A DNA stretch of 64,000 nt from an uncultured Bacteroidales bacterium. GTDB taxonomy: Bacteria > Bacteroidota > Bacteroidia > Bacteroidales > UBA932. Shown one piece after another: positions 1 through 64,000 of the stretch; position 1 is the first letter of the stretch; every line of letters starts with the position of its first letter. The translations under genes and the position numbers were made by a program. The stretch lies in assembly GCA_945487035.1 (NCBI GenBank), contig CALYTI010000005.1, positions 41,950 to 105,949 of the forward strand, read 5' to 3'. The notes under the pieces were generated by a model that was not told where the DNA came from, did no database searches, and was given only the letters and a program-made list of their open reading frames with translations.

Positions 1-1140
1 TTTGGAGTTGTCAATGAGAGTTTCCATCTCCACTTTTGCATCCCACTCGGCAAGGAAGTCGAGAGGAGGGTCGCAGGCAGGGATATAGGAAATGGTTCCG
101 AAGCCCTTGATGGCCTCAAGGGAGTTCTTGGCAGCCCAGGATTCTGTGTTATAATTGAGCAGGCCTGCAGTCTTTGCGCCAGCACCGTTAGCCCATACTA
201 CCGGGTATGGAATGAGTGTTTCATCAACCCCGGCATCGGTAATCCTGGTAATAATGAGGGCTGGATTCTGCTCATAAACTCCTACATAGTAACCGTAAGC
301 CACGATTTTGTGGAGGTTCAGGGCTGCGAGGTCCTGAGTCAAGAGCACGAGGTCGAGCCTCTTCTCCTTGTCCGCAAAACGCATCTGGGAACCTACAAGC
401 GAGCCTGAAACCTCGAGGTATTCCGAGCTTGCGCCTGCATACTCCTCAACATCGGTGAGAGCCTTAGGCTCCGGATAGGTAACCTTCCCGTCTGTAGCTG
501 TAATTTCGAAGAGCTCGACATCGAGATTGATGGCAGGAATGCCGTAGGTGGAAACGCGGTCACCAGTGAGCTTCACGGTATCACCCGGCTTGATTTCAGC
601 CTCAACAGCACCATAGACAATAATATTGGAAGTGCCGTCCGAAATCACAAAGGCATCCTTTGCGACAGCCACAACGGTGGAAACAGGAATCTGGGCCACG
701 CGATTGTCCTCAAGCGCGAGCGCCTCGGTAACGGTGACATCCTTGGTTCCCTTGTACTTATTTCCCTTCTGGGACACGGTAACGGTAAAATTCTTTCCCG
801 ATTTCTCGAGTCCGGCCTTGAGCAGCACCTTGGCCTCGCGAGGGAAGTCAGGCTCTCCGTCAAGGATATTGTCAGTAACGGATACGGTCAATTCCATATT
901 GCCCTGTCCGCTCAAGCGGTCGAGTGTAATCCATTCGGCATCGCACTCGACAGTCCAAAGACCATCGGAGTAAACAGGAAGAACCACTGGCTCATTCTGC
1001 TCCACTTCGAAAGTCAGGCTTGCAATCTCTGATCCGACTATGGTCGAAGGCAGGAGTTCTTCCGTCTTCTTGCAGGCGGAAAGCATTCCGAGTGCAAGAA
1101 GGGAAGCAGCCATTATTCTGACTATTCTGTTAGTTTTCAT
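1..1140 (-). CDS. Surface lipoprotein with BACON-like and OB-fold-like domains (3' end outside window)
   Basis: The frame is open from an ATG at 1140 to the window edge (380 codons seen), so the C-terminus is missing; the ORF track omits it because no stop is present. It starts with a lipoprotein signal (lipobox LGMLSAC). Residues about 40-100 look like a BACON domain (TVECDAEWITLDRLSGQGN), followed by a region typical of OB-fold modules (about 110-190) in Bacteroidetes surface proteins. It lies 17 bases downstream of susD and is probably the last or next-to-last gene of the same operon, which suggests a role as an auxiliary ligand-binding lipoprotein. The domain assignments are from pattern only; a C-terminal catalytic domain could lie outside the window. 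Confidence 0.8.
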   Translation of the reverse strand, partial: MKTNRIVRIMAASLLALGMLSACKKTEELLPSTIVGSEIASLTFEVEQNEPVVLPVYSDGLWTVECDAEWITLDRLSGQGNMELTVSVTDNILDGEPDFPREAKVLLKAGLEKSGKNFTVTVSQKGNKYKGTKDVTVTEALALEDNRVAQIPVSTVVAVAKDAFVISDGTSNIIVYGAVEAEIKPGDTVKLTGDRVSTYGIPAINLDVELFEITATDGKVTYPEPKALTDVEEYAGASSEYLEVSGSLVGSQMRFADKEKRLDLVLLTQDLAALNLHKIVAYGYYVGVYEQNPALIITRITDAGVDETLIPYPVVWANGAGAKTAGLLNYNTESWAAKNSLEAIKGFGTISYIPACDPPLDFLAEWDAKVEMETLIDNSK

Positions 1141-1157
1141 TTTCTGTACCCATTAGA

Positions 1158-2966
1158 TTAGTAATCCAGACCGTCAACCCAACCAGGATTCTGTGCGAGT
1201 TCCCTGTTAAGCTCACGCTCTTCTGTAGGAATAGGATAGAGATAATCCCTGTTCTCGTTGAATATGTGCTCTATCTTCTCGTGGAAGTGAACATATCCGC
1301 TCGTTCCTTCGGTAAGGATAATCTCAGGAGCATCTCCGCCAATCTTGTAAACCTGAACCTTGTCCTTCGGCTTGTCACCTTTTTCGTAAAGGATGAAGTC
1401 AACAGCACCGTCACCACTGAGGTCATAGCGGCCGGCACCCTTGAAGTAAGGTCCATAGATGGCCTGCTCGATACACTTTCCTTCCCTCCAGCGCATAAGG
1501 TCATCCCAACGGCGTCCCTCCTGGGCGAGCTCAATGGCGCGCTCACGACGGATTTCAAGAATGACACCCTTGTTCTTCTGGGCGGCGGCGAGAATCGGGC
1601 TGGTGTAGCCGTACTCTGCACTGAGCAGGTAAGGGTCCGGATTTGCATTGGCTGCGGCCATATCCATATGAGGCATACCGACGCGATCGCGAAGCAGGTT
1701 GACGGAAATGTCAAGGTCATCCTGGGTGAGGATTCCGAGCTCAGCCTTGGCCTCGGCATAGATGAGATAGATCTCACCAAGCCTGTAGATAGGCAGGTCG
1801 TTGAAAGACATATCGACGCGGTCCTGATTGGAGTTGGCCGGGTCCATCACGAACTTCACAAGCTGGAAACCGGTGCAGGACACACCATAATCAGGAGCAA
1901 GGACTTCTGTGGAATTGATGCGGGTGTAGCCCGGAGTGCGGGTGATGCAGGCAAGGCGAGGGTCCCTGTCCTTAACCTCATCATTGAACTCAAGTGTCTC
2001 CCAGCCTTCCTGGTCGGTGAAGCGTGAGCCGTCCTTCATAAGGAAGCTGTCCACGAACTTCTTGGTAAGGCCAGGCATACCCTGGTTGGATACAAGCGCA
2101 AATGCGGTAGTGTTGTTCCTCCTGTCCATAGCCTGTTCGAAGCGCATTGCGAGAATCATCTCGTCCGTATCGGCTTCAGGCTCAGCAAAGAGCTGGAGGT
2201 AATCATCCTTGAGTTTGTATTTGCGGCTGTTCATAATCTCCTCGGCGGCCTGATAGGCAAGGATGAGAAGATCCTCGGAAGACTCGTATTCCTTAGACCA
2301 AGGGGTAGCAGGGTCGTGTGAGATGTTTCCAGGATGGTATTTGCGGAAAGTTCCCTCATAGAGGCAGACCTGAGCCTTGAGAGCGAGGGCGCTCCACTTG
2401 TTGACCCTGTAAACGGACTTGGCATCGGAAAGGTTGGCTATTGCATAATCGAGATCCTCGATGATATGGTGTACAACCTCCTCCCTTGAATCCCTTGTCT
2501 TCTCATAGAGAATAGGGTCATCGTTGTCGATGATATGGTCCAGCCAAGGCACATCGCCGAAGCGCTTCACCTTCTCGAAATAGAAGTTGGCGCGGAAGAA
2601 GCGGGCAAGGGCAACATACTTTGTGCGGGCGGCCTCATCCGGGCAGTAGTCAATGTACTCGATGAGAGTGTTGATGCGGCGCAGCATGGAGTAGGACCAG
2701 CCGCCGCCGGATGCAGGCACCTGACGTGAATTGGTTCCGCGCATCTGTGCGGAAAGGTCCTTGTTCACGAAATGGTCGGTCTGCTGCTTGTAGAACCCGT
2801 CAATATCATTGTAAACGCCGTAGAAAGCATCGGAATACATTCTGAGATTGTCCTCCTGCTTGAAGAAAGTCTCCTTGTCAAGAGTAGCCTCAGGTTTGGT
2901 ATTCAGGATATTGCAGGATACTGCTCCCACCAGGAGCGTAGCCAGTATTGCAGTATATTTTTTCAT
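1158..2966 (-). CDS. SusD/RagB-family nutrient-binding lipoprotein
   Basis: This is the outer-membrane glycan-binding lipoprotein that pairs with SusC. The signal MKKYTAILATLLVGAVSC gives a lipidated cysteine. SusD hallmarks include the alpha-helical TPR-like N-terminal half (residues about 80-250, ARFFRANFYFEKVKRFGDVP) and the C-terminal segment ILEIRRERAIELAQEGRRWDD with PIPTEERELN near the end. Length of about 600 aa is normal. I chose the ATG at 2966 over 2981, because the five extra residues (MEIRN) are encoded by a GGAG-containing stretch that can serve as the ribosome-binding region. It follows susC by 18 bases. The ligand is not predictable from the sequence. Confidence 0.95.
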   Translation of the reverse strand: MKKYTAILATLLVGAVSCNILNTKPEATLDKETFFKQEDNLRMYSDAFYGVYNDIDGFYKQQTDHFVNKDLSAQMRGTNSRQVPASGGGWSYSMLRRINTLIEYIDYCPDEAARTKYVALARFFRANFYFEKVKRFGDVPWLDHIIDNDDPILYEKTRDSREEVVHHIIEDLDYAIANLSDAKSVYRVNKWSALALKAQVCLYEGTFRKYHPGNISHDPATPWSKEYESSEDLLILAYQAAEEIMNSRKYKLKDDYLQLFAEPEADTDEMILAMRFEQAMDRRNNTTAFALVSNQGMPGLTKKFVDSFLMKDGSRFTDQEGWETLEFNDEVKDRDPRLACITRTPGYTRINSTEVLAPDYGVSCTGFQLVKFVMDPANSNQDRVDMSFNDLPIYRLGEIYLIYAEAKAELGILTQDDLDISVNLLRDRVGMPHMDMAAANANPDPYLLSAEYGYTSPILAAAQKNKGVILEIRRERAIELAQEGRRWDDLMRWREGKCIEQAIYGPYFKGAGRYDLSGDGAVDFILYEKGDKPKDKVQVYKIGGDAPEIILTEGTSGYVHFHEKIEHIFNENRDYLYPIPTEERELNRELAQNPGWVDGLDY

Positions 2967-2984
2967 ATTCCTGATCTCCATTGT

Positions 2985-5900
2985 TTAGAAAGTAATGTCG
3001 ATACCGAACATATAGGTCTTCTGCCAAGGATAGTACATCTGGTTGCGCGCGCTGTCGTTGGTGCTGTTCCTCTGGAATGCAGCTTCCGGGTCGAGGTGCT
3101 TTGTGACCTTGGTGAGCGGTGACCAGTAGTGAAGATTCTCGCCTGAGAAATAAACCCTTACCTTCTCGAGAGAAAGAACCTTTGTGATTTCCTTAGGGAT
3201 GGTGTATCCGACAGAGAGATTCTTCAGACGCAGGTAGCGGATGTTCTGCAGATACCTGTCGTTGACCAGCCTGAGCTGACCGCCGGTAGAAGAGTAGGCG
3301 CGTGGCCTTGGAAAGTATGCATCAGGATTGTCCTCGCTCCAGCACATTGTGGTGTAGAAGTCCCTTGGGATGAATGATGCATAGGAGTAGGCGTATGGAC
3401 CCCAGAAAGACATATTCATTCCGGCAGGATACCAGTAGTGGTCACCGGTTCCCTGGAAGAAGACGCTGGCATCAAAGCCCATATAGTCTATTGCGAAGGT
3501 AAATCCGTACTGCAGGCTTGCAAGGCTGTTTCCGAGGATTTCCCTGTCTCCTGGTTTCTCCGGAGTGTTATGTCCGATTCCCAGCTCCTTGTCGCCGTCG
3601 AGGTCAAGATACTTGAGGTCTCCGGCCATCACACCACCGCGCATACGTAAGGTTCCGATGTATGAAAGCTGATCGCAGACATTGGTGTTGTAGTCTATAG
3701 CCTCTTCGTCAGTAGCGAAGAATCCGTCGACCTTGAATCCCCAGATATCACCTATCCTCTGGCCTACATAGTAGTCGCCGAGCAGGTGCTCAGGATTGTT
3801 GTCGTACCTGGTCACATAGGTTGAGTAGTCACTGAGAGTTCCGCGCAGGGAGTAACCGAAACGCTCCCCTGCAAGTTCGAAGGAATCCCTCCAGCTGAGT
3901 GAGAGCTCATAACCCTTGGTTGAAAGGTCGGCTGAGTTCTCCTTCGGTGCGTCGGCTCCGTAGATTGCAGGAATCTTGCTTCCCTTTACAAGCATGTTGA
4001 GGGTGTTGCGGACATACACGTCACCGGTGAACTCGAGCCTGTTTCCGAACAGGGCGATGTCGATACCGAGGTCCAGCTGCTCTGCGGTTTCCCAAGTCAG
4101 ATTAGCGTTTACAGGAGCGGAGAGAGAGGCATATTTGCCGTTGATACTGCTCTCGCCGAAACTATAAGAGTAATGCTCCTTCGTATTGAAGTTGTAGAAG
4201 GACACTGCCTGGAGATAAGCGAAGTCAGCGACTTCCTGGTTGCCGAGGCGTCCGAAGGAAGCCCTGAGCTTGAAGTTGTCGAGAGTTCCCTTGAGATCCT
4301 CGAAGACAGGCTCCTCGCTGATACGCCAACCGGCTGAAGCTGAAGGGAAGAATCCCCAACGATGACCGGGAGCAAAGCGGGAAGAACCGTCATAGCGTCC
4401 GGAAACCTCAAGCAGGTAACGTCCCTTGTAGTCGTAGTTCGCACGTGCGAAGAAACCGAGCAGGGCATTGCTGGTTGCTCCTCCGGAAACGCTTGACACA
4501 ACCTCTCCGTTGGCATCGGTTCCGATGAGATTGAGGTCGTTGAGATAAGGGGTGGTGATATTCTGACCTGAAGCGGAAATGGACTTCCTGTGGTAGGTCT
4601 CGGCGTTCATACCTGCGGTAAGGGTAAAGTGATGGGCGTCAGCAAAGGTGTCCTCGTATGTTGCGAAGACATTGGCCGACTGCCTTACGTAGGTGGCAAC
4701 AGTCTCGGTGAGCTCGTTCAGACCGGCTCCGGTTGAATAGGACTCCAGAGCTGAATCAGGATATCTGCGGTAGGTGATAGGATAGAGCCTTCCGGTGTCT
4801 CTGTTCTGATAGAGTCTATAGGTGTAGTTCCCCACTATCGAGAGCTGCTCTACAGGCTTGATTGTCAGCTGAGTGGTGTTGGAGAAGTCGGTACGGACCT
4901 TGGTGTTCTTGTCTATTCCTTCTCCGAAGATGATCTGACGTCCGTTAGCGATGTTTTTTCCTGCGGCAATCATAGGAGTACCGTAGGTCCAGGTTCCGTC
5001 AGGGTTCTTCAGAGGGAAGCAAGCAAGCGCGTGGCGGGAAGCGTAAGCGAATGAGTCCTCGACATCACCTGCGCCGATCCAGTCGTAGCTGGAAGCGTAG
5101 AAGGAGGTATTGTTGGAAAGCCTTGCATACTTGTTGATCTTGAAATCAATCTTGCTGCGGAGGTTGTACTTCTGGAACACGTCAGGGTTGACCTTCACCA
5201 CACCGGTCTGACGGTCATAACCGCCGGAGATGTAGTACTTCACATCCTTGTTGCCGCCGCTGATGGAGACGGAGTGGGAAGTGATAGGGTGCTGGTCATT
5301 GTAGAGTTCGTGGTACCAGTCGGTGTTGCAGTAGTAAACCCACTGGTTGCGGCCCTTTCGGAAATCCTCGACTATCCAAGGACGAGAAGGATCCTCGGTC
5401 ACATCATTGATACGGGCGAGGAGCTGAATCATATCATCGTCCGTGTAGGCGGTGTAATTGGTGCCGCTGTCAGCATACCAGAACTTGTCCACGGTATAGG
5501 CTGCCCAGTAGCCTCGGGTCTCGTAGTCGGTGGAGGTGGTAGGCTCTTCCCAGCCCCAACGTCCGCTGTAACGGACTGTGGCCTTGCCGTCATCCCTCTT
5601 GGAATCCTTGGTGGTGACAAGCACTACACCGTAGGCACCACGGGCACCGTAAACGGCAGCTGCTGAGGCATCCTTGATAACTGAAATGCTGGCAACATCG
5701 GCAGGGTTGACACGGTTGATATCTCCCGGAACACCGTCGATGAGCACGAGCGGACTTGCCGCGTTGATGGAAGTTGTACCACGGATGTTCAAGGTTCCGG
5801 TGGAACCGGGATTACCCGTTGAGGTAGAGATATTGAAGCCGGCAACGGAACCCTGCAACATGGTTGACAGGTTGTGAGCCACACGGTCTTCAAGGTCTTT

Positions 5901-6296
5901 GGACTCGACTGCGGTCACCGCGCCGGTGAGGTTGACTTTCTTCTGGGTACCATAACCCACAACAACAGTCTCCTCAAGTACGGTGGAATCCTCTGAAAGG
6001 ACTACAGACACAGTCTTTGTTCCTGCAGGGACGCTCACCGTCTTGGACACATAGCCCAGTGAAGTGATTTCCAGGACAACGTCCGAGTCCGGAACCTGGA
6101 TGGCGAATGAGCCGTCAAGTTCGGTCACGGTACCGTTGCTCGTCCCTTGTTGAATCACTGCCACACCCATAAGGGCTTGTCCGGCCTCGTCCACAACCTT
6201 ACCGCTGACGGTACGGCCCTGGGCGGCTGCACCAAATGTGCAGCAGACGGAAAGCAGCAGTGTCAAACCAAGAATGCGAAATACTTGCTTAAACAT
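2985..6296 (-). CDS. SusC/RagA-family TonB-linked outer-membrane transporter
   Basis: This is a TonB-dependent importer working with the adjacent SusD protein. In order: a cleavable signal ending GAAAQG, a carboxypeptidase-D-like regulatory domain (GRTVSGKVVDEAGQALMGVAV, residues about 27-110), a TonB-box region EETVVVGYGTQKK, a plug domain with SusC motifs (LNIRGTTS, PLVLIDGVPGDI, SVIKDASAAAVYGARGAYG), then a large beta-barrel ending in the aromatic-type terminus TYMFGIDITF. At 1103 aa it is full length. It follows the phosphoesterase gene by 36 bases in the same direction, so the operon appears to transcribe enzymes first and the SusCD pair last. Substrate is inferred only from neighbours. 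Confidence 0.97.
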   Translation of the reverse strand: MFKQVFRILGLTLLLSVCCTFGAAAQGRTVSGKVVDEAGQALMGVAVIQQGTSNGTVTELDGSFAIQVPDSDVVLEITSLGYVSKTVSVPAGTKTVSVVLSEDSTVLEETVVVGYGTQKKVNLTGAVTAVESKDLEDRVAHNLSTMLQGSVAGFNISTSTGNPGSTGTLNIRGTTSINAASPLVLIDGVPGDINRVNPADVASISVIKDASAAAVYGARGAYGVVLVTTKDSKRDDGKATVRYSGRWGWEEPTTSTDYETRGYWAAYTVDKFWYADSGTNYTAYTDDDMIQLLARINDVTEDPSRPWIVEDFRKGRNQWVYYCNTDWYHELYNDQHPITSHSVSISGGNKDVKYYISGGYDRQTGVVKVNPDVFQKYNLRSKIDFKINKYARLSNNTSFYASSYDWIGAGDVEDSFAYASRHALACFPLKNPDGTWTYGTPMIAAGKNIANGRQIIFGEGIDKNTKVRTDFSNTTQLTIKPVEQLSIVGNYTYRLYQNRDTGRLYPITYRRYPDSALESYSTGAGLNELTETVATYVRQSANVFATYEDTFADAHHFTLTAGMNAETYHRKSISASGQNITTPYLNDLNLIGTDANGEVVSSVSGGATSNALLGFFARANYDYKGRYLLEVSGRYDGSSRFAPGHRWGFFPSASAGWRISEEPVFEDLKGTLDNFKLRASFGRLGNQEVADFAYLQAVSFYNFNTKEHYSYSFGESSINGKYASLSAPVNANLTWETAEQLDLGIDIALFGNRLEFTGDVYVRNTLNMLVKGSKIPAIYGADAPKENSADLSTKGYELSLSWRDSFELAGERFGYSLRGTLSDYSTYVTRYDNNPEHLLGDYYVGQRIGDIWGFKVDGFFATDEEAIDYNTNVCDQLSYIGTLRMRGGVMAGDLKYLDLDGDKELGIGHNTPEKPGDREILGNSLASLQYGFTFAIDYMGFDASVFFQGTGDHYWYPAGMNMSFWGPYAYSYASFIPRDFYTTMCWSEDNPDAYFPRPRAYSSTGGQLRLVNDRYLQNIRYLRLKNLSVGYTIPKEITKVLSLEKVRVYFSGENLHYWSPLTKVTKHLDPEAAFQRNSTNDSARNQMYYPWQKTYMFGIDITF

Positions 6297-6332
6297 GACT
6301 AGTACTTTTGGTTAATAATTATATTGGTTGGT

Positions 6333-8267
6333 TTATTTGTAATTGTCAACTTTGAAATCCAGAGGCCTTTGCATAGTCCGGGTATAAACCCTGCCTTCAT
6401 CATCCGTGACTTTGATTTCCACGGTTGAGCTTGCGGAAGATGCCGCAGCCTTGAACAGGTGGTTTGTCTTGCTGGAGTGCCAAGTCACACCGTTGTTCTC
6501 CAACAGTCTCGGGATGGTGTAGGCAATCAGGAAAGCAGGGTCATAGGAGCCGCTCATCTGACTGACTGTCAAGGCTTTGCCGTCCTCGAACATCTCCACC
6601 TTCCAGGACGGGTCCCAGTCCCACACATTGACAATCACCTCGTTGGCGCTGCTTGCGGTGCGGTATGAGCCGTAGTCCTCTTCAAAAAGTATGGACTCTC
6701 TTTCAGGCTGCACGCCGTAGTTTGCCGCATTGATGCAGATGGAGTTGCGGTCGTAGGCGCGGAACTGGTAGTCCTCAGGGCGTCCTATCGCCTTGAAAAG
6801 GCTGTTCTGCTCCTTGCCGCTTACCGAAGTGATGCGGTAGCCGTTCGGCGCACCGTCGGTCCCTATGTTGAAGGTAGGGTTATATTTCCCTGCCCACCAC
6901 CAGGCTGCGCAGACTGCTCCGCTGTTCTGCTCCACATACTTGCTCTTGACGACATTGTAAAGCACGTGGCTGTGGCCCGACACTATGGTGGTGTTGTAAT
7001 CGTAAATCAGGCTGAGGAATACGGAATTGTTGCCAAGACCGGCATTTCCGTTCCTGTCGTGCACAGGGGCGTGGAGAGTGACTACCAGAGGGGTGGTCTT
7101 GGACACGAAGGAAAGGTCCTTCTTGAGCCAGTCCAGAATCTCGGAGGTAAGGTTGTTCTTGTAGGACCTTACGCTGCCGTCCGTTGTGGATGCGGAAGCA
7201 TTGGTGCACTCGATGTCGTCCAGAACCACATAGTGAATGTCGCCCACATTGAAAGAATAGTAGTTGGGGCAAATCTTCTCCCTGAATTTTGCTACCGTAT
7301 AGAAGTCTCCGGTAGCATTCATATCGTGGTCGTGGTTTCCTATGGTATGGAAAATCTGCAGGCCCTCTATGGCATTCACATCGTTCAGATACTCGTCAAA
7401 GCCGTAGGCGTTGGTGTACCAGAACTGGTCCCAGGTCATATCGCCAAGTGTGATGGCATAGACCTTGGCAGCTGAGTTGGCCTTCATATACTCGTTGATT
7501 TCGGAGGTGAAAGTGCGGAACTGGGCCCTGTCCTTGGTGCGGTTGGCCATATGCATATCTCCGAAATAGAGCATAGTGTGGTTGGTCTGGTCTCCGCTCT
7601 CGTAGAGGCTGAAGTCTATGCGCTCGCAAACGTAAGCGGATTTGGCGACCTGTTTGTGGAACTGCGGCAGCACTCCGCGGGCAGCGACCTCGTAGCCGCT
7701 CGGAACGGAAATGAACACGTAGCCGTTCTGCTTGGCGGAATGCATCTGATAAACTCCCCTGGAGTCTGTAGCAACAACCTCCACGCCGTCTGAAACGACA
7801 ACTCCCGGAATGCCTTTGCCCTCACAGCTCACCAGGCCCCAGACGGTACTGCCTTCCTCCGGACCTATAGGATTGTCCTCGGAGCCCTGGGAGCCTTCCT
7901 GCACATAAGTCACCTTTCCGAAACCCCTCAGAGCCCCGTCCCTTCGAAGGCAGAAGCTGTAGGTGTCGAAATCGAACTGTTTAGGAAGCGTATAAGAGAA
8001 GGATGTCTTCTCCAGAGACTTTATCGGCAGGACGACATCGTCCAGGGACTCGCGTCTGAGAACGATTTCGTCAGTTGCCAAAGGGCCATAACCTGAGATG
8101 AAGGAACAACTCAGTGTCTGGCCGGCTTTGCACTCAATCGGAGACTTCGGATTGAGTTTTACCTGGCTGAGTTCGACTCCTATCTGCTCATTCGCAATCT
8201 TGCTGGTACAGCACAGACAGCAGCACATCAGCAAGGCTAAGGTTGGGATTATCAGTCTGGTTCTCAT
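6333..8267 (-). CDS. Calcineurin-like metallophosphoesterase lipoprotein
   Basis: This predicted surface or periplasmic phosphoesterase has 644 aa. The N-terminus carries a Cys-rich lipoprotein-like signal (LALLMCCCLCC). Residues 1-225 contain beta-sandwich-like regions including a carboxypeptidase-regulatory-like stretch (TVWGLVSCEGKGIPGVVV). The metallophosphoesterase core follows: DMH at 237-239, GDMTWD at 275-280, GNHDHD at 310-315, LHAP near 398 and GHSH at 431-434, all expected metal ligands. A C-terminal domain of about 150 aa matches the layout of the MetallophosN/Metallophos/MetallophosC architecture known in Bacteroidetes. It starts only a base or so after the GH13-esterase stop and precedes susC. 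Cleavage of a phosphodiester or phosphomonoester on the imported glycan is the likely role; the exact substrate is unknown. Confidence 0.9.
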   Translation of the reverse strand: MRTRLIIPTLALLMCCCLCCTSKIANEQIGVELSQVKLNPKSPIECKAGQTLSCSFISGYGPLATDEIVLRRESLDDVVLPIKSLEKTSFSYTLPKQFDFDTYSFCLRRDGALRGFGKVTYVQEGSQGSEDNPIGPEEGSTVWGLVSCEGKGIPGVVVSDGVEVVATDSRGVYQMHSAKQNGYVFISVPSGYEVAARGVLPQFHKQVAKSAYVCERIDFSLYESGDQTNHTMLYFGDMHMANRTKDRAQFRTFTSEINEYMKANSAAKVYAITLGDMTWDQFWYTNAYGFDEYLNDVNAIEGLQIFHTIGNHDHDMNATGDFYTVAKFREKICPNYYSFNVGDIHYVVLDDIECTNASASTTDGSVRSYKNNLTSEILDWLKKDLSFVSKTTPLVVTLHAPVHDRNGNAGLGNNSVFLSLIYDYNTTIVSGHSHVLYNVVKSKYVEQNSGAVCAAWWWAGKYNPTFNIGTDGAPNGYRITSVSGKEQNSLFKAIGRPEDYQFRAYDRNSICINAANYGVQPERESILFEEDYGSYRTASSANEVIVNVWDWDPSWKVEMFEDGKALTVSQMSGSYDPAFLIAYTIPRLLENNGVTWHSSKTNHLFKAAASSASSTVEIKVTDDEGRVYTRTMQRPLDFKVDNYK

Positions 8268-8268
8268 G

Positions 8269-11007
8269 TTATTTCAGGTAGTGTTCAAAAAATGTCAGAA
8301 TTTCTTCGCAGGTATCCAGGTCTGCAAGATGCCAGGAATGCTTTCCGCCCCTGACTTCGTAGAGCCTGACCTCAGCCCCGCTCGGGCTGCCGAGCCACTG
8401 GTGGAGAACCACCTTTCGCGAGCGGCTGTCCTTTCTCGGAAGTACGGTGGTCTTTTCGTATTCGCAGCCGCAGGCTGCAACTATGTTCCCTACAGCCACG
8501 GGCACTGAGAGATAAGGGCCCCAGCCGCCTTCTCCCTGAGGGTCTCCGTCCCACATCGAAGTCTTGTCGGCAGTGCCGTGCACCTCCATAAAAGGCACCG
8601 GGCCGTGAGCCTTGAGTTCGCGTGACATCCATTGGAACTCCAGACCGGCAACAGAAGCGATGGCGGAGAAAGCCTCCGGATGCTCGAGAGCAATGACGTA
8701 GGCCAGGTCTCCCCCGTTGGACATTCCGCTGAAGAAGAAGTTTTCAGGATTGAGGGCGAACTTGCCGCAGACTTCATCCTTGAGCGCAAGCATAAATGCC
8801 GCGTCGTCAGTAGGCATCTGCGCCTGGGAAGGATATCTCACGTTCCAGCCCGGCTTGTATTTGCCTTCCTCAGCCCAGCCTACAGGCACGCATACGGCAA
8901 AACCGTGGGCCTTGGCGGCGGCCAGCATCTCCGGACGATAGCCCTTGGCCTTTCCGCCGTAACCGTGCAGAAGCATAAGGCAAGGCTTGCCCGGCAGCAG
9001 GGTCTGAGGCACATAGAGATAATACTCGCGCTGCAGCCCGCCGAATTCGAAACAATGATGCGTAGCCTCTGACCAGAGGTCCTCAGCAGGCTCCCCGGCG
9101 GCACTGGCCACCTTCACAATCAGAGCGGAAACCGGTCCCATCGAAATCACATCTCCCTTGGAGCCGGCCTTGTAGGATACCTTTCCGGAAGAAAGTACGG
9201 TGCTGAGCACCTTGCGGTCTGCGCAGGCCGGAATCACGACCTTCTTTGCTGAAGAGGTAGGGTTGAGTGCTATCAGATATGTCTCCTTCCCGTCGGAACG
9301 CTTGTAAACCATAGGATAAGGCTGTCCCTTGGTCACAACGGGCTCCCAGCTGCTGCTGCCCCAGAAGGCAGGAGTGCTCTTGCGAAGGGCAATAAGGCTC
9401 CTTGTCCAATTGAGAAGCGAAGAAGGGTCGGCATCCTGGCTCTCCACGGTTATCATTCCCTTGGAGGTAGGATGCTTTGCGCCCTCGGCCTTCCACTGCC
9501 TGTACAGAGGCCAGGAAGTGGCAGGAGTCCATTCAGGGCATATAGGGAGATACAAATCTTCCTCAGCGCAGGTGCTGAAGCCAGCGTTCTGCGATGAATC
9601 CCACTGCATAGGTGTACGGGCACCTGCCCTCTCTTTGCCGTTATGGTTGGCGCCCTCCACATTAGGAAGGTCGGCAAGACTGCGCATACCGATTTCATCT
9701 CCATAATAGAGTATAGGCAGTTGCTGGGTAAGCACCCAAGCCATCATCACCTTGAGCTGGTCGGCGCTGTTGCGCGCACCGGTATTGAGACGCAGATGGT
9801 CGTGATTGCCGGTAATGGTAGCAAAGTAGCCCCAGTCCTTTGTCCAATCTATGCTTTCGGAGTAGCTGTCATAGTATTTGAGCAGCATAGCCTCGGCATC
9901 CATACTCCTGTCGATTTTGTCCTCCGGCCAAGGATTGCCGTAGAGGTCCTTAAGCGACTCCTTGCCTCCGTTGAGCGAGAAATATACTCCTCCGTCAGCC
10001 TGGTGCTTCTTGTCGAAGTACATACGGCGGTTGCTGGAGCCCGTGGAGTTGAGATACATATCCACATTGAAACCGGCAGCAAGGCAGTAGCGAGGATTGT
10101 TCCACTCGGCCATCAGCATCCTGTCCGGATAGTTCTCGTCCATCCAGCCGCGGATTTCGCGCCAGAAAGCGATGATTGCGCTCTTGTCCTTGTCGTTCTT
10201 GATGATGCTGTTTGCCATATCCACACGGAAGCCGTCCACGCCCTTGCTGAACCAGAAGGCAAGTATGTCCTTGAGCTCCTGCTTTACGGCAAGAGGCCCC
10301 GGGTCATTAACTCCCTGCTCCCAAGGATGGTTGGGATCAGGATTGGCAAAGCCGAAATTCAGGGAAGGCTGGCAGGCGTAGAAATTCTTCATATAGTATT
10401 TCGCACGCTCGGCGCCCGGGACCTCGGAGGCAAGCATCCACTTTCCTCTGGTATCCTGGAAAGGATTTTCGGAGGCGAGCATCTTCTGAAGATCCTTCTC
10501 AGCCTTCTCGTCAGGGAGCACATCGCTCCAGATGAAGTAGTCGGAGTACTGCTGGTTGGCGTCAGCCTGCATACTCTGCTTGAACCAAGGATGGTCCATT
10601 GAGGTATGGCCGGGTACCAGGTCAAGCAGGACTTTGATTCCGCGCCTGTGGCACTCGGATATGAGAGTCACAAGGTCGGTATTGGTTCCGAAACGGCTGT
10701 CCACCTTGTAGTAGTCGAGGATGTCATAGCCCCCGTCAATCCAGCCGGACTCGAAAAGAGGATTGAACCACACGACATTCACTCCGAGGCTCTCGATATA
10801 GTCGAGCTTGGAGAGCACGCCCGGGATGTCACCGATTCCGTTGCCGTCCGAATCTTTGAAGGAAGAAGGATAAACTTGATATATGACAGCATTCTCCAGC
10901 CACTGTGGTCCCTTCTGCCAGGTCTGTTCAAAGGAACCCGGCTTCGGCTGGGCAAATGCGGAAAATACAAGGAGAAGCGACGTCAAGGTCGCAAACAAAC
11001 GTTTCAT
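8269..11007 (-). CDS. GH13 alpha-amylase/alpha-glucosidase fused to a C-terminal esterase
   Basis: This secreted 912-aa two-domain enzyme has a signal peptide ending SAFAQ. Residues about 35-630 form a GH13 domain: region I DLVPGHTS, region II DGFRVDMAN with nucleophile D263, acid/base E301 in MLMAEWNNP, and TGNHDH with D404. An all-beta domain follows to about 635. Residues 650-912 form an alpha/beta hydrolase of the feruloyl-esterase/PHB-depolymerase type: LLHGYGG, nucleophile elbow GMSNGG with S763, an acid candidate at D814 (HGTADKTS) and H890 in GGKHSW. The single reading frame across both domains is intact, so this is a true fusion. It suggests coordinated removal of alpha-linked glucosyl residues and an ester substituent. 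Confidence 0.92.
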   Translation of the reverse strand: MKRLFATLTSLLLVFSAFAQPKPGSFEQTWQKGPQWLENAVIYQVYPSSFKDSDGNGIGDIPGVLSKLDYIESLGVNVVWFNPLFESGWIDGGYDILDYYKVDSRFGTNTDLVTLISECHRRGIKVLLDLVPGHTSMDHPWFKQSMQADANQQYSDYFIWSDVLPDEKAEKDLQKMLASENPFQDTRGKWMLASEVPGAERAKYYMKNFYACQPSLNFGFANPDPNHPWEQGVNDPGPLAVKQELKDILAFWFSKGVDGFRVDMANSIIKNDKDKSAIIAFWREIRGWMDENYPDRMLMAEWNNPRYCLAAGFNVDMYLNSTGSSNRRMYFDKKHQADGGVYFSLNGGKESLKDLYGNPWPEDKIDRSMDAEAMLLKYYDSYSESIDWTKDWGYFATITGNHDHLRLNTGARNSADQLKVMMAWVLTQQLPILYYGDEIGMRSLADLPNVEGANHNGKERAGARTPMQWDSSQNAGFSTCAEEDLYLPICPEWTPATSWPLYRQWKAEGAKHPTSKGMITVESQDADPSSLLNWTRSLIALRKSTPAFWGSSSWEPVVTKGQPYPMVYKRSDGKETYLIALNPTSSAKKVVIPACADRKVLSTVLSSGKVSYKAGSKGDVISMGPVSALIVKVASAAGEPAEDLWSEATHHCFEFGGLQREYYLYVPQTLLPGKPCLMLLHGYGGKAKGYRPEMLAAAKAHGFAVCVPVGWAEEGKYKPGWNVRYPSQAQMPTDDAAFMLALKDEVCGKFALNPENFFFSGMSNGGDLAYVIALEHPEAFSAIASVAGLEFQWMSRELKAHGPVPFMEVHGTADKTSMWDGDPQGEGGWGPYLSVPVAVGNIVAACGCEYEKTTVLPRKDSRSRKVVLHQWLGSPSGAEVRLYEVRGGKHSWHLADLDTCEEILTFFEHYLK

Positions 11008-11017
11008 AAGGAAAATT

Positions 11018-11848
11018 CTACTTTCTTGCTTCTTCGAGCAGATTGCCCAGTTCTTCTATGTCACGGCAAATCAGGGTAGGTACCACATCGGAAGCCCGGG
11101 CAATTTCCATAGTGGTCTCTCCGCTAAGCACCAGCACCCCGACAGCGCCGGCATTGATTCCGGTTTTCACATCAGTATAAATCCTGTCTCCGACCATAGC
11201 TGCTTCTTCAGGCTTGAGGCCCTTTTTGTCGAGTATGCCGTAGAGTATGTCAGGATTCGGTTTGCCTATAACCACATCCGGTTTGCGGCCGGTGGCAGCC
11301 TCTATGCAGGCGCAGATGGAACCGCAGTCTACAAGTATTGTCGGCTGGTCGGTAGGACAAACCCAGTCAGGGTTTGTGGCAATGTATGGGACTCCCTGGG
11401 ACACCCACCAGGCGCAGCGGCAGAGCCTGTCGTACTGCAGAGTCATATCGAAGGCTGCCACGACAACATCAGGCCTGTCTTCGGGCTCCACAGAGCAGGA
11501 TCGGAAGCCGGCCTGTTCGAACTGCTCAATCATTGAAGGTGTACCGAGAAGGAAAAGACTGCGTGCCTCGGGAAAGTGCGTGCGGATGTAGTCAACAGTT
11601 GCTACGGCGCTGCTGTACATCTGGTCAGGCCGACAAGGGACTCCCCTCTTCCGAAGGTTTTCCAGATAGGCATCTATAGATTTAGTAGGATTATTGGTAA
11701 GGAACGAATAGCCTATCCCCATCCTGTCGAGTTTCTCGAGGAAAGGTACTGTGTATGGGAACAGGGTGGAACCAAGGTAGATGGTTCCATCCATATCCAA
11801 TGCAACGTGCTTAACTTCGCGCAATCTTTGTTTCAGCTCGTCAGTCAT
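11018..11848 (-). CDS. HAD-IIA family phosphatase (NagD/PGP-like)
   Basis: This cytoplasmic sugar- or glycerol-phosphate phosphatase candidate has 276 aa. HAD motif I is VALDMDGTIYLGS, motif II FLTNNPTKS, motif III lysine in VIGKPNPDILY and motif IV MVGDRIYTDVKTG, all complete. The ORF track begins at 11920, but the start at 11848 (MTDELKQRL) is preferred, because it removes a 24-residue non-family leader lying inside the upstream gene. The gene overlaps the stop of the GlpT-like transporter by 8 bases, implying translational coupling. In HAD-IIA families, glycerol phosphates and p-nitrophenyl phosphate are common substrates, so dephosphorylation of imported glycerol-3-phosphate is a reasonable inference. 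Confidence 0.9.
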   Translation of the reverse strand: MTDELKQRLREVKHVALDMDGTIYLGSTLFPYTVPFLEKLDRMGIGYSFLTNNPTKSIDAYLENLRKRGVPCRPDQMYSSAVATVDYIRTHFPEARSLFLLGTPSMIEQFEQAGFRSCSVEPEDRPDVVVAAFDMTLQYDRLCRCAWWVSQGVPYIATNPDWVCPTDQPTILVDCGSICACIEAATGRKPDVVIGKPNPDILYGILDKKGLKPEEAAMVGDRIYTDVKTGINAGAVGVLVLSGETTMEIARASDVVPTLICRDIEELGNLLEEARK

Positions 11849-13331
11849 TCTTTTCGTTGAGTTTTGAGGTAAATTCCCTTGCGCGGTCGTAACCGTCACG
11901 AGGAGCCTTCCACATGGCAAGGAAAATCAGGGCTCCGATCAAGCCGACGGCGATGAAGGTGATGAACACCCAATTCCATCCGAAATGGTCAGCAATCAGA
12001 CCGACACCCAGAGCCGAGAGGGCGGAACCTACATAACCGCAGATACCGGCAAGTCCGTTCGCCGTCGCGGAAGCCTCCTTGGTGGCCTGGTTGGCGGAAC
12101 CGATTCCGATTAGGGCCTGAGGGCCGTAGATGCAGAATCCGGACATTGCAAGCACGAGGGTGGAGACAACTGTCGGCAGACCCGGAACGAGGGCGAAGAT
12201 TGCAAGGAAGAGGCAGGCGCCAATCATTGAGAAGAGGCACATACGGTGGCTCTTGCCCTTGAAGATATGGTCGGAAGCCCAACCTGCGAAAATGGTTCCT
12301 ACTATTGCGGTAAGCTCAAATACGGCAACGGACCAGGCGGCACCGTTGATGTTCATACCCCTGTCCTCGGTAAGGAACTTGGGACCCCAGTCAAGCACTC
12401 CCATACGGAGCACATAGACGAAGATATTTGCAATGGCGAGCATCCATACCCACTTGTTGCGGAATACCATATGTGCGAGAAATGCCTTGTGCGCACCCTT
12501 CTTGCCACCAGTCTCTTCCTTTCCGGTATGGGTTCCTTCCAGCTCGGGAAGACCCACGCTCTGAGGGGTATCCTTGAGGGCGAGAAGACTGATGGCGGCA
12601 CCACCTATGGCTACAATGCCAGGGATGATGAAGCACCAGCGCCATGCGCCCACGTGGGCGGCATAGCTCATGACCTTCGCACTCTGGTCGGCAGCGCTCA
12701 TAGTGTCCCAGCCCTTGATGGTGGCAGCCAGGTTGGCTGTAATGCGGGCAACCACAGAGCTGTCTCCGCTCATGTCGGCTCCCATATTGGTCATGATGAG
12801 ACCGCAAATCACCACAGCGCTGAATGCTCCTATGGAGTGGGAGGTGTTCCATATGCTCATCTTTGTGGCGAGCTCACCCGGAGCAATCCACTGCGGGAGC
12901 ATGCGGGCGCAAGGCGGATAGCCGAAGCCCTGGAAATACTGGTTGAGCACTATGGTAACACCCATGACCAGAATGAGCATGTTGACAAACTGAGGACCCT
13001 CGTGCACACCGGTAATCAGGTAGCTGAGGTCAACTCCGAAGCCGAATCCGAAATTGGCAAGGGCGCAGAGGAGCAGACCTATAGCCATAAAGACCTTGGT
13101 GCTGACCTTCTCCACGATGAAGCCGTTGACAAAACGGCTGAGGCCGTAAATCAGAGAGCCTATTGCAATGATGACACCGAAGCTGGTGTTGGAAATGCCA
13201 TACTCAGCCGTAAGACCCGGCATGGCAATGGAAAAATTCTTGCGGACGAAATAGTAGATGGCATAGACAATCATCGATACCACGATGGTATGCCACTGCC
13301 ACGCTTTGAAATTCTTTCTATTCTTACCCAT
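11841..13331 (-). CDS. glpT: Glycerol-3-phosphate:phosphate antiporter, OPA/MFS family (GlpT-like)
   Basis: This 12-helix inner-membrane transporter has 496 aa. Family signatures of GlpT/UhpT are clear: YYFVRKNFSIAMP (contains the arginine equivalent to E. coli GlpT R45), FQGFGYPPCARMLPQWI and FVYVLRMGVLDWGPKFL (contains the R269 equivalent). Both substrate-phosphate arginines are therefore present, which favours import of an organophosphate in exchange for phosphate. It lies 4 bases downstream of the glycerophosphodiesterase and overlaps the HAD phosphatase, so product uptake and dephosphorylation are encoded together. UhpC/UhpT-type hexose phosphates are the main alternative; the GDPD neighbour favours glycerol-3-phosphate. 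Confidence 0.88.
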   Translation of the reverse strand: MGKNRKNFKAWQWHTIVVSMIVYAIYYFVRKNFSIAMPGLTAEYGISNTSFGVIIAIGSLIYGLSRFVNGFIVEKVSTKVFMAIGLLLCALANFGFGFGVDLSYLITGVHEGPQFVNMLILVMGVTIVLNQYFQGFGYPPCARMLPQWIAPGELATKMSIWNTSHSIGAFSAVVICGLIMTNMGADMSGDSSVVARITANLAATIKGWDTMSAADQSAKVMSYAAHVGAWRWCFIIPGIVAIGGAAISLLALKDTPQSVGLPELEGTHTGKEETGGKKGAHKAFLAHMVFRNKWVWMLAIANIFVYVLRMGVLDWGPKFLTEDRGMNINGAAWSVAVFELTAIVGTIFAGWASDHIFKGKSHRMCLFSMIGACLFLAIFALVPGLPTVVSTLVLAMSGFCIYGPQALIGIGSANQATKEASATANGLAGICGYVGSALSALGVGLIADHFGWNWVFITFIAVGLIGALIFLAMWKAPRDGYDRAREFTSKLNEKND

Positions 13332-13335
13332 TATA

Positions 13336-14136
13336 TCAGTTTTTGAATTCTTTGTCTCCCAAAATTTCCCTCAGCAACAGAGGCTCGTTTGTGGTAATCA
13401 CATCCACGCCCATTTCGATGAAATTGCGCATGTCCTTGGCCTTGTTGACAGTCCAGACATTTACGCTCATCCCCAGGTCGTGCGCCTCCTTAACCCACTC
13501 CGGATGCTCGTAGAGCACCTTGTATTTGTAGTCTATGCCGTTGATTCCGGCCTTGGCAAGATCGGCAGGTGCAATGTCACCGTTGAGATACTGGTTGGTG
13601 AATGCAGGAGCGAGCTTTGCCACAGTCTTGCAACTGCAGTAGCTGAAGGAGATGAAAGCAACCCTGGACGGGTCCCAAAGTCCGTGTTTGCGAATTTTCT
13701 TCATTGCCTTGCGTACAAGAGCCTTGTCCCTCTTGTCCGAGCCCTGTGACTTGAATTCCACGACAAGCACGGTCTTGGGCGCCTTTGCAGCCTGGGTGAG
13801 ATACTCGTCGAAAGTAGGTCGCTTCTCGCCGTTGGCCAGCAGATGGGAGGAGAGCTCGGAGTAAGTGTGCTCCGCTATCACCAGTCCGTCTATGTCGTGG
13901 TCGTGATTTACTATGATTTCCCCGTCGGATGTGAGGTGGATGTCACATTCACTACCCCAGAAGGAGTTCTCCTGTGCAAGTGTGAGACTTGCGATACTGT
14001 TCTGGCTGTTTACAGCCTGCTCGCATTTCCAAAAACCCCTATGAGCAGCGATGGCTATCTGCCCGTTGTGGCCGGTTTCAGGAAAAGAAGACGACAGCAC
14101 GGACAGAGCCGCGCAAATTGCTATTAGTTTCTTCAT
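13336..14136 (-). CDS. glpQ: Secreted glycerophosphodiester phosphodiesterase
   Basis: This enzyme hydrolyses glycerophosphodiesters to glycerol-3-phosphate and an alcohol, here predicted in the periplasm because of an N-terminal signal sequence (LIAICAALSVLSS). The GDPD signature is present: AAHRGF with the catalytic His-Arg, WGSECDIHLTSDGEIIVNHDHD with the metal-binding E-x-D and second His, then VVEFKSQ and the C-terminal VNVWTVNKA. Length (266 aa) is normal. It is the first gene of the minus-strand operon that continues through glpT, HAD, GH13-esterase, phosphoesterase and susCD. Its product is the expected substrate of the adjacent transporter. Confidence 0.92.
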   Translation of the reverse strand: MKKLIAICAALSVLSSSFPETGHNGQIAIAAHRGFWKCEQAVNSQNSIASLTLAQENSFWGSECDIHLTSDGEIIVNHDHDIDGLVIAEHTYSELSSHLLANGEKRPTFDEYLTQAAKAPKTVLVVEFKSQGSDKRDKALVRKAMKKIRKHGLWDPSRVAFISFSYCSCKTVAKLAPAFTNQYLNGDIAPADLAKAGINGIDYKYKVLYEHPEWVKEAHDLGMSVNVWTVNKAKDMRNFIEMGVDVITTNEPLLLREILGDKEFKN

Positions 14137-14184
14137 TTTTTTCGTGGCTATGAGGGCACGAAATTAGCACTTTAGCGCATAAAA

Positions 14185-14198
14185 CGCAAATAATTGCG
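14185..14198. promoter_or_regulatory. Palindrome CGCAA-N4-TTGCG in the glpQ operon leader, possible operator
   Basis: The 14-base inverted repeat sits about 50 bases upstream of the first gene of the operon, in the only sizeable non-coding gap before it, and overlaps AT-rich sequence where a promoter would be expected. A perfect -7 box was not found. Assignment as an operator is inference. Confidence 0.3.
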
Positions 14199-14230
14199 CA
14201 AAAAGTTACATTTTTTGTCCAAAGTGTAAA

Positions 14231-14260
14231 AAGCCCCTCAGAAGCGGTTCTGAGGGGCTT
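14231..14260 (-). terminator. Rho-independent terminator after the GH3 gene
   Basis: A perfect 13-base-pair stem (AAGCCCCTCAGAA / TTCTGAGGGGCTT) with a 4-base loop is followed, read on the minus strand, by TTTTT. It lies 20 bases past the GH3 stop and separates the uvrA-GH3 unit from the glpQ-sus operon. Confidence 0.85.
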
Positions 14261-14280
14261 TGGGATATGCAAGAGGATAA

Positions 14281-16572
14281 TTACTCGACGCAGTTAAGCA
14301 TAAGCGACTGATTACCAATTGCAAGACGGAACTCGCCCGGTTCGAGGGTCCACTCCAGGTCATGACCTACAAAAGCGAGGTCCTCAGCCTTGAGGGAGAA
14401 GCTGACCGTCTTGGTTTCACCAGCTTGCAGCTCAATCTTGGTGAAATCGCGAAGGCGCCTTGCCTCCGGAGTGACTGAAGCGGTCAGATCGGAGCTGAAC
14501 AGCAGCACAGGCTCCTTGCCGGCACGCTTTCCGGTGTTGGTCACATCCACGCTCAGATTGATTACGTCTCCGGCCTTGAACTCGGTCTTGTCAGCCTTCA
14601 TATTGGAGTACTCGAAAGTGGTGTAGCTCAGACCGTGAGCGAATGACCACTGGGCCTCAATGGTTGCATCGTAGTTGTAGAGACCTCCCATGGTGGTCCT
14701 GTTCTCCGAAAGCTTGTAATCGTAGGTGTTGAGCCTGTTGGTGTACTTAGGATAGGTGAAAGGAAGCTTCGCACTGAAGTTCTCTTCCCCGCAGAGCAGG
14801 GCTGCAAGTGCATCTCCTCCATAATTGCCCGGAAGAATAATGTCAACGACGGCCTTGGCAAGAGGCTCTATTTCGCGCACGATGCGAGGACGACCCTCAC
14901 CCAGAACGAGAACTACGGGCTTGCCGGTCTTGGCAAGGGTCTGCACCATCTCGATCTGGTTACGTGAAAGTGTGAGCTCGTTGATGTTGCCCACGGTCTC
15001 GCAGTAGGAGTTCTCTCCTATGCAGGCGACAATCACATCGCAGCCTACGCTTGCAGCGAGAGCTTTTGCCATATTGCCTTTCTTCTCTGCCTGGAAGTCT
15101 CCGGCAGGGTCGTATTCGAGCACAGGTACATAGGTTACCTTGTCGAACTTCTGCTCAAGAGCCTCGCGTATGGTATTGTACTGGCCGGTGAACTGAGGGT
15201 CGTTGGCAGCATCTCCCTGCCAGCTGTAGTTCCAGCCGCCGCCCAGAGGACGCATCACATCGGCATTAGGACCTACGAGCAGGATGCGGGTATCCTTGCT
15301 GAGAGGAAGAATATTGCCCTCATTCTTGAGGAGAACCTCGCTCTCAACGGCTGCATTGTAAGCAATCTGGCGGAATTCCTCGCAAGCAAACTTGGAGTAG
15401 TCGCCCTTCAGGCCGTACGGATCATCGAAGAGTCCGAGACGGAACTTCACCCTGAGCACGCGGCGGCAGGCGTCATCGATGCGGCTCATAGGCACCCTTC
15501 CTTCCTCAACGAGTTCGCGCAGAAGGTCGAAGGCGCGGCAGTCGTACGGCTCCATAATCATATCCACTCCCGCATTGATTGCAAGGCAGAGGGCGTCCTT
15601 GTAGTCAGCTGCCACGTGGTCCCTCTCCCAGAGGTTGCGGATGTCTGCCCAGTCGGTCACTATCATTCCGTCCCAGCCGGTAGATTCCTTGGCCCAGCCG
15701 GTGAGGAGCTCCTTGCTGGCGTGGAGCATCTCTCCGTCATTGGAGGAAGAATTGACCATAAGGGTGAGTGCGCCGGCTTCGATGCAGGCCTTGAAAGGCG
15801 CGAAATATTTCTCCTTGAGCTCGCGCTTGGATACCATTGCAGGGGTGCGGTCCTGGCCGGAGATGGAAGCGCCGTAGGCCATAAAGTGCTTGATGGAAAC
15901 GGCTACGTGCTCTCCGTCGATATGGTTAGGGTCAGGTCCCTGGAGGCCGAGGGTCTGCTGCACGCCCATTCTGGCCTGCACATAAGGGTCCTCGCCGTAG
16001 CTTTCCCACATACGCGGCCAGCACTGGTTGCGGCTCAGGTCGAGGGTTGGAGTGAATACCCAAGGCACATTGCAGGCCCTGGTCTCATAGGCACAGATGC
16101 GTCCCATCTCGTAGGCAAGCTGATCGTTGAATGAAGCTGCGAGAGTAAGTTCCTGAGGGAAGAGTATGGCACCGGTGGTATATGACGCTCCGTGAATCTG
16201 GTCCAGACCGTAGAGGCAAGGGATGCCGGTTTCCTCAAGGGAAATCTGCTGGATTTTGCCTATGAACTCACGGTAAACCTCAGGAGTGGAGGCAGTGCCG
16301 TGAAGAGTGTTGAGAATGGATCCTACCTTGTACTTGCGAAGCACTACATCGGCAGCAGGCGAAAGCTCGGTAGAGCCCGGAAGCAGAATGATGTCGGCAT
16401 TGATTTGGCCCATCTGGCCGATTTTCTCGACAAGGGTGAGATTCTTCATTACGGAATCGATTCTGCGCTCGATTTCCTTGTCCTGAGGGATGGCCCTCGT
16501 AGTTGCCGCCTTGGGGCAGCAGGCTCCGGCAAGCAGAATTGTGCCGAGGAGCAGTGCGAATGCTTGTTTCAT
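14281..16572 (-). CDS. GH3 family beta-glucosidase lipoprotein
   Basis: This glycoside hydrolase of 763 aa probably removes terminal beta-glucosyl or beta-xylosyl units in the periplasm or at the surface. A lipoprotein signal (LLGTILLAGACC) opens the protein. The GH3 N-terminal barrel carries SIKHFMAYG and the nucleophile D307 in GMIVTDWADI; the C-terminal sandwich carries ILLVGPNA and VVLVLGEGRPR; a fibronectin-III-like domain (about 660-760, ELQAGETKTVSFSL) ends the protein. The start codon overlaps the uvrA stop (ATGA), an unusual pairing, and a strong terminator follows. Substrate specificity cannot be read from the sequence. Confidence 0.95.
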   Translation of the reverse strand: MKQAFALLLGTILLAGACCPKAATTRAIPQDKEIERRIDSVMKNLTLVEKIGQMGQINADIILLPGSTELSPAADVVLRKYKVGSILNTLHGTASTPEVYREFIGKIQQISLEETGIPCLYGLDQIHGASYTTGAILFPQELTLAASFNDQLAYEMGRICAYETRACNVPWVFTPTLDLSRNQCWPRMWESYGEDPYVQARMGVQQTLGLQGPDPNHIDGEHVAVSIKHFMAYGASISGQDRTPAMVSKRELKEKYFAPFKACIEAGALTLMVNSSSNDGEMLHASKELLTGWAKESTGWDGMIVTDWADIRNLWERDHVAADYKDALCLAINAGVDMIMEPYDCRAFDLLRELVEEGRVPMSRIDDACRRVLRVKFRLGLFDDPYGLKGDYSKFACEEFRQIAYNAAVESEVLLKNEGNILPLSKDTRILLVGPNADVMRPLGGGWNYSWQGDAANDPQFTGQYNTIREALEQKFDKVTYVPVLEYDPAGDFQAEKKGNMAKALAASVGCDVIVACIGENSYCETVGNINELTLSRNQIEMVQTLAKTGKPVVLVLGEGRPRIVREIEPLAKAVVDIILPGNYGGDALAALLCGEENFSAKLPFTYPKYTNRLNTYDYKLSENRTTMGGLYNYDATIEAQWSFAHGLSYTTFEYSNMKADKTEFKAGDVINLSVDVTNTGKRAGKEPVLLFSSDLTASVTPEARRLRDFTKIELQAGETKTVSFSLKAEDLAFVGHDLEWTLEPGEFRLAIGNQSLMLNCVE

Positions 16573-19289
16573 ATCTTGTTTTCTCTGATGAATATTTCTT
16601 TGAGGAAACGTCCGGTTACGGACGCTTTGTCTTCCGCTATTTGTTCCGGGGTGCCGGTAGCGATTACCTGCCCACCCTTTCGACCCCCTTCGGGGCCCAT
16701 GTCTATGAGGTAGTCCACGCTCTTGAGTACATCCAGGTTGTGTTCTATTATGATTACCGTGTTGCCCTGGTCAACCAGCTTCTGGAGCACTTCCATCAAG
16801 GTCTTGATGTCCTGGGAGTGGAGCCCGGTGGTAGGCTCGTCAAGCATGTAGAGAGTGTTGCCGGTGGCTTTGCGGAAAAGTTCCGCGGCAAGTTTCATCC
16901 TCTGGCTCTCTCCTCCCGAAAGGGTGACGCAGGACTGGCCGAGATGGATGTATCCCAGGCCCACGTCCAGCAGGGCCTTGAGCTTGGGAGCGATTTTGGG
17001 ATGGGTCTTGAAGAACTCGTAGGCCTCTTCGACGGACATCTCCAGCACATCATTGATGTTTTTGCCCTTGTAGCGCACTGCAAGGGTGTCTTCCTTGTAT
17101 CTCTTGCCCCCGCAGGCATCGCACTGGACATTGACCGAAGGCAGGAAATTCATCTCTATCACCTTGATGCCGGCTCCCTTGCACTCCTCGCAGCGGCCAC
17201 CTTCGACATTGAAGGAGAAGCGCCCGGCCTTGAAGCCGCGCACCTTGGCGTCCTGAGTCTGCTCGAAAAGGGCGCGGATGTCGCTCCATACGCCGGTGAA
17301 AGTGGCAGGATTGGAGCGCGGGCTGCGGCCTATGGGGCTCTGGTCCACCTCCACCACCTTGTCAATGTTTTCAATGCCTAGAAGCTCATCGTAGGGCAGA
17401 GGCTTCTGGGCGAGATGATAGAACTTGCCCTTGAGTATGGGCATCAGGGTCTCGTTTATCAGGGTGGATTTGCCGCTGCCGGACACTCCGCTGATGCCCA
17501 CGAGGCAGCCCAGAGGGAAATCCACATCTATGTTTTTCAGGTTGTTGCCGCGGGCTCCCTTCAGAGTGAGGAAACGCCCGCTGCCGGGACGGCGCTGCTG
17601 CGGAACGGCCACAGCGCTGCCGAGTTGTCTGGCAGGGCCGCAGTAGCAGAGCTCTCCACCCTTCTCCCCCGCTCCCGGTCCTATGTCCACTATCCAGTCG
17701 GCGGCGAGCATGGTCTCTTCGTCGTGCTCGACCACAATCACCGTGTTGCCCTCGTCGCGCAGCTTCCTGATGGAAGCGAGCAGCTTGCGGTTGTCCTTCT
17801 GGTGAAGGCCTATGGACGGCTCGTCGAGTATGTAGATTACGTTCACCAGCCTGGAGCCTATCTGGGTGGCGAGGCGTATGCGCTGGCTTTCTCCTCCGGA
17901 AAGGGAGGCGGTAGGGCGGTCGAGGGTGAGGTACTCCAGGCCCACATCCAGCAGGAACTGCACCCTGTCGCTGAGTTCCTTGAGCACATCGTGCGCGACG
18001 GCGGCAGCCTTGCCGCTGAGCTTGCCTTCCAGAGAGTCAACCCAGGCCTTGAGCTCGGTCATTTCCATCGCGCTTACCTCGGCTATAGTCCTGCCGTCGA
18101 TCTTGAAGCAGTTGGTCTCTTCGCGAAGGCGGGTGCCGTGACAGACGGGGCATACCACCTTCTCGTCTATGTCATCCACCACTCCCGGCCAGGTAACCAT
18201 CTCTGTCTGAAGCCCTTCGCCTATACGGAAATAATCATCCGAGCCGAAGACCAGAAGGCTCACGGCCTCGTCCGGCAGTTCCTCTATCGGATCGTAAAGG
18301 GAAAATCCGAGCTTTCGGGCTATGGCGCGGACTATTTCGAACTTGCGGGTCTGACGGAGCTTGCCCAGAGGCACGATGCCGCCGTCCGCTACACTTTTGC
18401 CGCGGTCGGGGATGATTGTGTCCATGTCGACATCCACTATCATCCCGAGGCCCTTGCAGTGAGGGCAGTAGCCTTCAGGGGAATTGAAGGAGAAGCTGTG
18501 CGGAGCAGGGTCGCGCAGGGACACTCCGCTTTCCGGATCTATCAGATGCTTTGAGAAATGCCTCAGCTCCCCTGTTTCGAAGTCAAGCACAGCCACTGAG
18601 CCCTTTCCAACGCCCAGGGCATTGGAGACTGAATTGCGCACCCTCAGGGTGTCCCCCTCTTCGGGTTTGAGCTTGTCCACGACAAGCTCTATGAAATGGT
18701 TTTTGTAGCGGTCCAGCTGCTCGACTTCGGCCAGTTCGCAAATCTCGCCGTCAATTCGTATCTGGGTGTAACCCTTGCGGCGCATTGTGTCGAAGAGCTC
18801 GCGGTAATGGCCCTTTCGGCCCCTGACCAGGGGCGCCAGGAGCAGGCACTTGCGGCCCTCGTACTCTCTCAGTATCAGTTCCACGATTTTTTCGTCGGTG
18901 TAGCGCACCATCTCCTTGCCCGTGACGGGAGAGTAGGCGGTGGATGCGCGGGCGAAGAGCAGGCGCAGGAAATCCGAGATTTCGGTTATGGTGCCGACTG
19001 TGGAACGCGGGTTGGTGCCCGTGGTTTTCTGTTCTATTGCAATGATGGGGCTGAGCCCTTCTATGCTTTCGACCTTGGGCTTTTCGAGTATTCCTATGAA
19101 ATGCTTGGCATAGGGGGACAGGGTGTTGAGATAGCGCCTCTGCCCTTCGGCGTAGATGGTGTCGAAGGCGAGAGATGATTTGCCGCTGCCGCTCAACCCG
19201 GTGATAACCGTGAACTTGTGACGCGGTATGTCCACGTCAATACCCTTGAGATTATGAGCCGAAGCTCCCCTGATTTTGATGTACTCCAT
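16569..19289 (-). CDS. uvrA: UvrA-family excinuclease ATPase subunit
   Basis: This is the DNA damage recognition ATPase of nucleotide excision repair, 906 aa with two ABC ATPase halves. Seen: Walker A GLSGSGKSSLAF, first signature LSGGESQRIRLATQIGS with ILDEPSIGLHQ, second Walker A GVSGSGKSTLI, second signature LSGGESQRMKLA with MLDEPTTGLH. The C-terminal zinc finger CEECKGAG...CDACGG is complete. The first zinc finger has only the CPHC pair; the usual preceding CxxC is replaced by HFSKHLIDPESG. The protein is somewhat shorter than E. coli UvrA (940). These features may point to a UvrA paralog rather than the only copy. It is translationally coupled to the GH3 gene. Confidence 0.93.
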   Translation of the reverse strand: MEYIKIRGASAHNLKGIDVDIPRHKFTVITGLSGSGKSSLAFDTIYAEGQRRYLNTLSPYAKHFIGILEKPKVESIEGLSPIIAIEQKTTGTNPRSTVGTITEISDFLRLLFARASTAYSPVTGKEMVRYTDEKIVELILREYEGRKCLLLAPLVRGRKGHYRELFDTMRRKGYTQIRIDGEICELAEVEQLDRYKNHFIELVVDKLKPEEGDTLRVRNSVSNALGVGKGSVAVLDFETGELRHFSKHLIDPESGVSLRDPAPHSFSFNSPEGYCPHCKGLGMIVDVDMDTIIPDRGKSVADGGIVPLGKLRQTRKFEIVRAIARKLGFSLYDPIEELPDEAVSLLVFGSDDYFRIGEGLQTEMVTWPGVVDDIDEKVVCPVCHGTRLREETNCFKIDGRTIAEVSAMEMTELKAWVDSLEGKLSGKAAAVAHDVLKELSDRVQFLLDVGLEYLTLDRPTASLSGGESQRIRLATQIGSRLVNVIYILDEPSIGLHQKDNRKLLASIRKLRDEGNTVIVVEHDEETMLAADWIVDIGPGAGEKGGELCYCGPARQLGSAVAVPQQRRPGSGRFLTLKGARGNNLKNIDVDFPLGCLVGISGVSGSGKSTLINETLMPILKGKFYHLAQKPLPYDELLGIENIDKVVEVDQSPIGRSPRSNPATFTGVWSDIRALFEQTQDAKVRGFKAGRFSFNVEGGRCEECKGAGIKVIEMNFLPSVNVQCDACGGKRYKEDTLAVRYKGKNINDVLEMSVEEAYEFFKTHPKIAPKLKALLDVGLGYIHLGQSCVTLSGGESQRMKLAAELFRKATGNTLYMLDEPTTGLHSQDIKTLMEVLQKLVDQGNTVIIIEHNLDVLKSVDYLIDMGPEGGRKGGQVIATGTPEQIAEDKASVTGRFLKEIFIRENKI

Positions 19290-19312
19290 AGCGCCCCTTC
19301 AGAACAGAGTTC

Positions 19313-19343
19313 CAAAGTTAACTATTTTTGACTCTTCATCAAA
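19313..19343 (-). promoter_or_regulatory. Bacteroidetes promoter of uvrA
   Basis: Read on the minus strand, TTTG is followed after exactly 19 bases by TAACTTTG, matching the -33/-7 consensus. The -33 box overlaps the stop codon of the upstream CotH gene, so uvrA can be expressed independently of it. Confidence 0.75.
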
Positions 19344-20934
19344 GTGCAAGTATATGGTTGTTCATCCAGGCAAGGCGTTTGGTGTAGTTCTCCAGCAGCC
19401 AATCGACCTCTCCCTTGTATGAGCCGGTTACCTTGTAATTAGGCCATACATAGGTGTTGAGTATGTTCCAGCGGCTGAAATTGCGCGCCGGAGCCTCCCC
19501 CATTATCTTCACTTCATCCTCTATCCACTGCGGGATGGTCTGCAGCTGCGGATAGACCTCCTTCCAGCGTGCCTTTACCTCGCTGACGAAGTTCGGGTCC
19601 ATGAAGAGGCGGTAGTACCATCCGTGGTAGCGGCCGTTGCAGCCCTGGTCCTTGATCCACCATCCTTCCCAAGGCTTGAGGCCGTCGCCGTAATAGTCGC
19701 AGTTGCCCATGGAGATGTCGAAATCCCAGACGAAATACATTTCCAGCTTGCCGTCTTTCGGGAGAGTGAGGTAGCTGCTCTTGCGCAGGTTTCCGTCAAC
19801 GTTTTTGGTAAGTTCCTGGATGATGAAGTAGTCTATGAAGGAGGCCTTGTCGATGTACTGGCTGTACACCTTGGTGAATTCCTTGTTCCAGAGAGCCGTT
19901 TCGAAGTCCCTGAAGAACTGCTTTGCGAAGTCGATCTGCTCCTGAGTCGGCTCATCCGGGTCGGAAAACATCATAGGGCAGCCGTGGTCGGTCCACCAGC
20001 AGACAATTTCGTCCTGCTGCTGTTCGATTTCAAAAAGTATGTCTCCGGCATCGACATCTATGTTCACACGCTCGGATGAGACTTTCTTGTGCTCGCAGAA
20101 ATTGTATACTCCGTCATATCTTCCGTTCAGATATACTTCCACCGGGACCATCTTCGGGGTCCAGCTGAAGCCGAGCCTGCGGGAGATTTCCATTGCGGTG
20201 AGGTTGCGCACAAGGGATTTGTCGCAGTAGTTGGCAAGCAGGCACCACTCTTTGTCGCTGGACATGTCAAAGAGGCGTGCCTTTTCGTCGAGTTTGATTT
20301 TGTAAGGCTTCTTCGGCATTCCCCAGGTGGAGTTGCCGCGGCCGCGTATGCGCATAGTGGCGCTGAACTCTTCCGTTTTCCAGAATTTGTGGTCCGGGTC
20401 CTTGATTACTATCTTTCCGGTTTTGTATTCTTCCTTGCTGTAGATGCCGCCGCCGTCATCCGTGGTCAGATAGACCTTGGGGATGTCGCAGAATTTGTAG
20501 ACGAAGACATTTCCGTTGCTGACATAGACTCTCAGGTCAGCTCCTTCGGCGTAGGTGATGTAGAATGGGATGGCCTGAGAATCAAGCAGTTTGTCATCCT
20601 TTGGGATTTTCGTGGAGACGCCTCCCACCATCCAGCACCCTTGTGAATCGACGGCGGTGACTTTCGGACTTGAGCCGCTGACATCCTCTATGAAAATGTT
20701 CTCAAGGCTCATCGCCGCGGTAAACGGCTGGTTGGGACCTCCGTCGAAAGCAACGCGTATGCTGTCCGTGCTTACAGAGAGTTCAGAGTACCCGTACCCT
20801 GCGGCGTAGGCAGTCTGGAAACGGGAATAGCCTTCCGGCTGCTGAGGTTTGTAGTTGTCCGCTGAGGGATCTAACTGGTCACATCCCGTCATAAGGACTG
20901 CCAGAAGTAACAGTATCTTGAAAAATTGCTTCAT
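19339..20934 (-). CDS. CotH kinase-family lipoprotein
   Basis: This 531-aa predicted surface lipoprotein contains a CotH domain. The signal is MKQFFKILLLLAVLMTGC; the ORF track extends 55 codons upstream into non-coding sequence, so I use the ATG at 20934. An N-terminal beta-rich region (about 30-150) precedes the CotH core: RIRGRGNSTWGMPKKPYKIK, DKEWCLLANYCDKSLVRN and VPVEVYLNGRYDGVYNFCEH, and the downstream FVWDFDISMGNCDYYGD. CotH proteins are atypical kinases of secreted proteins in Bacillus; in Bacteroidetes their substrates are mostly unknown. It is monocistronic by position. Confidence 0.88.
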   Translation of the reverse strand: MKQFFKILLLLAVLMTGCDQLDPSADNYKPQQPEGYSRFQTAYAAGYGYSELSVSTDSIRVAFDGGPNQPFTAAMSLENIFIEDVSGSSPKVTAVDSQGCWMVGGVSTKIPKDDKLLDSQAIPFYITYAEGADLRVYVSNGNVFVYKFCDIPKVYLTTDDGGGIYSKEEYKTGKIVIKDPDHKFWKTEEFSATMRIRGRGNSTWGMPKKPYKIKLDEKARLFDMSSDKEWCLLANYCDKSLVRNLTAMEISRRLGFSWTPKMVPVEVYLNGRYDGVYNFCEHKKVSSERVNIDVDAGDILFEIEQQQDEIVCWWTDHGCPMMFSDPDEPTQEQIDFAKQFFRDFETALWNKEFTKVYSQYIDKASFIDYFIIQELTKNVDGNLRKSSYLTLPKDGKLEMYFVWDFDISMGNCDYYGDGLKPWEGWWIKDQGCNGRYHGWYYRLFMDPNFVSEVKARWKEVYPQLQTIPQWIEDEVKIMGEAPARNFSRWNILNTYVWPNYKVTGSYKGEVDWLLENYTKRLAWMNNHILAL

Positions 20935-21033
20935 ATATGTGGTTTCCGTTCTTTCCGGCTGCAAGGTACGAATAATTTTCCAAGCAATTGCATTTATTAC
21001 AGCAAGCCTCCCATATACAGAGGAAAATATATT

Positions 21034-21082
21034 ACACCATTCCAAGGGTTTGATATGGCACATAAATACACCATTCCAAGGG
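21034..21082. repeat. Two direct copies of ACACCATTCCAAGGG between cotH and eamA
   Basis: The 15-mer occurs at 21034-21048 and 21068-21082, 34 bases apart, in the 226-base divergent gap. A third related string, GGGATTATA, is also repeated just downstream. Direct repeats at this spacing can be regulator half sites or simple duplications; function unknown. Confidence 0.5.
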
Positions 21083-21130
21083 ATAAATGCAAACGGCATT
21101 GGGATTATATGGGATTATAGTTGAATTTGC

Positions 21131-21139
21131 TAAATTTGC
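21131..21139 (+). promoter_or_regulatory. -7 box TAAATTTGC for the eamA-recO unit
   Basis: A perfect TAnnTTTGC match lies 22 bases before the EamA ATG. It gives a plausible short leader for the two-gene transcript. Confidence 0.55.
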
Positions 21140-21160
21140 AGTTTCATTACCGTCTTCATT

Positions 21161-22021
21161 ATGTGGCTGTATCTGGCATTGGGTTCCGCGTTTCTTCTTG
21201 GTCTGTATGATGTGGCCAAGAAGCAGGCCGTAAGCAAAAACGGAGTCCTGAGCGTACTGCTGCTCGCAACCGCCCTCTCTACCCTGCTGCTCAGCCCCTG
21301 CCTGTTCATTTACAAGGGCACTCTGTCAGAGCATCTTGCGCTGATGCTAAAGGCTGTGATAGTCACTACCGCATGGATTTCCGGAATGGTGGGACTGAAA
21401 CTGCTGCCGATTACCACAGCCTCGATGATAAAGGCTTCGCGCCCCTTCTTCGTGGTGCTGCTTTCAATTCTGATTTTCGGAGAGCGCCTCAACTGGCAGC
21501 AATGGACGGGAGTAGGGCTCGCGCTGCTGAGCCTCACCCTGCTCTCGCTAGGCAGCCGCAGCGAGAGCGGAAGTCCTTCCTACAGCAAGGGAGTGACGGC
21601 AATGGTGATTTCCGTTGTTGCCGGAGTGGGCAGCGCCCTATATGACAAAGTCATAATGAGCACCCTGCAGCTGCATCCGCTTTTCGTGCAGAGCTGGAGC
21701 AATTTCTATATAGTCATATGCCTTGCTCTTTGCATTGCGCTGCGGCTGCTTGCGGGCAGGCGCGAGAGTACTCCGCTGCGCTGGGACTGGACTCTGCTGC
21801 TGATAGCGGTGCTCATTACAGCGGCAGATATGCTATATTTTGTTGCACTGCGCCAGGAAGGTGCGCTGCTCTCCGTCATTTCGCTTCTGCGACGCTGCGC
21901 CGTAATTGTAACATTTGCCGTAGGCGCAATATTTTTCAAGGAAAAGAAAATCAAGGCCAAGGCCTTCGACCTTGCGATTCTGCTTGCGGGTATGGTCTTC
22001 CTTCTGCTCGGTTCGCGATGA
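21161..22021 (+). CDS. EamA/DMT-family inner-membrane transporter
   Basis: This 286-aa permease of the drug/metabolite transporter superfamily shows about ten hydrophobic helices in two EamA repeats (for example LYLALGSAFLLGLYDVAKKQAV at the start and ILIFGERLNWQQWTGVGLAL at the end of the first repeat; the second ends FFKEKKIKAKAFDLAILLAGM). Substrate is unknown; exporters of metabolites or amino acids are common in the family. The stop codon overlaps the recO start (ATGA), so the two are co-translated. Confidence 0.9.
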   Translation: MWLYLALGSAFLLGLYDVAKKQAVSKNGVLSVLLLATALSTLLLSPCLFIYKGTLSEHLALMLKAVIVTTAWISGMVGLKLLPITTASMIKASRPFFVVLLSILIFGERLNWQQWTGVGLALLSLTLLSLGSRSESGSPSYSKGVTAMVISVVAGVGSALYDKVIMSTLQLHPLFVQSWSNFYIVICLALCIALRLLAGRRESTPLRWDWTLLLIAVLITAADMLYFVALRQEGALLSVISLLRRCAVIVTFAVGAIFFKEKKIKAKAFDLAILLAGMVFLLLGSR

Positions 22022-22668
22022 GACAGAGCCTCGAATTCATAGTGCTTGCCGCTACGAAGGTGGGCGAAAGCTCGATGGTCCTGCATACGCTAAGCTCCGG
22101 GTTCGGCAGGCGCAGCTTCATCTGCTCCGTGGGCAAGAGCACGCCGACGGCGCTGTTCCAGCCGCTGAGCATACTCAGCGGAGTATATACCGAAAACACC
22201 AAGTCGGAACTATGGCGTCTGGGGAGCCTGAGGGCGGAGTATCCCTTGCTTGGCGTGCGCACAAGCGTGGGGAAGAACGCTATGACTATGTTTCTGGGAG
22301 AGGTGCTGTTCCGCGCGCTGCGTGACGGGGTGAACGAAGAGGGACTGTACGAATGGCTGAGGGGGAGCCTGCTGACCCTTGATGCCCTGGATGGTGATTG
22401 GGCAAATTTTCACCTGCGCTTCCTGCTGGAGCTGTGCGGCGCGCTGGGGTTCAGCCCAACGATTCAGGACCTGGCGCCTTTTGTGGGAGAGCGCTACTCT
22501 CAGGTTAGCAATCTGCTAAGTTTGAGTTATGAGGAGAGCCTGCTGCTGCCGCTGAGCGGGGAAATGCGCAACGAAATCGCCGGGATGCTTCTCGATTACC
22601 TCGGCTTTCACCTCGAAATGAACCTGAACATCCGCTCGCTGCGCGTTCTGCGGGAGTTGTTCGGGTAA
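22018..22668 (+). CDS. recO: DNA repair protein RecO
   Basis: RecO loads RecA at gaps together with RecF/RecR. The 216-aa protein begins MRQSLEFIVLAATKVGESSMVLHTLSS, matching the N-terminal OB fold of RecO (residues 1-80), followed by the helical C-terminal domain. The ORF track extends upstream inside eamA; the ATGA overlap at 22018 is the natural start. The last codons (IRSLRVLRELFG) and the sequence beyond the stop recur at 32.9 and 37.6 kb, which marks this gene end as an insertion site for the neighbouring island. Confidence 0.88.
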   Translation: MRQSLEFIVLAATKVGESSMVLHTLSSGFGRRSFICSVGKSTPTALFQPLSILSGVYTENTKSELWRLGSLRAEYPLLGVRTSVGKNAMTMFLGEVLFRALRDGVNEEGLYEWLRGSLLTLDALDGDWANFHLRFLLELCGALGFSPTIQDLAPFVGERYSQVSNLLSLSYEESLLLPLSGEMRNEIAGMLLDYLGFHLEMNLNIRSLRVLRELFG

Positions 22669-22710
22669 GGTTCCAACACCTTGCTGGCTAATGCCCACTG
22701 GTAATTTCCT
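22615..22710 (+). repeat. Island boundary copy 1: recO 3' end plus downstream block A
   Basis: The string from GAAATGAACCTGAACATCCG through the recO stop and on through GGTTCCAACACC, TTGCTGGCTAATGCCCACTGG and TTTCCT is the intact copy of a sequence repeated at 32910 and 37564 (with recO tail) and at 28339 (block A only). It reads as the left attachment side of the island. Confidence 0.8.
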
Positions 22711-22781
22711 GATGTGACAGATCAGGAGCTAAAAGTGCGTGGAAGGCCGTTTTTCATCCTGATGTGACACATCAGGAAAAC
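22704..22781. repeat. Palindromic repeat family B, copy 1
   Basis: A unit of about 77 bases flanked by two small palindromes, TCCTGATGTGACAGATCAGGA and TCCTGATGTGACACATCAGGA (10-base arms, 1-base centre), around a body GCTAAAAGTGCGTGGAAGGCCG. The whole unit is also an inverted repeat. Related copies occur at 23016, 23132 and 28373, and shortened ones at 32988 and 37651. Confidence 0.8.
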
Positions 22782-22845
22782 AGGGATGGGCCACAGTGAC
22801 CACCGGGAAGAGCAACACAGGGGCGGGAAGTGCCTTGTACCAAAA

Positions 22846-22982
22846 CGTTTGGTGACGAATGTGCCCTGCAGGGCCTTCCAGAGGGGGTGGTTTCACCAAA
22901 CGCGGCAAAATTGGCGAGTTTGGTGACGAATGTGCCTTGCAGGCCTCTCTAGGGGGGTACTTTCACCAAACGATTTGGAACA
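22846..22982. repeat. Twin-hairpin repeat family D (arms CGTTTGGTGA)
   Basis: Two tandem hairpins, 22846-22902 and 22918-22982. Each has arms (C)GTTTGGTGA / TCACCAAAC(G) around a GC-rich body (TGTGCCYTGCAGG). The outer flanks also pair (TTGTACCAAAACG / CGATTTGGAACAA). A homologous twin element with different but still complementary arms lies at 37749-37896 in the opposite orientation. Confidence 0.8.
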
Positions 22983-23015
22983 ACTGTCATAAGAGCACAA
23001 CAAGGCATTCAGGCA

Positions 23016-23092
23016 GTTCCCGACGTTACACGTCCGGAGCTAAAAGTGCCTGGGAGGCCTATTTTCTTCCTAACGTGTAACGTCAGGAAAAC
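23016..23092. repeat. Palindromic repeat family B, copy 2
   Basis: This variant has flanks TCCCGACGTTACACGTCCGGA and TTCCTAACGTGTAACGTCAGGAA around the same body (GCTAAAAGTGCCTGGGAGGCC). Palindrome cores changed from TGATGTG to GACGT while pairing is largely kept. Confidence 0.7.
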
Positions 23093-23131
23093 CGGAAAGT
23101 GCCACTAAAGGGCCTGGAAGGCACATTGGCA

Positions 23132-23210
23132 ATTTCCTGACGTGACAGGTCAGGAGCAAAACTAGCGTGGGAGACCGTTTTTCATCCTAACGTGTAACGT
23201 CAGGAAAACG
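23132..23210. repeat. Palindromic repeat family B, copy 3
   Basis: Flanks TTTCCTGACGTGACAGGTCAGGA and TCCTAACGTGTAACGTCAGGAAAA surround GCAAAACTAGCGTGGGAGACCG. It is closest to the copy at 28373 and runs directly into element C. Confidence 0.75.
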
Positions 23211-23264
23211 GGAAGTGTCGTCAGCCGTAGCAAGCACGATTAGGACACACTCGATGAAACACTA
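23211..23264 (+). repeat. Element C, left-facing end of module 1
   Basis: GCAAGCACGATTAGGACACACTCGATGAAACACTACC is repeated with few changes at 33031-33070. Its end CTCGATGAAACACTACC reappears in inverted orientation near 28287 (degenerate) and at 37398, so C behaves like a terminal inverted repeat around the module cargo. Confidence 0.65.
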
Positions 23265-23300
23265 CCGTCACCCGGGAAGAAGGATATAGGAATGTCACAT

Positions 23301-23349
23301 AAAAAGTCAGCCAAAACCACGCAAAAGTGTTGATTTTGGCTGACTTTTT
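23301..23349. repeat. Hairpin upstream of the AAA ATPase gene
   Basis: A perfect 16-base stem, AAAAAGTCAGCCAAAA / TTTTGGCTGACTTTTT, with a 17-base loop. Its reverse complement closely matches the hairpin downstream of the gene at 24863, so the two form an inverted pair around a single gene. It would also work as a terminator. Confidence 0.8.
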
Positions 23350-23370
23350 TGATGCATAAAATATATTAAT

Positions 23371-23379
23371 TATATTTGC
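23371..23379 (+). promoter_or_regulatory. -7 box TATATTTGC of the AAA ATPase gene
   Basis: A perfect TAnnTTTG match 21 bases upstream of the ATG at 23401, between the hairpin and the gene, giving the cassette its own promoter. Confidence 0.6.
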
Positions 23380-23400
23380 AATCAAGCAATTGTGTTTACA

Positions 23401-24849
23401 ATGAGAACAACTGACATTATAGGAAGAAAACCAGAACTTGAGACACTCAAGTATCTGTATGAGTCTCAGAAATCTGAGTTTCTTGCCATCTATGGAAGAC
23501 GCCGAGTCGGCAAGTCATTCCTGATTGAAGAGGCTTTTGAGGGTAGGATATCCTTTACTGCTGTCGGAATCTTCAAGAAAGACACCGACTCTTCCACATA
23601 CAAGAAGACACAGCTGGTGCATTTTCATGAGTGCTTGATCGAATACGGACTCAACCGTGAGGACACTCCTGTTCCTGATTCCTGGAGAGAGGCTTTCGCT
23701 CTTCTGAGGAAACTACTGTCCAGCAAGCGAGCCGGAAAGAAAGTCGTATTCCTTGACGAACTGCCTTGGCTTGCCGGTCCGCAGTCTTCTGAGCTTGTGG
23801 AGGAACTCGGCTGGTTCTGGAATGAGTGGGCAAGAAAGCAGAAGAACATATTTCTGATTGTCTGCGGATCATCCACCAGCTGGATGCTTGACAACGTAAT
23901 CAGGGATTATGGAGGACTCCACGCCCGCCTTACAGAAAAGATACACCTACAGCCGTTCTCTTTGAAGGAGTGCGAGGAATTCTTCTCCAAAAGAGGTTTC
24001 CATATGTCAAGGTATGAGATTGCATTATGCTACATGACCATCGGAGGAATCCCTTATTATATGGACAAGCTCAGGCCGAACAGAACCCTTGCAGAAAACA
24101 TCGACTCCGTATTTTATAACAGGAACGACGTTTCACAGGAGTTCAAGGATGTCTATACAGGTCTGTTCACTTCATCAGATAGATACATCGATATAGTAAA
24201 GGCACTCGGCAAGAAATTCTACGGAATGACACGAGCAGAAATCGAGAGCCATCTCAAGATTAAAGGCGGAGGAACGCTCAGCAAGATGCTTGACAACCTA
24301 ATTGAGTCAGGAATCATCAAGACTTACAAACGCTACGGTGAAGATAGAGTGACTACGGTATATCAGTTGAAGGATTTCTTCTCCCTGTTCTACCTGAGAT
24401 TCATTGAGGCATCATCGAAGTACACTCAGTGGCGCTCACTTCAGAGAACTCCCGCCTTCTTCACCTGGGCAGGAAACAGTTTCGAGCTGCTTGTTGCTGA
24501 ACACATCCCGCAATTGTGCGAGATCCTGCGAATCAAGGATCCAGCAGAATCATACTGCTGGACAGGCTGGACTCCTGATGAAAAGAACGTGCAGATCGAC
24601 CTTCTTATTCCTGCACCGATGGAGAGGACCGACTACCTATGCGAGATTAAGTTCTCGGAGAATACGTACAGTATCTCTGCAGACTACGAGGCCTCTTTGA
24701 GGAACAAGCTGGATGCCTTCATTAATTCGAAGCAGCACAAGAAGACCCATTCGCTTCAGCTTGTCATGGTAACTTCCTTCGGTCTAAGCAAATCAATTCA
24801 TAACGGCTCAGTAAACAGCATCATTTGTCTGGATCAGCTTTTCAACTAA
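23401..24849 (+). CDS. AAA ATPase with C-terminal DUF234-type nuclease-like domain
   Basis: This 482-aa protein of the archaeal-type ATPase/DUF234 family has Walker A YGRRRVGKSFLIEE near residue 35, Walker B KKVVFLDELPWL, and sensor region FLIVCGSSTSWM. A winged-helix-like part follows (GGTLSKMLDNLIESGIIKTYKRYG), then a C-terminal domain with FFSLFYLRF and VQIDLLIPAPMERTDYLCEIKFSE, resembling a restriction-endonuclease-like core (D...E-x-K). The track starts at a GTG (23392); ATG at 23401 is preferred. Cellular function of this family is unclear. It stands alone between two inverted hairpins, which suggests a mobile single-gene cassette. Confidence 0.85.
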   Translation: MRTTDIIGRKPELETLKYLYESQKSEFLAIYGRRRVGKSFLIEEAFEGRISFTAVGIFKKDTDSSTYKKTQLVHFHECLIEYGLNREDTPVPDSWREAFALLRKLLSSKRAGKKVVFLDELPWLAGPQSSELVEELGWFWNEWARKQKNIFLIVCGSSTSWMLDNVIRDYGGLHARLTEKIHLQPFSLKECEEFFSKRGFHMSRYEIALCYMTIGGIPYYMDKLRPNRTLAENIDSVFYNRNDVSQEFKDVYTGLFTSSDRYIDIVKALGKKFYGMTRAEIESHLKIKGGGTLSKMLDNLIESGIIKTYKRYGEDRVTTVYQLKDFFSLFYLRFIEASSKYTQWRSLQRTPAFFTWAGNSFELLVAEHIPQLCEILRIKDPAESYCWTGWTPDEKNVQIDLLIPAPMERTDYLCEIKFSENTYSISADYEASLRNKLDAFINSKQHKKTHSLQLVMVTSFGLSKSIHNGSVNSIICLDQLFN

Positions 24850-24862
24850 ATCACCTCACACC

Positions 24863-24902
24863 AAAAGTCAGCCAAAATCCACTTTTTAGCGTGATTTTGG
24901 CT
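24863..24902. repeat. Hairpin downstream of the AAA ATPase gene, inverted relative to 23301
   Basis: AAAAGTCAGCCAAAATC...ATTTTGGCT forms a stem of about 10 pairs. Its order matches the reverse complement of the upstream hairpin including part of the loop (CACTTTT.GCGTG). It starts 14 bases after the stop codon and may serve as terminator. Confidence 0.75.
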
Positions 24903-25176
24903 TCTCAACAACTGTTTTACGCTTGGAAGGCACGATTGTTCATAACTTTTTCACTTTTTCTGTATAGATTTTTCGTGCTCGTTCGTTTATTATATATATG
25001 CAAAATGAACGAGTTATGAATAAAGCCCATGTGGTCGCTTGAGGATGCCATGCTCTCTCTGAAGGAACTGTCGAAGCATTCTCGAAATGAGGGAATGCGA
25101 GGAACACGGCCATAAGCACCTGTATGGCGCTTGCAGAAATGCCAACAAAGTCTTAACTTTATGAAAACAACTATTT
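24903..25176. other. Gap between ATPase cassette and integrase remnant
   Basis: About 270 bases of AT-rich sequence. It includes an inverted repeat CTCGTTCGTTT / AAATGAACGAG around TATATATGC, and a 28-codon open frame from 25030 (MWSLEDAMLSLKELSKHSRN) with no recognisable family. I see no convincing gene; it looks like decayed mobile-element sequence. Confidence 0.4.
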
Positions 25177-25329
25177 ATGCCACTGAAAATCTATCTCGAT
25201 AAGAGACAAAACAAGCACGGAGAAGCCCCTATCCGCGTTGCCTGGTCATTCAACGGAGACCGGTACCAGACCACGATGGGCTTCAGCATCCCTCCCAAGC
25301 CTTGGGATGACGCTGCCGGATGGGACTGA
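25177..25329 (+). pseudogene. N-terminal remnant of a Bacteroidetes tyrosine integrase
   Basis: The 50-codon frame MPLKIYLDKRQNKHGEAPIRV ending in FSIPPKPWDDAAGWD matches the arm-type DNA-binding N-terminus common to Bacteroidetes phage/transposon integrases (a basic K-x-x-L-D-K-R start, then a G-x-x-P-I-x-hydrophobic strand and a P-x-x-W-D end). The frame stops there and no catalytic domain with R-H-R-Y residues follows. It is read as a decayed integrase that may have brought in the downstream operon. A short functional arm-binding protein is possible but unlikely. Confidence 0.55.
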
Positions 25330-25370
25330 GGTGGAAAGGTTTAAGGAAATAACTATAAACGAGGTATAAT

Positions 25371-26219
25371 ATGGCCAGAGAACTTAGTATCGCCCATCTT
25401 TCGATGTACAAACCGAAAGGTAAACTGTTTGTCCTATTTAATACAATTACTGCTGATCCTGAACTTTCTTTTGAAATCAGGATTCACGATGAGGTTATTG
25501 TATACTACAACAAGAAAGCAATCTTAACCGTCACAAAAGGTAATAAGATTAAACCTCTTAGTGAGAAATATTATAAACAAGGAGAGGGCCCGACTGTTGA
25601 TATCAGTAATCCTGCTGTGTGGCAATCTGCAAAAGAAATAGAGAAATATCTTAAAGAAGCTAAATTGATTGCTTATCGCCATAGCATGAAAAGAGAATTT
25701 CAGCTTCAGCAGAACATTGCGATGGGTAATCATGATTGTGCCAACCGATTTCTTGCAATAGACATGGAGTGGCAGTTCGCCCAAGATATTATAAAAGATG
25801 AAAAAGACAGAATAAAGAAGACAAGAATTGACTTAGTCATTGTTGATCTGACCCCTAATGCTCTAGGAGTGAATGATATTTACCTTACTGAAGTCAAATT
25901 GGGAACCGAGGCTTTGAAAGGTGATTCAGGCTTACAAGGACATGTCAACAGTACCAGTATAATCGCTAATTCACCATACGCATGTCAAGGACTTATTGAT
26001 GATGTAAAGTCAATTCTTGCTCAAAAGCATGAGTTGGGCATTATCACGGGAGAATTTCCGAAATTGCATTTGGCTCAAAAGCCAAAGATGCTCTTTATTC
26101 TTGGACATAGAGGAACTCAAGAGAGGAAGGAACTGGAAGATGAAATGTCCAAACTAAAGATTCCAACAGGACTTGATGAGCCGATTGTGATGTACCAGGA
26201 CACCTTGATAAGACTATGA
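25371..26219 (+). CDS. Unknown protein with PD-(D/E)XK nuclease-like core
   Basis: I do not recognise a named family for this 282-aa protein. The middle holds a plausible restriction-endonuclease-like core: acidic DMEWQF near 130, then RIDLVIVD, then YLTEVKLG (E-x-K) near 185, the spacing expected for D...ExK catalysis. The N-terminal 80 residues are beta-rich. Base composition is more AT-rich than neighbouring housekeeping genes. Its stop overlaps the ATG of the beta-CASP hydrolase (ATGA), so it is the first gene of a four-gene unit. A nucleic-acid-cutting role is inference. Confidence 0.75.
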   Translation: MARELSIAHLSMYKPKGKLFVLFNTITADPELSFEIRIHDEVIVYYNKKAILTVTKGNKIKPLSEKYYKQGEGPTVDISNPAVWQSAKEIEKYLKEAKLIAYRHSMKREFQLQQNIAMGNHDCANRFLAIDMEWQFAQDIIKDEKDRIKKTRIDLVIVDLTPNALGVNDIYLTEVKLGTEALKGDSGLQGHVNSTSIIANSPYACQGLIDDVKSILAQKHELGIITGEFPKLHLAQKPKMLFILGHRGTQERKELEDEMSKLKIPTGLDEPIVMYQDTLIRL

Positions 26220-27559
26220 AAATCACCCTTCATCGTCCCCATCAAATTGGCGGCTGCATCACGGAGATTGAATCCAATGCAGGCACCAGGATTTTCATAG
26301 ACCTGGGGCATCTGCTTCCGGACGGAGACAAACCCTCCGACGATAAATTGGCCACAAAAGATGCCATCGACAAGCTGACAGTTGGCGCTGCTGCCATCCT
26401 GTACACGCACAATCACGGGGATCACGTAGAATTGTTTAACCTGGTGGATGAAAGCATTCCCCAGTATATCGGTAATCTTGCTGCAGATTTAATGGGGCGC
26501 AAGTACCAGCGTCTATCCTGCCTGGATGACCAGCATGAGGAATGCATGTACCGGTTGAAGAAACTGGAGAACTTCCATTTTTATCACGCAGGAAAGCCAC
26601 TTTATTTCGGCAAAAGGAAAGACATTACGGTGACACCCTTCTATGTCAGCCATTCGGCCACTGATTCCTATCTATTGAAGATTCAGTGTGATGGAAAGAC
26701 GGTCATCCATACCGGTGATTTTCGTGAACATGGATACCTGGGCGATGGCCTGCGCAAAGTGATTGACAAGTTCCATATTGCCGGCAATGTTGATGTATTG
26801 ATTGTTGAGGGAACTAATGTCGGCCAGCCTTACAAACCAGTAAAGAGCGAACAGGAGGTTTGCGACTGCTTCAAGGAAATAATGGCTAAGCGCAAGAATG
26901 TTTTTGTTTTGTGTTCTTCTCAAGATGCAGACCGCCTGGAGTCCATCTATCAGGCCAATTATTCTACGGAGCCATGGCGTCCATTAGTTTGTGACAGCTT
27001 CCAGGCAGAGACGATAGAAAGGATTAAAAGGGAATATAAAGGACTTGGGCCTCATTACCAGTTTAACAAGGGGAAAGCCTATATCTATGATTATGACCCG
27101 ACGAAAAACGAAGGGCTTGTAGCTAAGATGAAGGACTGTGGCTTTACAATGCTTATCCGCTGCAGTGATAAGTTTGCAGAATGGATAGATGATATCCTTA
27201 AGTTCTGTAATAAAGAAGAAACCTCCTTCGTCTATTCCATGTATCGTGGCTATGTAGAAAAAGGCTGGGGCGGATATAATGAGAAAACTGACGCCTTTAT
27301 TCAGCCCCTGGTCGCAAGCTCTACACCATGCCTGAAAGGAAGCAAGAGATACGACTACAACCATACGTCTGGCCATGCATCTATTCAATCTCTTAAGGAG
27401 ATCTGTGAACTAATTGGCCCGAAGACAGCCATCATACCCATCCACCACAATCCGGATGCCGATTTCCACACTGTTGGACTGAGGAAAGATTTGGATGACA
27501 AGATTGTTGAGGCTGAGACTGTAATTGACGGAATAACTATTTCTTTCAATAAAGCGTAG
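26216..27559 (+). CDS. Metallo-beta-lactamase/beta-CASP hydrolase, RNase J-like
   Basis: This 447-aa protein has the complete MBL metal set: FIDLGHLLP (motif 1 Asp), YTHNHGDHVE (motif 2 HxHxDH), YVSHSATDSYL (motif 3), VIHTGDFREH (motif 4) and IPIHHNPDADF near the end. Beta-CASP traits are LIVEGTNVG (motif A) and YNHTSGHASIQS (motif C). This is the pattern of RNase J-type ribonucleases, but it lacks the C-terminal domain of about 100 aa that RNase J carries. It sits between a nuclease-like gene and a HAD phosphatase of the RNA-repair type, suggesting a dedicated RNA-cleaving or trimming enzyme rather than the housekeeping RNase J. Confidence 0.88.
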   Translation: MKITLHRPHQIGGCITEIESNAGTRIFIDLGHLLPDGDKPSDDKLATKDAIDKLTVGAAAILYTHNHGDHVELFNLVDESIPQYIGNLAADLMGRKYQRLSCLDDQHEECMYRLKKLENFHFYHAGKPLYFGKRKDITVTPFYVSHSATDSYLLKIQCDGKTVIHTGDFREHGYLGDGLRKVIDKFHIAGNVDVLIVEGTNVGQPYKPVKSEQEVCDCFKEIMAKRKNVFVLCSSQDADRLESIYQANYSTEPWRPLVCDSFQAETIERIKREYKGLGPHYQFNKGKAYIYDYDPTKNEGLVAKMKDCGFTMLIRCSDKFAEWIDDILKFCNKEETSFVYSMYRGYVEKGWGGYNEKTDAFIQPLVASSTPCLKGSKRYDYNHTSGHASIQSLKEICELIGPKTAIIPIHHNPDADFHTVGLRKDLDDKIVEAETVIDGITISFNKA

Positions 27560-27561
27560 CA

Positions 27562-27768
27562 ATGACAGACAAGCTTACTGCCAGTATGAAATCCTGGATC
27601 AAGCAGGATTACCAGGACATCTGCGAAAGCCCGGCCGAGTACGGCATTTCCTATGCGGAGAAAGAATTCGGCAAGATAGTGGACATCATTGAGGAAGATG
27701 TCAATGCCAAGTTTGAGATGACGATTCCGAGATTGCTAATCGAAGATTACTTGAGAGAAAATGACTAA
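27562..27768 (+). CDS. Small acidic protein of unknown function (68 aa)
   Basis: The protein MTDKLTASMKSWIKQDYQDICE...IEDYLREND is helical and charged with no signal or membrane segment. No family is recognised. It starts 2 bases after the beta-CASP stop and overlaps the next start by 8 bases, so translation coupling supports it being a real gene and perhaps a subunit or inhibitor of the neighbouring enzymes. Confidence 0.65.
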   Translation: MTDKLTASMKSWIKQDYQDICESPAEYGISYAEKEFGKIVDIIEEDVNAKFEMTIPRLLIEDYLREND

Positions 27769-28240
27769 ACTTGTTTTCCTTGACATAGACGGTGTACTGG
27801 ACACCTACAAATCCCGCTATCAGCTTGATCCGGAACTGATGGCGCATCTGGGTACTCTTCTGGAGAAAACAGGCGCCAGCATAGTTATTTCATCATCTTG
27901 GCGTGCTCAGGATGTGCCCGGCACAGTTGAATTTATGACTGATTCGGACAATCCTAGCGTTGGTGGGCATCCCTTCCCTTTCACCGACAAGATTGTTGGC
28001 GTTACTCCCATCCTGTTCTCCGTAATTGACGGTGATATTGACCGTCCTGCAACTCGAGGAGAGGAAATCGCGGCATACCTGAAAGTTCATTCCTGCGACA
28101 ACTATGTCATCCTGGATGATTGTGACGAGATGCTTCGCGAACAATGGCCGCATCTGGTCCTTGTCAACGATGAGGTGGGATTAACGGAGGCCGATGTAGA
28201 GAAGGCAGTTGGAATCTTGAAACAGACACAAGACAACTGA
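27761..28240 (+). CDS. HAD phosphatase domain protein of the Swiss-Army-Knife RNA-repair type
   Basis: This 159-aa single-domain protein opens with LVFLDIDGVLDTYKSRYQLD (HAD motif I, DxDGV), then IVISSSWR (motif II with the SSSWR string typical of this group) and YVILDDCDEML near 125 (motif IV acid pair). The combination DIDGVL...SSSWR...DD is that of the HAD domain described in Swiss Army Knife RNA repair proteins, where phosphate ends of cut RNA are thought to be processed. It overlaps the small upstream gene by 8 bases. RNA-end dephosphorylation in concert with the beta-CASP enzyme is inferred. Confidence 0.8.
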   Translation: MTKLVFLDIDGVLDTYKSRYQLDPELMAHLGTLLEKTGASIVISSSWRAQDVPGTVEFMTDSDNPSVGGHPFPFTDKIVGVTPILFSVIDGDIDRPATRGEEIAAYLKVHSCDNYVILDDCDEMLREQWPHLVLVNDEVGLTEADVEKAVGILKQTQDN

Positions 28241-28286
28241 CACCGCTCTGCCAACCTCACCGGAGGGAGTGTCCTGCGGATGCGCT

Positions 28287-28458
28287 GGGTCAGTGTTTCT
28301 TCGATGGTCTTGCACGAGGTGATGTTTTCTGCGTATTAATTCCATCACATTGCCGGCTAATGCCCACTGGTGATTTCCTGATGTAACAGGTCCGGAGCAA
28401 AACTAGGGTGGGAGGCCGATTTTCTTCCTAACGTGTAACGTCAGGAAAACAGGAAGTG
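28287..28458. repeat. Module 1/2 boundary: degenerate element C, block A copy 2 and family B copy 4
   Basis: GGTCAGTGTTTCTTCGATGG (28289) resembles inverted element C. TTCCATCACATTGCCGGCTAATGCCCACTGGTGATTTCCTGA (28340-28381) is block A without the recO tail. 28373-28450 is a family B palindrome (TTTCCTGATGTAACAGGTCCGGA and TTCCTAACGTGTAACGTCAGGAA). The ion channel gene ends about 10 bases further on. Confidence 0.75.
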
Positions 28459-28460
28459 TG

Positions 28461-29243
28461 TTACTTAGAGAGCTTATCTATCTTTTCTTCGAGGCGGCGA
28501 AGCTGTTCTTTGACGTCGTCGTTGTTGTCCTCAACCATTGCGTCAACCATGATGGAGTTGATGAGGGACATTCCGAGGATGCCGCCACAGAAGAGGAGGA
28601 CGATAAAGTAGATTCGAACTGCTGTTTGGCCGAAGGCTCCCATTCCTGCCATCACTGAATCTGGAATTTCGTACCAGCCTTCAATGGTGAAGAGTCGGAA
28701 GGTGGACCAGACTGCTTCTGTTGGGGTGCCGAAGAATTCCGGGCTGTATTTTCCAAAGAAGGCGCATGATATGAGCGCTGACACTACGAGCAATACCACG
28801 AATGCCACAACGACTACGTATGCTGATTTAACGGCTCTTTTGACGCCCGCAAGAATCTTCTCGATGTCCGGGAGGAATCGAACTACACGAATGCTCTTGA
28901 ATACCCTAAGAACACGAAGGGCACGGAGTACAAGGATTACCGAGACCTCTCCGATACCCACTCCAAATGGAGCTAGCAGTGACGGCAGGGCAATGGCAGT
29001 GATGATGAAGTCAAAGCGATTCCAAGACTCACTCCAGTAGTCCTTCCAACCAAACACCCTGATTTTGCAGATTGCTTCTGCAACGAATGCAAGTGTGAGG
29101 AGTGCATCAACAATTGTGAGCCATTCAGGCGCACATTCTGAGAACTGCCACCATATTGTGGCGGTATTAAGAATGATCAGAAGGAGTATGACTCCATCAT
29201 TCAAAAGGGGATTGCGTGATTGTATCTGTGTGTTCTTCTTCAT
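28461..29243 (-). CDS. Voltage-gated-type cation channel (single six-helix subunit)
   Basis: This 260-aa inner-membrane protein of the ion transport family (BacNav-like) has six helices. S4 is clear with arginines every third residue: LRALRVLRVFKSIRVVRFL. The pore helix and filter read FRLFTIEGWYEIP, comparable with the TxExW filter of prokaryotic sodium channels but with Gly-Trp-Tyr-Glu. The C-terminus is a charged coiled coil (NDDVKEQLRRLEEKIDKLSK), as in tetrameric bacterial channels. It is the last gene behind the type IIG enzyme and NERD protein, 23 bases after the latter. Selectivity is uncertain. In this context a membrane-depolarising defence effector is a possible role. Confidence 0.88.
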   Translation of the reverse strand: MKKNTQIQSRNPLLNDGVILLLIILNTATIWWQFSECAPEWLTIVDALLTLAFVAEAICKIRVFGWKDYWSESWNRFDFIITAIALPSLLAPFGVGIGEVSVILVLRALRVLRVFKSIRVVRFLPDIEKILAGVKRAVKSAYVVVVAFVVLLVVSALISCAFFGKYSPEFFGTPTEAVWSTFRLFTIEGWYEIPDSVMAGMGAFGQTAVRIYFIVLLFCGGILGMSLINSIMVDAMVEDNNDDVKEQLRRLEEKIDKLSK

Positions 29244-29266
29244 GTCGGCTTATATGATTCTATTTC

Positions 29267-30007
29267 TCATAAAAAACGTCTGCTGTAACCCCAGCCGGAA
29301 CTGTAAGTGTGTGATTCATGGCTGTTAGCCTTTGCTCGTGCTGCGAGATTAATCTGGGCCTGACGAATTTCAGGGTCACGGCCATTACGAACGCCTTCTG
29401 CGAGGACTTTGGCAACCTCATGTTTATTACCGTACTCTTCAGGAGGAAGGCTCAAGATATGTTTGATGAGTTCAACAACCTGTGTATTGTAGATGACACG
29501 GACTCTACCGGTTGGATCATATTCAAGTTCTTTAAACTCACAATTACCGTAGAATACCACGACGTTGAAAATAGGAACATCTGAGTTATTTGGCAGGAGT
29601 TTGCGTAGAGCAGTAATGTGGGTGCGATTCTGCCAAATTGGATTGTAGAACTGATGTTTCTCCTCTCCGAATGCGAGTATCTGCATCCAGTATTTGCTAT
29701 TCCCATTTCCGAAAATCCAACCGCTGTAATCCTTGACCTCGAATACAATAATGCCCTGAGGGGTAGTAACGGCAAGATCTATCTGAGTGTATGTGCCATT
29801 CTCCTTACGGATGTAGAGGTCATGGTAGATTGCTCGCTGGTCGATGCCACATTTGTTGAGAAGCAAGGGGATAAGGTCCCTCTCTGACCAAGTGCCTCTA
29901 TCGAGAGATGTAACTGACTCGACCTGCTCACGATACTTCTTGGCCTTGATGATACGGCGTGCAATCAAGGCGATAAAGCAAATGGCTACAAGAACTATGA
30001 TGAGCAT
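29267..30007 (-). CDS. Membrane-anchored NERD-domain (nuclease-related) protein
   Basis: The 246-aa protein begins with one transmembrane helix (LIIVLVAICFIALIARRII) and then a NERD domain: TWSERDLIPLLL, QIDLAVTTPQGIIVFEVKDY (Asp and E-x-K of the nuclease-like fold) and WIFGNGNSKYW. The C-terminal 40 residues are polar and low in complexity. NERD domains are nuclease-related and often occur in DNA-processing or defence settings. It lies 10 bases downstream of the type IIG gene and upstream of the ion channel on the same strand, making a three-gene operon likely. Confidence 0.85.
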   Translation of the reverse strand: MLIIVLVAICFIALIARRIIKAKKYREQVESVTSLDRGTWSERDLIPLLLNKCGIDQRAIYHDLYIRKENGTYTQIDLAVTTPQGIIVFEVKDYSGWIFGNGNSKYWMQILAFGEEKHQFYNPIWQNRTHITALRKLLPNNSDVPIFNVVVFYGNCEFKELEYDPTGRVRVIYNTQVVELIKHILSLPPEEYGNKHEVAKVLAEGVRNGRDPEIRQAQINLAARAKANSHESHTYSSGWGYSRRFL

Positions 30008-30017
30008 TTCGGTTATT

Positions 30018-32792
30018 CTATTTGTCTGTGAGGTCTTTGTACATCTTCATCAGAGCTGCGACGATGTCGGATTCCGTGAATGTCTTTGGGAATCCATATG
30101 CGGCCATGACTGCAGCATCGTTTGCCTGGTGGGCCTTGCGGAGTTCGATAGGCATGGTCAGCTCATCATACAAGTCTGCAAGGCTACTATCTGGGTAAAG
30201 GGCGCGGGCATCGAGAATTGCCTGTGCGGTCTGTTCAATCTTAGCCTTCTGTTCTTCGGAAGGAGTTGGCCATGGGAAGTTGTTGTAGACAATTGTATTT
30301 GAATAACTGTAGTCACTCTTCAATCTGCCGCAGATTGCCCTCATCCAAGCCATATGAACATTTGATTCCATTATTCCAAAGTGGTAGAGCGAGGCTTCCT
30401 GCATTGTAAACAACTTGTCTCCGGGAATAATATCTTTTGACAAATAGTCCATCGGGATATAGTGACGATTCTCTGAGGATACTTTTGGGATAGCGACATA
30501 ATCGCTGGAACATTCAAACGGTGCACCAAACAGCATCGGATTTTCGGCCGCCTTTATTGTGCTTGTCCTATTGCTTGCAAGTCTGAATGTCCTGACATTT
30601 TCTATACGCCTTAATACTTCTGGACATTTTCTGATTATCGACGGATCAATCCCTTTCAACCATAAACAATAGCGTGGTTTTCTGTCGATAAAGTCCTTTC
30701 CCATCATATAGAAACGCAAGCAAGGCTCAGCCTGTGCTTCTTTTTTGAGCAATGTATCTTTCTCTTCTTCGGTCAAAGTCAGATTACCATCATCAATAGG
30801 CTGGCCGCCAAGACAAATTTCCGGAACATCGGAAATAGGCTTCATTCGTTTTTCAATGAAAATGTTCGGGGCATCAAGCAAGTATCCGTTTATTGTTGAT
30901 GCAACCTTCGCACTCTCTACAGATGAGAAAATAATTTTCTGCTTTGTCGAAGGACAGAGTGAAAATCCGACTATCACGCAGTGCACTTGAGCCTTGATAC
31001 TAGCTTCGCTGTCCCACCGGAATGTCCTCCAAGCGAAATCGATGTGAACACCGTAATCTTCCATCAACGGTTTCCAAAGATTTGCAACTGCACCACCCTG
31101 GGTTATCGAGTTGGTGGAAACGAGCGCACACCGTATGTGCGTGTCTTTGATATAGTCCGTTGCTTTCTTGTACCAGCAACATACATAGTCCAAGTCTCCA
31201 ACACCGGGCCACTTTGCTCCGAAAATCTCAAGCACATCATCTTTCTGTTCCTTACCCATCCAACGAGCACCCACGAACGGTGGGTTACCCATTATGTAAT
31301 TCAGCCTTGTTGCAGGAACCACATCATTCCAGTCAATATGCAGTGCATTCCCTTCGATGATATTCTGGTACGATTCAAGAGGGAAGTAGCTCAGAGGCTC
31401 GGCAATGATGTCCTCGGTGTTCTTTTGCATCTGAGCCTCGCTGATCCATAGTGCGGTGCGGGCAACAGTCACGGCAAAGTCGTTGATCTCGATACCGTAG
31501 AACTGCTTGATGTTGACCTTAATTGGGCTGAACTCTGCACCCATATTGAGCTGTGGACCATCACCGTTACGGAGTACACGGATAATCTCGTTCTCAAGTT
31601 TGCGAAGTGACAAGAACGTCTCTGTAAGGAAGTTACCGGAGCCGCAGGCAGGATCGAGGAATGTGAGTGATGCAAGTTTGTCCTGGAGCTCTTTCAGTGT
31701 CTTCTCACGCTTGCTTCTGACAGGGATTGCAAGGGCATCCTCGAGTTCTTTCTTGAGATCATCAAGGAAGAGAGGGTCGATGAGTTTGTGAATATTCTCA
31801 ACAGAGGTGTAGTGCATTCCGCCGCTACGACGTGTCTCTGGGTTCAAGGTTGATTCGAAAACAGCACCGAATATAGTAGGAGAAATGCCGGACCAGTCAA
31901 AGTCAGCAGAACAATCCTTTTCAATAAGGGTTATGATTTCAGGGGTGAAACGAGGAATCTCGATATCCTCGTCTGAGAATAGATCTCCATGCACGTAAGG
32001 GAAGGCCGCGAGATCTTCGTCAAGATACGGATCACGTAGGGATTCCATAGTGTCAAGCACCTTGAAGAGTTCCTTGAGCGCGGAGCGTACAGTATTGCTG
32101 TGCTTGCGAAGGTAGTTGACGAACATATTCTTCTTTCCGAACAGGCTCGCATCTTCGGCATACATACAGAACACGAGACGTACGCAAAGGATGTTGAGAG
32201 AACGAAGTGTATCCGGTGAAGTGGGGTCTGCGTACTGGGCAAGGAGCATATCGTAAAGTCTGCCCACGAGGCGACCAGCTTCGATGGACAGTTCTTTTTC
32301 ACGGATGATCTTTTCGTCAGTCTCTTCGACAAGGAAGTTCAGAAGATGGTAGTCTTTGTCCAGGTTCTCCAGAAGGACGGAGAGAGGGTCATCGTGCGGA
32401 TGTTCGAGATCATAAACAAGGAACTCCTGGAAGTTGCATACGACAATCCAGCGAGGGCGCTGAGAGTTTGGGAGTTCGTTCGCATAGCGCTTTGCCTGCT
32501 CGAATGGAGTGAGCATCTTGCCATCTGACTGAGCTGCTGCCTTGCGAAGGTCTTTGCCGAGACTCTTCTGTTCAATCATCACCTTGGTTGAGCGAATATG
32601 ACCGTCGATGAAGGAAGTGTGGTCGAGTTTGACCTGCTCTTCGAATGATATGAAAGATTCAGGGTGTGCGATGCCATAAACGTCTCTGAGGAGTGAAGTC
32701 CAGAATTGCTGGCCTTCGCCTTTCTCATATCCCCTGCCACTCCAGAATTCGGCGAAGGATCTTGCTGCGTTTCTTTGCTGTACGTCGGTCAT
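30018..32792 (-). CDS. MmeI-like type IIG restriction-modification enzyme
   Basis: This 924-aa fused endonuclease-methyltransferase has an N-terminal nuclease domain with FIDGHIRSTKVMIEQKS, giving D63 and E74-x-K76. A helical connector follows, then an N6-adenine methyltransferase: motif I FLDPACGSGNFL (380-386), FYGIEINDFAV and motif IV NPPF at 503-506. The C-terminal 300 residues resemble the target recognition domain of MmeI-family enzymes (PCLRFYMMGKDFI, CLWLKGIDP). All key motifs are intact, so both activities are likely. No separate restriction subunit is seen. It is the first gene of a minus-strand unit with NERD and ion channel genes. Confidence 0.9.
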   Translation of the reverse strand: MTDVQQRNAARSFAEFWSGRGYEKGEGQQFWTSLLRDVYGIAHPESFISFEEQVKLDHTSFIDGHIRSTKVMIEQKSLGKDLRKAAAQSDGKMLTPFEQAKRYANELPNSQRPRWIVVCNFQEFLVYDLEHPHDDPLSVLLENLDKDYHLLNFLVEETDEKIIREKELSIEAGRLVGRLYDMLLAQYADPTSPDTLRSLNILCVRLVFCMYAEDASLFGKKNMFVNYLRKHSNTVRSALKELFKVLDTMESLRDPYLDEDLAAFPYVHGDLFSDEDIEIPRFTPEIITLIEKDCSADFDWSGISPTIFGAVFESTLNPETRRSGGMHYTSVENIHKLIDPLFLDDLKKELEDALAIPVRSKREKTLKELQDKLASLTFLDPACGSGNFLTETFLSLRKLENEIIRVLRNGDGPQLNMGAEFSPIKVNIKQFYGIEINDFAVTVARTALWISEAQMQKNTEDIIAEPLSYFPLESYQNIIEGNALHIDWNDVVPATRLNYIMGNPPFVGARWMGKEQKDDVLEIFGAKWPGVGDLDYVCCWYKKATDYIKDTHIRCALVSTNSITQGGAVANLWKPLMEDYGVHIDFAWRTFRWDSEASIKAQVHCVIVGFSLCPSTKQKIIFSSVESAKVASTINGYLLDAPNIFIEKRMKPISDVPEICLGGQPIDDGNLTLTEEEKDTLLKKEAQAEPCLRFYMMGKDFIDRKPRYCLWLKGIDPSIIRKCPEVLRRIENVRTFRLASNRTSTIKAAENPMLFGAPFECSSDYVAIPKVSSENRHYIPMDYLSKDIIPGDKLFTMQEASLYHFGIMESNVHMAWMRAICGRLKSDYSYSNTIVYNNFPWPTPSEEQKAKIEQTAQAILDARALYPDSSLADLYDELTMPIELRKAHQANDAAVMAAYGFPKTFTESDIVAALMKMYKDLTDK

Positions 32793-32909
32793 ACTATCGT
32801 GCGTAATCTCGGTTAAACTTGTAAAGTTAAGATATTTTTGGCGAACAGAATGCTATTATTGTCCCACAGGCCTTCGATATTTAAGAAAGTGAGTATATGG
32901 GATTCTTAA
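32793..32909. other. Leader region of the type IIG operon
   Basis: Read on the minus strand, TAACTTTAC (about 32824-32832) is a one-mismatch -7 box about 35 bases before the ATG, a weak promoter candidate. Beyond it the sequence passes into the boundary repeat. Confidence 0.35.
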
Positions 32910-33070
32910 TGAAATCCCTTCGCTGCGCGTGCTGCGGGAGTTGTTCGGGTAGGGTTCCATCACATTGCTGGCTAATGCCCACTGGTGATTTCCTGACGTG
33001 AGGTCAGGAAAACGGAAAGTGCTGTCAGCCGCAGCAAGCACGATTAGGACATACTCGATGAAACACTACC
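32910..33070 (+). repeat. Island boundary copy 3: recO tail, block A, short B palindrome and element C
   Basis: AATCCCTTCGCTGCGCGTGC...TTCGGGTAG still encodes the RecO end (SLRVLRELFG, stop) but has no recO gene before it. Then follow GGTTCCATCACATTGCTGGCTAATGCCCACTGG, a shortened B palindrome (TTTCCTGACGTGAGGTCAGGAAA, 32988-33012) and element C (GCAAGCACGATTAGGACATACTCGATGAAACACTACC). This composite is the best evidence of repeated integration at the recO end. Confidence 0.85.
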
Positions 33071-33162
33071 CAGTTTGTGTCAGTACGGCAAAAGAAAGCC
33101 ATTCTTACACAAATTGAAAAATTACTTCGTCGGATGCTTACTGTGAGACGCCAAATTATAGC

Positions 33163-33197
33163 AAGTGGCAGCGTGCTCTCAAAAGCAGCTGCCACTT
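33163..33197. terminator. Hairpin after the BspA-like gene
   Basis: AAGTGGCAGC / GCTGCCACTT forms a perfect 10-base stem 20 bases past the stop of the LRR gene. There is no long T-run, so termination strength is uncertain. Confidence 0.5.
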
Positions 33198-33216
33198 TGC
33201 ATATTAACGTCCGCTG

Positions 33217-35730
33217 TTACAGCGCGTTTGAATAGTCATAGCCGACGATACGCGACGCGTAGGACGGCCAGCTGGCCTTATAAGCTTCTTCTGAACCTAA
33301 CGGCACATAAATCGTAACTGGACATTCGGAGAATGCATATTCACCATAAGTGCTTAGCGATATGGCCTTTATATATGTGCTTGTCATGCTGCTGCAACCA
33401 AAGAATGCACCATACATAATCTTTTTAACGCTTTCTGGAATAGTGATACTTGTCAGTTTTGAGCAGTAATAGAATGCAAAGTCATTAATCTCAGTAACGC
33501 TTTCCGGAATGGTTATGCTCGTCAGGCTGCTGCATCTAGAGAATGCACCATTCATAATCTTTTTAACGCTTTCTGGAATAGTGATACTTGTCAGTTTTGA
33601 GCAGTTATAGAATGTATGTTCATTAATCTCAGTAACGCTTTCCGGAATGGTTATGCTTGTCAGGCTGGTGCAATAGTAGAATGCCTCACTTCCAATCGAA
33701 GTTATGCCTTCGTTCATCACAACGGCGGTTAAATTACTACATTCCTTGAAAGCTCTGTTTCCAATAGACGTGATACTATTTGGGAAAGTGATTTCTTTCA
33801 AACTTTCACAAGAGCTAAAATATGAATACGGTATGGTCTTTACTGACGTGAAATACTGGAACTCGTTGAAGGTCTGGAAGGTCTTATTTGACAAGGTCAT
33901 TCTGTACAAGTCGGTGACGGCGGCAGCTTCGGCGTAAGAGAGTTCACCGTCTTTGTCGGTGTCGAAAGCAGTTAGACATAGTTCCTTCATTTCGTCGTCT
34001 TCAAAGATAACGTATTTTGCGAGTTTCCAACAGCCGACGATACGCGACGCGTATTCCGGCCATCCGGCCTTATAAGCTTCTTCTGAACCTAACGGCACAT
34101 AAATCGTAGCTGGACAATTGGCGAATGCATTTGAGCCATAAGTGCTTAGAGATGTGGCCTTAAAATATATGCTTGTCAGGCTGGTGCAATCAGCAAATGC
34201 AGTAAACTCAATCGTAGTAACGTTTTCCGGAATAGTAATGCTTGTCAGGCTTGTGCAATCTTCGAATGCAGATCCCATAATCTGAGAAACGCTTTCCGGA
34301 ATAGTTATGCTTGTCAGGCTTGTGCACTTATAGAATGTATAATTAGTAATCTCAGTAACGCTTTCCGGAATGGTTATGCTCGTCAGGCTGCTGCATTCTG
34401 AGAATGCACCGTAGTCAATCGAAGTAACGCTTTCCGGAATGGTTATGCTTGTCAGGCTGGTGCAATAGTAGAATGCCTCACTTCCAATCGAAGTTATGCC
34501 TTCGTTCATCACAACGGCGGTTAAATTACTACATTCCTTGAAAGCTCTGTTTCCAATAGACGTGATACTATTTGGGAAAGTGATTTCTTTCAAACTTTCA
34601 CAAGAGCTAAAATATGAATACGGTATGGTCTTTACTGACGTGAAATACTGGAACTCGTTGAAGGTCTGGAAGGTCTTATTTGACAAGGTCATTCTGTACA
34701 AGTCGGTGACGGCGGCAGCTTCGGCGTAAGAGAGTTCACCGTCTTTGTCGGTGTCGAAAGCAGTAACACATAGTTCCTTCATTTCGTCGTCTTCAAAGAC
34801 AATGTTCTCTGTTCCGGCGGAGGTAATAGGGACGGTAACAACAGGCATTTTCAGGACTGAAGACCTTTTGATTTCATTTGAAACAGAAGCTTTTATAGGC
34901 ATCACTTTGCCTTCTGTATCAACGACCTTTACGGTAAAGCCGTTGCTGAAGACGGTAGGAGGAACGGAGATGATGAATAGTGTCGGAACGGCAGGGTCCA
35001 ACTGGACACCATCGCCGCAGTCCAGCGTAATGGTCCCGGTAGCCTCTGCGCTCATTGTTATGCTCGGAACTTTCGCTCCGGGATAAGCAGTAATGGATGA
35101 CGAGCCCGCAAGCTTTTCATTATTATTGCCTTTCAGTATTATTCTTTTCACCGCACACTCTCCGCAAAGCTGAAGTTTCAACGCTCCGTTAACGTTCTTG
35201 AACTTCAGGGAGTGATCGGATACCGAATTTGTCACCGCAACCATTGCAAACGATTCCTGCGCGAATGAATTCGCCTGATACTGCTGTGAGGAAGGGAATT
35301 GGAAGCCGGAAATGGTGTAGAATGTTGACTCCACTCCGCCTTCGGAGACGGTCTTACTGCTGCAGCCGAGGCCGTCAGAATACGGATAGACTGCAATATT
35401 TGCCGGTATCTCCATTCCGGAGGAGAATTCTCCGTTGACTTCGCTATTGTCACTTATCAAAGTAAAGATACCGCTGGAAGTTCCGTCGCATTGTTCCTTG
35501 ACCTGGTAGGTGTCAGCGACCGTTGCGCCCTGGAAAATCGCGATTTGGTCTCCTTTCGTCCAGACTATGCTGTTTTCCTCGGTCATCGAAGTCTTTGTTG
35601 GTCCATCGAAGCATTCGAGGCTGGCCACAAATTCTTCGCCCGTGTTTTGCACTGGGTTTTCGAGTATTATTTCTTGCTGGCAGGCAACGGACAATGCGAT
35701 GCCTAACGACAATATGAATATCTTTTTCAT
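33217..35730 (-). CDS. BspA-type leucine-rich repeat surface lipoprotein with EF-hand-like loops
   Basis: This 837-aa predicted surface lipoprotein uses the ATG at 35730 (MKKIFILSLGIALSVAC); the track extends 41 codons too far. Residues about 25-310 resemble a fimbrillin-like beta domain (SIVWTKGDQIAIFQG). Two tandem modules follow, each with an EF-hand/dockerin-like loop FDTDKDGELSYAEA and LRR_5/BspA repeats of about 23 aa (SLTSITIPESVT). The modules share a nearly identical 377-base block. Each repeat series ends IYVPLGSEEAYKA. BspA proteins bind host or community surfaces; the role here is inferred adhesion. Promoter and function of the N-terminal domain are not evident. Confidence 0.88.
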   Translation of the reverse strand: MKKIFILSLGIALSVACQQEIILENPVQNTGEEFVASLECFDGPTKTSMTEENSIVWTKGDQIAIFQGATVADTYQVKEQCDGTSSGIFTLISDNSEVNGEFSSGMEIPANIAVYPYSDGLGCSSKTVSEGGVESTFYTISGFQFPSSQQYQANSFAQESFAMVAVTNSVSDHSLKFKNVNGALKLQLCGECAVKRIILKGNNNEKLAGSSSITAYPGAKVPSITMSAEATGTITLDCGDGVQLDPAVPTLFIISVPPTVFSNGFTVKVVDTEGKVMPIKASVSNEIKRSSVLKMPVVTVPITSAGTENIVFEDDEMKELCVTAFDTDKDGELSYAEAAAVTDLYRMTLSNKTFQTFNEFQYFTSVKTIPYSYFSSCESLKEITFPNSITSIGNRAFKECSNLTAVVMNEGITSIGSEAFYYCTSLTSITIPESVTSIDYGAFSECSSLTSITIPESVTEITNYTFYKCTSLTSITIPESVSQIMGSAFEDCTSLTSITIPENVTTIEFTAFADCTSLTSIYFKATSLSTYGSNAFANCPATIYVPLGSEEAYKAGWPEYASRIVGCWKLAKYVIFEDDEMKELCLTAFDTDKDGELSYAEAAAVTDLYRMTLSNKTFQTFNEFQYFTSVKTIPYSYFSSCESLKEITFPNSITSIGNRAFKECSNLTAVVMNEGITSIGSEAFYYCTSLTSITIPESVTEINEHTFYNCSKLTSITIPESVKKIMNGAFSRCSSLTSITIPESVTEINDFAFYYCSKLTSITIPESVKKIMYGAFFGCSSMTSTYIKAISLSTYGEYAFSECPVTIYVPLGSEEAYKASWPSYASRIVGYDYSNAL
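33631..34007. repeat. Intragenic duplication, copy a (copy b at 34423-34799)
   Basis: The 377-base block recurs 792 bases away within the same gene with, by eye, two mismatches (in GCAGTTAGACATAG versus GCAGTAACACATAG). The period equals one EF-hand plus LRR module (264 codons). The near identity indicates a recent duplication or gene conversion. Confidence 0.85.
34423..34799. repeat. Intragenic duplication, copy b
   Basis: Partner of 33631-34007. Sequences on both sides diverge, for example CATTCATAATC versus GTAGTCAATCG contexts, so only this part has been kept the same. Confidence 0.85.
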
Positions 35731-35761
35731 TGTTATAAAGGGAATTTTAGATTTGTGATTG

Positions 35762-35884
35762 TTAGGACCAGCTGCCGTTTTCTTCTTCGACGCGCTCAAG
35801 GGTGCTCGTACTCTGGCAAAGAACATTCTGGCAGTCCAATTCAAGCTCCTCACATTCGGGAGCAGAGTAGTGTAAGGTTTTCAT
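35762..35884 (-). CDS. Small peptide gene preceding the BspA-like lipoprotein (40 aa)
   Basis: The frame MKTLHYSAPECEELELDCQN...EEENGSWS is too short for the ORF track. The pattern (Lys-rich start, P-E-x-E-x-L, then a V-L-C-x-S segment, acidic tail) resembles short peptides often found just before fimbrillin- or BspA-type genes in Bacteroidales. It ends 31 bases before the lipoprotein ATG on the same strand, so both can share a transcript. Function is unknown. Confidence 0.6.
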   Translation of the reverse strand: MKTLHYSAPECEELELDCQNVLCQSTSTLERVEEENGSWS

Positions 35885-36090
35885 TCGCGTAGGGTGTAAT
35901 TTAGTTATTGTTTACTTTTGCGTCTCGATTACCAACTCTTTCGATACTTTCTATACACCTTTTATCATTATGCAATTATCAAAATGGCGAAAGGTACGAA
36001 AGAGATTCACGCTATGCTAAACGTGCTGGAGCAGACGCTTTCTCATTTTATATTATTGTCAAAGTGAAAACAAACAAATTGGAGAATCCA
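35885..36090. other. Gap with an orphan plus-strand -7 box
   Basis: TACTTTTGC at 35913-35921 matches the plus-strand consensus but leads only to a 27-codon frame at 35983 (MAKGTKEIHAML...). I see no supported gene here. Confidence 0.35.
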
Positions 36091-36588
36091 TCATAATCCA
36101 GACATCGTTTCGCCGATTATTCTAAATGAGCGGCCATTAGGTTCAGCACTGTAGTAATACTCAAATTTGCCTCCCTTGGGATAATAGCTTAGTGACTCCG
36201 AATCTTTGTTCTCTGAAATGATAGCTGCAAAATAACCGACTATCTGCTTGTCAATTAACATGTCATGTGACTCTTTCAAGAAAAGGGCAATATTATCCTC
36301 ATATTGTTTTACAATCTCCTTTGACGTAGCAGAAAAGGCATTCACATGTAATTCATTGAATAGAGCGACACGAATTGGATTCCGTTCTATGGGTTCCACA
36401 ATGAATGGTACATTTATCTTAGCTACACTATGAATAGTCCATCCATCAACGCTACATAAATTGTTCAATGCTGTAACATGCAAATCCAAGTCAGATTCAA
36501 TTTTGTGGTCTGAAGAAAGTGTTCTGACAATTCTAGCCAATTCCCTGCTAATAGGATGGTCGACTCCAATGTTTTCAAAATAACCCAT
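36091..36588 (-). CDS. Unrecognised cytoplasmic protein (165 aa)
   Basis: I do not recognise a family. The protein (MGYFENIGVDHPISRELARIV...) has no signal or transmembrane segment and mixes helices with short strands; SYYPKGGKFEYYYSAEPNGR near the C-terminus looks like a beta-hairpin. The track begins at a TTG; the ATG three codons in is preferred. It lies 28 bases downstream of a small HTH protein on the same strand, so it is probably co-transcribed with it. Base composition is AT-rich relative to the housekeeping flanks. Confidence 0.65.
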   Translation of the reverse strand: MGYFENIGVDHPISRELARIVRTLSSDHKIESDLDLHVTALNNLCSVDGWTIHSVAKINVPFIVEPIERNPIRVALFNELHVNAFSATSKEIVKQYEDNIALFLKESHDMLIDKQIVGYFAAIISENKDSESLSYYPKGGKFEYYYSAEPNGRSFRIIGETMSGL

Positions 36589-36615
36589 AATTTCCAATTT
36601 TTTATTTATGCCTAT

Positions 36616-36912
36616 CTATATTTGTTTGCCATCTCCTGAATGCGCACTTTCTGCCTCATTAGATAATGTCCATAAGAAATCATAGCTTGTCTTGAGATAG
36701 CGCCATTCGGTTTCGCTCATTTTTAGGGTGATTTTTTTGGCCTGTTCAATGCTGAGTATATCCCTCTGCAGCGTGCGTATAGTGTAATTGATGCCAAATT
36801 CCGACAATCCGCCCATTGCATCTATCAACTCTTCGGCGGGGATATAATTCCTGCGTCCGCTCAATTTGTTGATAATGCGGCTATATCTCGTCAGTTGGTT
36901 CATTTTTGCCAT
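36616..36912 (-). CDS. Short HTH protein resembling the N-terminus of a WYL-type regulator
   Basis: The 98-aa protein MAKMNQLTRYSRIINKLSGR...YIPAEELIDAMG...INYTIRTLQRDILSIEQAKKI matches the DeoR-like winged helix that opens WYL-domain regulators (helix, E-E-L, T-x-R-T-L-Q-R-D-I). The WYL part that normally follows is missing, so it is either a truncated regulator or a stand-alone DNA-binding protein. The TTG used by the track (36930) is rejected in favour of ATG at 36912. It may control the adjacent 165-aa gene. Confidence 0.6.
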   Translation of the reverse strand: MAKMNQLTRYSRIINKLSGRRNYIPAEELIDAMGGLSEFGINYTIRTLQRDILSIEQAKKITLKMSETEWRYLKTSYDFLWTLSNEAESAHSGDGKQI

Positions 36913-36997
36913 AGGGCGCAAAGTTGGCAACCATTGGCGACAAAATGTGTCGTTATTTAGCCTTAGTGTTCGTAATCTCCCTAGACGAACGGGTACA

Positions 36998-37318
36998 AAA
37001 AAGACGTGGGAGTTTTACTCTTGCTTATCCCAGATCCAGGCCTTCGCTGCCAAACTCAAAGGATAAGCAACGTAGCTAGCCCACGTCAGGGATGATATAC
37101 AGTAATCTCCACGCCCAGATAACAGCGCGGATGACCGAATCGTCATCACCAGTGGACGCTCCCGTTGCGCTATCTTCTTTGAGTTTCAAATTGCGAAGTT
37201 TGGATCTAGAAGATAAACGTCAAGTAACGTCTTCGTATGTCTTTTGCCCACCCAACCCTGCAACCAGTTCCCAGAAACGGAAGTCTCCGAAAAATCCGGC
37301 CGCTGGGCTAGCTAAGCA
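36998..37318 (-). ncRNA. Candidate structured RNA of about 320 nt
   Basis: Read on the minus strand, a perfect -7 box is followed by TTAGCTAGCCCA, whose complement TGGGCTAGCTA occurs about 230 bases later and would close a long-range stem. Inside are stable hairpins, for example TATCTTCT/AGAAGATA and GATGAC-GATTCG-GTCATC. The 3' part holds a nested stem GACGTGGG...TTGCTTATCC...GGATAAGCAA...CCCACGTC directly followed by TTTTTT, a classical terminator. The GTGGG strand could pair with either partner, so two alternative folds are possible. I could not match it to tmRNA, RNase P RNA, SRP RNA or a known riboswitch; 6S-type RNA is not excluded. Confidence 0.55.
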
Positions 37319-37321
37319 AAG

Positions 37322-37330
37322 GCAAATATA
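37322..37330 (-). promoter_or_regulatory. -7 box TATATTTGC for the candidate RNA
   Basis: A perfect TAnnTTTG match on the minus strand, placing transcription start a few bases before the 5' strand of the long-range stem. Confidence 0.55.
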
Positions 37331-37397
37331 TGAAAATAAATCTTACAATCTCGTAAATATAAAAAAAATAGTTCGTTGCATTTATTCGCATCATAAT

Positions 37398-37420
37398 AGG
37401 GTAGTATTTCATCGAGGGTA
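37398..37420 (-). repeat. Element C in inverted orientation (right side of module 3)
   Basis: GGGTAGTATTTCATCGAGGGTA is the reverse complement of CTCGATGAAACACTACCC at 33050-33071 with one mismatch over 18 bases. The pair encloses module 3 as terminal inverted repeats would. GC-rich hairpins (GGAGGCGGCCCTCGGGCCTCC) follow directly. Confidence 0.6.
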
Positions 37421-37563
37421 TCCGGAGGCGGCCCTCGGGCCTCCACCACATAGTCCGCCTGTGGCGAACCACAGGAATACCGAGAAGGAAACGCGACAAA
37501 TCCATTCTTTGGCGTGTAGTTCTGCAGCCTGTTCTAATACTTCAACAGGTGGTAGTGATAGTT

Positions 37564-37682
37564 GAAATGAATGTGAACATCCGCTCGCTGCGCGTTCTGC
37601 AGAGTTGTTCGGGTAGGGTTCCATCACATTGCCGGCTAATGCCCACTGGTAATTTCCTGATGTGACAGATCAGGAAAACCGG
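37564..37682 (+). repeat. Island boundary copy 4: recO tail with one-base deletion, block A and short B palindrome
   Basis: GAAATGAATGTGAACATCCGCTCGCTGCGCGTTCTGC repeats 37 bases of the recO 3' end; the following CAGAGTTG (recO CGGGAGTTG) has lost one base, so the frame is broken. Then GGTTCCATCACATTGCCGGCTAATGCCCACTGG and TTTCCTGATGTGACAGATCAGGAAAA follow. It forms the right-hand partner of 22615-22730. Confidence 0.85.
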
Positions 37683-37748
37683 AAGCGTCTCTGCAATTAA
37701 GTGACATCAGGAACTGCCTAATGTGCCTTTTTTGTGCTCTCAGGGCAG

Positions 37749-37896
37749 TTGTTCCAAATCGTTTTGGGATTAACCCCTCGTAGAAGGCCCTGAAAGGCAT
37801 GTCCATCCCAAAACGACGACTTTTTGCCTCGTTTTGGGATTCACCCCTTCTGAAAGGCCCTCCAGGGCACACCAATCCCAAAACGATTTGGAACAA
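37749..37896. repeat. Twin-hairpin repeat family D (arms CGTTTTGGGAT)
   Basis: A perfect 23-base outer inverted repeat (TTGTTCCAAATCGTTTTGGG and its complement) encloses two hairpins, 37760-37815 and 37830-37885, each with arms CGTTTTGGGAT/ATCCCAAAACG. The bodies (AAGGCCCTCCAGGGCACA) match the family D pair at 22846 read backwards, but the arms differ from CGTTTGGTGA and are still perfectly complementary. Confidence 0.85.
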
Positions 37897-38117
37897 GGCT
37901 TTTCGGCCATTCTCATCACGGCCAAAGCACAAAGAACACCCCCGCAATTGCCATTTTCTGAAAAATTAGCAAAAATAGGGGGGGTAGAATTGCTATTTGA
38001 CCCTCAAGAAAGGCGAAATGGCAAAAAACAGGGGTCGGAATAAATGCTTCTATTTGTGCAGTACTAACAAAGACAACAGGTACCCACAAACAAACCAAGT
38101 ACCCACAAACCCAGATT
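37897..38117. other. Gap before the glutaminase gene
   Basis: Contains a loose inverted repeat TTGCCATTT / AAATGGCAA (about 37949 and 38026) around an A/G-rich stretch, and CTATTTGTG near 38050 as an imperfect -7 box. No gene seen. Confidence 0.35.
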
Positions 38118-38765
38118 ATGCTGAAAGACAACGACTACCGGCAGATACTCGAGGGCATTCGCGACGATGTCAAAGAATTCTCTTACGAAGGCAAACAGGC
38201 CGACTACATCCCGGCATTGGCACGCGTGAATCCCAACCAGTTCGGAATGTGCCTCAGACTGGTGGACGGAAAAGAATTCGCTGTAGCCCAAGCAGATACG
38301 GCATTCTCCATCCAGAGTATCTCCAAAGTCTTCGCACTCGCGATGGCAATATCCCTCAAAGGTGAAGGCATATGGTCCAGGGTCGGCAAAGAACCCTCCG
38401 GCACAGCCTTCAACTCCCTCGTGCAGCTTGAAGCCGAAAAAGGACTCCCGCGAAACCCCTTCATCAATGCCGGGGCCATGGTCATCGCCGACGTGCTCCT
38501 CTCCTCCCTGCCGGATGCCAGACAGAGTTTTCTGGACCTGATGAGGGAAATCAGCGACAACCCCGACCTGTCCTACGACGAGGAAATCGCCCTCTCCGAA
38601 AGGGAATACGGCTATCTCAATGCAGCAATAGTCAATCTGCTCAAATACCCCGGACGCTACTCCGTAGCAGTCTGGAGCCCGAGACTCAACAGCAAAGGCA
38701 ATTCGGTGATGGGAATGAAAGCCCTCGAACTGCTGACAACCAGAACGAAGGAATCCATATTCTAA
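38118..38765 (+). CDS. glsA: Glutaminase A-like protein with an internal in-frame deletion
   Basis: Glutaminase converts glutamine to glutamate and ammonia. The 215-aa protein matches its N-terminal part well: FSIQSISKVFALA holds the catalytic S67-x-x-K70, and EAEKGLPRNPFINAGAMV is typical. After YGYLNAAIVNLLK (residue 176) it jumps to YPGRYSVAVWSPRLNSKGNSVMGMKALELL, the normal extreme C-terminus. Family members are about 300-310 aa, so roughly 90 residues are absent, including the stretch with the second and third conserved tyrosine regions and the GVGGGI loop. The frame is kept, but activity is doubtful. It borders the island, so the loss may be linked to rearrangement there. Confidence 0.8.
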   Translation: MLKDNDYRQILEGIRDDVKEFSYEGKQADYIPALARVNPNQFGMCLRLVDGKEFAVAQADTAFSIQSISKVFALAMAISLKGEGIWSRVGKEPSGTAFNSLVQLEAEKGLPRNPFINAGAMVIADVLLSSLPDARQSFLDLMREISDNPDLSYDEEIALSEREYGYLNAAIVNLLKYPGRYSVAVWSPRLNSKGNSVMGMKALELLTTRTKESIF

Positions 38766-38775
38766 AAAAGGAGGA

Positions 38776-39357
38776 CTACTCAGCCATAAGGTACTTCGCC
38801 ATCAGACGAAGTGCCGCTCCGCGGTGGGATATGGCATTCTTCTGCGAGGCGGAGATTTCCGCAAGAGTGTGGTCAGGATACTCACGCGGGATGAACACAG
38901 GATCATAGCCAAAACCCTGACGGCCTTCGCGATGCAGGGCAATCTTCCCTTCCAGGCAACCGTCGAACTGGCGCACTTCGCCTCCACGGATGAGGGTGAC
39001 CACACAGCGGAAACGGGCTGTGCGGGGACCTCCCGCCTTCGCCATTTCGGCAAGCAGCTTCTCCATATTGTCGTCAAAGTTGCAATGCGGTCCTGCATAG
39101 CGCGCAGTATAGACCCCGGGAGCTCCTCCCAGACAATCCACCTCAAGTCCGGTATCATCAGCAAAACAGTCCAGTCCGGAGGCATCATAGATGGCACTCG
39201 CCTTAATCAGACTGTTCTCGGCAAGGGTACTTCCCGTCTCCTCGATATCGTCGTCCAGGCCGAGGTCGGCCGGTGTAACCAACTCATAATCAAGCCCAAG
39301 TATCTCCTGAGCCTCGGCAAGCTTGCCTCTGTTTCCCGTAGCAAAAACCAGTCTCAT
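38776..39357 (-). CDS. rdgB: RdgB/HAM1-family non-canonical purine NTP pyrophosphatase
   Basis: This house-cleaning enzyme hydrolyses dITP, ITP and XTP to monophosphates. The 193-aa protein begins LVFATGNRGKLAEAQEIL (the family T-x-N-x-x-K motif), has LDCFADDTGLEVDCLGGAPGVYTARYAG and FGYDPVFIP, all diagnostic, and the C-terminal ISHRGAALR. Its ATG overlaps the stop of the upstream S41 protease (ATGA), making it the last gene of the U32-S41-RdgB operon. Confidence 0.95.
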   Translation of the reverse strand: MRLVFATGNRGKLAEAQEILGLDYELVTPADLGLDDDIEETGSTLAENSLIKASAIYDASGLDCFADDTGLEVDCLGGAPGVYTARYAGPHCNFDDNMEKLLAEMAKAGGPRTARFRCVVTLIRGGEVRQFDGCLEGKIALHREGRQGFGYDPVFIPREYPDHTLAEISASQKNAISHRGAALRLMAKYLMAE

Positions 39358-40841
39358 ATCAGTGGCGAACTCAAAGCTTCCTTCAACTCAGTATCATAGC
39401 GCAACCGCAGCTCAACAGCTGCAGCCTGGAACCAATACCTCACAACTATCTCGCTTTCAAGCAGCTGGCACATCTCTTCCCGGTTCAGTTCGTCGAGTTT
39501 GCCAGCATCCTTCATCTTCGGCTTAAGGTACTCGATAAAGCCGTCCCAGTCGTCGAAATGGTAATCCTTTGCCGGAGCTATGCTCTCGTGAGCCCTCACA
39601 TAATCCAGGACATATTCCTCCATCAGCCCTGACATCGCGATGGAATAAACCAGGTCGCTGAATTCGAATTTCTGCAGCTTCACATCCGGAGTGATGCCGC
39701 CACCATCCCTGACCTCGCGCCCGCGCGAGGTGTAGAACACGTGGGTAAGGGAATCCGGAATATGTCCCACGCTTCCGTCCTCGTTGCGGTTGCTGTAGTC
39801 GATAGCCTGCACGCAGCGCCCTGACGGGGTGTAATATTTCGCAGTAGTAATCTTGAGCTGCCCTCCGTAAGGCAGGGGGCGTATGGACTGCACCAGACCC
39901 TTGCCGAAGGTACGCTGGCCCATAATCGTAGCCCTGTCCATATCCTGAAGCGCTCCGCTGACGATTTCGGAAGCCGATGCGCTGCCCGAATCCACCAGCA
40001 CTACAATAGGCAGTTTCAGGTCAATAGGGTCCCTGTAGGTCTTATAGGTAACCACATCCTTTGGATTGCGCCCCCTGGCAGTCACCACCACCGAGCCCTT
40101 AGGCACAAAGAGGGACACTATTTCCACAGCCTCCTGCATCAGACCGCCTCCGTTCTGGCGCAGGTCCAGCACGAGTTTCTTCATTCCTTCGGACTTGAGG
40201 CGAAGCACTTCCTGACGCATCTGCGCAGCCACCCCTTCGGTAAATCCGGTCTGGTAGATATAGCCCGTCGTTCCGTCGTCAAGCATCCCTGCATACTGTA
40301 TGTCCGGAATATGAATCAGTTCCCTGACCACCGAGACCTCAACGGTATCGCGGGTACGCAGCTTTTTCACCAGAAACTTCACCTCGGTGCCCGGCTGCCC
40401 CTTCATCCTTGAAGAGCACTCTGCCGAATCCTTGCCTTTCACGCTCTCGCCGTTGATTTCCAGAATCTCATCTCCGCACACAAGGCCGGCTTTGGCGCAC
40501 GGCGAGCCGGCATAAGGTTCATTGATTACCACATTTCCGTCCTTCTCGGGCTTGAAGATGATGGCACCTATTCCTCCGTAGGCCTTCTCGATTTGCATAC
40601 GGAAGTTGTCATTCTCCTCGGCTGGCACATAGACCGTGTAAGGGTCGAGGGTCTCCAGCATAGCGTCTATTGCCGCCTTCTGCATACGCTCGACCGGCAG
40701 GGAATCCACATAGGAACGGTTGAGTTCCCTCAGTATTGCGTTCTGTATCTCCACGAACTTTCCGAGCTGGAAGTTGCTGGACTGAGCCGAGGCACCCGCT
40801 GCGAGCGTCAGGGCCAATATTGCTGCAAATATTCTTTTCAT
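39354..40841 (-). CDS. S41-family C-terminal processing protease (CtpA/Prc type)
   Basis: This periplasmic serine protease has 495 aa from the ATG at 40841, which overlaps the U32 stop (ATGA) and opens a signal peptide (RIFAAILALTLAAGASA). A PDZ domain lies at about 80-170 (PYAGSPCAKAGLVCGDEILEING). The catalytic core holds LDLRQNGGGLMQEAVEI, VVLVDSGSASASEIVSGAL with the nucleophilic serine, and TFGKGLVQSI with the general-base lysine. The start at 40856 on the track adds five residues (MGRSA) and is less likely. It probably degrades or trims envelope proteins. Confidence 0.93.
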   Translation of the reverse strand: MKRIFAAILALTLAAGASAQSSNFQLGKFVEIQNAILRELNRSYVDSLPVERMQKAAIDAMLETLDPYTVYVPAEENDNFRMQIEKAYGGIGAIIFKPEKDGNVVINEPYAGSPCAKAGLVCGDEILEINGESVKGKDSAECSSRMKGQPGTEVKFLVKKLRTRDTVEVSVVRELIHIPDIQYAGMLDDGTTGYIYQTGFTEGVAAQMRQEVLRLKSEGMKKLVLDLRQNGGGLMQEAVEIVSLFVPKGSVVVTARGRNPKDVVTYKTYRDPIDLKLPIVVLVDSGSASASEIVSGALQDMDRATIMGQRTFGKGLVQSIRPLPYGGQLKITTAKYYTPSGRCVQAIDYSNRNEDGSVGHIPDSLTHVFYTSRGREVRDGGGITPDVKLQKFEFSDLVYSIAMSGLMEEYVLDYVRAHESIAPAKDYHFDDWDGFIEYLKPKMKDAGKLDELNREEMCQLLESEIVVRYWFQAAAVELRLRYDTELKEALSSPLI

Positions 40842-42079
40842 TGCGCTTCTACCCATTTGTAAACTTTGTCTCCTCGGTGGAGTTTCTGAGGAACAGCCAC
40901 CGAGCAGCGGGCGCCCTTGTCCGCAAGCTCTACGGACTGGAAGTTCACCCTCATATCTTCTATATCGAATTCAACCACGCCGGTGGTCTGGCCAATTGCC
41001 ATTGCCCTGTCTCCTTTGCAAAGCGGCTGGCTCTCAACGGTAATCTCGCATACTCCGATACGGTCGAACCAGTTGCTGACCTTGCCCACATAGACCTTGC
41101 GGAGCTTGGACTGGCTTCCGTAAACCTCGCTCCACTGGCCCATCTTCGCACCCTGGTAGTAGCCGTCCCAGAAGCCCCTGTTGAATACCTCGCTGAGGCG
41201 TCCTTTCAGCTGAGATGCAAGCTCCGGAGTATAAGTTCCCTCGCACACCGCGTCCGCCGCCTTGCGGTAGCATTCGGTGCAACGCTTGACATATTCGGCG
41301 CTGCGCGCCCTGCCTTCTATCTTGAATACCTTCACGCCGGACTCTATGATGCGGTCCATAAACTCTATGGTACACAGGTCCTTAGGGGACATAATATACT
41401 TATTGTCCACAAGCAGCTGATTGCCCGTGTCCAGGTCGGTGACCTCATAGCCGCGGCGGCATACCTGGAAGCAGGCCCCGCGGTTGGCAGAGGCTCCGTA
41501 GGCGTGCAGGCTGAGGTAGCATTTGCCGGAAATGGCCATACACAGCGCTCCGTGGGCGAACATCTCAATTCGGACGAGTTCTCCGCCCGGGCCTTTGATG
41601 CCTTCGCGCACTATGGTCTCGTAGATGGATTTGACCTGGTCCAGGTTAAGCTCCCTTGCGAGCACCACCACATCCGCAAACTGCGCATAGAAACGCAGCG
41701 ACTCGGCGTTGGATATGGACAGCTGGGTGGAAATATGTACCTCCATCCCTATCTGCCGGCAATAGGCTATCGCTGCCATATCGGAAGCAATCACGGCCGT
41801 AACGCCTGCCTTCCTGGCTGCATCGAGAGCCTCACGCATCTCCTCCAGGTCCTCGGGATATAGCACGATGTTGAGGGTGAGATAGGACTTCACCCCCGCC
41901 TCACGGCAGATGCGCACCACCTCCGGGAGGTCTTCCGGTGCGAAGTTGTTGGCGGAATGGCTTCGCATATTGAGCCTTCCGATTCCGAAATATACCGAAT
42001 CGGCCCCACCCTGAATCGCGGCGCGCAGGCATTCGAAATTGCCAGCCGGGGCCATTATCTCCAATTCTTTCTTGTCCAT
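40838..42079 (-). CDS. U32-family peptidase-like protein (RlhA/YegQ type)
   Basis: The 413-aa protein starts ELEIMAPAGNFECLRAAIQGGADSVYFG, the U32 hallmark. The signature EMFAHGALCMAISGKCYLS and the cysteine cluster NRGACFQVCRRGYEV are complete, followed by KVFKIEGRARSAEYV. Members called YegQ/RlhA act in RNA hydroxylation rather than proteolysis, and others are annotated as collagenases; the sequence supports the family but not the choice. It is first in an operon with the S41 protease and RdgB. Confidence 0.92.
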   Translation of the reverse strand: MDKKELEIMAPAGNFECLRAAIQGGADSVYFGIGRLNMRSHSANNFAPEDLPEVVRICREAGVKSYLTLNIVLYPEDLEEMREALDAARKAGVTAVIASDMAAIAYCRQIGMEVHISTQLSISNAESLRFYAQFADVVVLARELNLDQVKSIYETIVREGIKGPGGELVRIEMFAHGALCMAISGKCYLSLHAYGASANRGACFQVCRRGYEVTDLDTGNQLLVDNKYIMSPKDLCTIEFMDRIIESGVKVFKIEGRARSAEYVKRCTECYRKAADAVCEGTYTPELASQLKGRLSEVFNRGFWDGYYQGAKMGQWSEVYGSQSKLRKVYVGKVSNWFDRIGVCEITVESQPLCKGDRAMAIGQTTGVVEFDIEDMRVNFQSVELADKGARCSVAVPQKLHRGDKVYKWVEAQ

Positions 42080-42136
42080 TTATGCATAGGGTCCGCCAAT
42101 TGCGGGCCAAAGCGCGAATTTACGAAGAATTTTATG

Positions 42137-42144
42137 TACTTTTG
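42137..42144 (+). promoter_or_regulatory. -7 box TACTTTTG of the polyprenyl synthase gene
   Basis: Perfect TAnnTTTG, 20 bases before the ATG at 42165, in the 85-base divergent gap with the U32 gene. Confidence 0.55.
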
Positions 42145-42164
42145 GGAATCAAACGCATAATATT

Positions 42165-43145
42165 ATGGCTACACTCGAAAACATCACGGCCAGGACCGCC
42201 GGACTTTTCAGGAACATAAGTTTCACCGCAGAGCCTTCGGGGCTATATGACCCGCTTCGCTACATGATTGCAATCGGAGGCAAGCGTTTGCGCCCCGCCT
42301 TGTGCCTTCTGACTTATTCAATATATAAGGACAGCTTCGACGAGAGCATACTCGAGCCGGCCGCGGCGCTGGAGGTGTTCCATACCTTCACCCTCATCCA
42401 CGACGACATTATGGACCGCTCGCCCCTGCGCCGCGGCCAGGCTACCGTCTGGAAAAAATGGGATGAGGATACGGCCATTCTCAGTGGAGATGTGATGCAG
42501 ATTGATGCCTACAGACGAATAGCCAAGGCCCCGGCGGACAAACTTGCCGATGCACTCGCGCTTTTTACCGAGACGGCAGCACAGGTCTGCGAGGGGCAGC
42601 AGTACGATATGGATTTCGAGCATCAGGCAGAAGTCCCTATGGAGGATTACGCCAAGATGATCGGGCTCAAGACCGGTGTGCTGATTGCCTGTGCAGCCAA
42701 GATGGGAGCCCTGATTGCAGGAGCACCGCAGAAGGATTGCGAGGCTCTGTACCGCTACGGTTATGAGCTCGGTATGGCTTTCCAGGTGGCTGACGACTAC
42801 CTTGATGCCTTCGGAGACGAGAAGGTTTTCGGCAAGCCGATTGGAGGAGACATCATCCAGCGCAAGAAGAGCTGGCTTACCCTGCGGGCTCTTGAGAAAA
42901 CTGCCGATAAGCAGGCTCTGCTCGGGGCTCTTGACCTGCCGTCCGATACAGCAGAGCAGAAGACCGCCAAAATTGCTGCAGTGAAGGATATTTACTGCGA
43001 GCTTGGGGTTGACAGCGATGCCAAGGCCGAAGTCGTGCGCTACAATAGCCGTGCTCTGGATGCCGTCCGCTCGCTCGAACTCAGCCCTGAGGCTCTTGCC
43101 CTGCTCACAGCCTTTGCCGACCGCCTTGTCGGCAGAGCGAAATAG
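42165..43145 (+). CDS. Trans-polyprenyl diphosphate synthase
   Basis: The 326-aa enzyme condenses isopentenyl diphosphate onto allylic diphosphates. First aspartate-rich motif DDIMD at 80-84 (FTLIHDDIMDRSPLRRGQAT), second DDYLD at 210-214 (AFQVADDYLDAFGD), plus GGKRLRP near 39 and GKPIGGDIIQRKKSWLTL. These fit the short- to medium-chain class (geranylgeranyl or similar); product length is not certain. It is monocistronic, followed by a repeat element and a convergent MATE gene. Confidence 0.93.
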   Translation: MATLENITARTAGLFRNISFTAEPSGLYDPLRYMIAIGGKRLRPALCLLTYSIYKDSFDESILEPAAALEVFHTFTLIHDDIMDRSPLRRGQATVWKKWDEDTAILSGDVMQIDAYRRIAKAPADKLADALALFTETAAQVCEGQQYDMDFEHQAEVPMEDYAKMIGLKTGVLIACAAKMGALIAGAPQKDCEALYRYGYELGMAFQVADDYLDAFGDEKVFGKPIGGDIIQRKKSWLTLRALEKTADKQALLGALDLPSDTAEQKTAKIAAVKDIYCELGVDSDAKAEVVRYNSRALDAVRSLELSPEALALLTAFADRLVGRAK

Positions 43146-43172
43146 AGGGCGGGACCGGGAATTCCCGTGAGC

Positions 43173-43312
43173 AAAATCACCTTCCACGCGACCCACTGCC
43201 AGACTGGCCTACAACCTTGCCCACCGTGGACGGTGCGGGCTTTTTCCCGCACCTTCCACGCAGCATCCCATCACAACACCTTCCGCGGCCTCCCACCGTG
43301 GAAGGTGATTTT
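43173..43312. repeat. Twin-hairpin element with arms CACCTTCCACG
   Basis: Outer 16-base perfect inverted repeat AAAATCACCTTCCACG / CGTGGAAGGTGATTTT. Inside, CGTGGACGGTGCGGG-CTTTTT-CCCGCACCTTCCACG forms a central hairpin, so the element divides into two sub-hairpins with the same arms, the layout seen for family D in the island but with unrelated arm sequence. The central hairpin with its T-run could also end transcription of the synthase gene. Confidence 0.8.
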
Positions 43313-43340
43313 GATAACCGGCCGCCATGCGGGGATAAGC

Positions 43341-43410
43341 CGGATTTCAGACAATTTGTTTCCGGCAGGCAGGGATGGGTCGGATTTCAGACAATTTGTT
43401 TCCGGCAGGC
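43341..43410. repeat. 30-base direct repeat of the MATE gene 3' end
   Basis: CGGATTTCAGACAATTTGTT followed by TCCGGCAGGC occurs at 43341-43370 and 43381-43410. The second copy covers the last codons and stop of the MATE gene (read on minus as ACRKQIV, stop), the first lies beyond it. Confidence 0.9.
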
Positions 43411-44703
43411 GGTGAGCCAGATGGTTCGGGCGGCAAGGTGTGCGAAATATGCCGCCAGCAGCAGGTCCATCGACGGGCCGAAGACCAGCTCCCCGCCGAA
43501 CCACAGCACCAGAAAAGCCACCATAGCCGCCATCATCGAATTGCGGATAGGGCGCGTCCTCGCAGCGCCGAGAAACAATCCGTCCCAAGTAAAGGCGGCG
43601 CATCCCAGCGGGGGCATAATCAGCAGCCACCACAGGTAGGACTTGCAGGTCTCCACAACGTTTGCGTCATCTGTAAGCAGCCTCAGAACAGGCACTCCGC
43701 CTATGTAGTAAAGTCCTATGAACAAGGTGGCTATTGCCATACTCCATACGAAGACATAGCGCACAGTCTTACGCACCATAGGCCTGTCTTCCGCTCCTAT
43801 GAATCGTCCTGTCAGCGCCTCTCCGGCGTAGGCAAAACCATCCGTAAAATAGGAGAAGAGCATCAGCAGCTGCATCATCACCGAAGAGCAGGCTAGCAGC
43901 TGGTCTCCCAGCCTTGCAGCGATAAGGGTGTAGCCGAGATATATGACCATAAAGCACAGCGAGCGAACGAAGAGGTTGCCGTTCATCTTCAGGTATGGCA
44001 GCAGTTCGTCGCGGGTAAAGGCGTGCTTGAGCTCCTTCAGCGGGAAAGAGGAAAGCAGACGGCGGTACTTGAGCGCTGCCACCACGATGCAGAAGAGCAG
44101 GCCGCAGTATTGCGCAATCACGGTGCCGAGAGCTATGCCGTTGAAGCCTATGAACTTGGAGAGCACTATGCTCGCCACAATGTTTACTCCGTTGACTATC
44201 AGGTCTTTCCACATCGAAGACATAGAGTCCTGCTCGCCTACGAACCAGCCCGAAAAGACCAGCAGCGAGAGGGTAGCCGGTGCGGCCCATATCCTTATCA
44301 GGAAATATTTCTGCGCAAGTGCCGTGACTTCCTGCGAGGCGTGGGTGACCAGGGTCGCGAGTTTGAGGAAGGGCCATTGGAGAATAAGCAGGACTGCCGC
44401 CACAGCGAGTGCGACGCCGAGCCCTCTCCACAGCATCTTGGCCGCTGTACGGTCATCTCCCGCTCCGTATGCCTGGGCCGTCAGTCCGCCGGTACCGGCG
44501 CGCAGGAAGGCGAAGTTCCAGTAGAGCAGCGACAGAAACATAGAGCCGACCGATACGGCTCCAATGGCCGCAGCGGCGCTTACTCCGTACAGATGCCCTG
44601 AAATGGCCGTATCGACAAAGCCCACGAGGGGCACCGATATGTTGGCCAATATGCTCGGCAGGGACAGGCGGAGTATCTCACGGTTAAGTTTCTTGTCCAT
44701 CAT
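43387..44703 (-). CDS. MATE-family multidrug/sodium efflux transporter
   Basis: The 438-aa inner-membrane protein has about twelve helices in two MatE repeats. Family strings include LSLPSILANISVPLVGFVDTAISGHL, GGLTAQAYGAGD and, in the second half, DGFAYAGEALTGRFIGA, which mark the DinF-like branch. Substrate is unknown. Its start overlaps the rsgA stop, so it is translated behind that gene. The last 22 bases are duplicated directly downstream. Confidence 0.93.
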   Translation of the reverse strand: MMDKKLNREILRLSLPSILANISVPLVGFVDTAISGHLYGVSAAAAIGAVSVGSMFLSLLYWNFAFLRAGTGGLTAQAYGAGDDRTAAKMLWRGLGVALAVAAVLLILQWPFLKLATLVTHASQEVTALAQKYFLIRIWAAPATLSLLVFSGWFVGEQDSMSSMWKDLIVNGVNIVASIVLSKFIGFNGIALGTVIAQYCGLLFCIVVAALKYRRLLSSFPLKELKHAFTRDELLPYLKMNGNLFVRSLCFMVIYLGYTLIAARLGDQLLACSSVMMQLLMLFSYFTDGFAYAGEALTGRFIGAEDRPMVRKTVRYVFVWSMAIATLFIGLYYIGGVPVLRLLTDDANVVETCKSYLWWLLIMPPLGCAAFTWDGLFLGAARTRPIRNSMMAAMVAFLVLWFGGELVFGPSMDLLLAAYFAHLAARTIWLTACRKQIV

Positions 44704-45644
44704 TGTCTGAATTTGCTGTCTTCTTCCAACATTCCGAGATATGAGTTATACCTTTCGGCAGATATTGCGCCTTCTTCCACCGCCTGCTTCACCGCACAGC
44801 CCGGCTCGTGGGTGTGGGTGCATGGCACAAAGCGGCACTGGTCCGCAACGCGCAGCATTTCGGGGAAATATTTCGCAATCTCCTCCTTTTCGAGGCCATA
44901 TAGCCCAAAGCCCCTAAGTCCCGGGGTATCAACTACATAGCCTCCGCTTCCCAGAGGATACATCTCATAGAGGGAGGTGGTATGCTTTCCCTGAAGGTGG
45001 GCCAGCGATATCTCTCCGGTCTTGGGGTTGAGAGACGGGTCTATCGCTTTGATTAATGAGGATTTGCCTACTCCGGATTCGCCGCTGAACAGCACAACCT
45101 GCCCCTTGCAGAGCTCGCGAAGGGTCTGAATGCCCTCACCGGTTCTCGCCGAGGTTTCGATGACCTGATATCCCGCGTCGGTATAGATGTGCTTGAAGCG
45201 TTCGACCTGCTCCGGGGCTTCATCCCGGTAGAGATCGACTTTGTTGAGGACTATGGTTGCAGGGATTCCGAAGACAGCGCAGCTCACGAGCTGGCGGTCG
45301 AGGAAAGGAAGTTTGATTTCGGGAAAATAAAGGGTGACGACAAGGAAGGCCCTGTCCAGATTCGCCGCGATGACATGGGACTGGCGCGAGAGGTTGGTGG
45401 ACTTGCGTATCAGGTGGTTTTTCCTGTCGAGAATTTCGGTGATTACAGCAGGATGGGTCTCGTCAGGCTCCTTTTCGTACTCGAAGCGGACGCGGTCTCC
45501 GACAGCAACCGGATTTGTCGAGTTTCCGGCCGCAAGACGCACTTTACCACGGAGAACTGCGGGAAAGAGATTCCACTCGGGAAGGCAGCTCAGCATAAAG
45601 TGACTGCCCGCATTTTTAACAACTGTGGCGATTCCTTGTATCAT
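44700..45644 (-). CDS. rsgA: Ribosome small-subunit-dependent GTPase RsgA
   Basis: This assembly GTPase acts in late 30S maturation. The 314-aa protein has an N-terminal OB fold (GDRVRFEYE), the circularly permuted GTPase order with NKVDLY (G4) before SGESGVGKSSLIKAI (G1) and DTPGLRGFG (G3), and a C-terminal zinc-binding region CRFVPCTHTHEPGCAVKQAV. The track starts at a TTG (45653) inside the promoter; ATG at 45644 (MIQGIATVV) is chosen. The -7 box ends only 6 bases before it, so the message may be leaderless or nearly so. Confidence 0.93.
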   Translation of the reverse strand: MIQGIATVVKNAGSHFMLSCLPEWNLFPAVLRGKVRLAAGNSTNPVAVGDRVRFEYEKEPDETHPAVITEILDRKNHLIRKSTNLSRQSHVIAANLDRAFLVVTLYFPEIKLPFLDRQLVSCAVFGIPATIVLNKVDLYRDEAPEQVERFKHIYTDAGYQVIETSARTGEGIQTLRELCKGQVVLFSGESGVGKSSLIKAIDPSLNPKTGEISLAHLQGKHTTSLYEMYPLGSGGYVVDTPGLRGFGLYGLEKEEIAKYFPEMLRVADQCRFVPCTHTHEPGCAVKQAVEEGAISAERYNSYLGMLEEDSKFRQ

Positions 45645-45649
45645 TTCGG

Positions 45650-45668
45650 GCAAATATAACTATATTTG
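45650..45668. promoter_or_regulatory. Back-to-back -7 boxes for rsgA and the secreted YD-like gene
   Basis: Minus strand TATATTTGC at 45658-45650 faces rsgA; plus strand TATATTTG at 45661-45668 faces the gene at 45689. The two boxes are only 2 bases apart, so polymerase binding to one would exclude the other. Confidence 0.65.
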
Positions 45669-45688
45669 TCGGGATAATATTATCGGTT

Positions 45689-46408
45689 ATGAAACATCTG
45701 CTTACAGTTTTGGCGGTTTTGTTCGGCTTTTGCGCACAAATGTTGGCGTTCAATCCGGACCCCGCGAACTTGAGCCGCAAAGCTCTTGGATTTGAAGGGA
45801 ATGTAAGCAAGGCGGTACTCAAGGAATATACGGCCCCGGACAAGACTGTCCTCAAGGGCACCACGACTTATGTGTTCAACAGGCAGGGAGAAATCCTGAC
45901 GGTCAGATATGACAACGCCGCCGGGACCTATTCGAGGCTGCTTTTCTTCCAGAGGGACGGGAATGGCGCGCTGCAGCGTCTGACCATCGCCGAGAACGGA
46001 AAGCTGGACAGCTATGTGGTCTATGGCAAAGGTGTGGAATCTCTCTATGGCAGAGGGGATTATCTGGTATCGCTTACCGTTGATTACAATGGCGAGAGAT
46101 ATATGTATGACGCTACTGAGAAAGACAATTACCTCAGTCATCCGGAGAGGTATATTTCCCGCAGCGAGCGCCATTGCGATTCTTTCGGGCGGCTGGTGAA
46201 GGAAGTGGTCTATACTCTCGGCGAAGAAGCTGAGCGCAAGGAGTTTACCTACGATGTTTTCGGTCATCTTGTCCGCACGGTTTCCTACCTTGACCGCGAA
46301 CTCGAATCCGTCACCGAATTCACCTGCGACCGCAGCGCCACCCTCACCGTCGATGCCTCAGGTCAGGTTCTGAATTTCACCGCCATCTCCCTGGAGTATT
46401 TCGAGTAA
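45689..46408 (+). CDS. Secreted protein with YD/RHS-like repeats (239 aa)
   Basis: A signal peptide (LLTVLAVLFGFCAQMLA) is followed by a beta-rich region with loose repeats of the YD type: VFNRQGEILTVRYDN, HCDSFGRLVKEVVYT, YDVFGHLVRTVSYLD. Such short YD-like proteins are common in Bacteroidales and have no assigned function. No lipobox is seen. It is convergent with RNase R (7-base gap) and has its own promoter. Confidence 0.75.
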   Translation: MKHLLTVLAVLFGFCAQMLAFNPDPANLSRKALGFEGNVSKAVLKEYTAPDKTVLKGTTTYVFNRQGEILTVRYDNAAGTYSRLLFFQRDGNGALQRLTIAENGKLDSYVVYGKGVESLYGRGDYLVSLTVDYNGERYMYDATEKDNYLSHPERYISRSERHCDSFGRLVKEVVYTLGEEAERKEFTYDVFGHLVRTVSYLDRELESVTEFTCDRSATLTVDASGQVLNFTAISLEYFE

Positions 46409-46415
46409 TCAGGTA

Positions 46416-48446
46416 TCAGTCCACCACAAGTTCGAAGTCGAGAAGGCGCTGGTCGAGATTGGCGCGGGAGACGCGGATGCGCACCGGGTCACCGAGGCGA
46501 TAGACCTTGTGGGTGCGGCGGCCGCGCAGGAGGTATTTCTCCTCTTCGAAGACAAAGAAATCCGTCTTGATTTCCCGAAGGGAAACCATTCCCTCAATGT
46601 GGGTAGGCTCGATTTCCACATACATTCCCCATTCTGTCAGTCCGGAGATATGACCGTCGTACTCCTCGCCCAGGTGTTCCTGCATATACTCCACAAGCTT
46701 GTACTTGACACTGGTGCGCTCGGCATCCGCTGCTACATTCTCGCGCACGGAAGCGTGGTCGCACTGCTCCTGATAGTAGTCCTTGTCCTCACTCTTGCCG
46801 TTCTCCAGATATCCCGCGAGCAGGCGGTGAACCATAAGGTCAGGGTAACGGCGGATAGGAGAAGTGAAATGGGTATAGTCCGCGAAAGCGAGACCGAAGT
46901 GGCCTATGTTGTCGGTGCTGTATTTGGCCTTGGCCATGGAGCGCAGGGCAATCTCCTTGAACGGAGCCGCCTCAGGCTTGCCATCGGACTCGGAAAGCAA
47001 CTTATTGATAATCACCGCCGATTTTGCTCCGGTCGGGTCCTTTTCCATCTTATAGCCGAAGCCCTTGGCGAAATTGCGCAGGCCCTCGAGTTTCTCCAGA
47101 TTAGGCATATCGTGGATACGGTAAACGAAGGTCTTCCCCGTTCCGCTCACAAACTCCGCAACGCTGCGGTTCGCAAGCAGCATAAACTCCTCGATGAGCC
47201 AGTTGGCTTCGAAAGAGTGCTTCTGATAGATTTCCACCGGGCGGCCGGACACATCGCAGCGCACCTTCATCTCCGGACGGTCGAAATCGATGGCTCCTGC
47301 CTTGCGGCGGCGGCCCTTGAGAATCATAGCCAAAGCATTGGTCGTGCGTATTGCCTCAACCAAAGAGGCGCTGAAACCGGTGGAGGAAGCAATCTGTTCA
47401 TCGGTACCCTCCGCCTTGATTACGGCCTGGGCCTGGTCATAGTCCAGGCGCCAATCTGAATTGATGACCGTACGGCCTATCCACTTCTTTCTGACCTTAG
47501 CGTCAGGAGTGATTACAAAAACCGCTGAGAAAGTAAGCTTATCCTCGTGCGGACGCAGGGAGCACAGCTTGTTGCAGAGCTTCTCCGGAAGCATAGGCAC
47601 GGTCCTGTCCACCAGATAGACAGAAGTGCCGCGCTCCTGCGCTTCCTTGTCCACCGGAGTGCCCGGACGCACATACCAGGACACATCGGCAATATGCACT
47701 CCCACTTCGTAATTGCCGTCAGGCAAAGCCCTGAAGGAAAGTGCATCATCGAAGTCCTTGGCATCGGACGGGTCAATAGTGAAAGTCAGGACATCCCTGA
47801 AATCCTTTCTGCCTTTCAGGTCGGTCTTTTTTATCTTTTCGGAAATCTTGTCCGCGGCATTCTCCACCTCCGGCTCGAAACGGTACGGGAGGTTGAATTC
47901 CGCAAGAATTGCGTGCATCTCGGTATCGTTGTCCCCCGGCTCTCCGAGCACATCGACTATGTGGCCACGCGGACAGTTGTCTCCCCTGTCCCAGCGGTCC
48001 ACCAGGGCAGAAACCTTGAAGCCCTGCTGCGCTCCCATCTCTTCCGCCTGAGCAGGATCCACTTCTATGTCATAAGGCATATTGCGGCTCTGCATCAGCA
48101 CCCAGGCACTGGCTCCAACCATATGGAATATGCCCACAAAAGGCTTGGTGGAGCGCTCTATGATATCTACTATTTCGCCTTCCCGGCGGGACGCCCTTTC
48201 ACTGCGGGCCTTGGAGCGTCCTTCGCTTGTTACGGCCACACGCACGGTATCCCCGTTCAAGGCTCCCCTGGTCTTGGAAGCGCGGACAAAAACATCTTCC
48301 TGCTCGTCTTCGATGATGACGAAGGCAAATCCCTCACGGGTCATCTGCACCTTGCCTATGAACTGGGGGAACACTTTCCTGCCCTGCCTGCGCCTGCGCT
48401 GCTGGGGCTTCTTCCTCTGCTGCTTTTTAGTAATTTTTGTTTTCAT
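46416..48446 (-). CDS. rnr: Ribonuclease R
   Basis: This 3'-to-5' exoribonuclease degrades structured RNA. The 676-aa protein starts at ATG 48446 (MKTKITKKQQRKK), giving the basic N-terminus usual for Bacteroidetes RNase R; the track adds 34 residues that overlap the divergent promoter. Cold-shock domains occupy about 30-190, the RNB catalytic domain holds TIDPSDAKDFDDALSF with the four catalytic acids, and an S1 domain ends it (YDGHISGLTEWGMYVEIE). Single gene unit by position. Confidence 0.95.
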   Translation of the reverse strand: MKTKITKKQQRKKPQQRRRRQGRKVFPQFIGKVQMTREGFAFVIIEDEQEDVFVRASKTRGALNGDTVRVAVTSEGRSKARSERASRREGEIVDIIERSTKPFVGIFHMVGASAWVLMQSRNMPYDIEVDPAQAEEMGAQQGFKVSALVDRWDRGDNCPRGHIVDVLGEPGDNDTEMHAILAEFNLPYRFEPEVENAADKISEKIKKTDLKGRKDFRDVLTFTIDPSDAKDFDDALSFRALPDGNYEVGVHIADVSWYVRPGTPVDKEAQERGTSVYLVDRTVPMLPEKLCNKLCSLRPHEDKLTFSAVFVITPDAKVRKKWIGRTVINSDWRLDYDQAQAVIKAEGTDEQIASSTGFSASLVEAIRTTNALAMILKGRRRKAGAIDFDRPEMKVRCDVSGRPVEIYQKHSFEANWLIEEFMLLANRSVAEFVSGTGKTFVYRIHDMPNLEKLEGLRNFAKGFGYKMEKDPTGAKSAVIINKLLSESDGKPEAAPFKEIALRSMAKAKYSTDNIGHFGLAFADYTHFTSPIRRYPDLMVHRLLAGYLENGKSEDKDYYQEQCDHASVRENVAADAERTSVKYKLVEYMQEHLGEEYDGHISGLTEWGMYVEIEPTHIEGMVSLREIKTDFFVFEEEKYLLRGRRTHKVYRLGDPVRIRVSRANLDQRLLDFELVVD

Positions 48447-48456
48447 TTTGACTTCG

Positions 48457-48483
48457 CAAAGATAAGAAATAGAGTTATATTTG
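48457..48483. promoter_or_regulatory. Divergent -7 boxes of rnr and the NAGPA-domain gene
   Basis: Minus strand TATCTTTG (48464-48457) lies 11 bases before the rnr ATG; plus strand TATATTTG (48476-48483) lies 22 bases before the ATG at 48506. Both are perfect matches. Confidence 0.7.
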
Positions 48484-48505
48484 TAAAATACAGAAAATAC
48501 CGGAT

Positions 48506-49576
48506 ATGAAAAGAATTTACCTGTCACTGCTTGCTGCAGCCGCAGCAATCGCAGCCTTTTCCTGCACTCCGCAAAATGAAGACGGCAAGCAGGATGAAAA
48601 ACCGCCTATAGACATCAACGAAGGAGGGAACGAAGAGGAGGAAGAAGAATGGACCGGTGATTATCCGAAAGGAGTCAGCGTCGAGCCTTTCAGCGATACC
48701 TTCAGCGATGGAAAAACAGTTAACGGATGGGTTGCCACCATAGATTTCAAAGCCAATCCGAGACTTAAGTTCAACACCCTGCAGGGTTCCAAAAGGAAGG
48801 CTCCTACCGAGTTCTTCAGGGACTTCAACCCGGACAAGGGAACGCCTTACATCTGCGTAAACGCAGGTTACTTTGCCGGAAGCACCTCGGTGAGCCTGTG
48901 CATCATCGACGGCAAGGTCAGGTCGATTTCCTTCGTGGATATGAACTGGCCCAACGACGAGAACTGCGAAAGGGTGATTCACCCTGTGCGCTCCGCCCTC
49001 GGCCAGCAGGAAGACGGCAGTTTCGATATCGAGTGGGTGTTCTGCACCAACAAGCCTGCAAGGACCCAGACCGTCTTCCCCAACACTATGGGCAACAACG
49101 AAAAGACCAGAACCTTCATCGAAGACCCGCCTTCAGCCGACTACCCGGGAGCCTATACCTGGACTCCGCAACAGGCAATCGGAGGAGGTCCGCGTCTGCT
49201 CAAGGACGGCGTGGATGTTGCCGTGGACAGCTACTGGGAGGAATGCCTCGACTCGGGAGGAACCGCAGGTCTGAGCCGTCAGCCGCGCACTGCAATGGGT
49301 CTTACCGAAGACGGGAAGCTCATAATTCTCGTCTGTGACGGACGCGGAATGGGCGGCAGTGCAGGAATGACACTCAAGGAGGTGGCTGCGAAGCTCAAGA
49401 GCCTGGGAGCCGTCGATGCGATGAATTTCGACGGAGGAGGCTCATCCCAAATTGTAGGTTTCGAAGGCAAGATTCTCAACCTGCCGAGTGATGCCGGAGC
49501 TGGCAGCACCGAGATAGTGGAACGCAAGGTTGTGACAGCCGTTGTCATATCCGAACTTCCTAAAGGAAATCAATGA
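48506..49576 (+). CDS. Lipoprotein with phosphodiester glycosidase (NAGPA/DUF2233) domain
   Basis: The 356-aa protein begins with a lipoprotein signal (LAAAAAIAAFSC) and an acidic linker (NEGGNEEEEEEWTG). The NAGPA domain covers about 70-350: YICVNAGYFAGSTSVSLCIIDGK, QQAIGGGPRLLKDG, PRTAMGLTEDGKLIILVCDGRG and DAMNFDGGGSSQIV, the usual catalytic-site strings. Members remove GlcNAc linked through phosphodiester (uncovering enzyme in animals) or process bacterial glycans and phosphoglycans. Substrate here is unknown. It precedes the dcw cluster where mraZ often lies. Confidence 0.88.
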   Translation: MKRIYLSLLAAAAAIAAFSCTPQNEDGKQDEKPPIDINEGGNEEEEEEWTGDYPKGVSVEPFSDTFSDGKTVNGWVATIDFKANPRLKFNTLQGSKRKAPTEFFRDFNPDKGTPYICVNAGYFAGSTSVSLCIIDGKVRSISFVDMNWPNDENCERVIHPVRSALGQQEDGSFDIEWVFCTNKPARTQTVFPNTMGNNEKTRTFIEDPPSADYPGAYTWTPQQAIGGGPRLLKDGVDVAVDSYWEECLDSGGTAGLSRQPRTAMGLTEDGKLIILVCDGRGMGGSAGMTLKEVAAKLKSLGAVDAMNFDGGGSSQIVGFEGKILNLPSDAGAGSTEIVERKVVTAVVISELPKGNQ

Positions 49577-49585
49577 TTTTTTGAC

Positions 49586-49593
49586 TATCTTTG
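49586..49593 (+). promoter_or_regulatory. -7 box TATCTTTG, promoter of the dcw cluster
   Basis: Perfect TAnnTTTG followed by GC, 26 bases before the rsmH ATG and just after the upstream stop codon. No other consensus box is apparent inside the tightly packed cluster. Confidence 0.65.
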
Positions 49594-49618
49594 CGCGATT
49601 GTATAAGAACCTGTTCCT

Positions 49619-50521
49619 ATGTCCGAATATCACAATCCCGTCCTCCTCTCCGAGAGTGTGGATGCCCTTGTCCAAAACCCTGACGGCATCTACGCTGACG
49701 CCACTTTCGGCGGCGGTGGACACTCGCGTGCAATTGTGGAGAGACTCTCCGGGAAGGGACGGCTGATTGCCTTCGACAGGGACGCCGATGCGGCAGCGAA
49801 CGCCATTGACGACAAGAGGTTCAAACTCATCCGGAACAACTTCCGTTTCATCCACAACTACACCCTTCTTGAAGCTCCGGAAGGGCTGGACGGGGTGCTT
49901 GCCGACCTGGGCGTGTCCTCCCACCAGTTCGACACTCCCGAAAGGGGTTTTTCCTTCCGCTACAGTGCTCCGCTGGATATGAGGATGAACACCCGGGGAG
50001 GAATTACGGCAGCGGAAGTGGTAAACACCTATTCCCAGGAGGAACTGGAGAAGATATTCCGCCTTTACGGCGAGGTTGACAATGCACGCAGGGTGGCCCA
50101 ACTGATAGTCAGTGCAAGGGAGGCAGCGGCAATCACGACCACCGACGGACTGGACAGGGCAATAGCCCCGGCAGTACCTTCCTTTGCGGAGCACAAATAC
50201 CTGGCAAAAGTATATCAGGCCCTGAGGATAGAAGTCAACAGGGAGATGCGCTCTCTGGAGAAGTTTCTGGAAGGTGCCACCAAAGCCCTCAAGCCGGGAG
50301 GCCGGCTGGTCGTCATCACCTACCACTCCCTTGAGGACAGGATGGTGAAGAACTGGATTAAGGCGGGAAACGTGGAAGGAATACTCGAAAAGGACATCTA
50401 CGGACGTTCCCGGGCCCCTTTGCAGTCCATAGGGCGCAAGCCAATCCTGCCGGGAGAAGAAGAAATATCGTCCAACACGAGGGCGAGGAGCGCCAAGCTC
50501 AGGATTGCGGAGAAAAGCTGA
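49619..50521 (+). CDS. rsmH: 16S rRNA (cytosine-1402-N4)-methyltransferase
   Basis: RsmH methylates C1402 of 16S rRNA using S-adenosylmethionine. The 300-aa protein shows YHNPVLLSESVDAL, SAM loop ADATFGGGGHSRAI, LADLGVSSHQFD, RGFSFRYSAPLDMRM and the C-terminal VITYHSLEDRMVKNW, all diagnostic. It is the first gene of the dcw cluster in this window; mraZ, which often comes before it, is not present. Confidence 0.97.
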   Translation: MSEYHNPVLLSESVDALVQNPDGIYADATFGGGGHSRAIVERLSGKGRLIAFDRDADAAANAIDDKRFKLIRNNFRFIHNYTLLEAPEGLDGVLADLGVSSHQFDTPERGFSFRYSAPLDMRMNTRGGITAAEVVNTYSQEELEKIFRLYGEVDNARRVAQLIVSAREAAAITTTDGLDRAIAPAVPSFAEHKYLAKVYQALRIEVNREMRSLEKFLEGATKALKPGGRLVVITYHSLEDRMVKNWIKAGNVEGILEKDIYGRSRAPLQSIGRKPILPGEEEISSNTRARSAKLRIAEKS

Positions 50522-50522
50522 T

Positions 50523-50876
50523 ATGGAGGAGAAAAAGAAGTTCCGTTTCAAGGATTTGTGGTCACTTCTGAAAAACAGTGTCCAGGCCATACTCAAGGGG
50601 GAGTTCCTGCTCCGCCTCAACATAGGACGATACTTTATCCATATCGCGTCCTGTTGCACCGTGGTAGCTCTTACGATTTGGATAAGCCTGCTGATCGACA
50701 GCACCTTGACCAAGGTTCAGAGAAACCGCAAGACAATCGAAGAGCAGCAGAACGAGATAGCTGTGCTCACTTATGAGCTGTCCAAGGCGACCAGGCGCAC
50801 CGAAGTTGAAAGGAAATTGGAAATATTGGGGTCGGACCTTAGGGATGCGACCAAACCGGCAAAACAGCTCAAATAA
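50523..50876 (+). CDS. ftsL: FtsL-like cell division protein
   Basis: The 117-aa protein has a basic cytoplasmic start, one transmembrane helix (YFIHIASCCTVVALTIWISLLI, about 38-60) and a short periplasmic coiled coil (VQRNRKTIEEQQNEIAVLTYELS), the topology of FtsL in Bacteroidetes. FtsL links FtsQ to the FtsW-FtsI synthase. The ATG at 50523 lies one base after the rsmH stop, and its stop overlaps the ftsI start (TAATG). Identity rests on topology and gene order more than motif. Confidence 0.85.
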   Translation: MEEKKKFRFKDLWSLLKNSVQAILKGEFLLRLNIGRYFIHIASCCTVVALTIWISLLIDSTLTKVQRNRKTIEEQQNEIAVLTYELSKATRRTEVERKLEILGSDLRDATKPAKQLK

Positions 50877-52741
50877 TGGCAAAGATGAAGTCAAACAACA
50901 GAGGAAGGGTAGGAATGGTACTGTACGTTTTCTACCTGTGCATACTTGCCGTCAGCCTGTTTGTCATTGGCCGGGTGCTGTATATCCAATACGGCTGGAA
51001 GCCGAACCCGGAGATTGCGGGCAAGCTTACCCAGCCGGTCAAGCCGGTTATCCTTGAGCCTGCACGGGGAAACATTCTTTCGGACGACGGAAGACCGCTT
51101 GCCCTGTCCTTCCCCCGCTACCAGGTCTATATCGACTGCGGAGCCCGCCAGTCCGAATTCGCCAAGCTGAGCGCGGAGGACCGGGCAGACAGCATAGCTG
51201 CCTGGAAGCGCAAGGCAACGCGTCTATCCAAAGGTCTTGAAGAGGCTTTCGCCCCTACGGGCAGGAGCGCCGCGTGGTTTGAACAGAAGCTTTGGTCTTC
51301 CTTCGACAAGGGAAGCCGCTACCTCAAACTGGGCAAACCGATAGAAAAAGAGCAGTGGGATAAGCTCTCGACCTATCCTCTCGCCAACGAAGGAAAGTTC
51401 AAGGGCGGAGTATGGGCAGAGCCCGTCCCGACACGCAGATACCCATACGGTGAACTTGCCCGCAGGACATTGGGCAGCGTAGTGGAGAACGACGATAACA
51501 GCTACTACAGCGGAATAGAAGGCAAATTCAACTACGCACTCCACGGCACCCCTGGCAAGTACTACATCAAGAAGAGCGACAGGGGCTACATACGCGACTA
51601 CGACAGCACCTTCGTGGCATCGGTGGACGGCAATGACATACGCACAACACTCAACATAGATTATCAGGACATTGCCGACAAGGCACTGCGCCGCTACGTT
51701 CTCGACGAACAGGACCTTGAAGCGGCGTGCTGCGTACTGATGGAAGTGAAGACCGGAGCCGTAAAGGCTATGGTAAACCTCCAGAGGGACACGATAACGG
51801 ACAGATTCTCCGAGTGCAACAATGTGGCGGTACTCAGACGCGGAGAGCCCGGTTCGGTGTGGAAAATCACCACCCTGATGACAGCTATCGAAGACGGCAC
51901 CGTCAAGTCCCTTGACCAGACCATACCCTGCAACGACGGCTATGTCAAGGGCTATGAGAAGGTCTATGGTCAGGACAAGCATCTTCTGGACTACAAGAGG
52001 GAGCATCATACTGAAAACATACCCCTGCGCTACTGCGTGGCCGTTTCCTCCAACAACGCCTTCCGTCAGCTTGCAATTTCAGGCTACGAAGACAAGCCGG
52101 AGGAATTCATAGGCAGGCTGTTCCAATACCAGCTCGGCACCTCCTTCGACTTTGATGTGTACGAACAGATTACCACCCCGAGCATACGCAAGCCTTCGGA
52201 CAAGGGCTGGAGCAAAGTCGATCTCGGTCAGGTAGCCATGGGATACGGAGTAGGAGTAACACCTATGCATCTTCTGACTTACTACAACGCCATCGCAAAC
52301 AAGGGAAAGATGATGAAACCCTATCTGGTGGAGGACATAGAGAAGAACGGCAAGGTGCTCCAAAAATTCGGACCGTCAGTGCTCAATCCCTGCATATGCA
52401 AGGAAAGCACGGCGGAAATGATCACCGAAGCGCTTTCGGCTGTCACCGACAGGGAGGGTACTGCCTGGAGGCTCAAGAACGCAAAATGTCCGGTTTCCGG
52501 AAAAACCGGCACCGCATATATAGCCGTAAAAGGAAAATACCAGAGCCCTCAAGGGCACAAGCAGCAGGGTACTTTCGTGGGTTTCTTCCCTTCCGAAGAC
52601 CCTCAGTACACGATAATCTGCACCATCTACTCCAAGATGACCAAAAAGGAATTCTACGGTGGAGTAATCCCTGTAAAGGTGGTCAGGGACATAATAGACA
52701 GTATTTACGACATTGACCCGTACTGGAATGAGAATATCTGA
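50876..52741 (+). CDS. ftsI: Penicillin-binding protein, septal transpeptidase FtsI
   Basis: This crosslinks septal peptidoglycan. The 621-aa class B PBP has one N-terminal helix (VLYVFYLCILAVSLFVIG), the dimerisation region beginning PARGNILSDDGRPLA, and the transpeptidase motifs SVWK at 327-330 (EPGSVWKITT, where STFK is more usual), SSNN near 390 and KTGTA near 546. No C-terminal PASTA domain is present. It overlaps ftsL and murE. Confidence 0.95.
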   Translation: MAKMKSNNRGRVGMVLYVFYLCILAVSLFVIGRVLYIQYGWKPNPEIAGKLTQPVKPVILEPARGNILSDDGRPLALSFPRYQVYIDCGARQSEFAKLSAEDRADSIAAWKRKATRLSKGLEEAFAPTGRSAAWFEQKLWSSFDKGSRYLKLGKPIEKEQWDKLSTYPLANEGKFKGGVWAEPVPTRRYPYGELARRTLGSVVENDDNSYYSGIEGKFNYALHGTPGKYYIKKSDRGYIRDYDSTFVASVDGNDIRTTLNIDYQDIADKALRRYVLDEQDLEAACCVLMEVKTGAVKAMVNLQRDTITDRFSECNNVAVLRRGEPGSVWKITTLMTAIEDGTVKSLDQTIPCNDGYVKGYEKVYGQDKHLLDYKREHHTENIPLRYCVAVSSNNAFRQLAISGYEDKPEEFIGRLFQYQLGTSFDFDVYEQITTPSIRKPSDKGWSKVDLGQVAMGYGVGVTPMHLLTYYNAIANKGKMMKPYLVEDIEKNGKVLQKFGPSVLNPCICKESTAEMITEALSAVTDREGTAWRLKNAKCPVSGKTGTAYIAVKGKYQSPQGHKQQGTFVGFFPSEDPQYTIICTIYSKMTKKEFYGGVIPVKVVRDIIDSIYDIDPYWNENI

Positions 52742-54134
52742 CATAATAACGGGAAGCAAGGCTTCCCTGCTGTGCGGTGAGCCTCAGACTGAAGTCAGCG
52801 CTATTTGCTGCGACTCCAGAAAGGCTGTCCCGGGGTCCCTGTTCATCGCAGTGAAGGGAACTGCGGCGGACGGACGCAGTTTTGTGGGCGACGCGCTCGC
52901 AAGAGGAGCCGCAGCTGCCGTAGAAACCGACCGTGAGGGCCTTGCCCGTATGGCAGACATTTTCTACGGCCACCCGTCACGGCAGCTCAGGCTGGTCGGG
53001 ATAACCGGAACCAACGGCAAAACCACTACCGTAACCCTGCTCTACCAGCTGTTCAGGGCAATGGGCTACGAATGCGGACTGCTGTCCACAATAGCCAACT
53101 ATGTCGGCACCAGGGAAAGCGAAGCGCTCAACACCACCGCTGACCCCATCACCATCAACTCCCTTATGGCCGAGATGGTGCAGGCAGGATGCGAATTCTG
53201 TTTTATGGAGGTAAGTTCTATCGGAGTGGAGCAGCACCGCACGGATTTCCTGGACTTCAATGTGGGGATATTCTCAAACCTTACCCACGACCACCTCGAC
53301 TACCACGGCAGCTTCGCCGAATACCTCAGATGCAAGAAGCTCTTCTTCGACCGGCTGCCGAAAGGCGCCGTTGCAATAGTCAACGCAGATGACCGCAACG
53401 GTATGGTAATGGTCCAGAACACGGAAGCGGGCGTTGTGAGCTATTCGCTGCGCAGGGCTGCTGACCATAGCGCCCGCATTGTGGAGCAGAGTATGGAAGG
53501 GATGCTGCTGCGTCTGGACGGCACCGAGGTATGGACCAGACTCATAGGCGAGCACAACGCTTACAATATTCTTGCGATATATTGCGCCGCCCTGGCGCTC
53601 GGGGCAGACAGGGAGGAAACTCTGGTCGGCATCAGCGCCCTGCGTTCCGCCCGGGGCAGGCTGGAGACCCTCGCCGGCCCGTCCGGCAAGACGGTAGTGA
53701 TTGACTATGCCCACACTCCGGATGCCCTGGAGCACGTGCTTCAGACCCTGCGTGAAGTGGAGCCGGGACGGGAGCTGGTTTGTGTCTTCGGCTGTGGAGG
53801 CGAGCGCGACCGCAGCAAACGCCCGGAGATGGCCGCCATTGCCGAAAAACTCGCGGACAGGATTATTGTCACCTCCGACAACAGCCGCAGCGAGAAAACG
53901 GAAGATATTATGGCCGAAATCTGCACGGGATTCTCCCCTGCCGGAAGGGCCAAAGCCATCTGTATGGCCGACCGCAGGGAGGCCATAAGGGCAGCGCTGT
54001 GTTTTTCCGCTCCCGGTGCGGTTATTCTGCTTGCGGGCAAGGGACACGAGACTTATCAGATAACGGAAAAAGGAAAAGAGCACTTCGACGAAAGGGAAAT
54101 TTGCGCCGAAGTGCTTAAACAAATGAGCAATTAG
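52728..54134 (+). CDS. murE: UDP-MurNAc-tripeptide synthetase MurE
   Basis: Adds the third amino acid to UDP-MurNAc-L-Ala-D-Glu. The 468-aa protein starts at 52728 (MRISDIITGSKASLL) overlapping the ftsI end by 14 bases. Seen: ATP loop GITGTNGKTTTVTLLY, NHAS-type LNTTADPITINSLMAEM, carbamylated-lysine region and HDHLDYHGSFAEYLR. The diaminopimelate-specific motif DNPR reads DNSRSE here, keeping the arginine that contacts meso-DAP but with Ser for Pro, so DAP is still expected. Confidence 0.94.
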   Translation: MRISDIITGSKASLLCGEPQTEVSAICCDSRKAVPGSLFIAVKGTAADGRSFVGDALARGAAAAVETDREGLARMADIFYGHPSRQLRLVGITGTNGKTTTVTLLYQLFRAMGYECGLLSTIANYVGTRESEALNTTADPITINSLMAEMVQAGCEFCFMEVSSIGVEQHRTDFLDFNVGIFSNLTHDHLDYHGSFAEYLRCKKLFFDRLPKGAVAIVNADDRNGMVMVQNTEAGVVSYSLRRAADHSARIVEQSMEGMLLRLDGTEVWTRLIGEHNAYNILAIYCAALALGADREETLVGISALRSARGRLETLAGPSGKTVVIDYAHTPDALEHVLQTLREVEPGRELVCVFGCGGERDRSKRPEMAAIAEKLADRIIVTSDNSRSEKTEDIMAEICTGFSPAGRAKAICMADRREAIRAALCFSAPGAVILLAGKGHETYQITEKGKEHFDEREICAEVLKQMSN

Positions 54135-54137
54135 GAT

Positions 54138-55367
54138 ATGCTATACTATCTTTTCGAAAAACTCAAGGATTTCGACATACCTGGACAGGGATTGATGAAC
54201 TACCTGTCCTTCAGGGCTATTGCAGCCAATGTGATTGCAATGCTGATGGCCCTGTTCTTCGGCAAGAAAGTGATTGCCTGGCTTCAGCGCAAGCAGATAG
54301 GAGAAACCATACGCGACCTCGGACTGGAAGGCCAGATGGCGAAGAAAGGCACCCCTACGATGGGAGGTATAATCATTCTCGTTGCCCTTCTCACTGCGGT
54401 GCTTCTGCTTTGCGACCTCGGCAATATCTACATCCAGCTGCTGCTCCTGACCACAGTCTGGTGCGGAGCGCTGGGTTTTGCCGACGACTACATCAAGGTC
54501 TTCAAGCACAACAAAAACGGCCTCAGCGAGGGGCGCAAGCTTGCCGGCCAGTTTCTGCTCGGAGTAATCGTTGCCGCGACCGTATGCTTTTCACCCAAAA
54601 TCGTAGTGCGCGAGCAGGTGACACAGGCTTCGGCTGATGAGCAGACCGAAGTGGTGGAAGGCCAGACGGTGCAGGAGGATGTCATCAAAAGCACCAAGAC
54701 CACAATCCCTTTCGTGAAAAATCACGAATTCGACTACAAGTACCTGTCCCCGTTCAAAGGCACTCTCGGATGGTACTGCAAATGGGCTATCTATGCTCTT
54801 GTCATCATTTTCATCCTTCTTGCCTGCTCCAACGGAGCCAACCTCACGGACGGCATGGACGGTCTGTCTGCCGGAACATCTGCTATAGTGGCGGTAGTCC
54901 TGGGTATTCTCGCATGGCTCGGAGGCAATGTGCTCAACGCCTCATACCTCAACATAATGTACATACCGGCATCAGGAGAGATTGCGGTATTCCTTTCCGC
55001 CTTCGTCGGAGCGCTTGTCGGTTTCCTGTGGTACAACACCTACCCTGCCCAAGTCTTTATGGGTGATACGGGCAGCCTGATGGTGGGAGGAATCATCGGA
55101 GTCAGCGCCGTGCTCATCAGAAAGGAACTGCTGCTGCCTATCCTGTGCGGCATCTTCCTGGTGGAGAGCGTTTCCGTCATTCTGCAGAGGAGCTGGTTCA
55201 AATATACAAAAAAGAAATACGGAGAAGGCCGGAGGCTGCTGCTGATGGCACCTATCCATCACCATTACCAGAAACAGGGCATACCGGAACCGAAAATCGT
55301 AACCCGTTTCTGGCTTGTCGGAATAGTGCTGGCTGTCAGCACGCTTGCTTTATTGAAAATCAGATAA
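54138..55367 (+). CDS. mraY: Phospho-MurNAc-pentapeptide transferase MraY
   Basis: Forms lipid I on undecaprenyl phosphate. The 409-aa membrane protein has about ten helices, with KKGTPTMGGIIIL, GFADDYIKVFKHNKNGLS, NLTDGMDGLSAG, QVFMGDTGSLMVGG and MAPIHHHYQKQG, the catalytic and family motifs. It is about 50 residues longer than E. coli MraY because of a polar insert (REQVTQASADEQTEVVEGQT region) seen in this phylum. murF, which often sits between murE and mraY, is not here. Confidence 0.97.
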   Translation: MLYYLFEKLKDFDIPGQGLMNYLSFRAIAANVIAMLMALFFGKKVIAWLQRKQIGETIRDLGLEGQMAKKGTPTMGGIIILVALLTAVLLLCDLGNIYIQLLLLTTVWCGALGFADDYIKVFKHNKNGLSEGRKLAGQFLLGVIVAATVCFSPKIVVREQVTQASADEQTEVVEGQTVQEDVIKSTKTTIPFVKNHEFDYKYLSPFKGTLGWYCKWAIYALVIIFILLACSNGANLTDGMDGLSAGTSAIVAVVLGILAWLGGNVLNASYLNIMYIPASGEIAVFLSAFVGALVGFLWYNTYPAQVFMGDTGSLMVGGIIGVSAVLIRKELLLPILCGIFLVESVSVILQRSWFKYTKKKYGEGRRLLLMAPIHHHYQKQGIPEPKIVTRFWLVGIVLAVSTLALLKIR

Positions 55368-55369
55368 AA

Positions 55370-56710
55370 ATGTCCAGAATAGCAGTACTTGGAGGAGCAG
55401 AAAGCGGCGTGGGTGCCGCTGTCCTCGCAAAAGTCAAAGGCTTCGATATTTTCCTTTCAGACAACGGGAAAATCAAGCAGGAATACAGGGATATCCTCGA
55501 CCGTTGGGAGATTCCCTATGAGGAGGGCGGCCATACTGAGGAACTCATACTGAGCGCAGATGAGGTAATCAAGAGCCCGGGTATTCCCTACTCCGTTCCC
55601 ATTGTGAAAAAGCTTGAAGCACAGGGGACACACGTCATATCCGAAATCGAGTTCGCGGCGCGTTATGACACCGCGAAGAAAATCTGCATCACCGGGTCCA
55701 ACGGCAAGACCACCACTACTTCCCTCATCTACTATCTCCTGCAGCAGGCAGGACTCAATGTAGGCCTGGGAGGCAACATCGGCAAGAGCTACGCCCTTCA
55801 GGTAGCAACCGAGCACCACGACTACTATGTTCTGGAAATCAGCAGTTTCCAGCTGGACGGATGCTTCGATTTCAGGCCCGACATCGCAATCATCACCAAC
55901 ATCACTCCTGACCATCTGGACAGGTACGACTACAATCTTGAGAACTATGTGAAATCCAAGTTCCGCATCATACGCAACCTCGGACCGGATGACTGCTTCA
56001 TCTTCGACTCCGACGATGCCGTGACGATAGGACACCTGGACAAAATCATCACTCAGGCTAAGATGCTGCCTTATTCCCAGGAAAAGGAAGTGGAGCAGGG
56101 CGCCTATGTGCAGGACCGCAAGATTGTGATGAAATACAAAGAGGACGAGTCGGAGATTTATCTCAACGAACTCGCCCTCGGAGGAAAGCACAATCTCTAC
56201 AATTCGATGGCGGCCGCTCTTGCAGCCAAGGCTGCGGGCATAGGAAGCGGAGTGATACGCAACTCCCTGAAGACCTTCCAGCCTATCGAGCACAGGCTCG
56301 AACCGGTGCTGAGCATCAAGGATGTACTCTATATCAACGACTCCAAGGCAACCAATGTGGACGCAGCCTGGTATGCCCTTGACTGTCAGACCAGACCTGT
56401 GGTCTGGATTGTGGGCGGCACCGACAAGGGCAACGACTACAGCGTGCTGAACGAGCTTGTAAGACAGAAGGTCCGCAAGATAGTATGCCTCGGAGTTGAC
56501 AACAGGAAAATCCACGAGGCCTTTGAAGGCATAGTAGGTGCAGAAAACATAGTTGACACCCGCTCTGCCGAGGAGTGCGTGAAGACCTGCGCGAGTCTCG
56601 CAAATCCGGGGGATGTCGTGCTGCTCAGCCCTTGCTGCGCAAGTTTCGACCTGTTTACCTGCTACGAGGACCGCGGAGAAAGATTTAAGGACGCAGTACG
56701 CAATCTGTAG
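55370..56710 (+). CDS. murD: UDP-MurNAc-L-Ala-D-Glu ligase MurD
   Basis: Adds D-glutamate to UDP-MurNAc-L-alanine. The true start is ATG 55370 (MSRIAVLGGAESGVG), 2 bases after the mraY stop; the ORF track runs upstream inside mraY. The 446-aa protein has KSPGIPYSVPIV, ATP loop ITGSNGKTTTTSLIYYLL, NITPDHLDRY and the C-terminal LLSPCCASFDLF. Length is normal. Confidence 0.96.
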   Translation: MSRIAVLGGAESGVGAAVLAKVKGFDIFLSDNGKIKQEYRDILDRWEIPYEEGGHTEELILSADEVIKSPGIPYSVPIVKKLEAQGTHVISEIEFAARYDTAKKICITGSNGKTTTTSLIYYLLQQAGLNVGLGGNIGKSYALQVATEHHDYYVLEISSFQLDGCFDFRPDIAIITNITPDHLDRYDYNLENYVKSKFRIIRNLGPDDCFIFDSDDAVTIGHLDKIITQAKMLPYSQEKEVEQGAYVQDRKIVMKYKEDESEIYLNELALGGKHNLYNSMAAALAAKAAGIGSGVIRNSLKTFQPIEHRLEPVLSIKDVLYINDSKATNVDAAWYALDCQTRPVVWIVGGTDKGNDYSVLNELVRQKVRKIVCLGVDNRKIHEAFEGIVGAENIVDTRSAEECVKTCASLANPGDVVLLSPCCASFDLFTCYEDRGERFKDAVRNL

Positions 56711-56713
56711 AAT

Positions 56714-58081
56714 ATGACTAGCTCAGCATCAAAGAAAATATGGAACTTTATGGACCACGTCAAGGGCGACAAGGTGGTATGGATTATCGTGCTGCTGTTG
56801 ATGCTCCTTTCCGTTGTGTTCATTTTTTCATCTTCTTCCCGTCTCACAACCGATGAAATCAGCAGGCTTGACATAGTCAAGGACCAGCTGCTGGTAATGC
56901 TGATCGGACTGGTGCTGCTTCTGCTGACCTATTTCTTCATAGGACCGGACTTCCTCAGAAAATGGTCCTGGCTGGGCTTTGTGCTGTCCTTCCTGCTGCT
57001 TCTGATTCTGGATATGGAAGGAATAGGCCCGATTAAGGCCCCGAAAATCAACGGAGCTGTGCGTTTCCTCTCCATCGGAGGCAAACAGCTGCACGTGTTC
57101 GAGGTGGTGAAGGTGGCGATGGTAATGTATGCTGCCTGGGGAGTGGACAAACTGAAAAACGGGCAGTGCAAACTGCTCGACAAACTCTCGGAGCTGAAGA
57201 ATATGGCCTGGCTCAAGAATGGCTTTGTGCGCAGGATGATTTTGCTTTACCTTCCGCTGGGCATTATCTTCGTAATGGTAATGCAAGGTTCCAACTCCGC
57301 AGCTGTCTTTATCGCCGGCATCCTGCTTGTGACTATGGTAGTAGGCACAGGAGAATGGAAAGAGGCCCTGCTGATTGTCGCTGCGCTGGCTGCGCTTGTT
57401 CTTATAATGTTCGGTATCAACAGAATAGCAGCCAAAGCAGGTATGGAGAACCCTCCTTTCGGCCGCATCAACACCGCGATTTCACGACTGACCCCTCACA
57501 ATTACGAAAAGGAATACCTGCTTGCTACCGATGCCGAGACCAGAAAGAATGCCAAGGACAAGCTGCATCAGCCTTACAGTGCCAGAATAGCCATTCATCA
57601 GGGAAGGGGGCTTGGCAAGGGCCCGGGACAGAGCACCCAGAGATATGTGGTGCCGGATATGTCCGAGGACTATATGTTCAGCTTCATAGTGGAGGAATAC
57701 GGCATATTGGGTGGACTTATCGTGATGATACTCTACATCTCGCTTGTGGCGAGAGGCGTGCTCATTGTCAAGAGCTGCGGCAACAACCTCTTCGCGCAAT
57801 GTGCGGTGTTCGGTCTGGTGCTGCTGATTTCGGGGCAGGCATTTATGCATATCCTTGTGAATTGCGACCTGGGCCTGCTGACAGGTCAGACCCTTCCTAT
57901 GCTGAGCCACGGAGCTTCGGCCTTCATCTGCTTCAGCATAGCCTTCGGCATCATTCTGTCCATCAGCCGGACCACTTCCAAGAAAGTTGACCAGATGACC
58001 AAGAACGCGGATCCTCTGGTAAATCTGATTTCCGATCTTGAGGACCAGCTCCTCGAAAAAGACGAATACAATGGAATATAG
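56714..58081 (+). CDS. ftsW: FtsW septal peptidoglycan polymerase (SEDS family)
   Basis: This SEDS glycosyltransferase works with FtsI at the septum. The 455-aa protein has about ten helices and SEDS motifs such as ARIAIHQGRGLGKGPGQSTQR, DYMFSFIVEEYGILGGL and LPMLSHGASAFICFSIAFG. It overlaps murG by 11 bases. The C-terminal cytoplasmic tail is charged (KKVDQMTKNADPLVNLISDL). Confidence 0.95.
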   Translation: MTSSASKKIWNFMDHVKGDKVVWIIVLLLMLLSVVFIFSSSSRLTTDEISRLDIVKDQLLVMLIGLVLLLLTYFFIGPDFLRKWSWLGFVLSFLLLLILDMEGIGPIKAPKINGAVRFLSIGGKQLHVFEVVKVAMVMYAAWGVDKLKNGQCKLLDKLSELKNMAWLKNGFVRRMILLYLPLGIIFVMVMQGSNSAAVFIAGILLVTMVVGTGEWKEALLIVAALAALVLIMFGINRIAAKAGMENPPFGRINTAISRLTPHNYEKEYLLATDAETRKNAKDKLHQPYSARIAIHQGRGLGKGPGQSTQRYVVPDMSEDYMFSFIVEEYGILGGLIVMILYISLVARGVLIVKSCGNNLFAQCAVFGLVLLISGQAFMHILVNCDLGLLTGQTLPMLSHGASAFICFSIAFGIILSISRTTSKKVDQMTKNADPLVNLISDLEDQLLEKDEYNGI

Positions 58082-59198
58082 GAAACTGAGAGTAATAATA
58101 AGCGGTGGCGGCACGGGAGGACATATCTTCCCCGCCATCTCGATTGCGAACCGCTTCAAGGAGGTGAATCCGGAAACGGAAATCCTCTTTGTGGGCGCGA
58201 ACGGCAGGATGGAAATGGAAAAGGTTCCTGCTGCGGGCTACCGCATCGTAGGTCTTCCGATTTCAGGACTGCAGCGCAAGCTCAGCCTCAAAAACATACT
58301 TCACGACATAGCCCTGCCTTTCAAAACCCTCTACAGCAGGGCCAAGGCCCGCAAACTCATACGGGAATTCAAGCCGGACATAGCCGTAGGCGTGGGAGGA
58401 TATGCGAGCGCCCCCCTGCTGATGGCTGCAACGCGCGCCCACATTCCGTCCCTGATTCAGGAGCAGAACGGCTTTGCCGGGCTCACCAACAGGATGCTCG
58501 GAGGAAAGGTGGACAGGATTTGCGTTGCCTACGAGGGTATGGAGCGCTTCTTCCCTGCCGATAAGCTGGTGATGAGCGGCAATCCTATCCGTTCTTCGAT
58601 ACGTCCCGCTACACCGGAAGTCAGGGCGCAGGCTCTTGCATACTACGGACTGGATGCTGCGAAGAAGCATCTGCTGATAGTAGGCGGCAGCCTTGGCTGC
58701 GGCACCCTCAACCGCACCTTAATGGCCTGGATTGAGGCCGGATGCCCTGGAGGCGAAGATGTGGAGATACTCTGGCAGTGCGGCAAATATTACGAGAAGG
58801 AGGTAGCCGCCTTTATGCAGGGACGCGAGCTGCCTGCCATCCGCTGGTCCGCCTTCATCGAGAGGATGGACTATGCCTACGCTGCGGCAGACCTGATTGT
58901 TTCGCGCTCCGGCGCTTCTTCGGTTTCGGAAATATGCGCCTGCGGCAAGGCCTGCATCTTCGTACCTTCACCTAATGTGGCCGAAGACCACCAGACCCAC
59001 AATGCAATGGCCCTGGTGAGCAGAAGTGCAGCCGAAATGGTGCGCGACGCAGATGCCCCGAAGCAGCTTATGGACAAGGCTCTTGCCCTCGTGCACGATA
59101 AGGCTCGGATAGCAGAAATGGAACAGAATGCATTCGCGATGGCATTGCCGGACGCAGCGGCGACCATCGTGGACTGCGCATACGGGATATTGAGATGA
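58071..59198 (+). CDS. murG: UDP-GlcNAc transferase MurG
   Basis: Converts lipid I to lipid II at the inner membrane. The 375-aa protein starts at 58071 (MEYRKLRVIISGGGTGGHIFP) inside the end of ftsW. Other motifs: GVGGYASAPLLMAATRAHIPSLIQEQN, LLIVGGSLGCGTLN and IVSRSGASSVSEICACGKACIFVPSP for UDP-GlcNAc binding. It overlaps the murC start by 4 bases. Confidence 0.96.
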   Translation: MEYRKLRVIISGGGTGGHIFPAISIANRFKEVNPETEILFVGANGRMEMEKVPAAGYRIVGLPISGLQRKLSLKNILHDIALPFKTLYSRAKARKLIREFKPDIAVGVGGYASAPLLMAATRAHIPSLIQEQNGFAGLTNRMLGGKVDRICVAYEGMERFFPADKLVMSGNPIRSSIRPATPEVRAQALAYYGLDAAKKHLLIVGGSLGCGTLNRTLMAWIEAGCPGGEDVEILWQCGKYYEKEVAAFMQGRELPAIRWSAFIERMDYAYAAADLIVSRSGASSVSEICACGKACIFVPSPNVAEDHQTHNAMALVSRSAAEMVRDADAPKQLMDKALALVHDKARIAEMEQNAFAMALPDAAATIVDCAYGILR

Positions 59199-60547
59199 AG
59201 CAAGTATATTTCATAGGAATTGGCGGAATAGGGATGAGTGCCATCGCCCGCTACTTCAAGTTCAAGGGGCTTGAGGTGTCAGGCTACGACCGCACCCCAA
59301 GCGAACTTACCCGCGAACTTGAGAAGGAGGGCATTGCCGTCCACTATGAGGACCGCCCGGACCTGATTCCAAAGGATAAAGAAGGGACCCTGGTGGTCTA
59401 TACCCCTGCGATTCCCCAGGAGCTCGGAGAGCTGCGCGCTGTCCGGGAGGGCGGCTACAAAGTGGTGAAACGCTCGCAGATTCTGGGCGAAATCACCCGC
59501 GGCCAATGCTGCCTGGCGGTTGCAGGAACCCACGGAAAGACTACGACATCCACTCTGGTGGCGCATATTCTCACCTCCTGCGGTGAGGGCTGTTCGGCCT
59601 TCCTCGGAGGCATTTCACGCAACTACGGCACCAATATGCTGATGAGCCACAATCCCGTGGTTGTAGCCGAAGCGGACGAGTTCGACCGCTCCTTCCACCA
59701 GCTCCACCCGCAGATTGCAGCGATTACCGCTATGGACGCAGACCATCTCGACATATACGGAGACCTGGAGCACGTGCAGCAGGCCTACAGGATTTTCGCT
59801 TCGCAGGTCAGCGATGTGCTTATCCACAAGCTCGGACTGCCTCTGGAGCGCAGCGTGACGGGGGCAAAGATGTACAGCTACCATACGGACGACAGCAGGG
59901 CCGATTTCAGGGCGGAACGCCTGAGGCTCTCCTCCGACGGCCACTACACTTATGACCTTGTGACCCCTCAAGGTACTGTGGAGGACATAAGGGTCGGAAC
60001 CCTGGGCAAGCTCAATGTCGAGAACAGCATTGCTGCCGCAGCCATAGCCCTGTGCCACGGAGTGGCTCCGGAGGATGTGCGCAAGGCCATTGGCAGCTAT
60101 ATGGGAGCGAAGCGCCGCCTGGAGGAGTATGTCAACTCTCCAAAGCTGACCTTCATTGACGACTATGCCCACCATCCGGCGGAACTTGCCGCAAGCATCT
60201 CCTCCATCAGGGAAATATTCCCGGGCAGGAAGCTGACAGCCATCTTCCAGCCTCACCTCTACACCAGGACAAGGGACTTCGCACCGGAATTTGCCCGCGC
60301 CCTCAGCCTTGCTGACAGGGTAGTTCTGCTGGACATATATCCCGCAAGGGAACTGCCTATAGAAGGTGTAAGTTCGGAGATGATTTTCAAAGATGTGACT
60401 GCCCCGCAAAAAGTGCTGCTCTGCAAAGAACAGCTGCTCGAATGGGTTGAGCAGGACAATCAGGCTGATGTGGTGGTGACCTTCGGTGCCGGCAACATAG
60501 ACAGGCTGGTGGAGCCTATTGCAGAAATACTCCGAAAAAGGATTTAG
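59195..60547 (+). CDS. murC: UDP-MurNAc-L-alanine ligase MurC
   Basis: First amino acid ligase of the peptidoglycan stem. The 450-aa protein shows YFIGIGGIGMSAIARYF, ATP loop AVAGTHGKTTTSTLVAHIL, EADEFDRSFHQLHP and FIDDYAHHPAELAAS, plus the C-terminal VVTFGAGNID. It follows murG with an ATGA overlap and precedes ftsQ by 3 bases. Confidence 0.97.
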   Translation: MKQVYFIGIGGIGMSAIARYFKFKGLEVSGYDRTPSELTRELEKEGIAVHYEDRPDLIPKDKEGTLVVYTPAIPQELGELRAVREGGYKVVKRSQILGEITRGQCCLAVAGTHGKTTTSTLVAHILTSCGEGCSAFLGGISRNYGTNMLMSHNPVVVAEADEFDRSFHQLHPQIAAITAMDADHLDIYGDLEHVQQAYRIFASQVSDVLIHKLGLPLERSVTGAKMYSYHTDDSRADFRAERLRLSSDGHYTYDLVTPQGTVEDIRVGTLGKLNVENSIAAAAIALCHGVAPEDVRKAIGSYMGAKRRLEEYVNSPKLTFIDDYAHHPAELAASISSIREIFPGRKLTAIFQPHLYTRTRDFAPEFARALSLADRVVLLDIYPARELPIEGVSSEMIFKDVTAPQKVLLCKEQLLEWVEQDNQADVVVTFGAGNIDRLVEPIAEILRKRI

Positions 60548-60550
60548 CTT

Positions 60551-61291
60551 ATGAAACGCGCAGTCAGAATCACATTGCAGAGTCTTTTCTTCCTGGTGTT
60601 CCTGGCCGGGATGGGAACCCTTCTGTACTTGTCTGCACAGAAGCGGCACCGGATTTCCTGCTCGGAGCTGCGCGTCAACATAGTGGATGGCGAGAAATTC
60701 GTTACCGCGCAGCAGATTGACGCTTTCATTCTCCGTGCCTACGGCGTATGCCGCGGTGAAAGAATCGATTCCATAGGACTGGACAGGATTGAGCGCCTGA
60801 TTTGCAGCAGAGACGAGGTGAAGGGATGCGAAACCTGGGTTACGGAAGACGGAGTGCTCCACGTGGATGTGCTGCAGCGCACTCCGGTGATGCGTTTCAA
60901 CAAAAATGGAGAAGGCTACTATGTTGATGCCGAAGGCTATATCTTCCCTCTCGGAGACAACTACGAAGCGCCTGTGCCGGTAATCGACAGCGACCTCAAG
61001 AAAGGCTTCGACTCGGACTGGCTTCACAGCGCCATTGCTCTGGTTACAAAAATGAGCGCAAGCCCGGTGTGGAAGGACAGAATCGTGGGCTATGAGGTGG
61101 ATGACCGCGGGGATTTCATACTCCGTTCGGAGCAAACCTGCTTTATATGGGGCGATTTCTGCGATGGCGCCCGTAAACTCTCCTGTCTCGAAAAATATTA
61201 CAACCGCATACTGCCCGGATGCAGTGCGGATGAACCATATACTACCGTGAATCTAAAATATAAAGGACAAATAATATGCAGGAAAGATTAA
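60551..61291 (+). CDS. ftsQ: Cell division protein FtsQ
   Basis: This bitopic divisome protein of 246 aa has one transmembrane helix (LQSLFFLVFLAGMGTLLYLS), a POTRA-like region (about 35-105, LRVNIVDGEKFVTAQQIDAFI and DEVKGCETWVTEDGVLHVDV with RTPVMRF), then the beta domain (YYVDAEGYIFPLGDNY). The family is divergent, but topology and position between murC and ftsA support it. It overlaps ftsA by 16 bases. Confidence 0.9.
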   Translation: MKRAVRITLQSLFFLVFLAGMGTLLYLSAQKRHRISCSELRVNIVDGEKFVTAQQIDAFILRAYGVCRGERIDSIGLDRIERLICSRDEVKGCETWVTEDGVLHVDVLQRTPVMRFNKNGEGYYVDAEGYIFPLGDNYEAPVPVIDSDLKKGFDSDWLHSAIALVTKMSASPVWKDRIVGYEVDDRGDFILRSEQTCFIWGDFCDGARKLSCLEKYYNRILPGCSADEPYTTVNLKYKGQIICRKD

Positions 61292-62730
61292 TTGCGGCTG
61301 TCGATCTCGGGTCTTTCAAGACCTCCTTGTCCGTCAGCAAGGTCGAGAACGGCGGAACCCAGGTTCTCTATTACAGGGAACTGCCTTCGGAGGGTGTGCT
61401 CAGGGGCAATATCTTCAATCCGAAGAAGGCGTGCGGACCTCTGCGCACGCTCATTGCCGATGCGCAGGAATCCCTCGGAATCAACATCAGCAGCATTGCA
61501 GTGGCGCTTCCGAGATGGAATGTAAAGGCGGAAAGCGTGGAGTTTTCCACCGACAGGAGCGATGCTGACGAGTTTATCAGTGAAGAGGAAGTTGCTGCCC
61601 TCAAGGAAATGGCACGCAACGACTACAGCGGGAAGCTGCCTGCCGACTGCCAGGTCTATGGGGCTGTGGCCCAGTCATTCTCTACCGAAGACTTGTTTCA
61701 GGTGAGCGAAGATGATGTAGTAGGCGTAACCGGAGCTATGCTGACCGGACGCTTCCTCATATTTTCCGGGCCAAAGAAGCCTATCAGCAATATTGACAAG
61801 CTTGCAAACGAACTCGGACTCGCCGTTTGCGAAGAGCTGTTCGTACCGGAAATCGAGGCCGACTGCGTGCTGACCGAGGATGAAAAGGAGCACGGAGTTG
61901 CCCTTGTGGAGATAGGAGGAGGCATTACTTCCGTTGCCGTGTTCTACCGCGGCATAATGCGCAGCTATGCGGCCTTCCCGTTCGGAGGCAAGTCCATAAC
62001 CAATGACATACGTCAGGAATGCGGCATTCAGGAAGCCCTTGCGGAGAACATCAAGCTCGGCTACGGCGGCTGTATGCCTGACAGGCTGCTCTCCCTTGGT
62101 GAAAAAATACTCCAGATTGAAGACGGCAGGACCGGTGACTGCCAGCAGCTGCCGGTGAAATATCTTTCCGAAATCATCGGAAGCCGTATGCACGAAATTG
62201 CGGAGGCCGTCCTGCACCTTATCGGGGAAAGCGGCTATTCCGACAACCTGCGCGGAGGCATAGTTCTGACCGGAGGTGCGAGCGAACTGCTCAGCTGCTC
62301 TTCCCTCTTTGCGGACATGTCGGGAGTGAACTGCCGCATCGCATACCCTCACGGCAACGGAGTGCTGACCGAAGGCTGCGAAGACATCGAAAGCACCTCG
62401 GCTGCAGCCCAGATGGCAATGGTTTCTGTGCTTAAGGACTACACCCACATCAACTGCGGTGCAGAGCTGAAGGAGCAGGAAGAACCGACTCCGGCCCCTG
62501 AAATCAAGGAGGTTGAAATAACTGCCGATACCGGGGACGGCACCCTTTTCCAGCACGATGAAGCCTATCAGGAGGCGAAGGTCAATAAGCCTGAGAAAAA
62601 GGATGTCAAACCCAGGAAGAAGCCAAATACAAAAAACCGCGTAGTCAACTTCTTTGACAAGTTGGCGGGAAATGTGGGCTCAATGTACGACAACATGGGA
62701 AAATCCAGCGAAGAACAAGAGGAGAAATAA
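61276..62730 (+). CDS. ftsA: Cell division protein FtsA
   Basis: Actin-like membrane tether of FtsZ. The 484-aa protein has phosphate-1 loop AAVDLGSFKTSLSV, HGVALVEIGGGITSVAVF (phosphate 2) and IVLTGGASELLSC (adenosine motif). After the core comes a long acidic and proline-rich linker (about 390-440) and an amphipathic C-terminal segment (NRVVNFFDKLAGNVGSMYDN) that probably binds the membrane. Longer than E. coli FtsA (420) owing to this tail, as common in Bacteroidetes. Confidence 0.95.
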   Translation: MQERLIAAVDLGSFKTSLSVSKVENGGTQVLYYRELPSEGVLRGNIFNPKKACGPLRTLIADAQESLGINISSIAVALPRWNVKAESVEFSTDRSDADEFISEEEVAALKEMARNDYSGKLPADCQVYGAVAQSFSTEDLFQVSEDDVVGVTGAMLTGRFLIFSGPKKPISNIDKLANELGLAVCEELFVPEIEADCVLTEDEKEHGVALVEIGGGITSVAVFYRGIMRSYAAFPFGGKSITNDIRQECGIQEALAENIKLGYGGCMPDRLLSLGEKILQIEDGRTGDCQQLPVKYLSEIIGSRMHEIAEAVLHLIGESGYSDNLRGGIVLTGGASELLSCSSLFADMSGVNCRIAYPHGNGVLTEGCEDIESTSAAAQMAMVSVLKDYTHINCGAELKEQEEPTPAPEIKEVEITADTGDGTLFQHDEAYQEAKVNKPEKKDVKPRKKPNTKNRVVNFFDKLAGNVGSMYDNMGKSSEEQEEK

Positions 62731-62733
62731 GCT

Positions 62734-63963
62734 ATGACAGAAGACAATATAATGATAGCTCCGGTTGATTGGCCTACCTCTGATGCAATTATCAAAGTGC
62801 TCGGAGTCGGAGGAGGCGGCTGCAATGCAGTCAACTATATGTACCGCAAAAACATCCAGGGATGCAGTTTTGTGGTCTGCAACACCGACGCCCAGGCTCT
62901 CGGACGCAGCGATGTCCCTGTGAAGGTGCAGATGGGCAAGGGTCTGGGAGCAGGCACCAACCCGACCAAAGGTCGCAATGCGGCCATAGAGAGCCAGGAC
63001 GAAATCGCCCTCAAGGTGCTGGACGACAACACCAAGATGCTGTTCATTACAGCCGGAATGGGAGGCGGCACCGGCACGGGCGCCACACCTGTCATCGCCA
63101 AGCTGGCCAAAGACAAGGGCATACTGACCGTAGCCGTTGTGACCCTGCCTTTCCGCAATGAGGGTCGCGAAGTGCTTTCCAGGGCTGTGGACGGCATACA
63201 CGAGCTCGAAAAGAATGTGGACAGCCTCATTATCATCAATAATGAGAAACTCTACGAGTTCTTCGGAGACCACCTGATTCAGGACGCCTTTCCGAAGGCC
63301 GATGAGGTGCTCGCAACGGCAGTGAGGGGCATCATAGAAATCATCAAGAAGCCGGGCTACATCAATGTGGACTTCGAAGATATCCAGACTATGATGCGCG
63401 GCAGCGGAATGGCCCTGATGGGCTGCGGTACCGGAAGCGGACCGAACCGCATCGACGATGCCATCAAGCAGGCTTTCGAGTCTCCGCTCCTCAACGACTT
63501 CGACCTGAAGACCGCCAAGAATGTGCTTATCAACATCACTTCCGGCAACAATGAGAAGGGGCTGACGATGAACGACCTGAGCCAAATCAACGAAAAAATC
63601 GCAAGCTACACCGGAGGTGCCAACAATTTCAAGCACGGTCTCATCTGGGATGACGACCCTGAAATAGGGGATACGATTCACATTACCGCCATCGCAACCG
63701 GCTTCAGAATCAATGCAGTGCTGGGCCCGGATGTGGATGCCGGAACCATTATTTCAATTCCTGCCGACTATGTTTTTGACAAGTCCGGAGGAAAATCCGG
63801 AGAGATTCCGCTGGACACTACTTCACACATAGGATTCAATACGGCTGCCAACAAGTCCAGGTTCAAATACGACCCTGAAAACCCGCCGGTACTTCTAACC
63901 GGTGAGGAAAGCAAGCTCAACGAACTGGAAATCACACCTGCAATCAGAAGAATACAGAAATGA
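62734..63963 (+). CDS. ftsZ: Cell division GTPase FtsZ
   Basis: Tubulin-like GTPase that builds the Z ring. The 409-aa protein shows VLGVGGGGCNAVNYM, the tubulin signature FITAGMGGGTGTGATPV, and PFRNEGREVLSRAVDGI. The C-terminal linker is short and ends in LNELEITPAIRRIQK, probably the peptide that binds FtsA. Its stop overlaps the next ATG by 4 bases (ATGA). Confidence 0.97.
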   Translation: MTEDNIMIAPVDWPTSDAIIKVLGVGGGGCNAVNYMYRKNIQGCSFVVCNTDAQALGRSDVPVKVQMGKGLGAGTNPTKGRNAAIESQDEIALKVLDDNTKMLFITAGMGGGTGTGATPVIAKLAKDKGILTVAVVTLPFRNEGREVLSRAVDGIHELEKNVDSLIIINNEKLYEFFGDHLIQDAFPKADEVLATAVRGIIEIIKKPGYINVDFEDIQTMMRGSGMALMGCGTGSGPNRIDDAIKQAFESPLLNDFDLKTAKNVLINITSGNNEKGLTMNDLSQINEKIASYTGGANNFKHGLIWDDDPEIGDTIHITAIATGFRINAVLGPDVDAGTIISIPADYVFDKSGGKSGEIPLDTTSHIGFNTAANKSRFKYDPENPPVLLTGEESKLNELEITPAIRRIQK

Positions 63964-64000
63964 GAAAGACAAGAGTAAGATTTGCGCCATCCCCGACCGG
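63960..64000 (+). CDS. gltX: Glutamyl-tRNA synthetase, first 13 codons (runs off window)
   Basis: The ATG overlapping the ftsZ stop opens MRKTRVRFAPSPT with GG at the edge, the start of the class I synthetase signature RVRFAPSPTG-x-x-HIGG. Only 41 bases are visible, but this string is highly characteristic of GltX (a GlnS-type enzyme is the alternative). It appears translationally coupled to ftsZ. Confidence 0.75.
   Translation, partial: MRKTRVRFAPSPT

Follow-up and report, generated by a model that had tools for sequence, protein, structure and literature searches.

A PD-(D/E)XK-type nuclease gene coupled to an RNase J-like β-CASP gene: a candidate mobile RNA-processing cassette with exchangeable accessory enzymes

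The operon and its genomic island

The window analysed here, a stretch of 64,000 nucleotides from an uncultured Bacteroidales bacterium, contains a compact run of four genes that lies within an island between recO and rdgB. The features of the locus are the following.

22669–38775: island of approximately 16.1 kb, between recO (which ends at 22668) and rdgB; contains the operon
25180–25329, forward strand: tyrosine-recombinase-like N-terminus, 49 open codons ending in TGA, the resemblance being judged by eye
25371–26219, forward strand: gene 1, 282 amino acids, predicted PD-(D/E)XK-type nuclease with a β-rich N-terminal domain; core gene
26216–27559, forward strand: gene 2, 447 amino acids, metallo-β-lactamase (MBL)/β-CASP protein, RNase J-like predicted ribonuclease; core gene
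27562–27768, forward strand: gene 3, 68 amino acids, acidic (pI 4.35), of no family
27761–28240, forward strand: gene 4, 159 amino acids, stand-alone HAD phosphatase domain (HAD_SAK_2, PF18143); exchangeable accessory
38776–39357, reverse strand: rdgB, at the far flank of the island

The open reading frames are arranged exactly as in the original prediction of a four-gene operon, genes 1 and 2 overlapping by 4 bases, genes 2 and 3 being separated by 2 bases and genes 3 and 4 overlapping by 8 bases. No PADLOC family matched any of the four products, and genes 1 and 3 also lacked a Pfam match. The G+C content of gene 1 (38%) is well below that of genes 2–4 (44–49%) and of the window (52%), which suits a patchwork origin of the operon.

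The proposal that the operon sits in a repeat-bounded island is borne out by copies of the 3′ end of recO at 22630–22668, from 32914 and from 37578, i.e. inside the island and at its far end, and by a locus of the same genus (L143) in which the DMT, recO and rdgB genes are joined directly, representing the empty site; the island is thus judged to have been inserted horizontally. Only the first 40 bases of the repeats, corresponding to the recO 3′ end, are island-specific, while their palindromic part is not: the palindromic repeat of about 80 bases in window positions 22630–22786 recurs some 70 times elsewhere in the genome, with a total of 74 matches on the two strands. The recombinase-like stretch immediately upstream of gene 1 is a probable remnant of a mobile element. 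Other island genes encode an ATPase_2/DUF234 protein (PADLOC candidate PDC-S27), an ion-channel protein, a NERD protein and an MmeI-type IIG restriction-modification enzyme. The ATPase_2/DUF234 gene (23392–24849) is flanked by a 40-base inverted repeat (88%) at 23309–23348 and 24863–24902, which has no other copies in the genome and could delimit a small mobile unit or represent paired terminators. A gene for a large protein with internal 69-base direct repeats occupies positions 33217–35853, in the next segment delimited by recO repeats.

Two putative nuclease families with conserved catalytic residues

The PD-(D/E)XK-like core originally read in gene 1 is supported by the presence of the E…D…ExK active site, with E109, D154, E174 and K176 conserved without exception in 66 homologues, together with a high-confidence AlphaFold model (mean pLDDT 94). 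The closest PDB neighbours of this model found by Foldseek are HamA, which is the best match, Can2 and BstEII, although the matches are weak (best E 7e-3, TM 0.27) and none reaches an E value of 0.001. All three are PD-(D/E)XK enzymes, HamA and Can2 being defence nucleases and HamA and BstEII being DNases. Among the relatives of gene 1, the best PADLOC match (PDC-S05, E 4e-5) is not convincing, and the family is modelled by neither Pfam nor PADLOC. One relative, at positions 768–2259 of locus L115 (genome G298), has no β-CASP neighbour and lies 22 bases behind a gene for a 228-residue protein that, by eye, resembles a uracil-DNA-glycosylase fold.

In Pfam, the gene 2 product scores above cut-off for both Lactamase_B_2 and RMMBL. 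Residues D29, H65, H67, D69, H70, H146, D168, E198, H383, H387 and H410 are invariant in 54 homologues and cover the MBL metal ligands (H65-x-H67-x-D69-H70) and β-CASP motifs A–C, placing the protein in the MBL/β-CASP ribonuclease family. Nearly invariant among the same homologues is the HTSGHA segment, which in RNase J binds the 5′ phosphate of RNA. The gene 2 family profile matches RNase J structures, and its closest solved relatives are RNase J, EF2904, CPSF73/INTS11 and Cas14 of type VII CRISPR–Cas.

RNase J is the closest solved family that has been characterized, sharing with gene 2 the MBL and β-CASP fold and the HxHxDH and SGHA…PIH motifs. Nevertheless, gene 2 scores far below the RNase J family models of NCBIfam (50.3 bits for TIGR00649 against a cut-off of 400, and 37.3 bits for RNase_J1_RnjA against a cut-off of 820), is approximately 100 residues shorter, belongs to the accessory genome and has an obligate-looking PD-(D/E)XK neighbour. 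The view that it is a β-CASP enzyme devoid of the RNase J C-terminal domain also holds, since no match to this domain was found in its 447 residues and alignments with RNase J of 553–574 residues stop near residue 400 of the latter. The best PADLOC match among gene 2 relatives, LmuA (E 8.5e-6), is again not convincing. The conservation of catalytic residues in the homologues of both genes argues that the two families comprise active enzymes.

The nature of the substrate can be approached from these relationships. HamA and BstEII, which resemble gene 1 at weak significance, are DNases, and the gene 2 profile also reaches Apollo, SNM1A and Artemis, albeit weakly, so that a DNA-directed defence may be envisaged in which the β-CASP enzyme acts on DNA like SNM1/Artemis, in concert with the PD-(D/E)XK nuclease, while a phosphoesterase, HAD or PLD enzyme processes the DNA ends. 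The best gene 2 profile matches, however, are RNase J and other RNA-acting β-CASP enzymes, and the KptA and RtcB enzymes found among the accessories described below belong to RNA-specific families, which makes action on DNA quite improbable.

A sporadic two-gene core with exchangeable accessories

Gene 2 and its HxHxDH region served as the seed in searching for relatives of the operon. Among GTDB representatives, a scan combining a sequence pattern with tblastn returned 80 loci, 53 from Bacteroidota, 24 from Bacillota and the rest from Fibrobacterota, Dojkabacteria and one unclassified genome, and tblastn of gene 2 identified ten plasmid records, from Prevotella, Butyrivibrio, Sphingomonas, Cereibacter, Cupriavidus (L010), Ochrobactrum and Rhizobium (L013). 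The core thus ranges over Bacteroidota, Bacillota, plasmids of Pseudomonadota, Fibrobacterota and Dojkabacteria. Its occurrence is sporadic, with matches in eight of 396 Bacteroidota genomes (about 2%), or approximately six if two distant RNase J-sized matches are left aside. Neither a tblastn search of 50,697 phage records with gene 2 nor one pattern scan of IMG/VR gave a match, and carriage of the core by phages is therefore unlikely.

The pooled set comprised 97 non-duplicate loci, many of them metagenome-assembled, with genes predicted by a simple ORF caller; 83 were evaluable, having a complete β-CASP gene flanked by 700 bases or more on either side. An adjacent PD-(D/E)XK-like partner was recognized in 76 of these 83 loci and none in the remaining seven. 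In 59 of the 76 the partner falls in the sequence cluster of gene 1 itself, the rest being more divergent and recognized through profile similarity or motif only; about 15 partner assignments concern such divergent types, some made by motifs alone. One divergent cluster, C7, has invariant E150, D212 and E231-x-K233, but its model (pLDDT 73) gave no significant PDB match, and its PD-(D/E)XK status hence rests on motifs. Where the partner belongs to clusters C1, C6, C7 or C9 (70 loci), it is invariably encoded on the strand of the β-CASP gene, lies upstream in 61 loci, overlaps it in 43 and is within 100 bp in another 16. A profile search with gene 1, whose sampling is independent of the gene 2 seed, found homologues in four of 396 Bacteroidota genomes, three of which adjoin a β-CASP gene.

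The conserved unit is therefore genes 1 and 2, a pair that is best regarded as real, ancient and mobile. Conservation of all four genes as a unit was rejected: the full set was not seen elsewhere, and only genes 2–4 recur jointly, in one near relative. Support for co-inheritance of the partner with the core is also weak, as the respective distances are poorly correlated (rho 0.13), which suggests that re-targeting of the partner may be frequent. Mapped on the gene 2 tree, partner type switches 22 times or more if 'none' and single types are treated as states, and phosphoesterase presence switches 12 times, which points to both partners and accessories being modular. The accessory families found in an operon with the core are the following.

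HAD phosphatase (HAD_SAK_2): the window and L022
PLD-like (PLDc_2): L022 and L010
calcineurin-like phosphoesterase (Metallophos): 15 loci
KptA/Tpt1: L036 only
RtcB: L030 only
ADP-ribosylglycohydrolase (ADP_ribosyl_GH): L026 only

According to Pfam, one of these types is present in the operon at 20 of the 97 loci, most loci having no recognized RNA-end enzyme. Phosphoesterases account for 15 of 253 operonic neighbours versus three of approximately 924 other flanking ORFs (Fisher p 3e-8, with loci treated as independent though some are related). Judging from the families involved, the accessories would constitute a mostly RNA-end-processing repertoire. In RNA-repair systems, the processing of RNA ends has been put forward as a role of HAD and calcineurin-like enzymes (PMC9503650). 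In L030 (5207–11098), a metallophosphoesterase, a DnaE-like fragment, the PD-(D/E)XK and β-CASP proteins and an RtcB ligase are encoded in a single operon-like run, with a WYL gene just upstream.

Gene 4 was predicted to encode an RNA-repair-type HAD enzyme, and its match to HAD_SAK_2 (83.4 bits against a cut-off of 27.5, E 2.5e-23), with DxDGV, SSSW and LDDCD segments, agrees with this assignment. While the domain family is that of the Swiss-Army-Knife RNA repair proteins, the 159-residue gene 4 product consists of the HAD domain only and differs from their multidomain architecture. Genes 3 and 4 accompany the core only in the window and in L022 (78% and 74% identical), and the HAD phosphatase is best described as an exchangeable accessory; the gene 3 product is possibly an adaptor or inhibitor. 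The HAD gene was also considered as a pointer to function and discarded, as nine further HAD_SAK_2 genes of Bacteroidota lie away from this core and share no consistent partner.

Members of a sequence cluster that includes the WYL regulators, with the WYL domain confirmed by Pfam for one representative, are present at 22 of the 97 loci. In defence loci, this domain has been predicted to act as a sensor of nucleotide or RNA ligands (PMC4012209). Together with the repair-type families HAD_SAK_2, KptA, RtcB and calcineurin-like enzymes (PMC9503650), WYL domains as proposed sensors of RNA ends (PMC9503650, PMC4012209) would also be compatible with repair rather than attack, the cassette cleaning and healing cellular RNAs, such as tRNAs, that RNases of phages or bacteria have broken: the β-CASP enzyme would trim damaged ends, the accessory would strip blocking phosphates and RtcB from the cassette itself or a host ligase would seal the break. 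Such a role seems unlikely, given that healing would have no need for the constant partner, a PD-(D/E)XK nuclease whose active site is intact, and that a ligase is found at one locus only.

Proposed role and relation to known systems

RNase J reads the 5′ end of its RNA substrate, acting in an exonucleolytic mode on 5′-monophosphate and in an endonucleolytic mode on 5′-triphosphate ends (PMC4652760). This dependence, the RNA-acting enzymes that are the nearest solved relatives of gene 2 and the prevalence of RNA-end families among the accessories lead us to infer an RNA-cutting cassette with an end-editing accessory. The cassette itself is apparent from the loci, in which a PD-(D/E)XK-like gene adjoins an RNase J-like β-CASP gene across phyla, with intact catalytic residues and often with the addition of one enzyme of an RNA-end family. 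We give an even chance to the full reading, i.e. a mobile two-nuclease cassette that cuts RNA and edits its ends by means of an exchangeable accessory, most likely to be used in conflicts with phages or plasmids. The PD-(D/E)XK protein, as the fast-evolving and exchangeable half, would recognize foreign or abnormal nucleic acid and cut it or license its cutting; the β-CASP enzyme would then degrade RNA as RNase J does, endonucleolytically or, from a suitable 5′ end, 5′-exonucleolytically. The accessory, which is the HAD enzyme in the window and a phosphoesterase, KptA, ADP-ribosylglycohydrolase, PLD or RtcB at other loci, would reset the chemistry of RNA ends, thereby deciding which RNAs remain degradable, are spared or are rejoined, and WYL-type regulators might switch the cassette on at a subset of loci.

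Several observations count against this reading: KptA, RtcB and ADP-ribosylglycohydrolase are single-locus finds, some β-CASP genes have no recognized partner, and the HAD and calcineurin-like families also include protein and small-molecule phosphatases. Enrichment of known defence genes around the core was rejected, as PADLOC families were matched by approximately 5–6 of 125 flank proteins and by no fewer of the 125 control proteins (a small test with controls from two genomes). The original suggestion of a conflict or antiphage system in which RNA is cut and its ends are treated is upheld in part: the mobile-island setting holds and the RNA-end theme is strengthened by the KptA, RtcB, PLD and phosphoesterase enzymes of the relatives, whereas its antiphage part gains nothing from the flanks. 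The flanks would suit an RNA-processing operon outside any conflict, serving mobile-element or host regulation, with phosphatases acting on proteins. β-CASP nucleases are paired with phosphatases in eukaryotic assemblies such as Integrator and the cleavage/polyadenylation factor, and fragments resembling sigma-70 and DNA polymerase III alpha, encoded next to several loci of the Prevotella type, would be in keeping with such a role. Rare and patchy occurrence, carriage on plasmids and islands and the repeated changes of partner type speak against it, and we consider it distinctly improbable.

A conflict-directed RNA-cutting cassette finds parallels in known systems. Cas14 of type VII CRISPR–Cas is a β-CASP RNase that serves antiviral immunity (PMC11786720), and DefensePredictor identified DS-9, a pair of metallophosphatase and HAD phosphatase, which like DS-8 has been validated in phage defence (PMC13092281); an antiphage role is consequently plausible. 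The gene 2 profile matches Cas14 (E 2e-15), although gene 2 is nearer to RNase J, and the locus departs from type VII CRISPR–Cas in that Pfam and PADLOC scans of eight window proteins revealed neither Cas5 nor Cas7. No nuclease core has been described for DS-9, and in the cassette the HAD and metallophosphoesterase enzymes substitute for each other instead of co-occurring. MBL nuclease–trypsin pairs, such as HamM in Hachiman, and those of AVAST, Lamassu and DRT, illustrate the swapping of an MBL nuclease among conflict systems (PMC12799240); HamM, however, is a ComEC-like DNase under protease control, in contrast to the RNase J-like β-CASP gene 2, and no protease was found among the scanned operon and flanking proteins.

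The prior impression that no named system has this gene set stands: PADLOC and the open literature searched, which does not include the RNA-repair survey most likely to mention one (Burroughs and Aravind, NAR 2016), yielded none of this composition. Genes 1 and 2 are an uncatalogued nuclease pair, gene 1 having no Pfam model and neither gene a convincing PADLOC match. A further-reaching and tentative proposal, on the doubtful side of even, is that of an undescribed class of bacterial immune system: invader RNA would be destroyed by a PD-(D/E)XK nuclease acting as sensor together with the β-CASP enzyme, while an interchangeable end enzyme would control which ends are degraded, capped or spared. 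β-CASP nucleases have a central part in RNA decay and in eukaryotic 3′-end formation, Cas14 being a recent example found in immunity. If correct, a portable cassette of a β-CASP enzyme and a diversifying PD-(D/E)XK protein with swappable end enzymes would make RNA end chemistry testable as a mark of self and non-self or of damage.

At six loci (L080, L091, L078, L094, L097 and L098), small DNA polymerase III alpha-like and sigma-70-like fragments are encoded beside the core together with WYL regulators, and these fragments could be decoys of host proteins targeted by phages.
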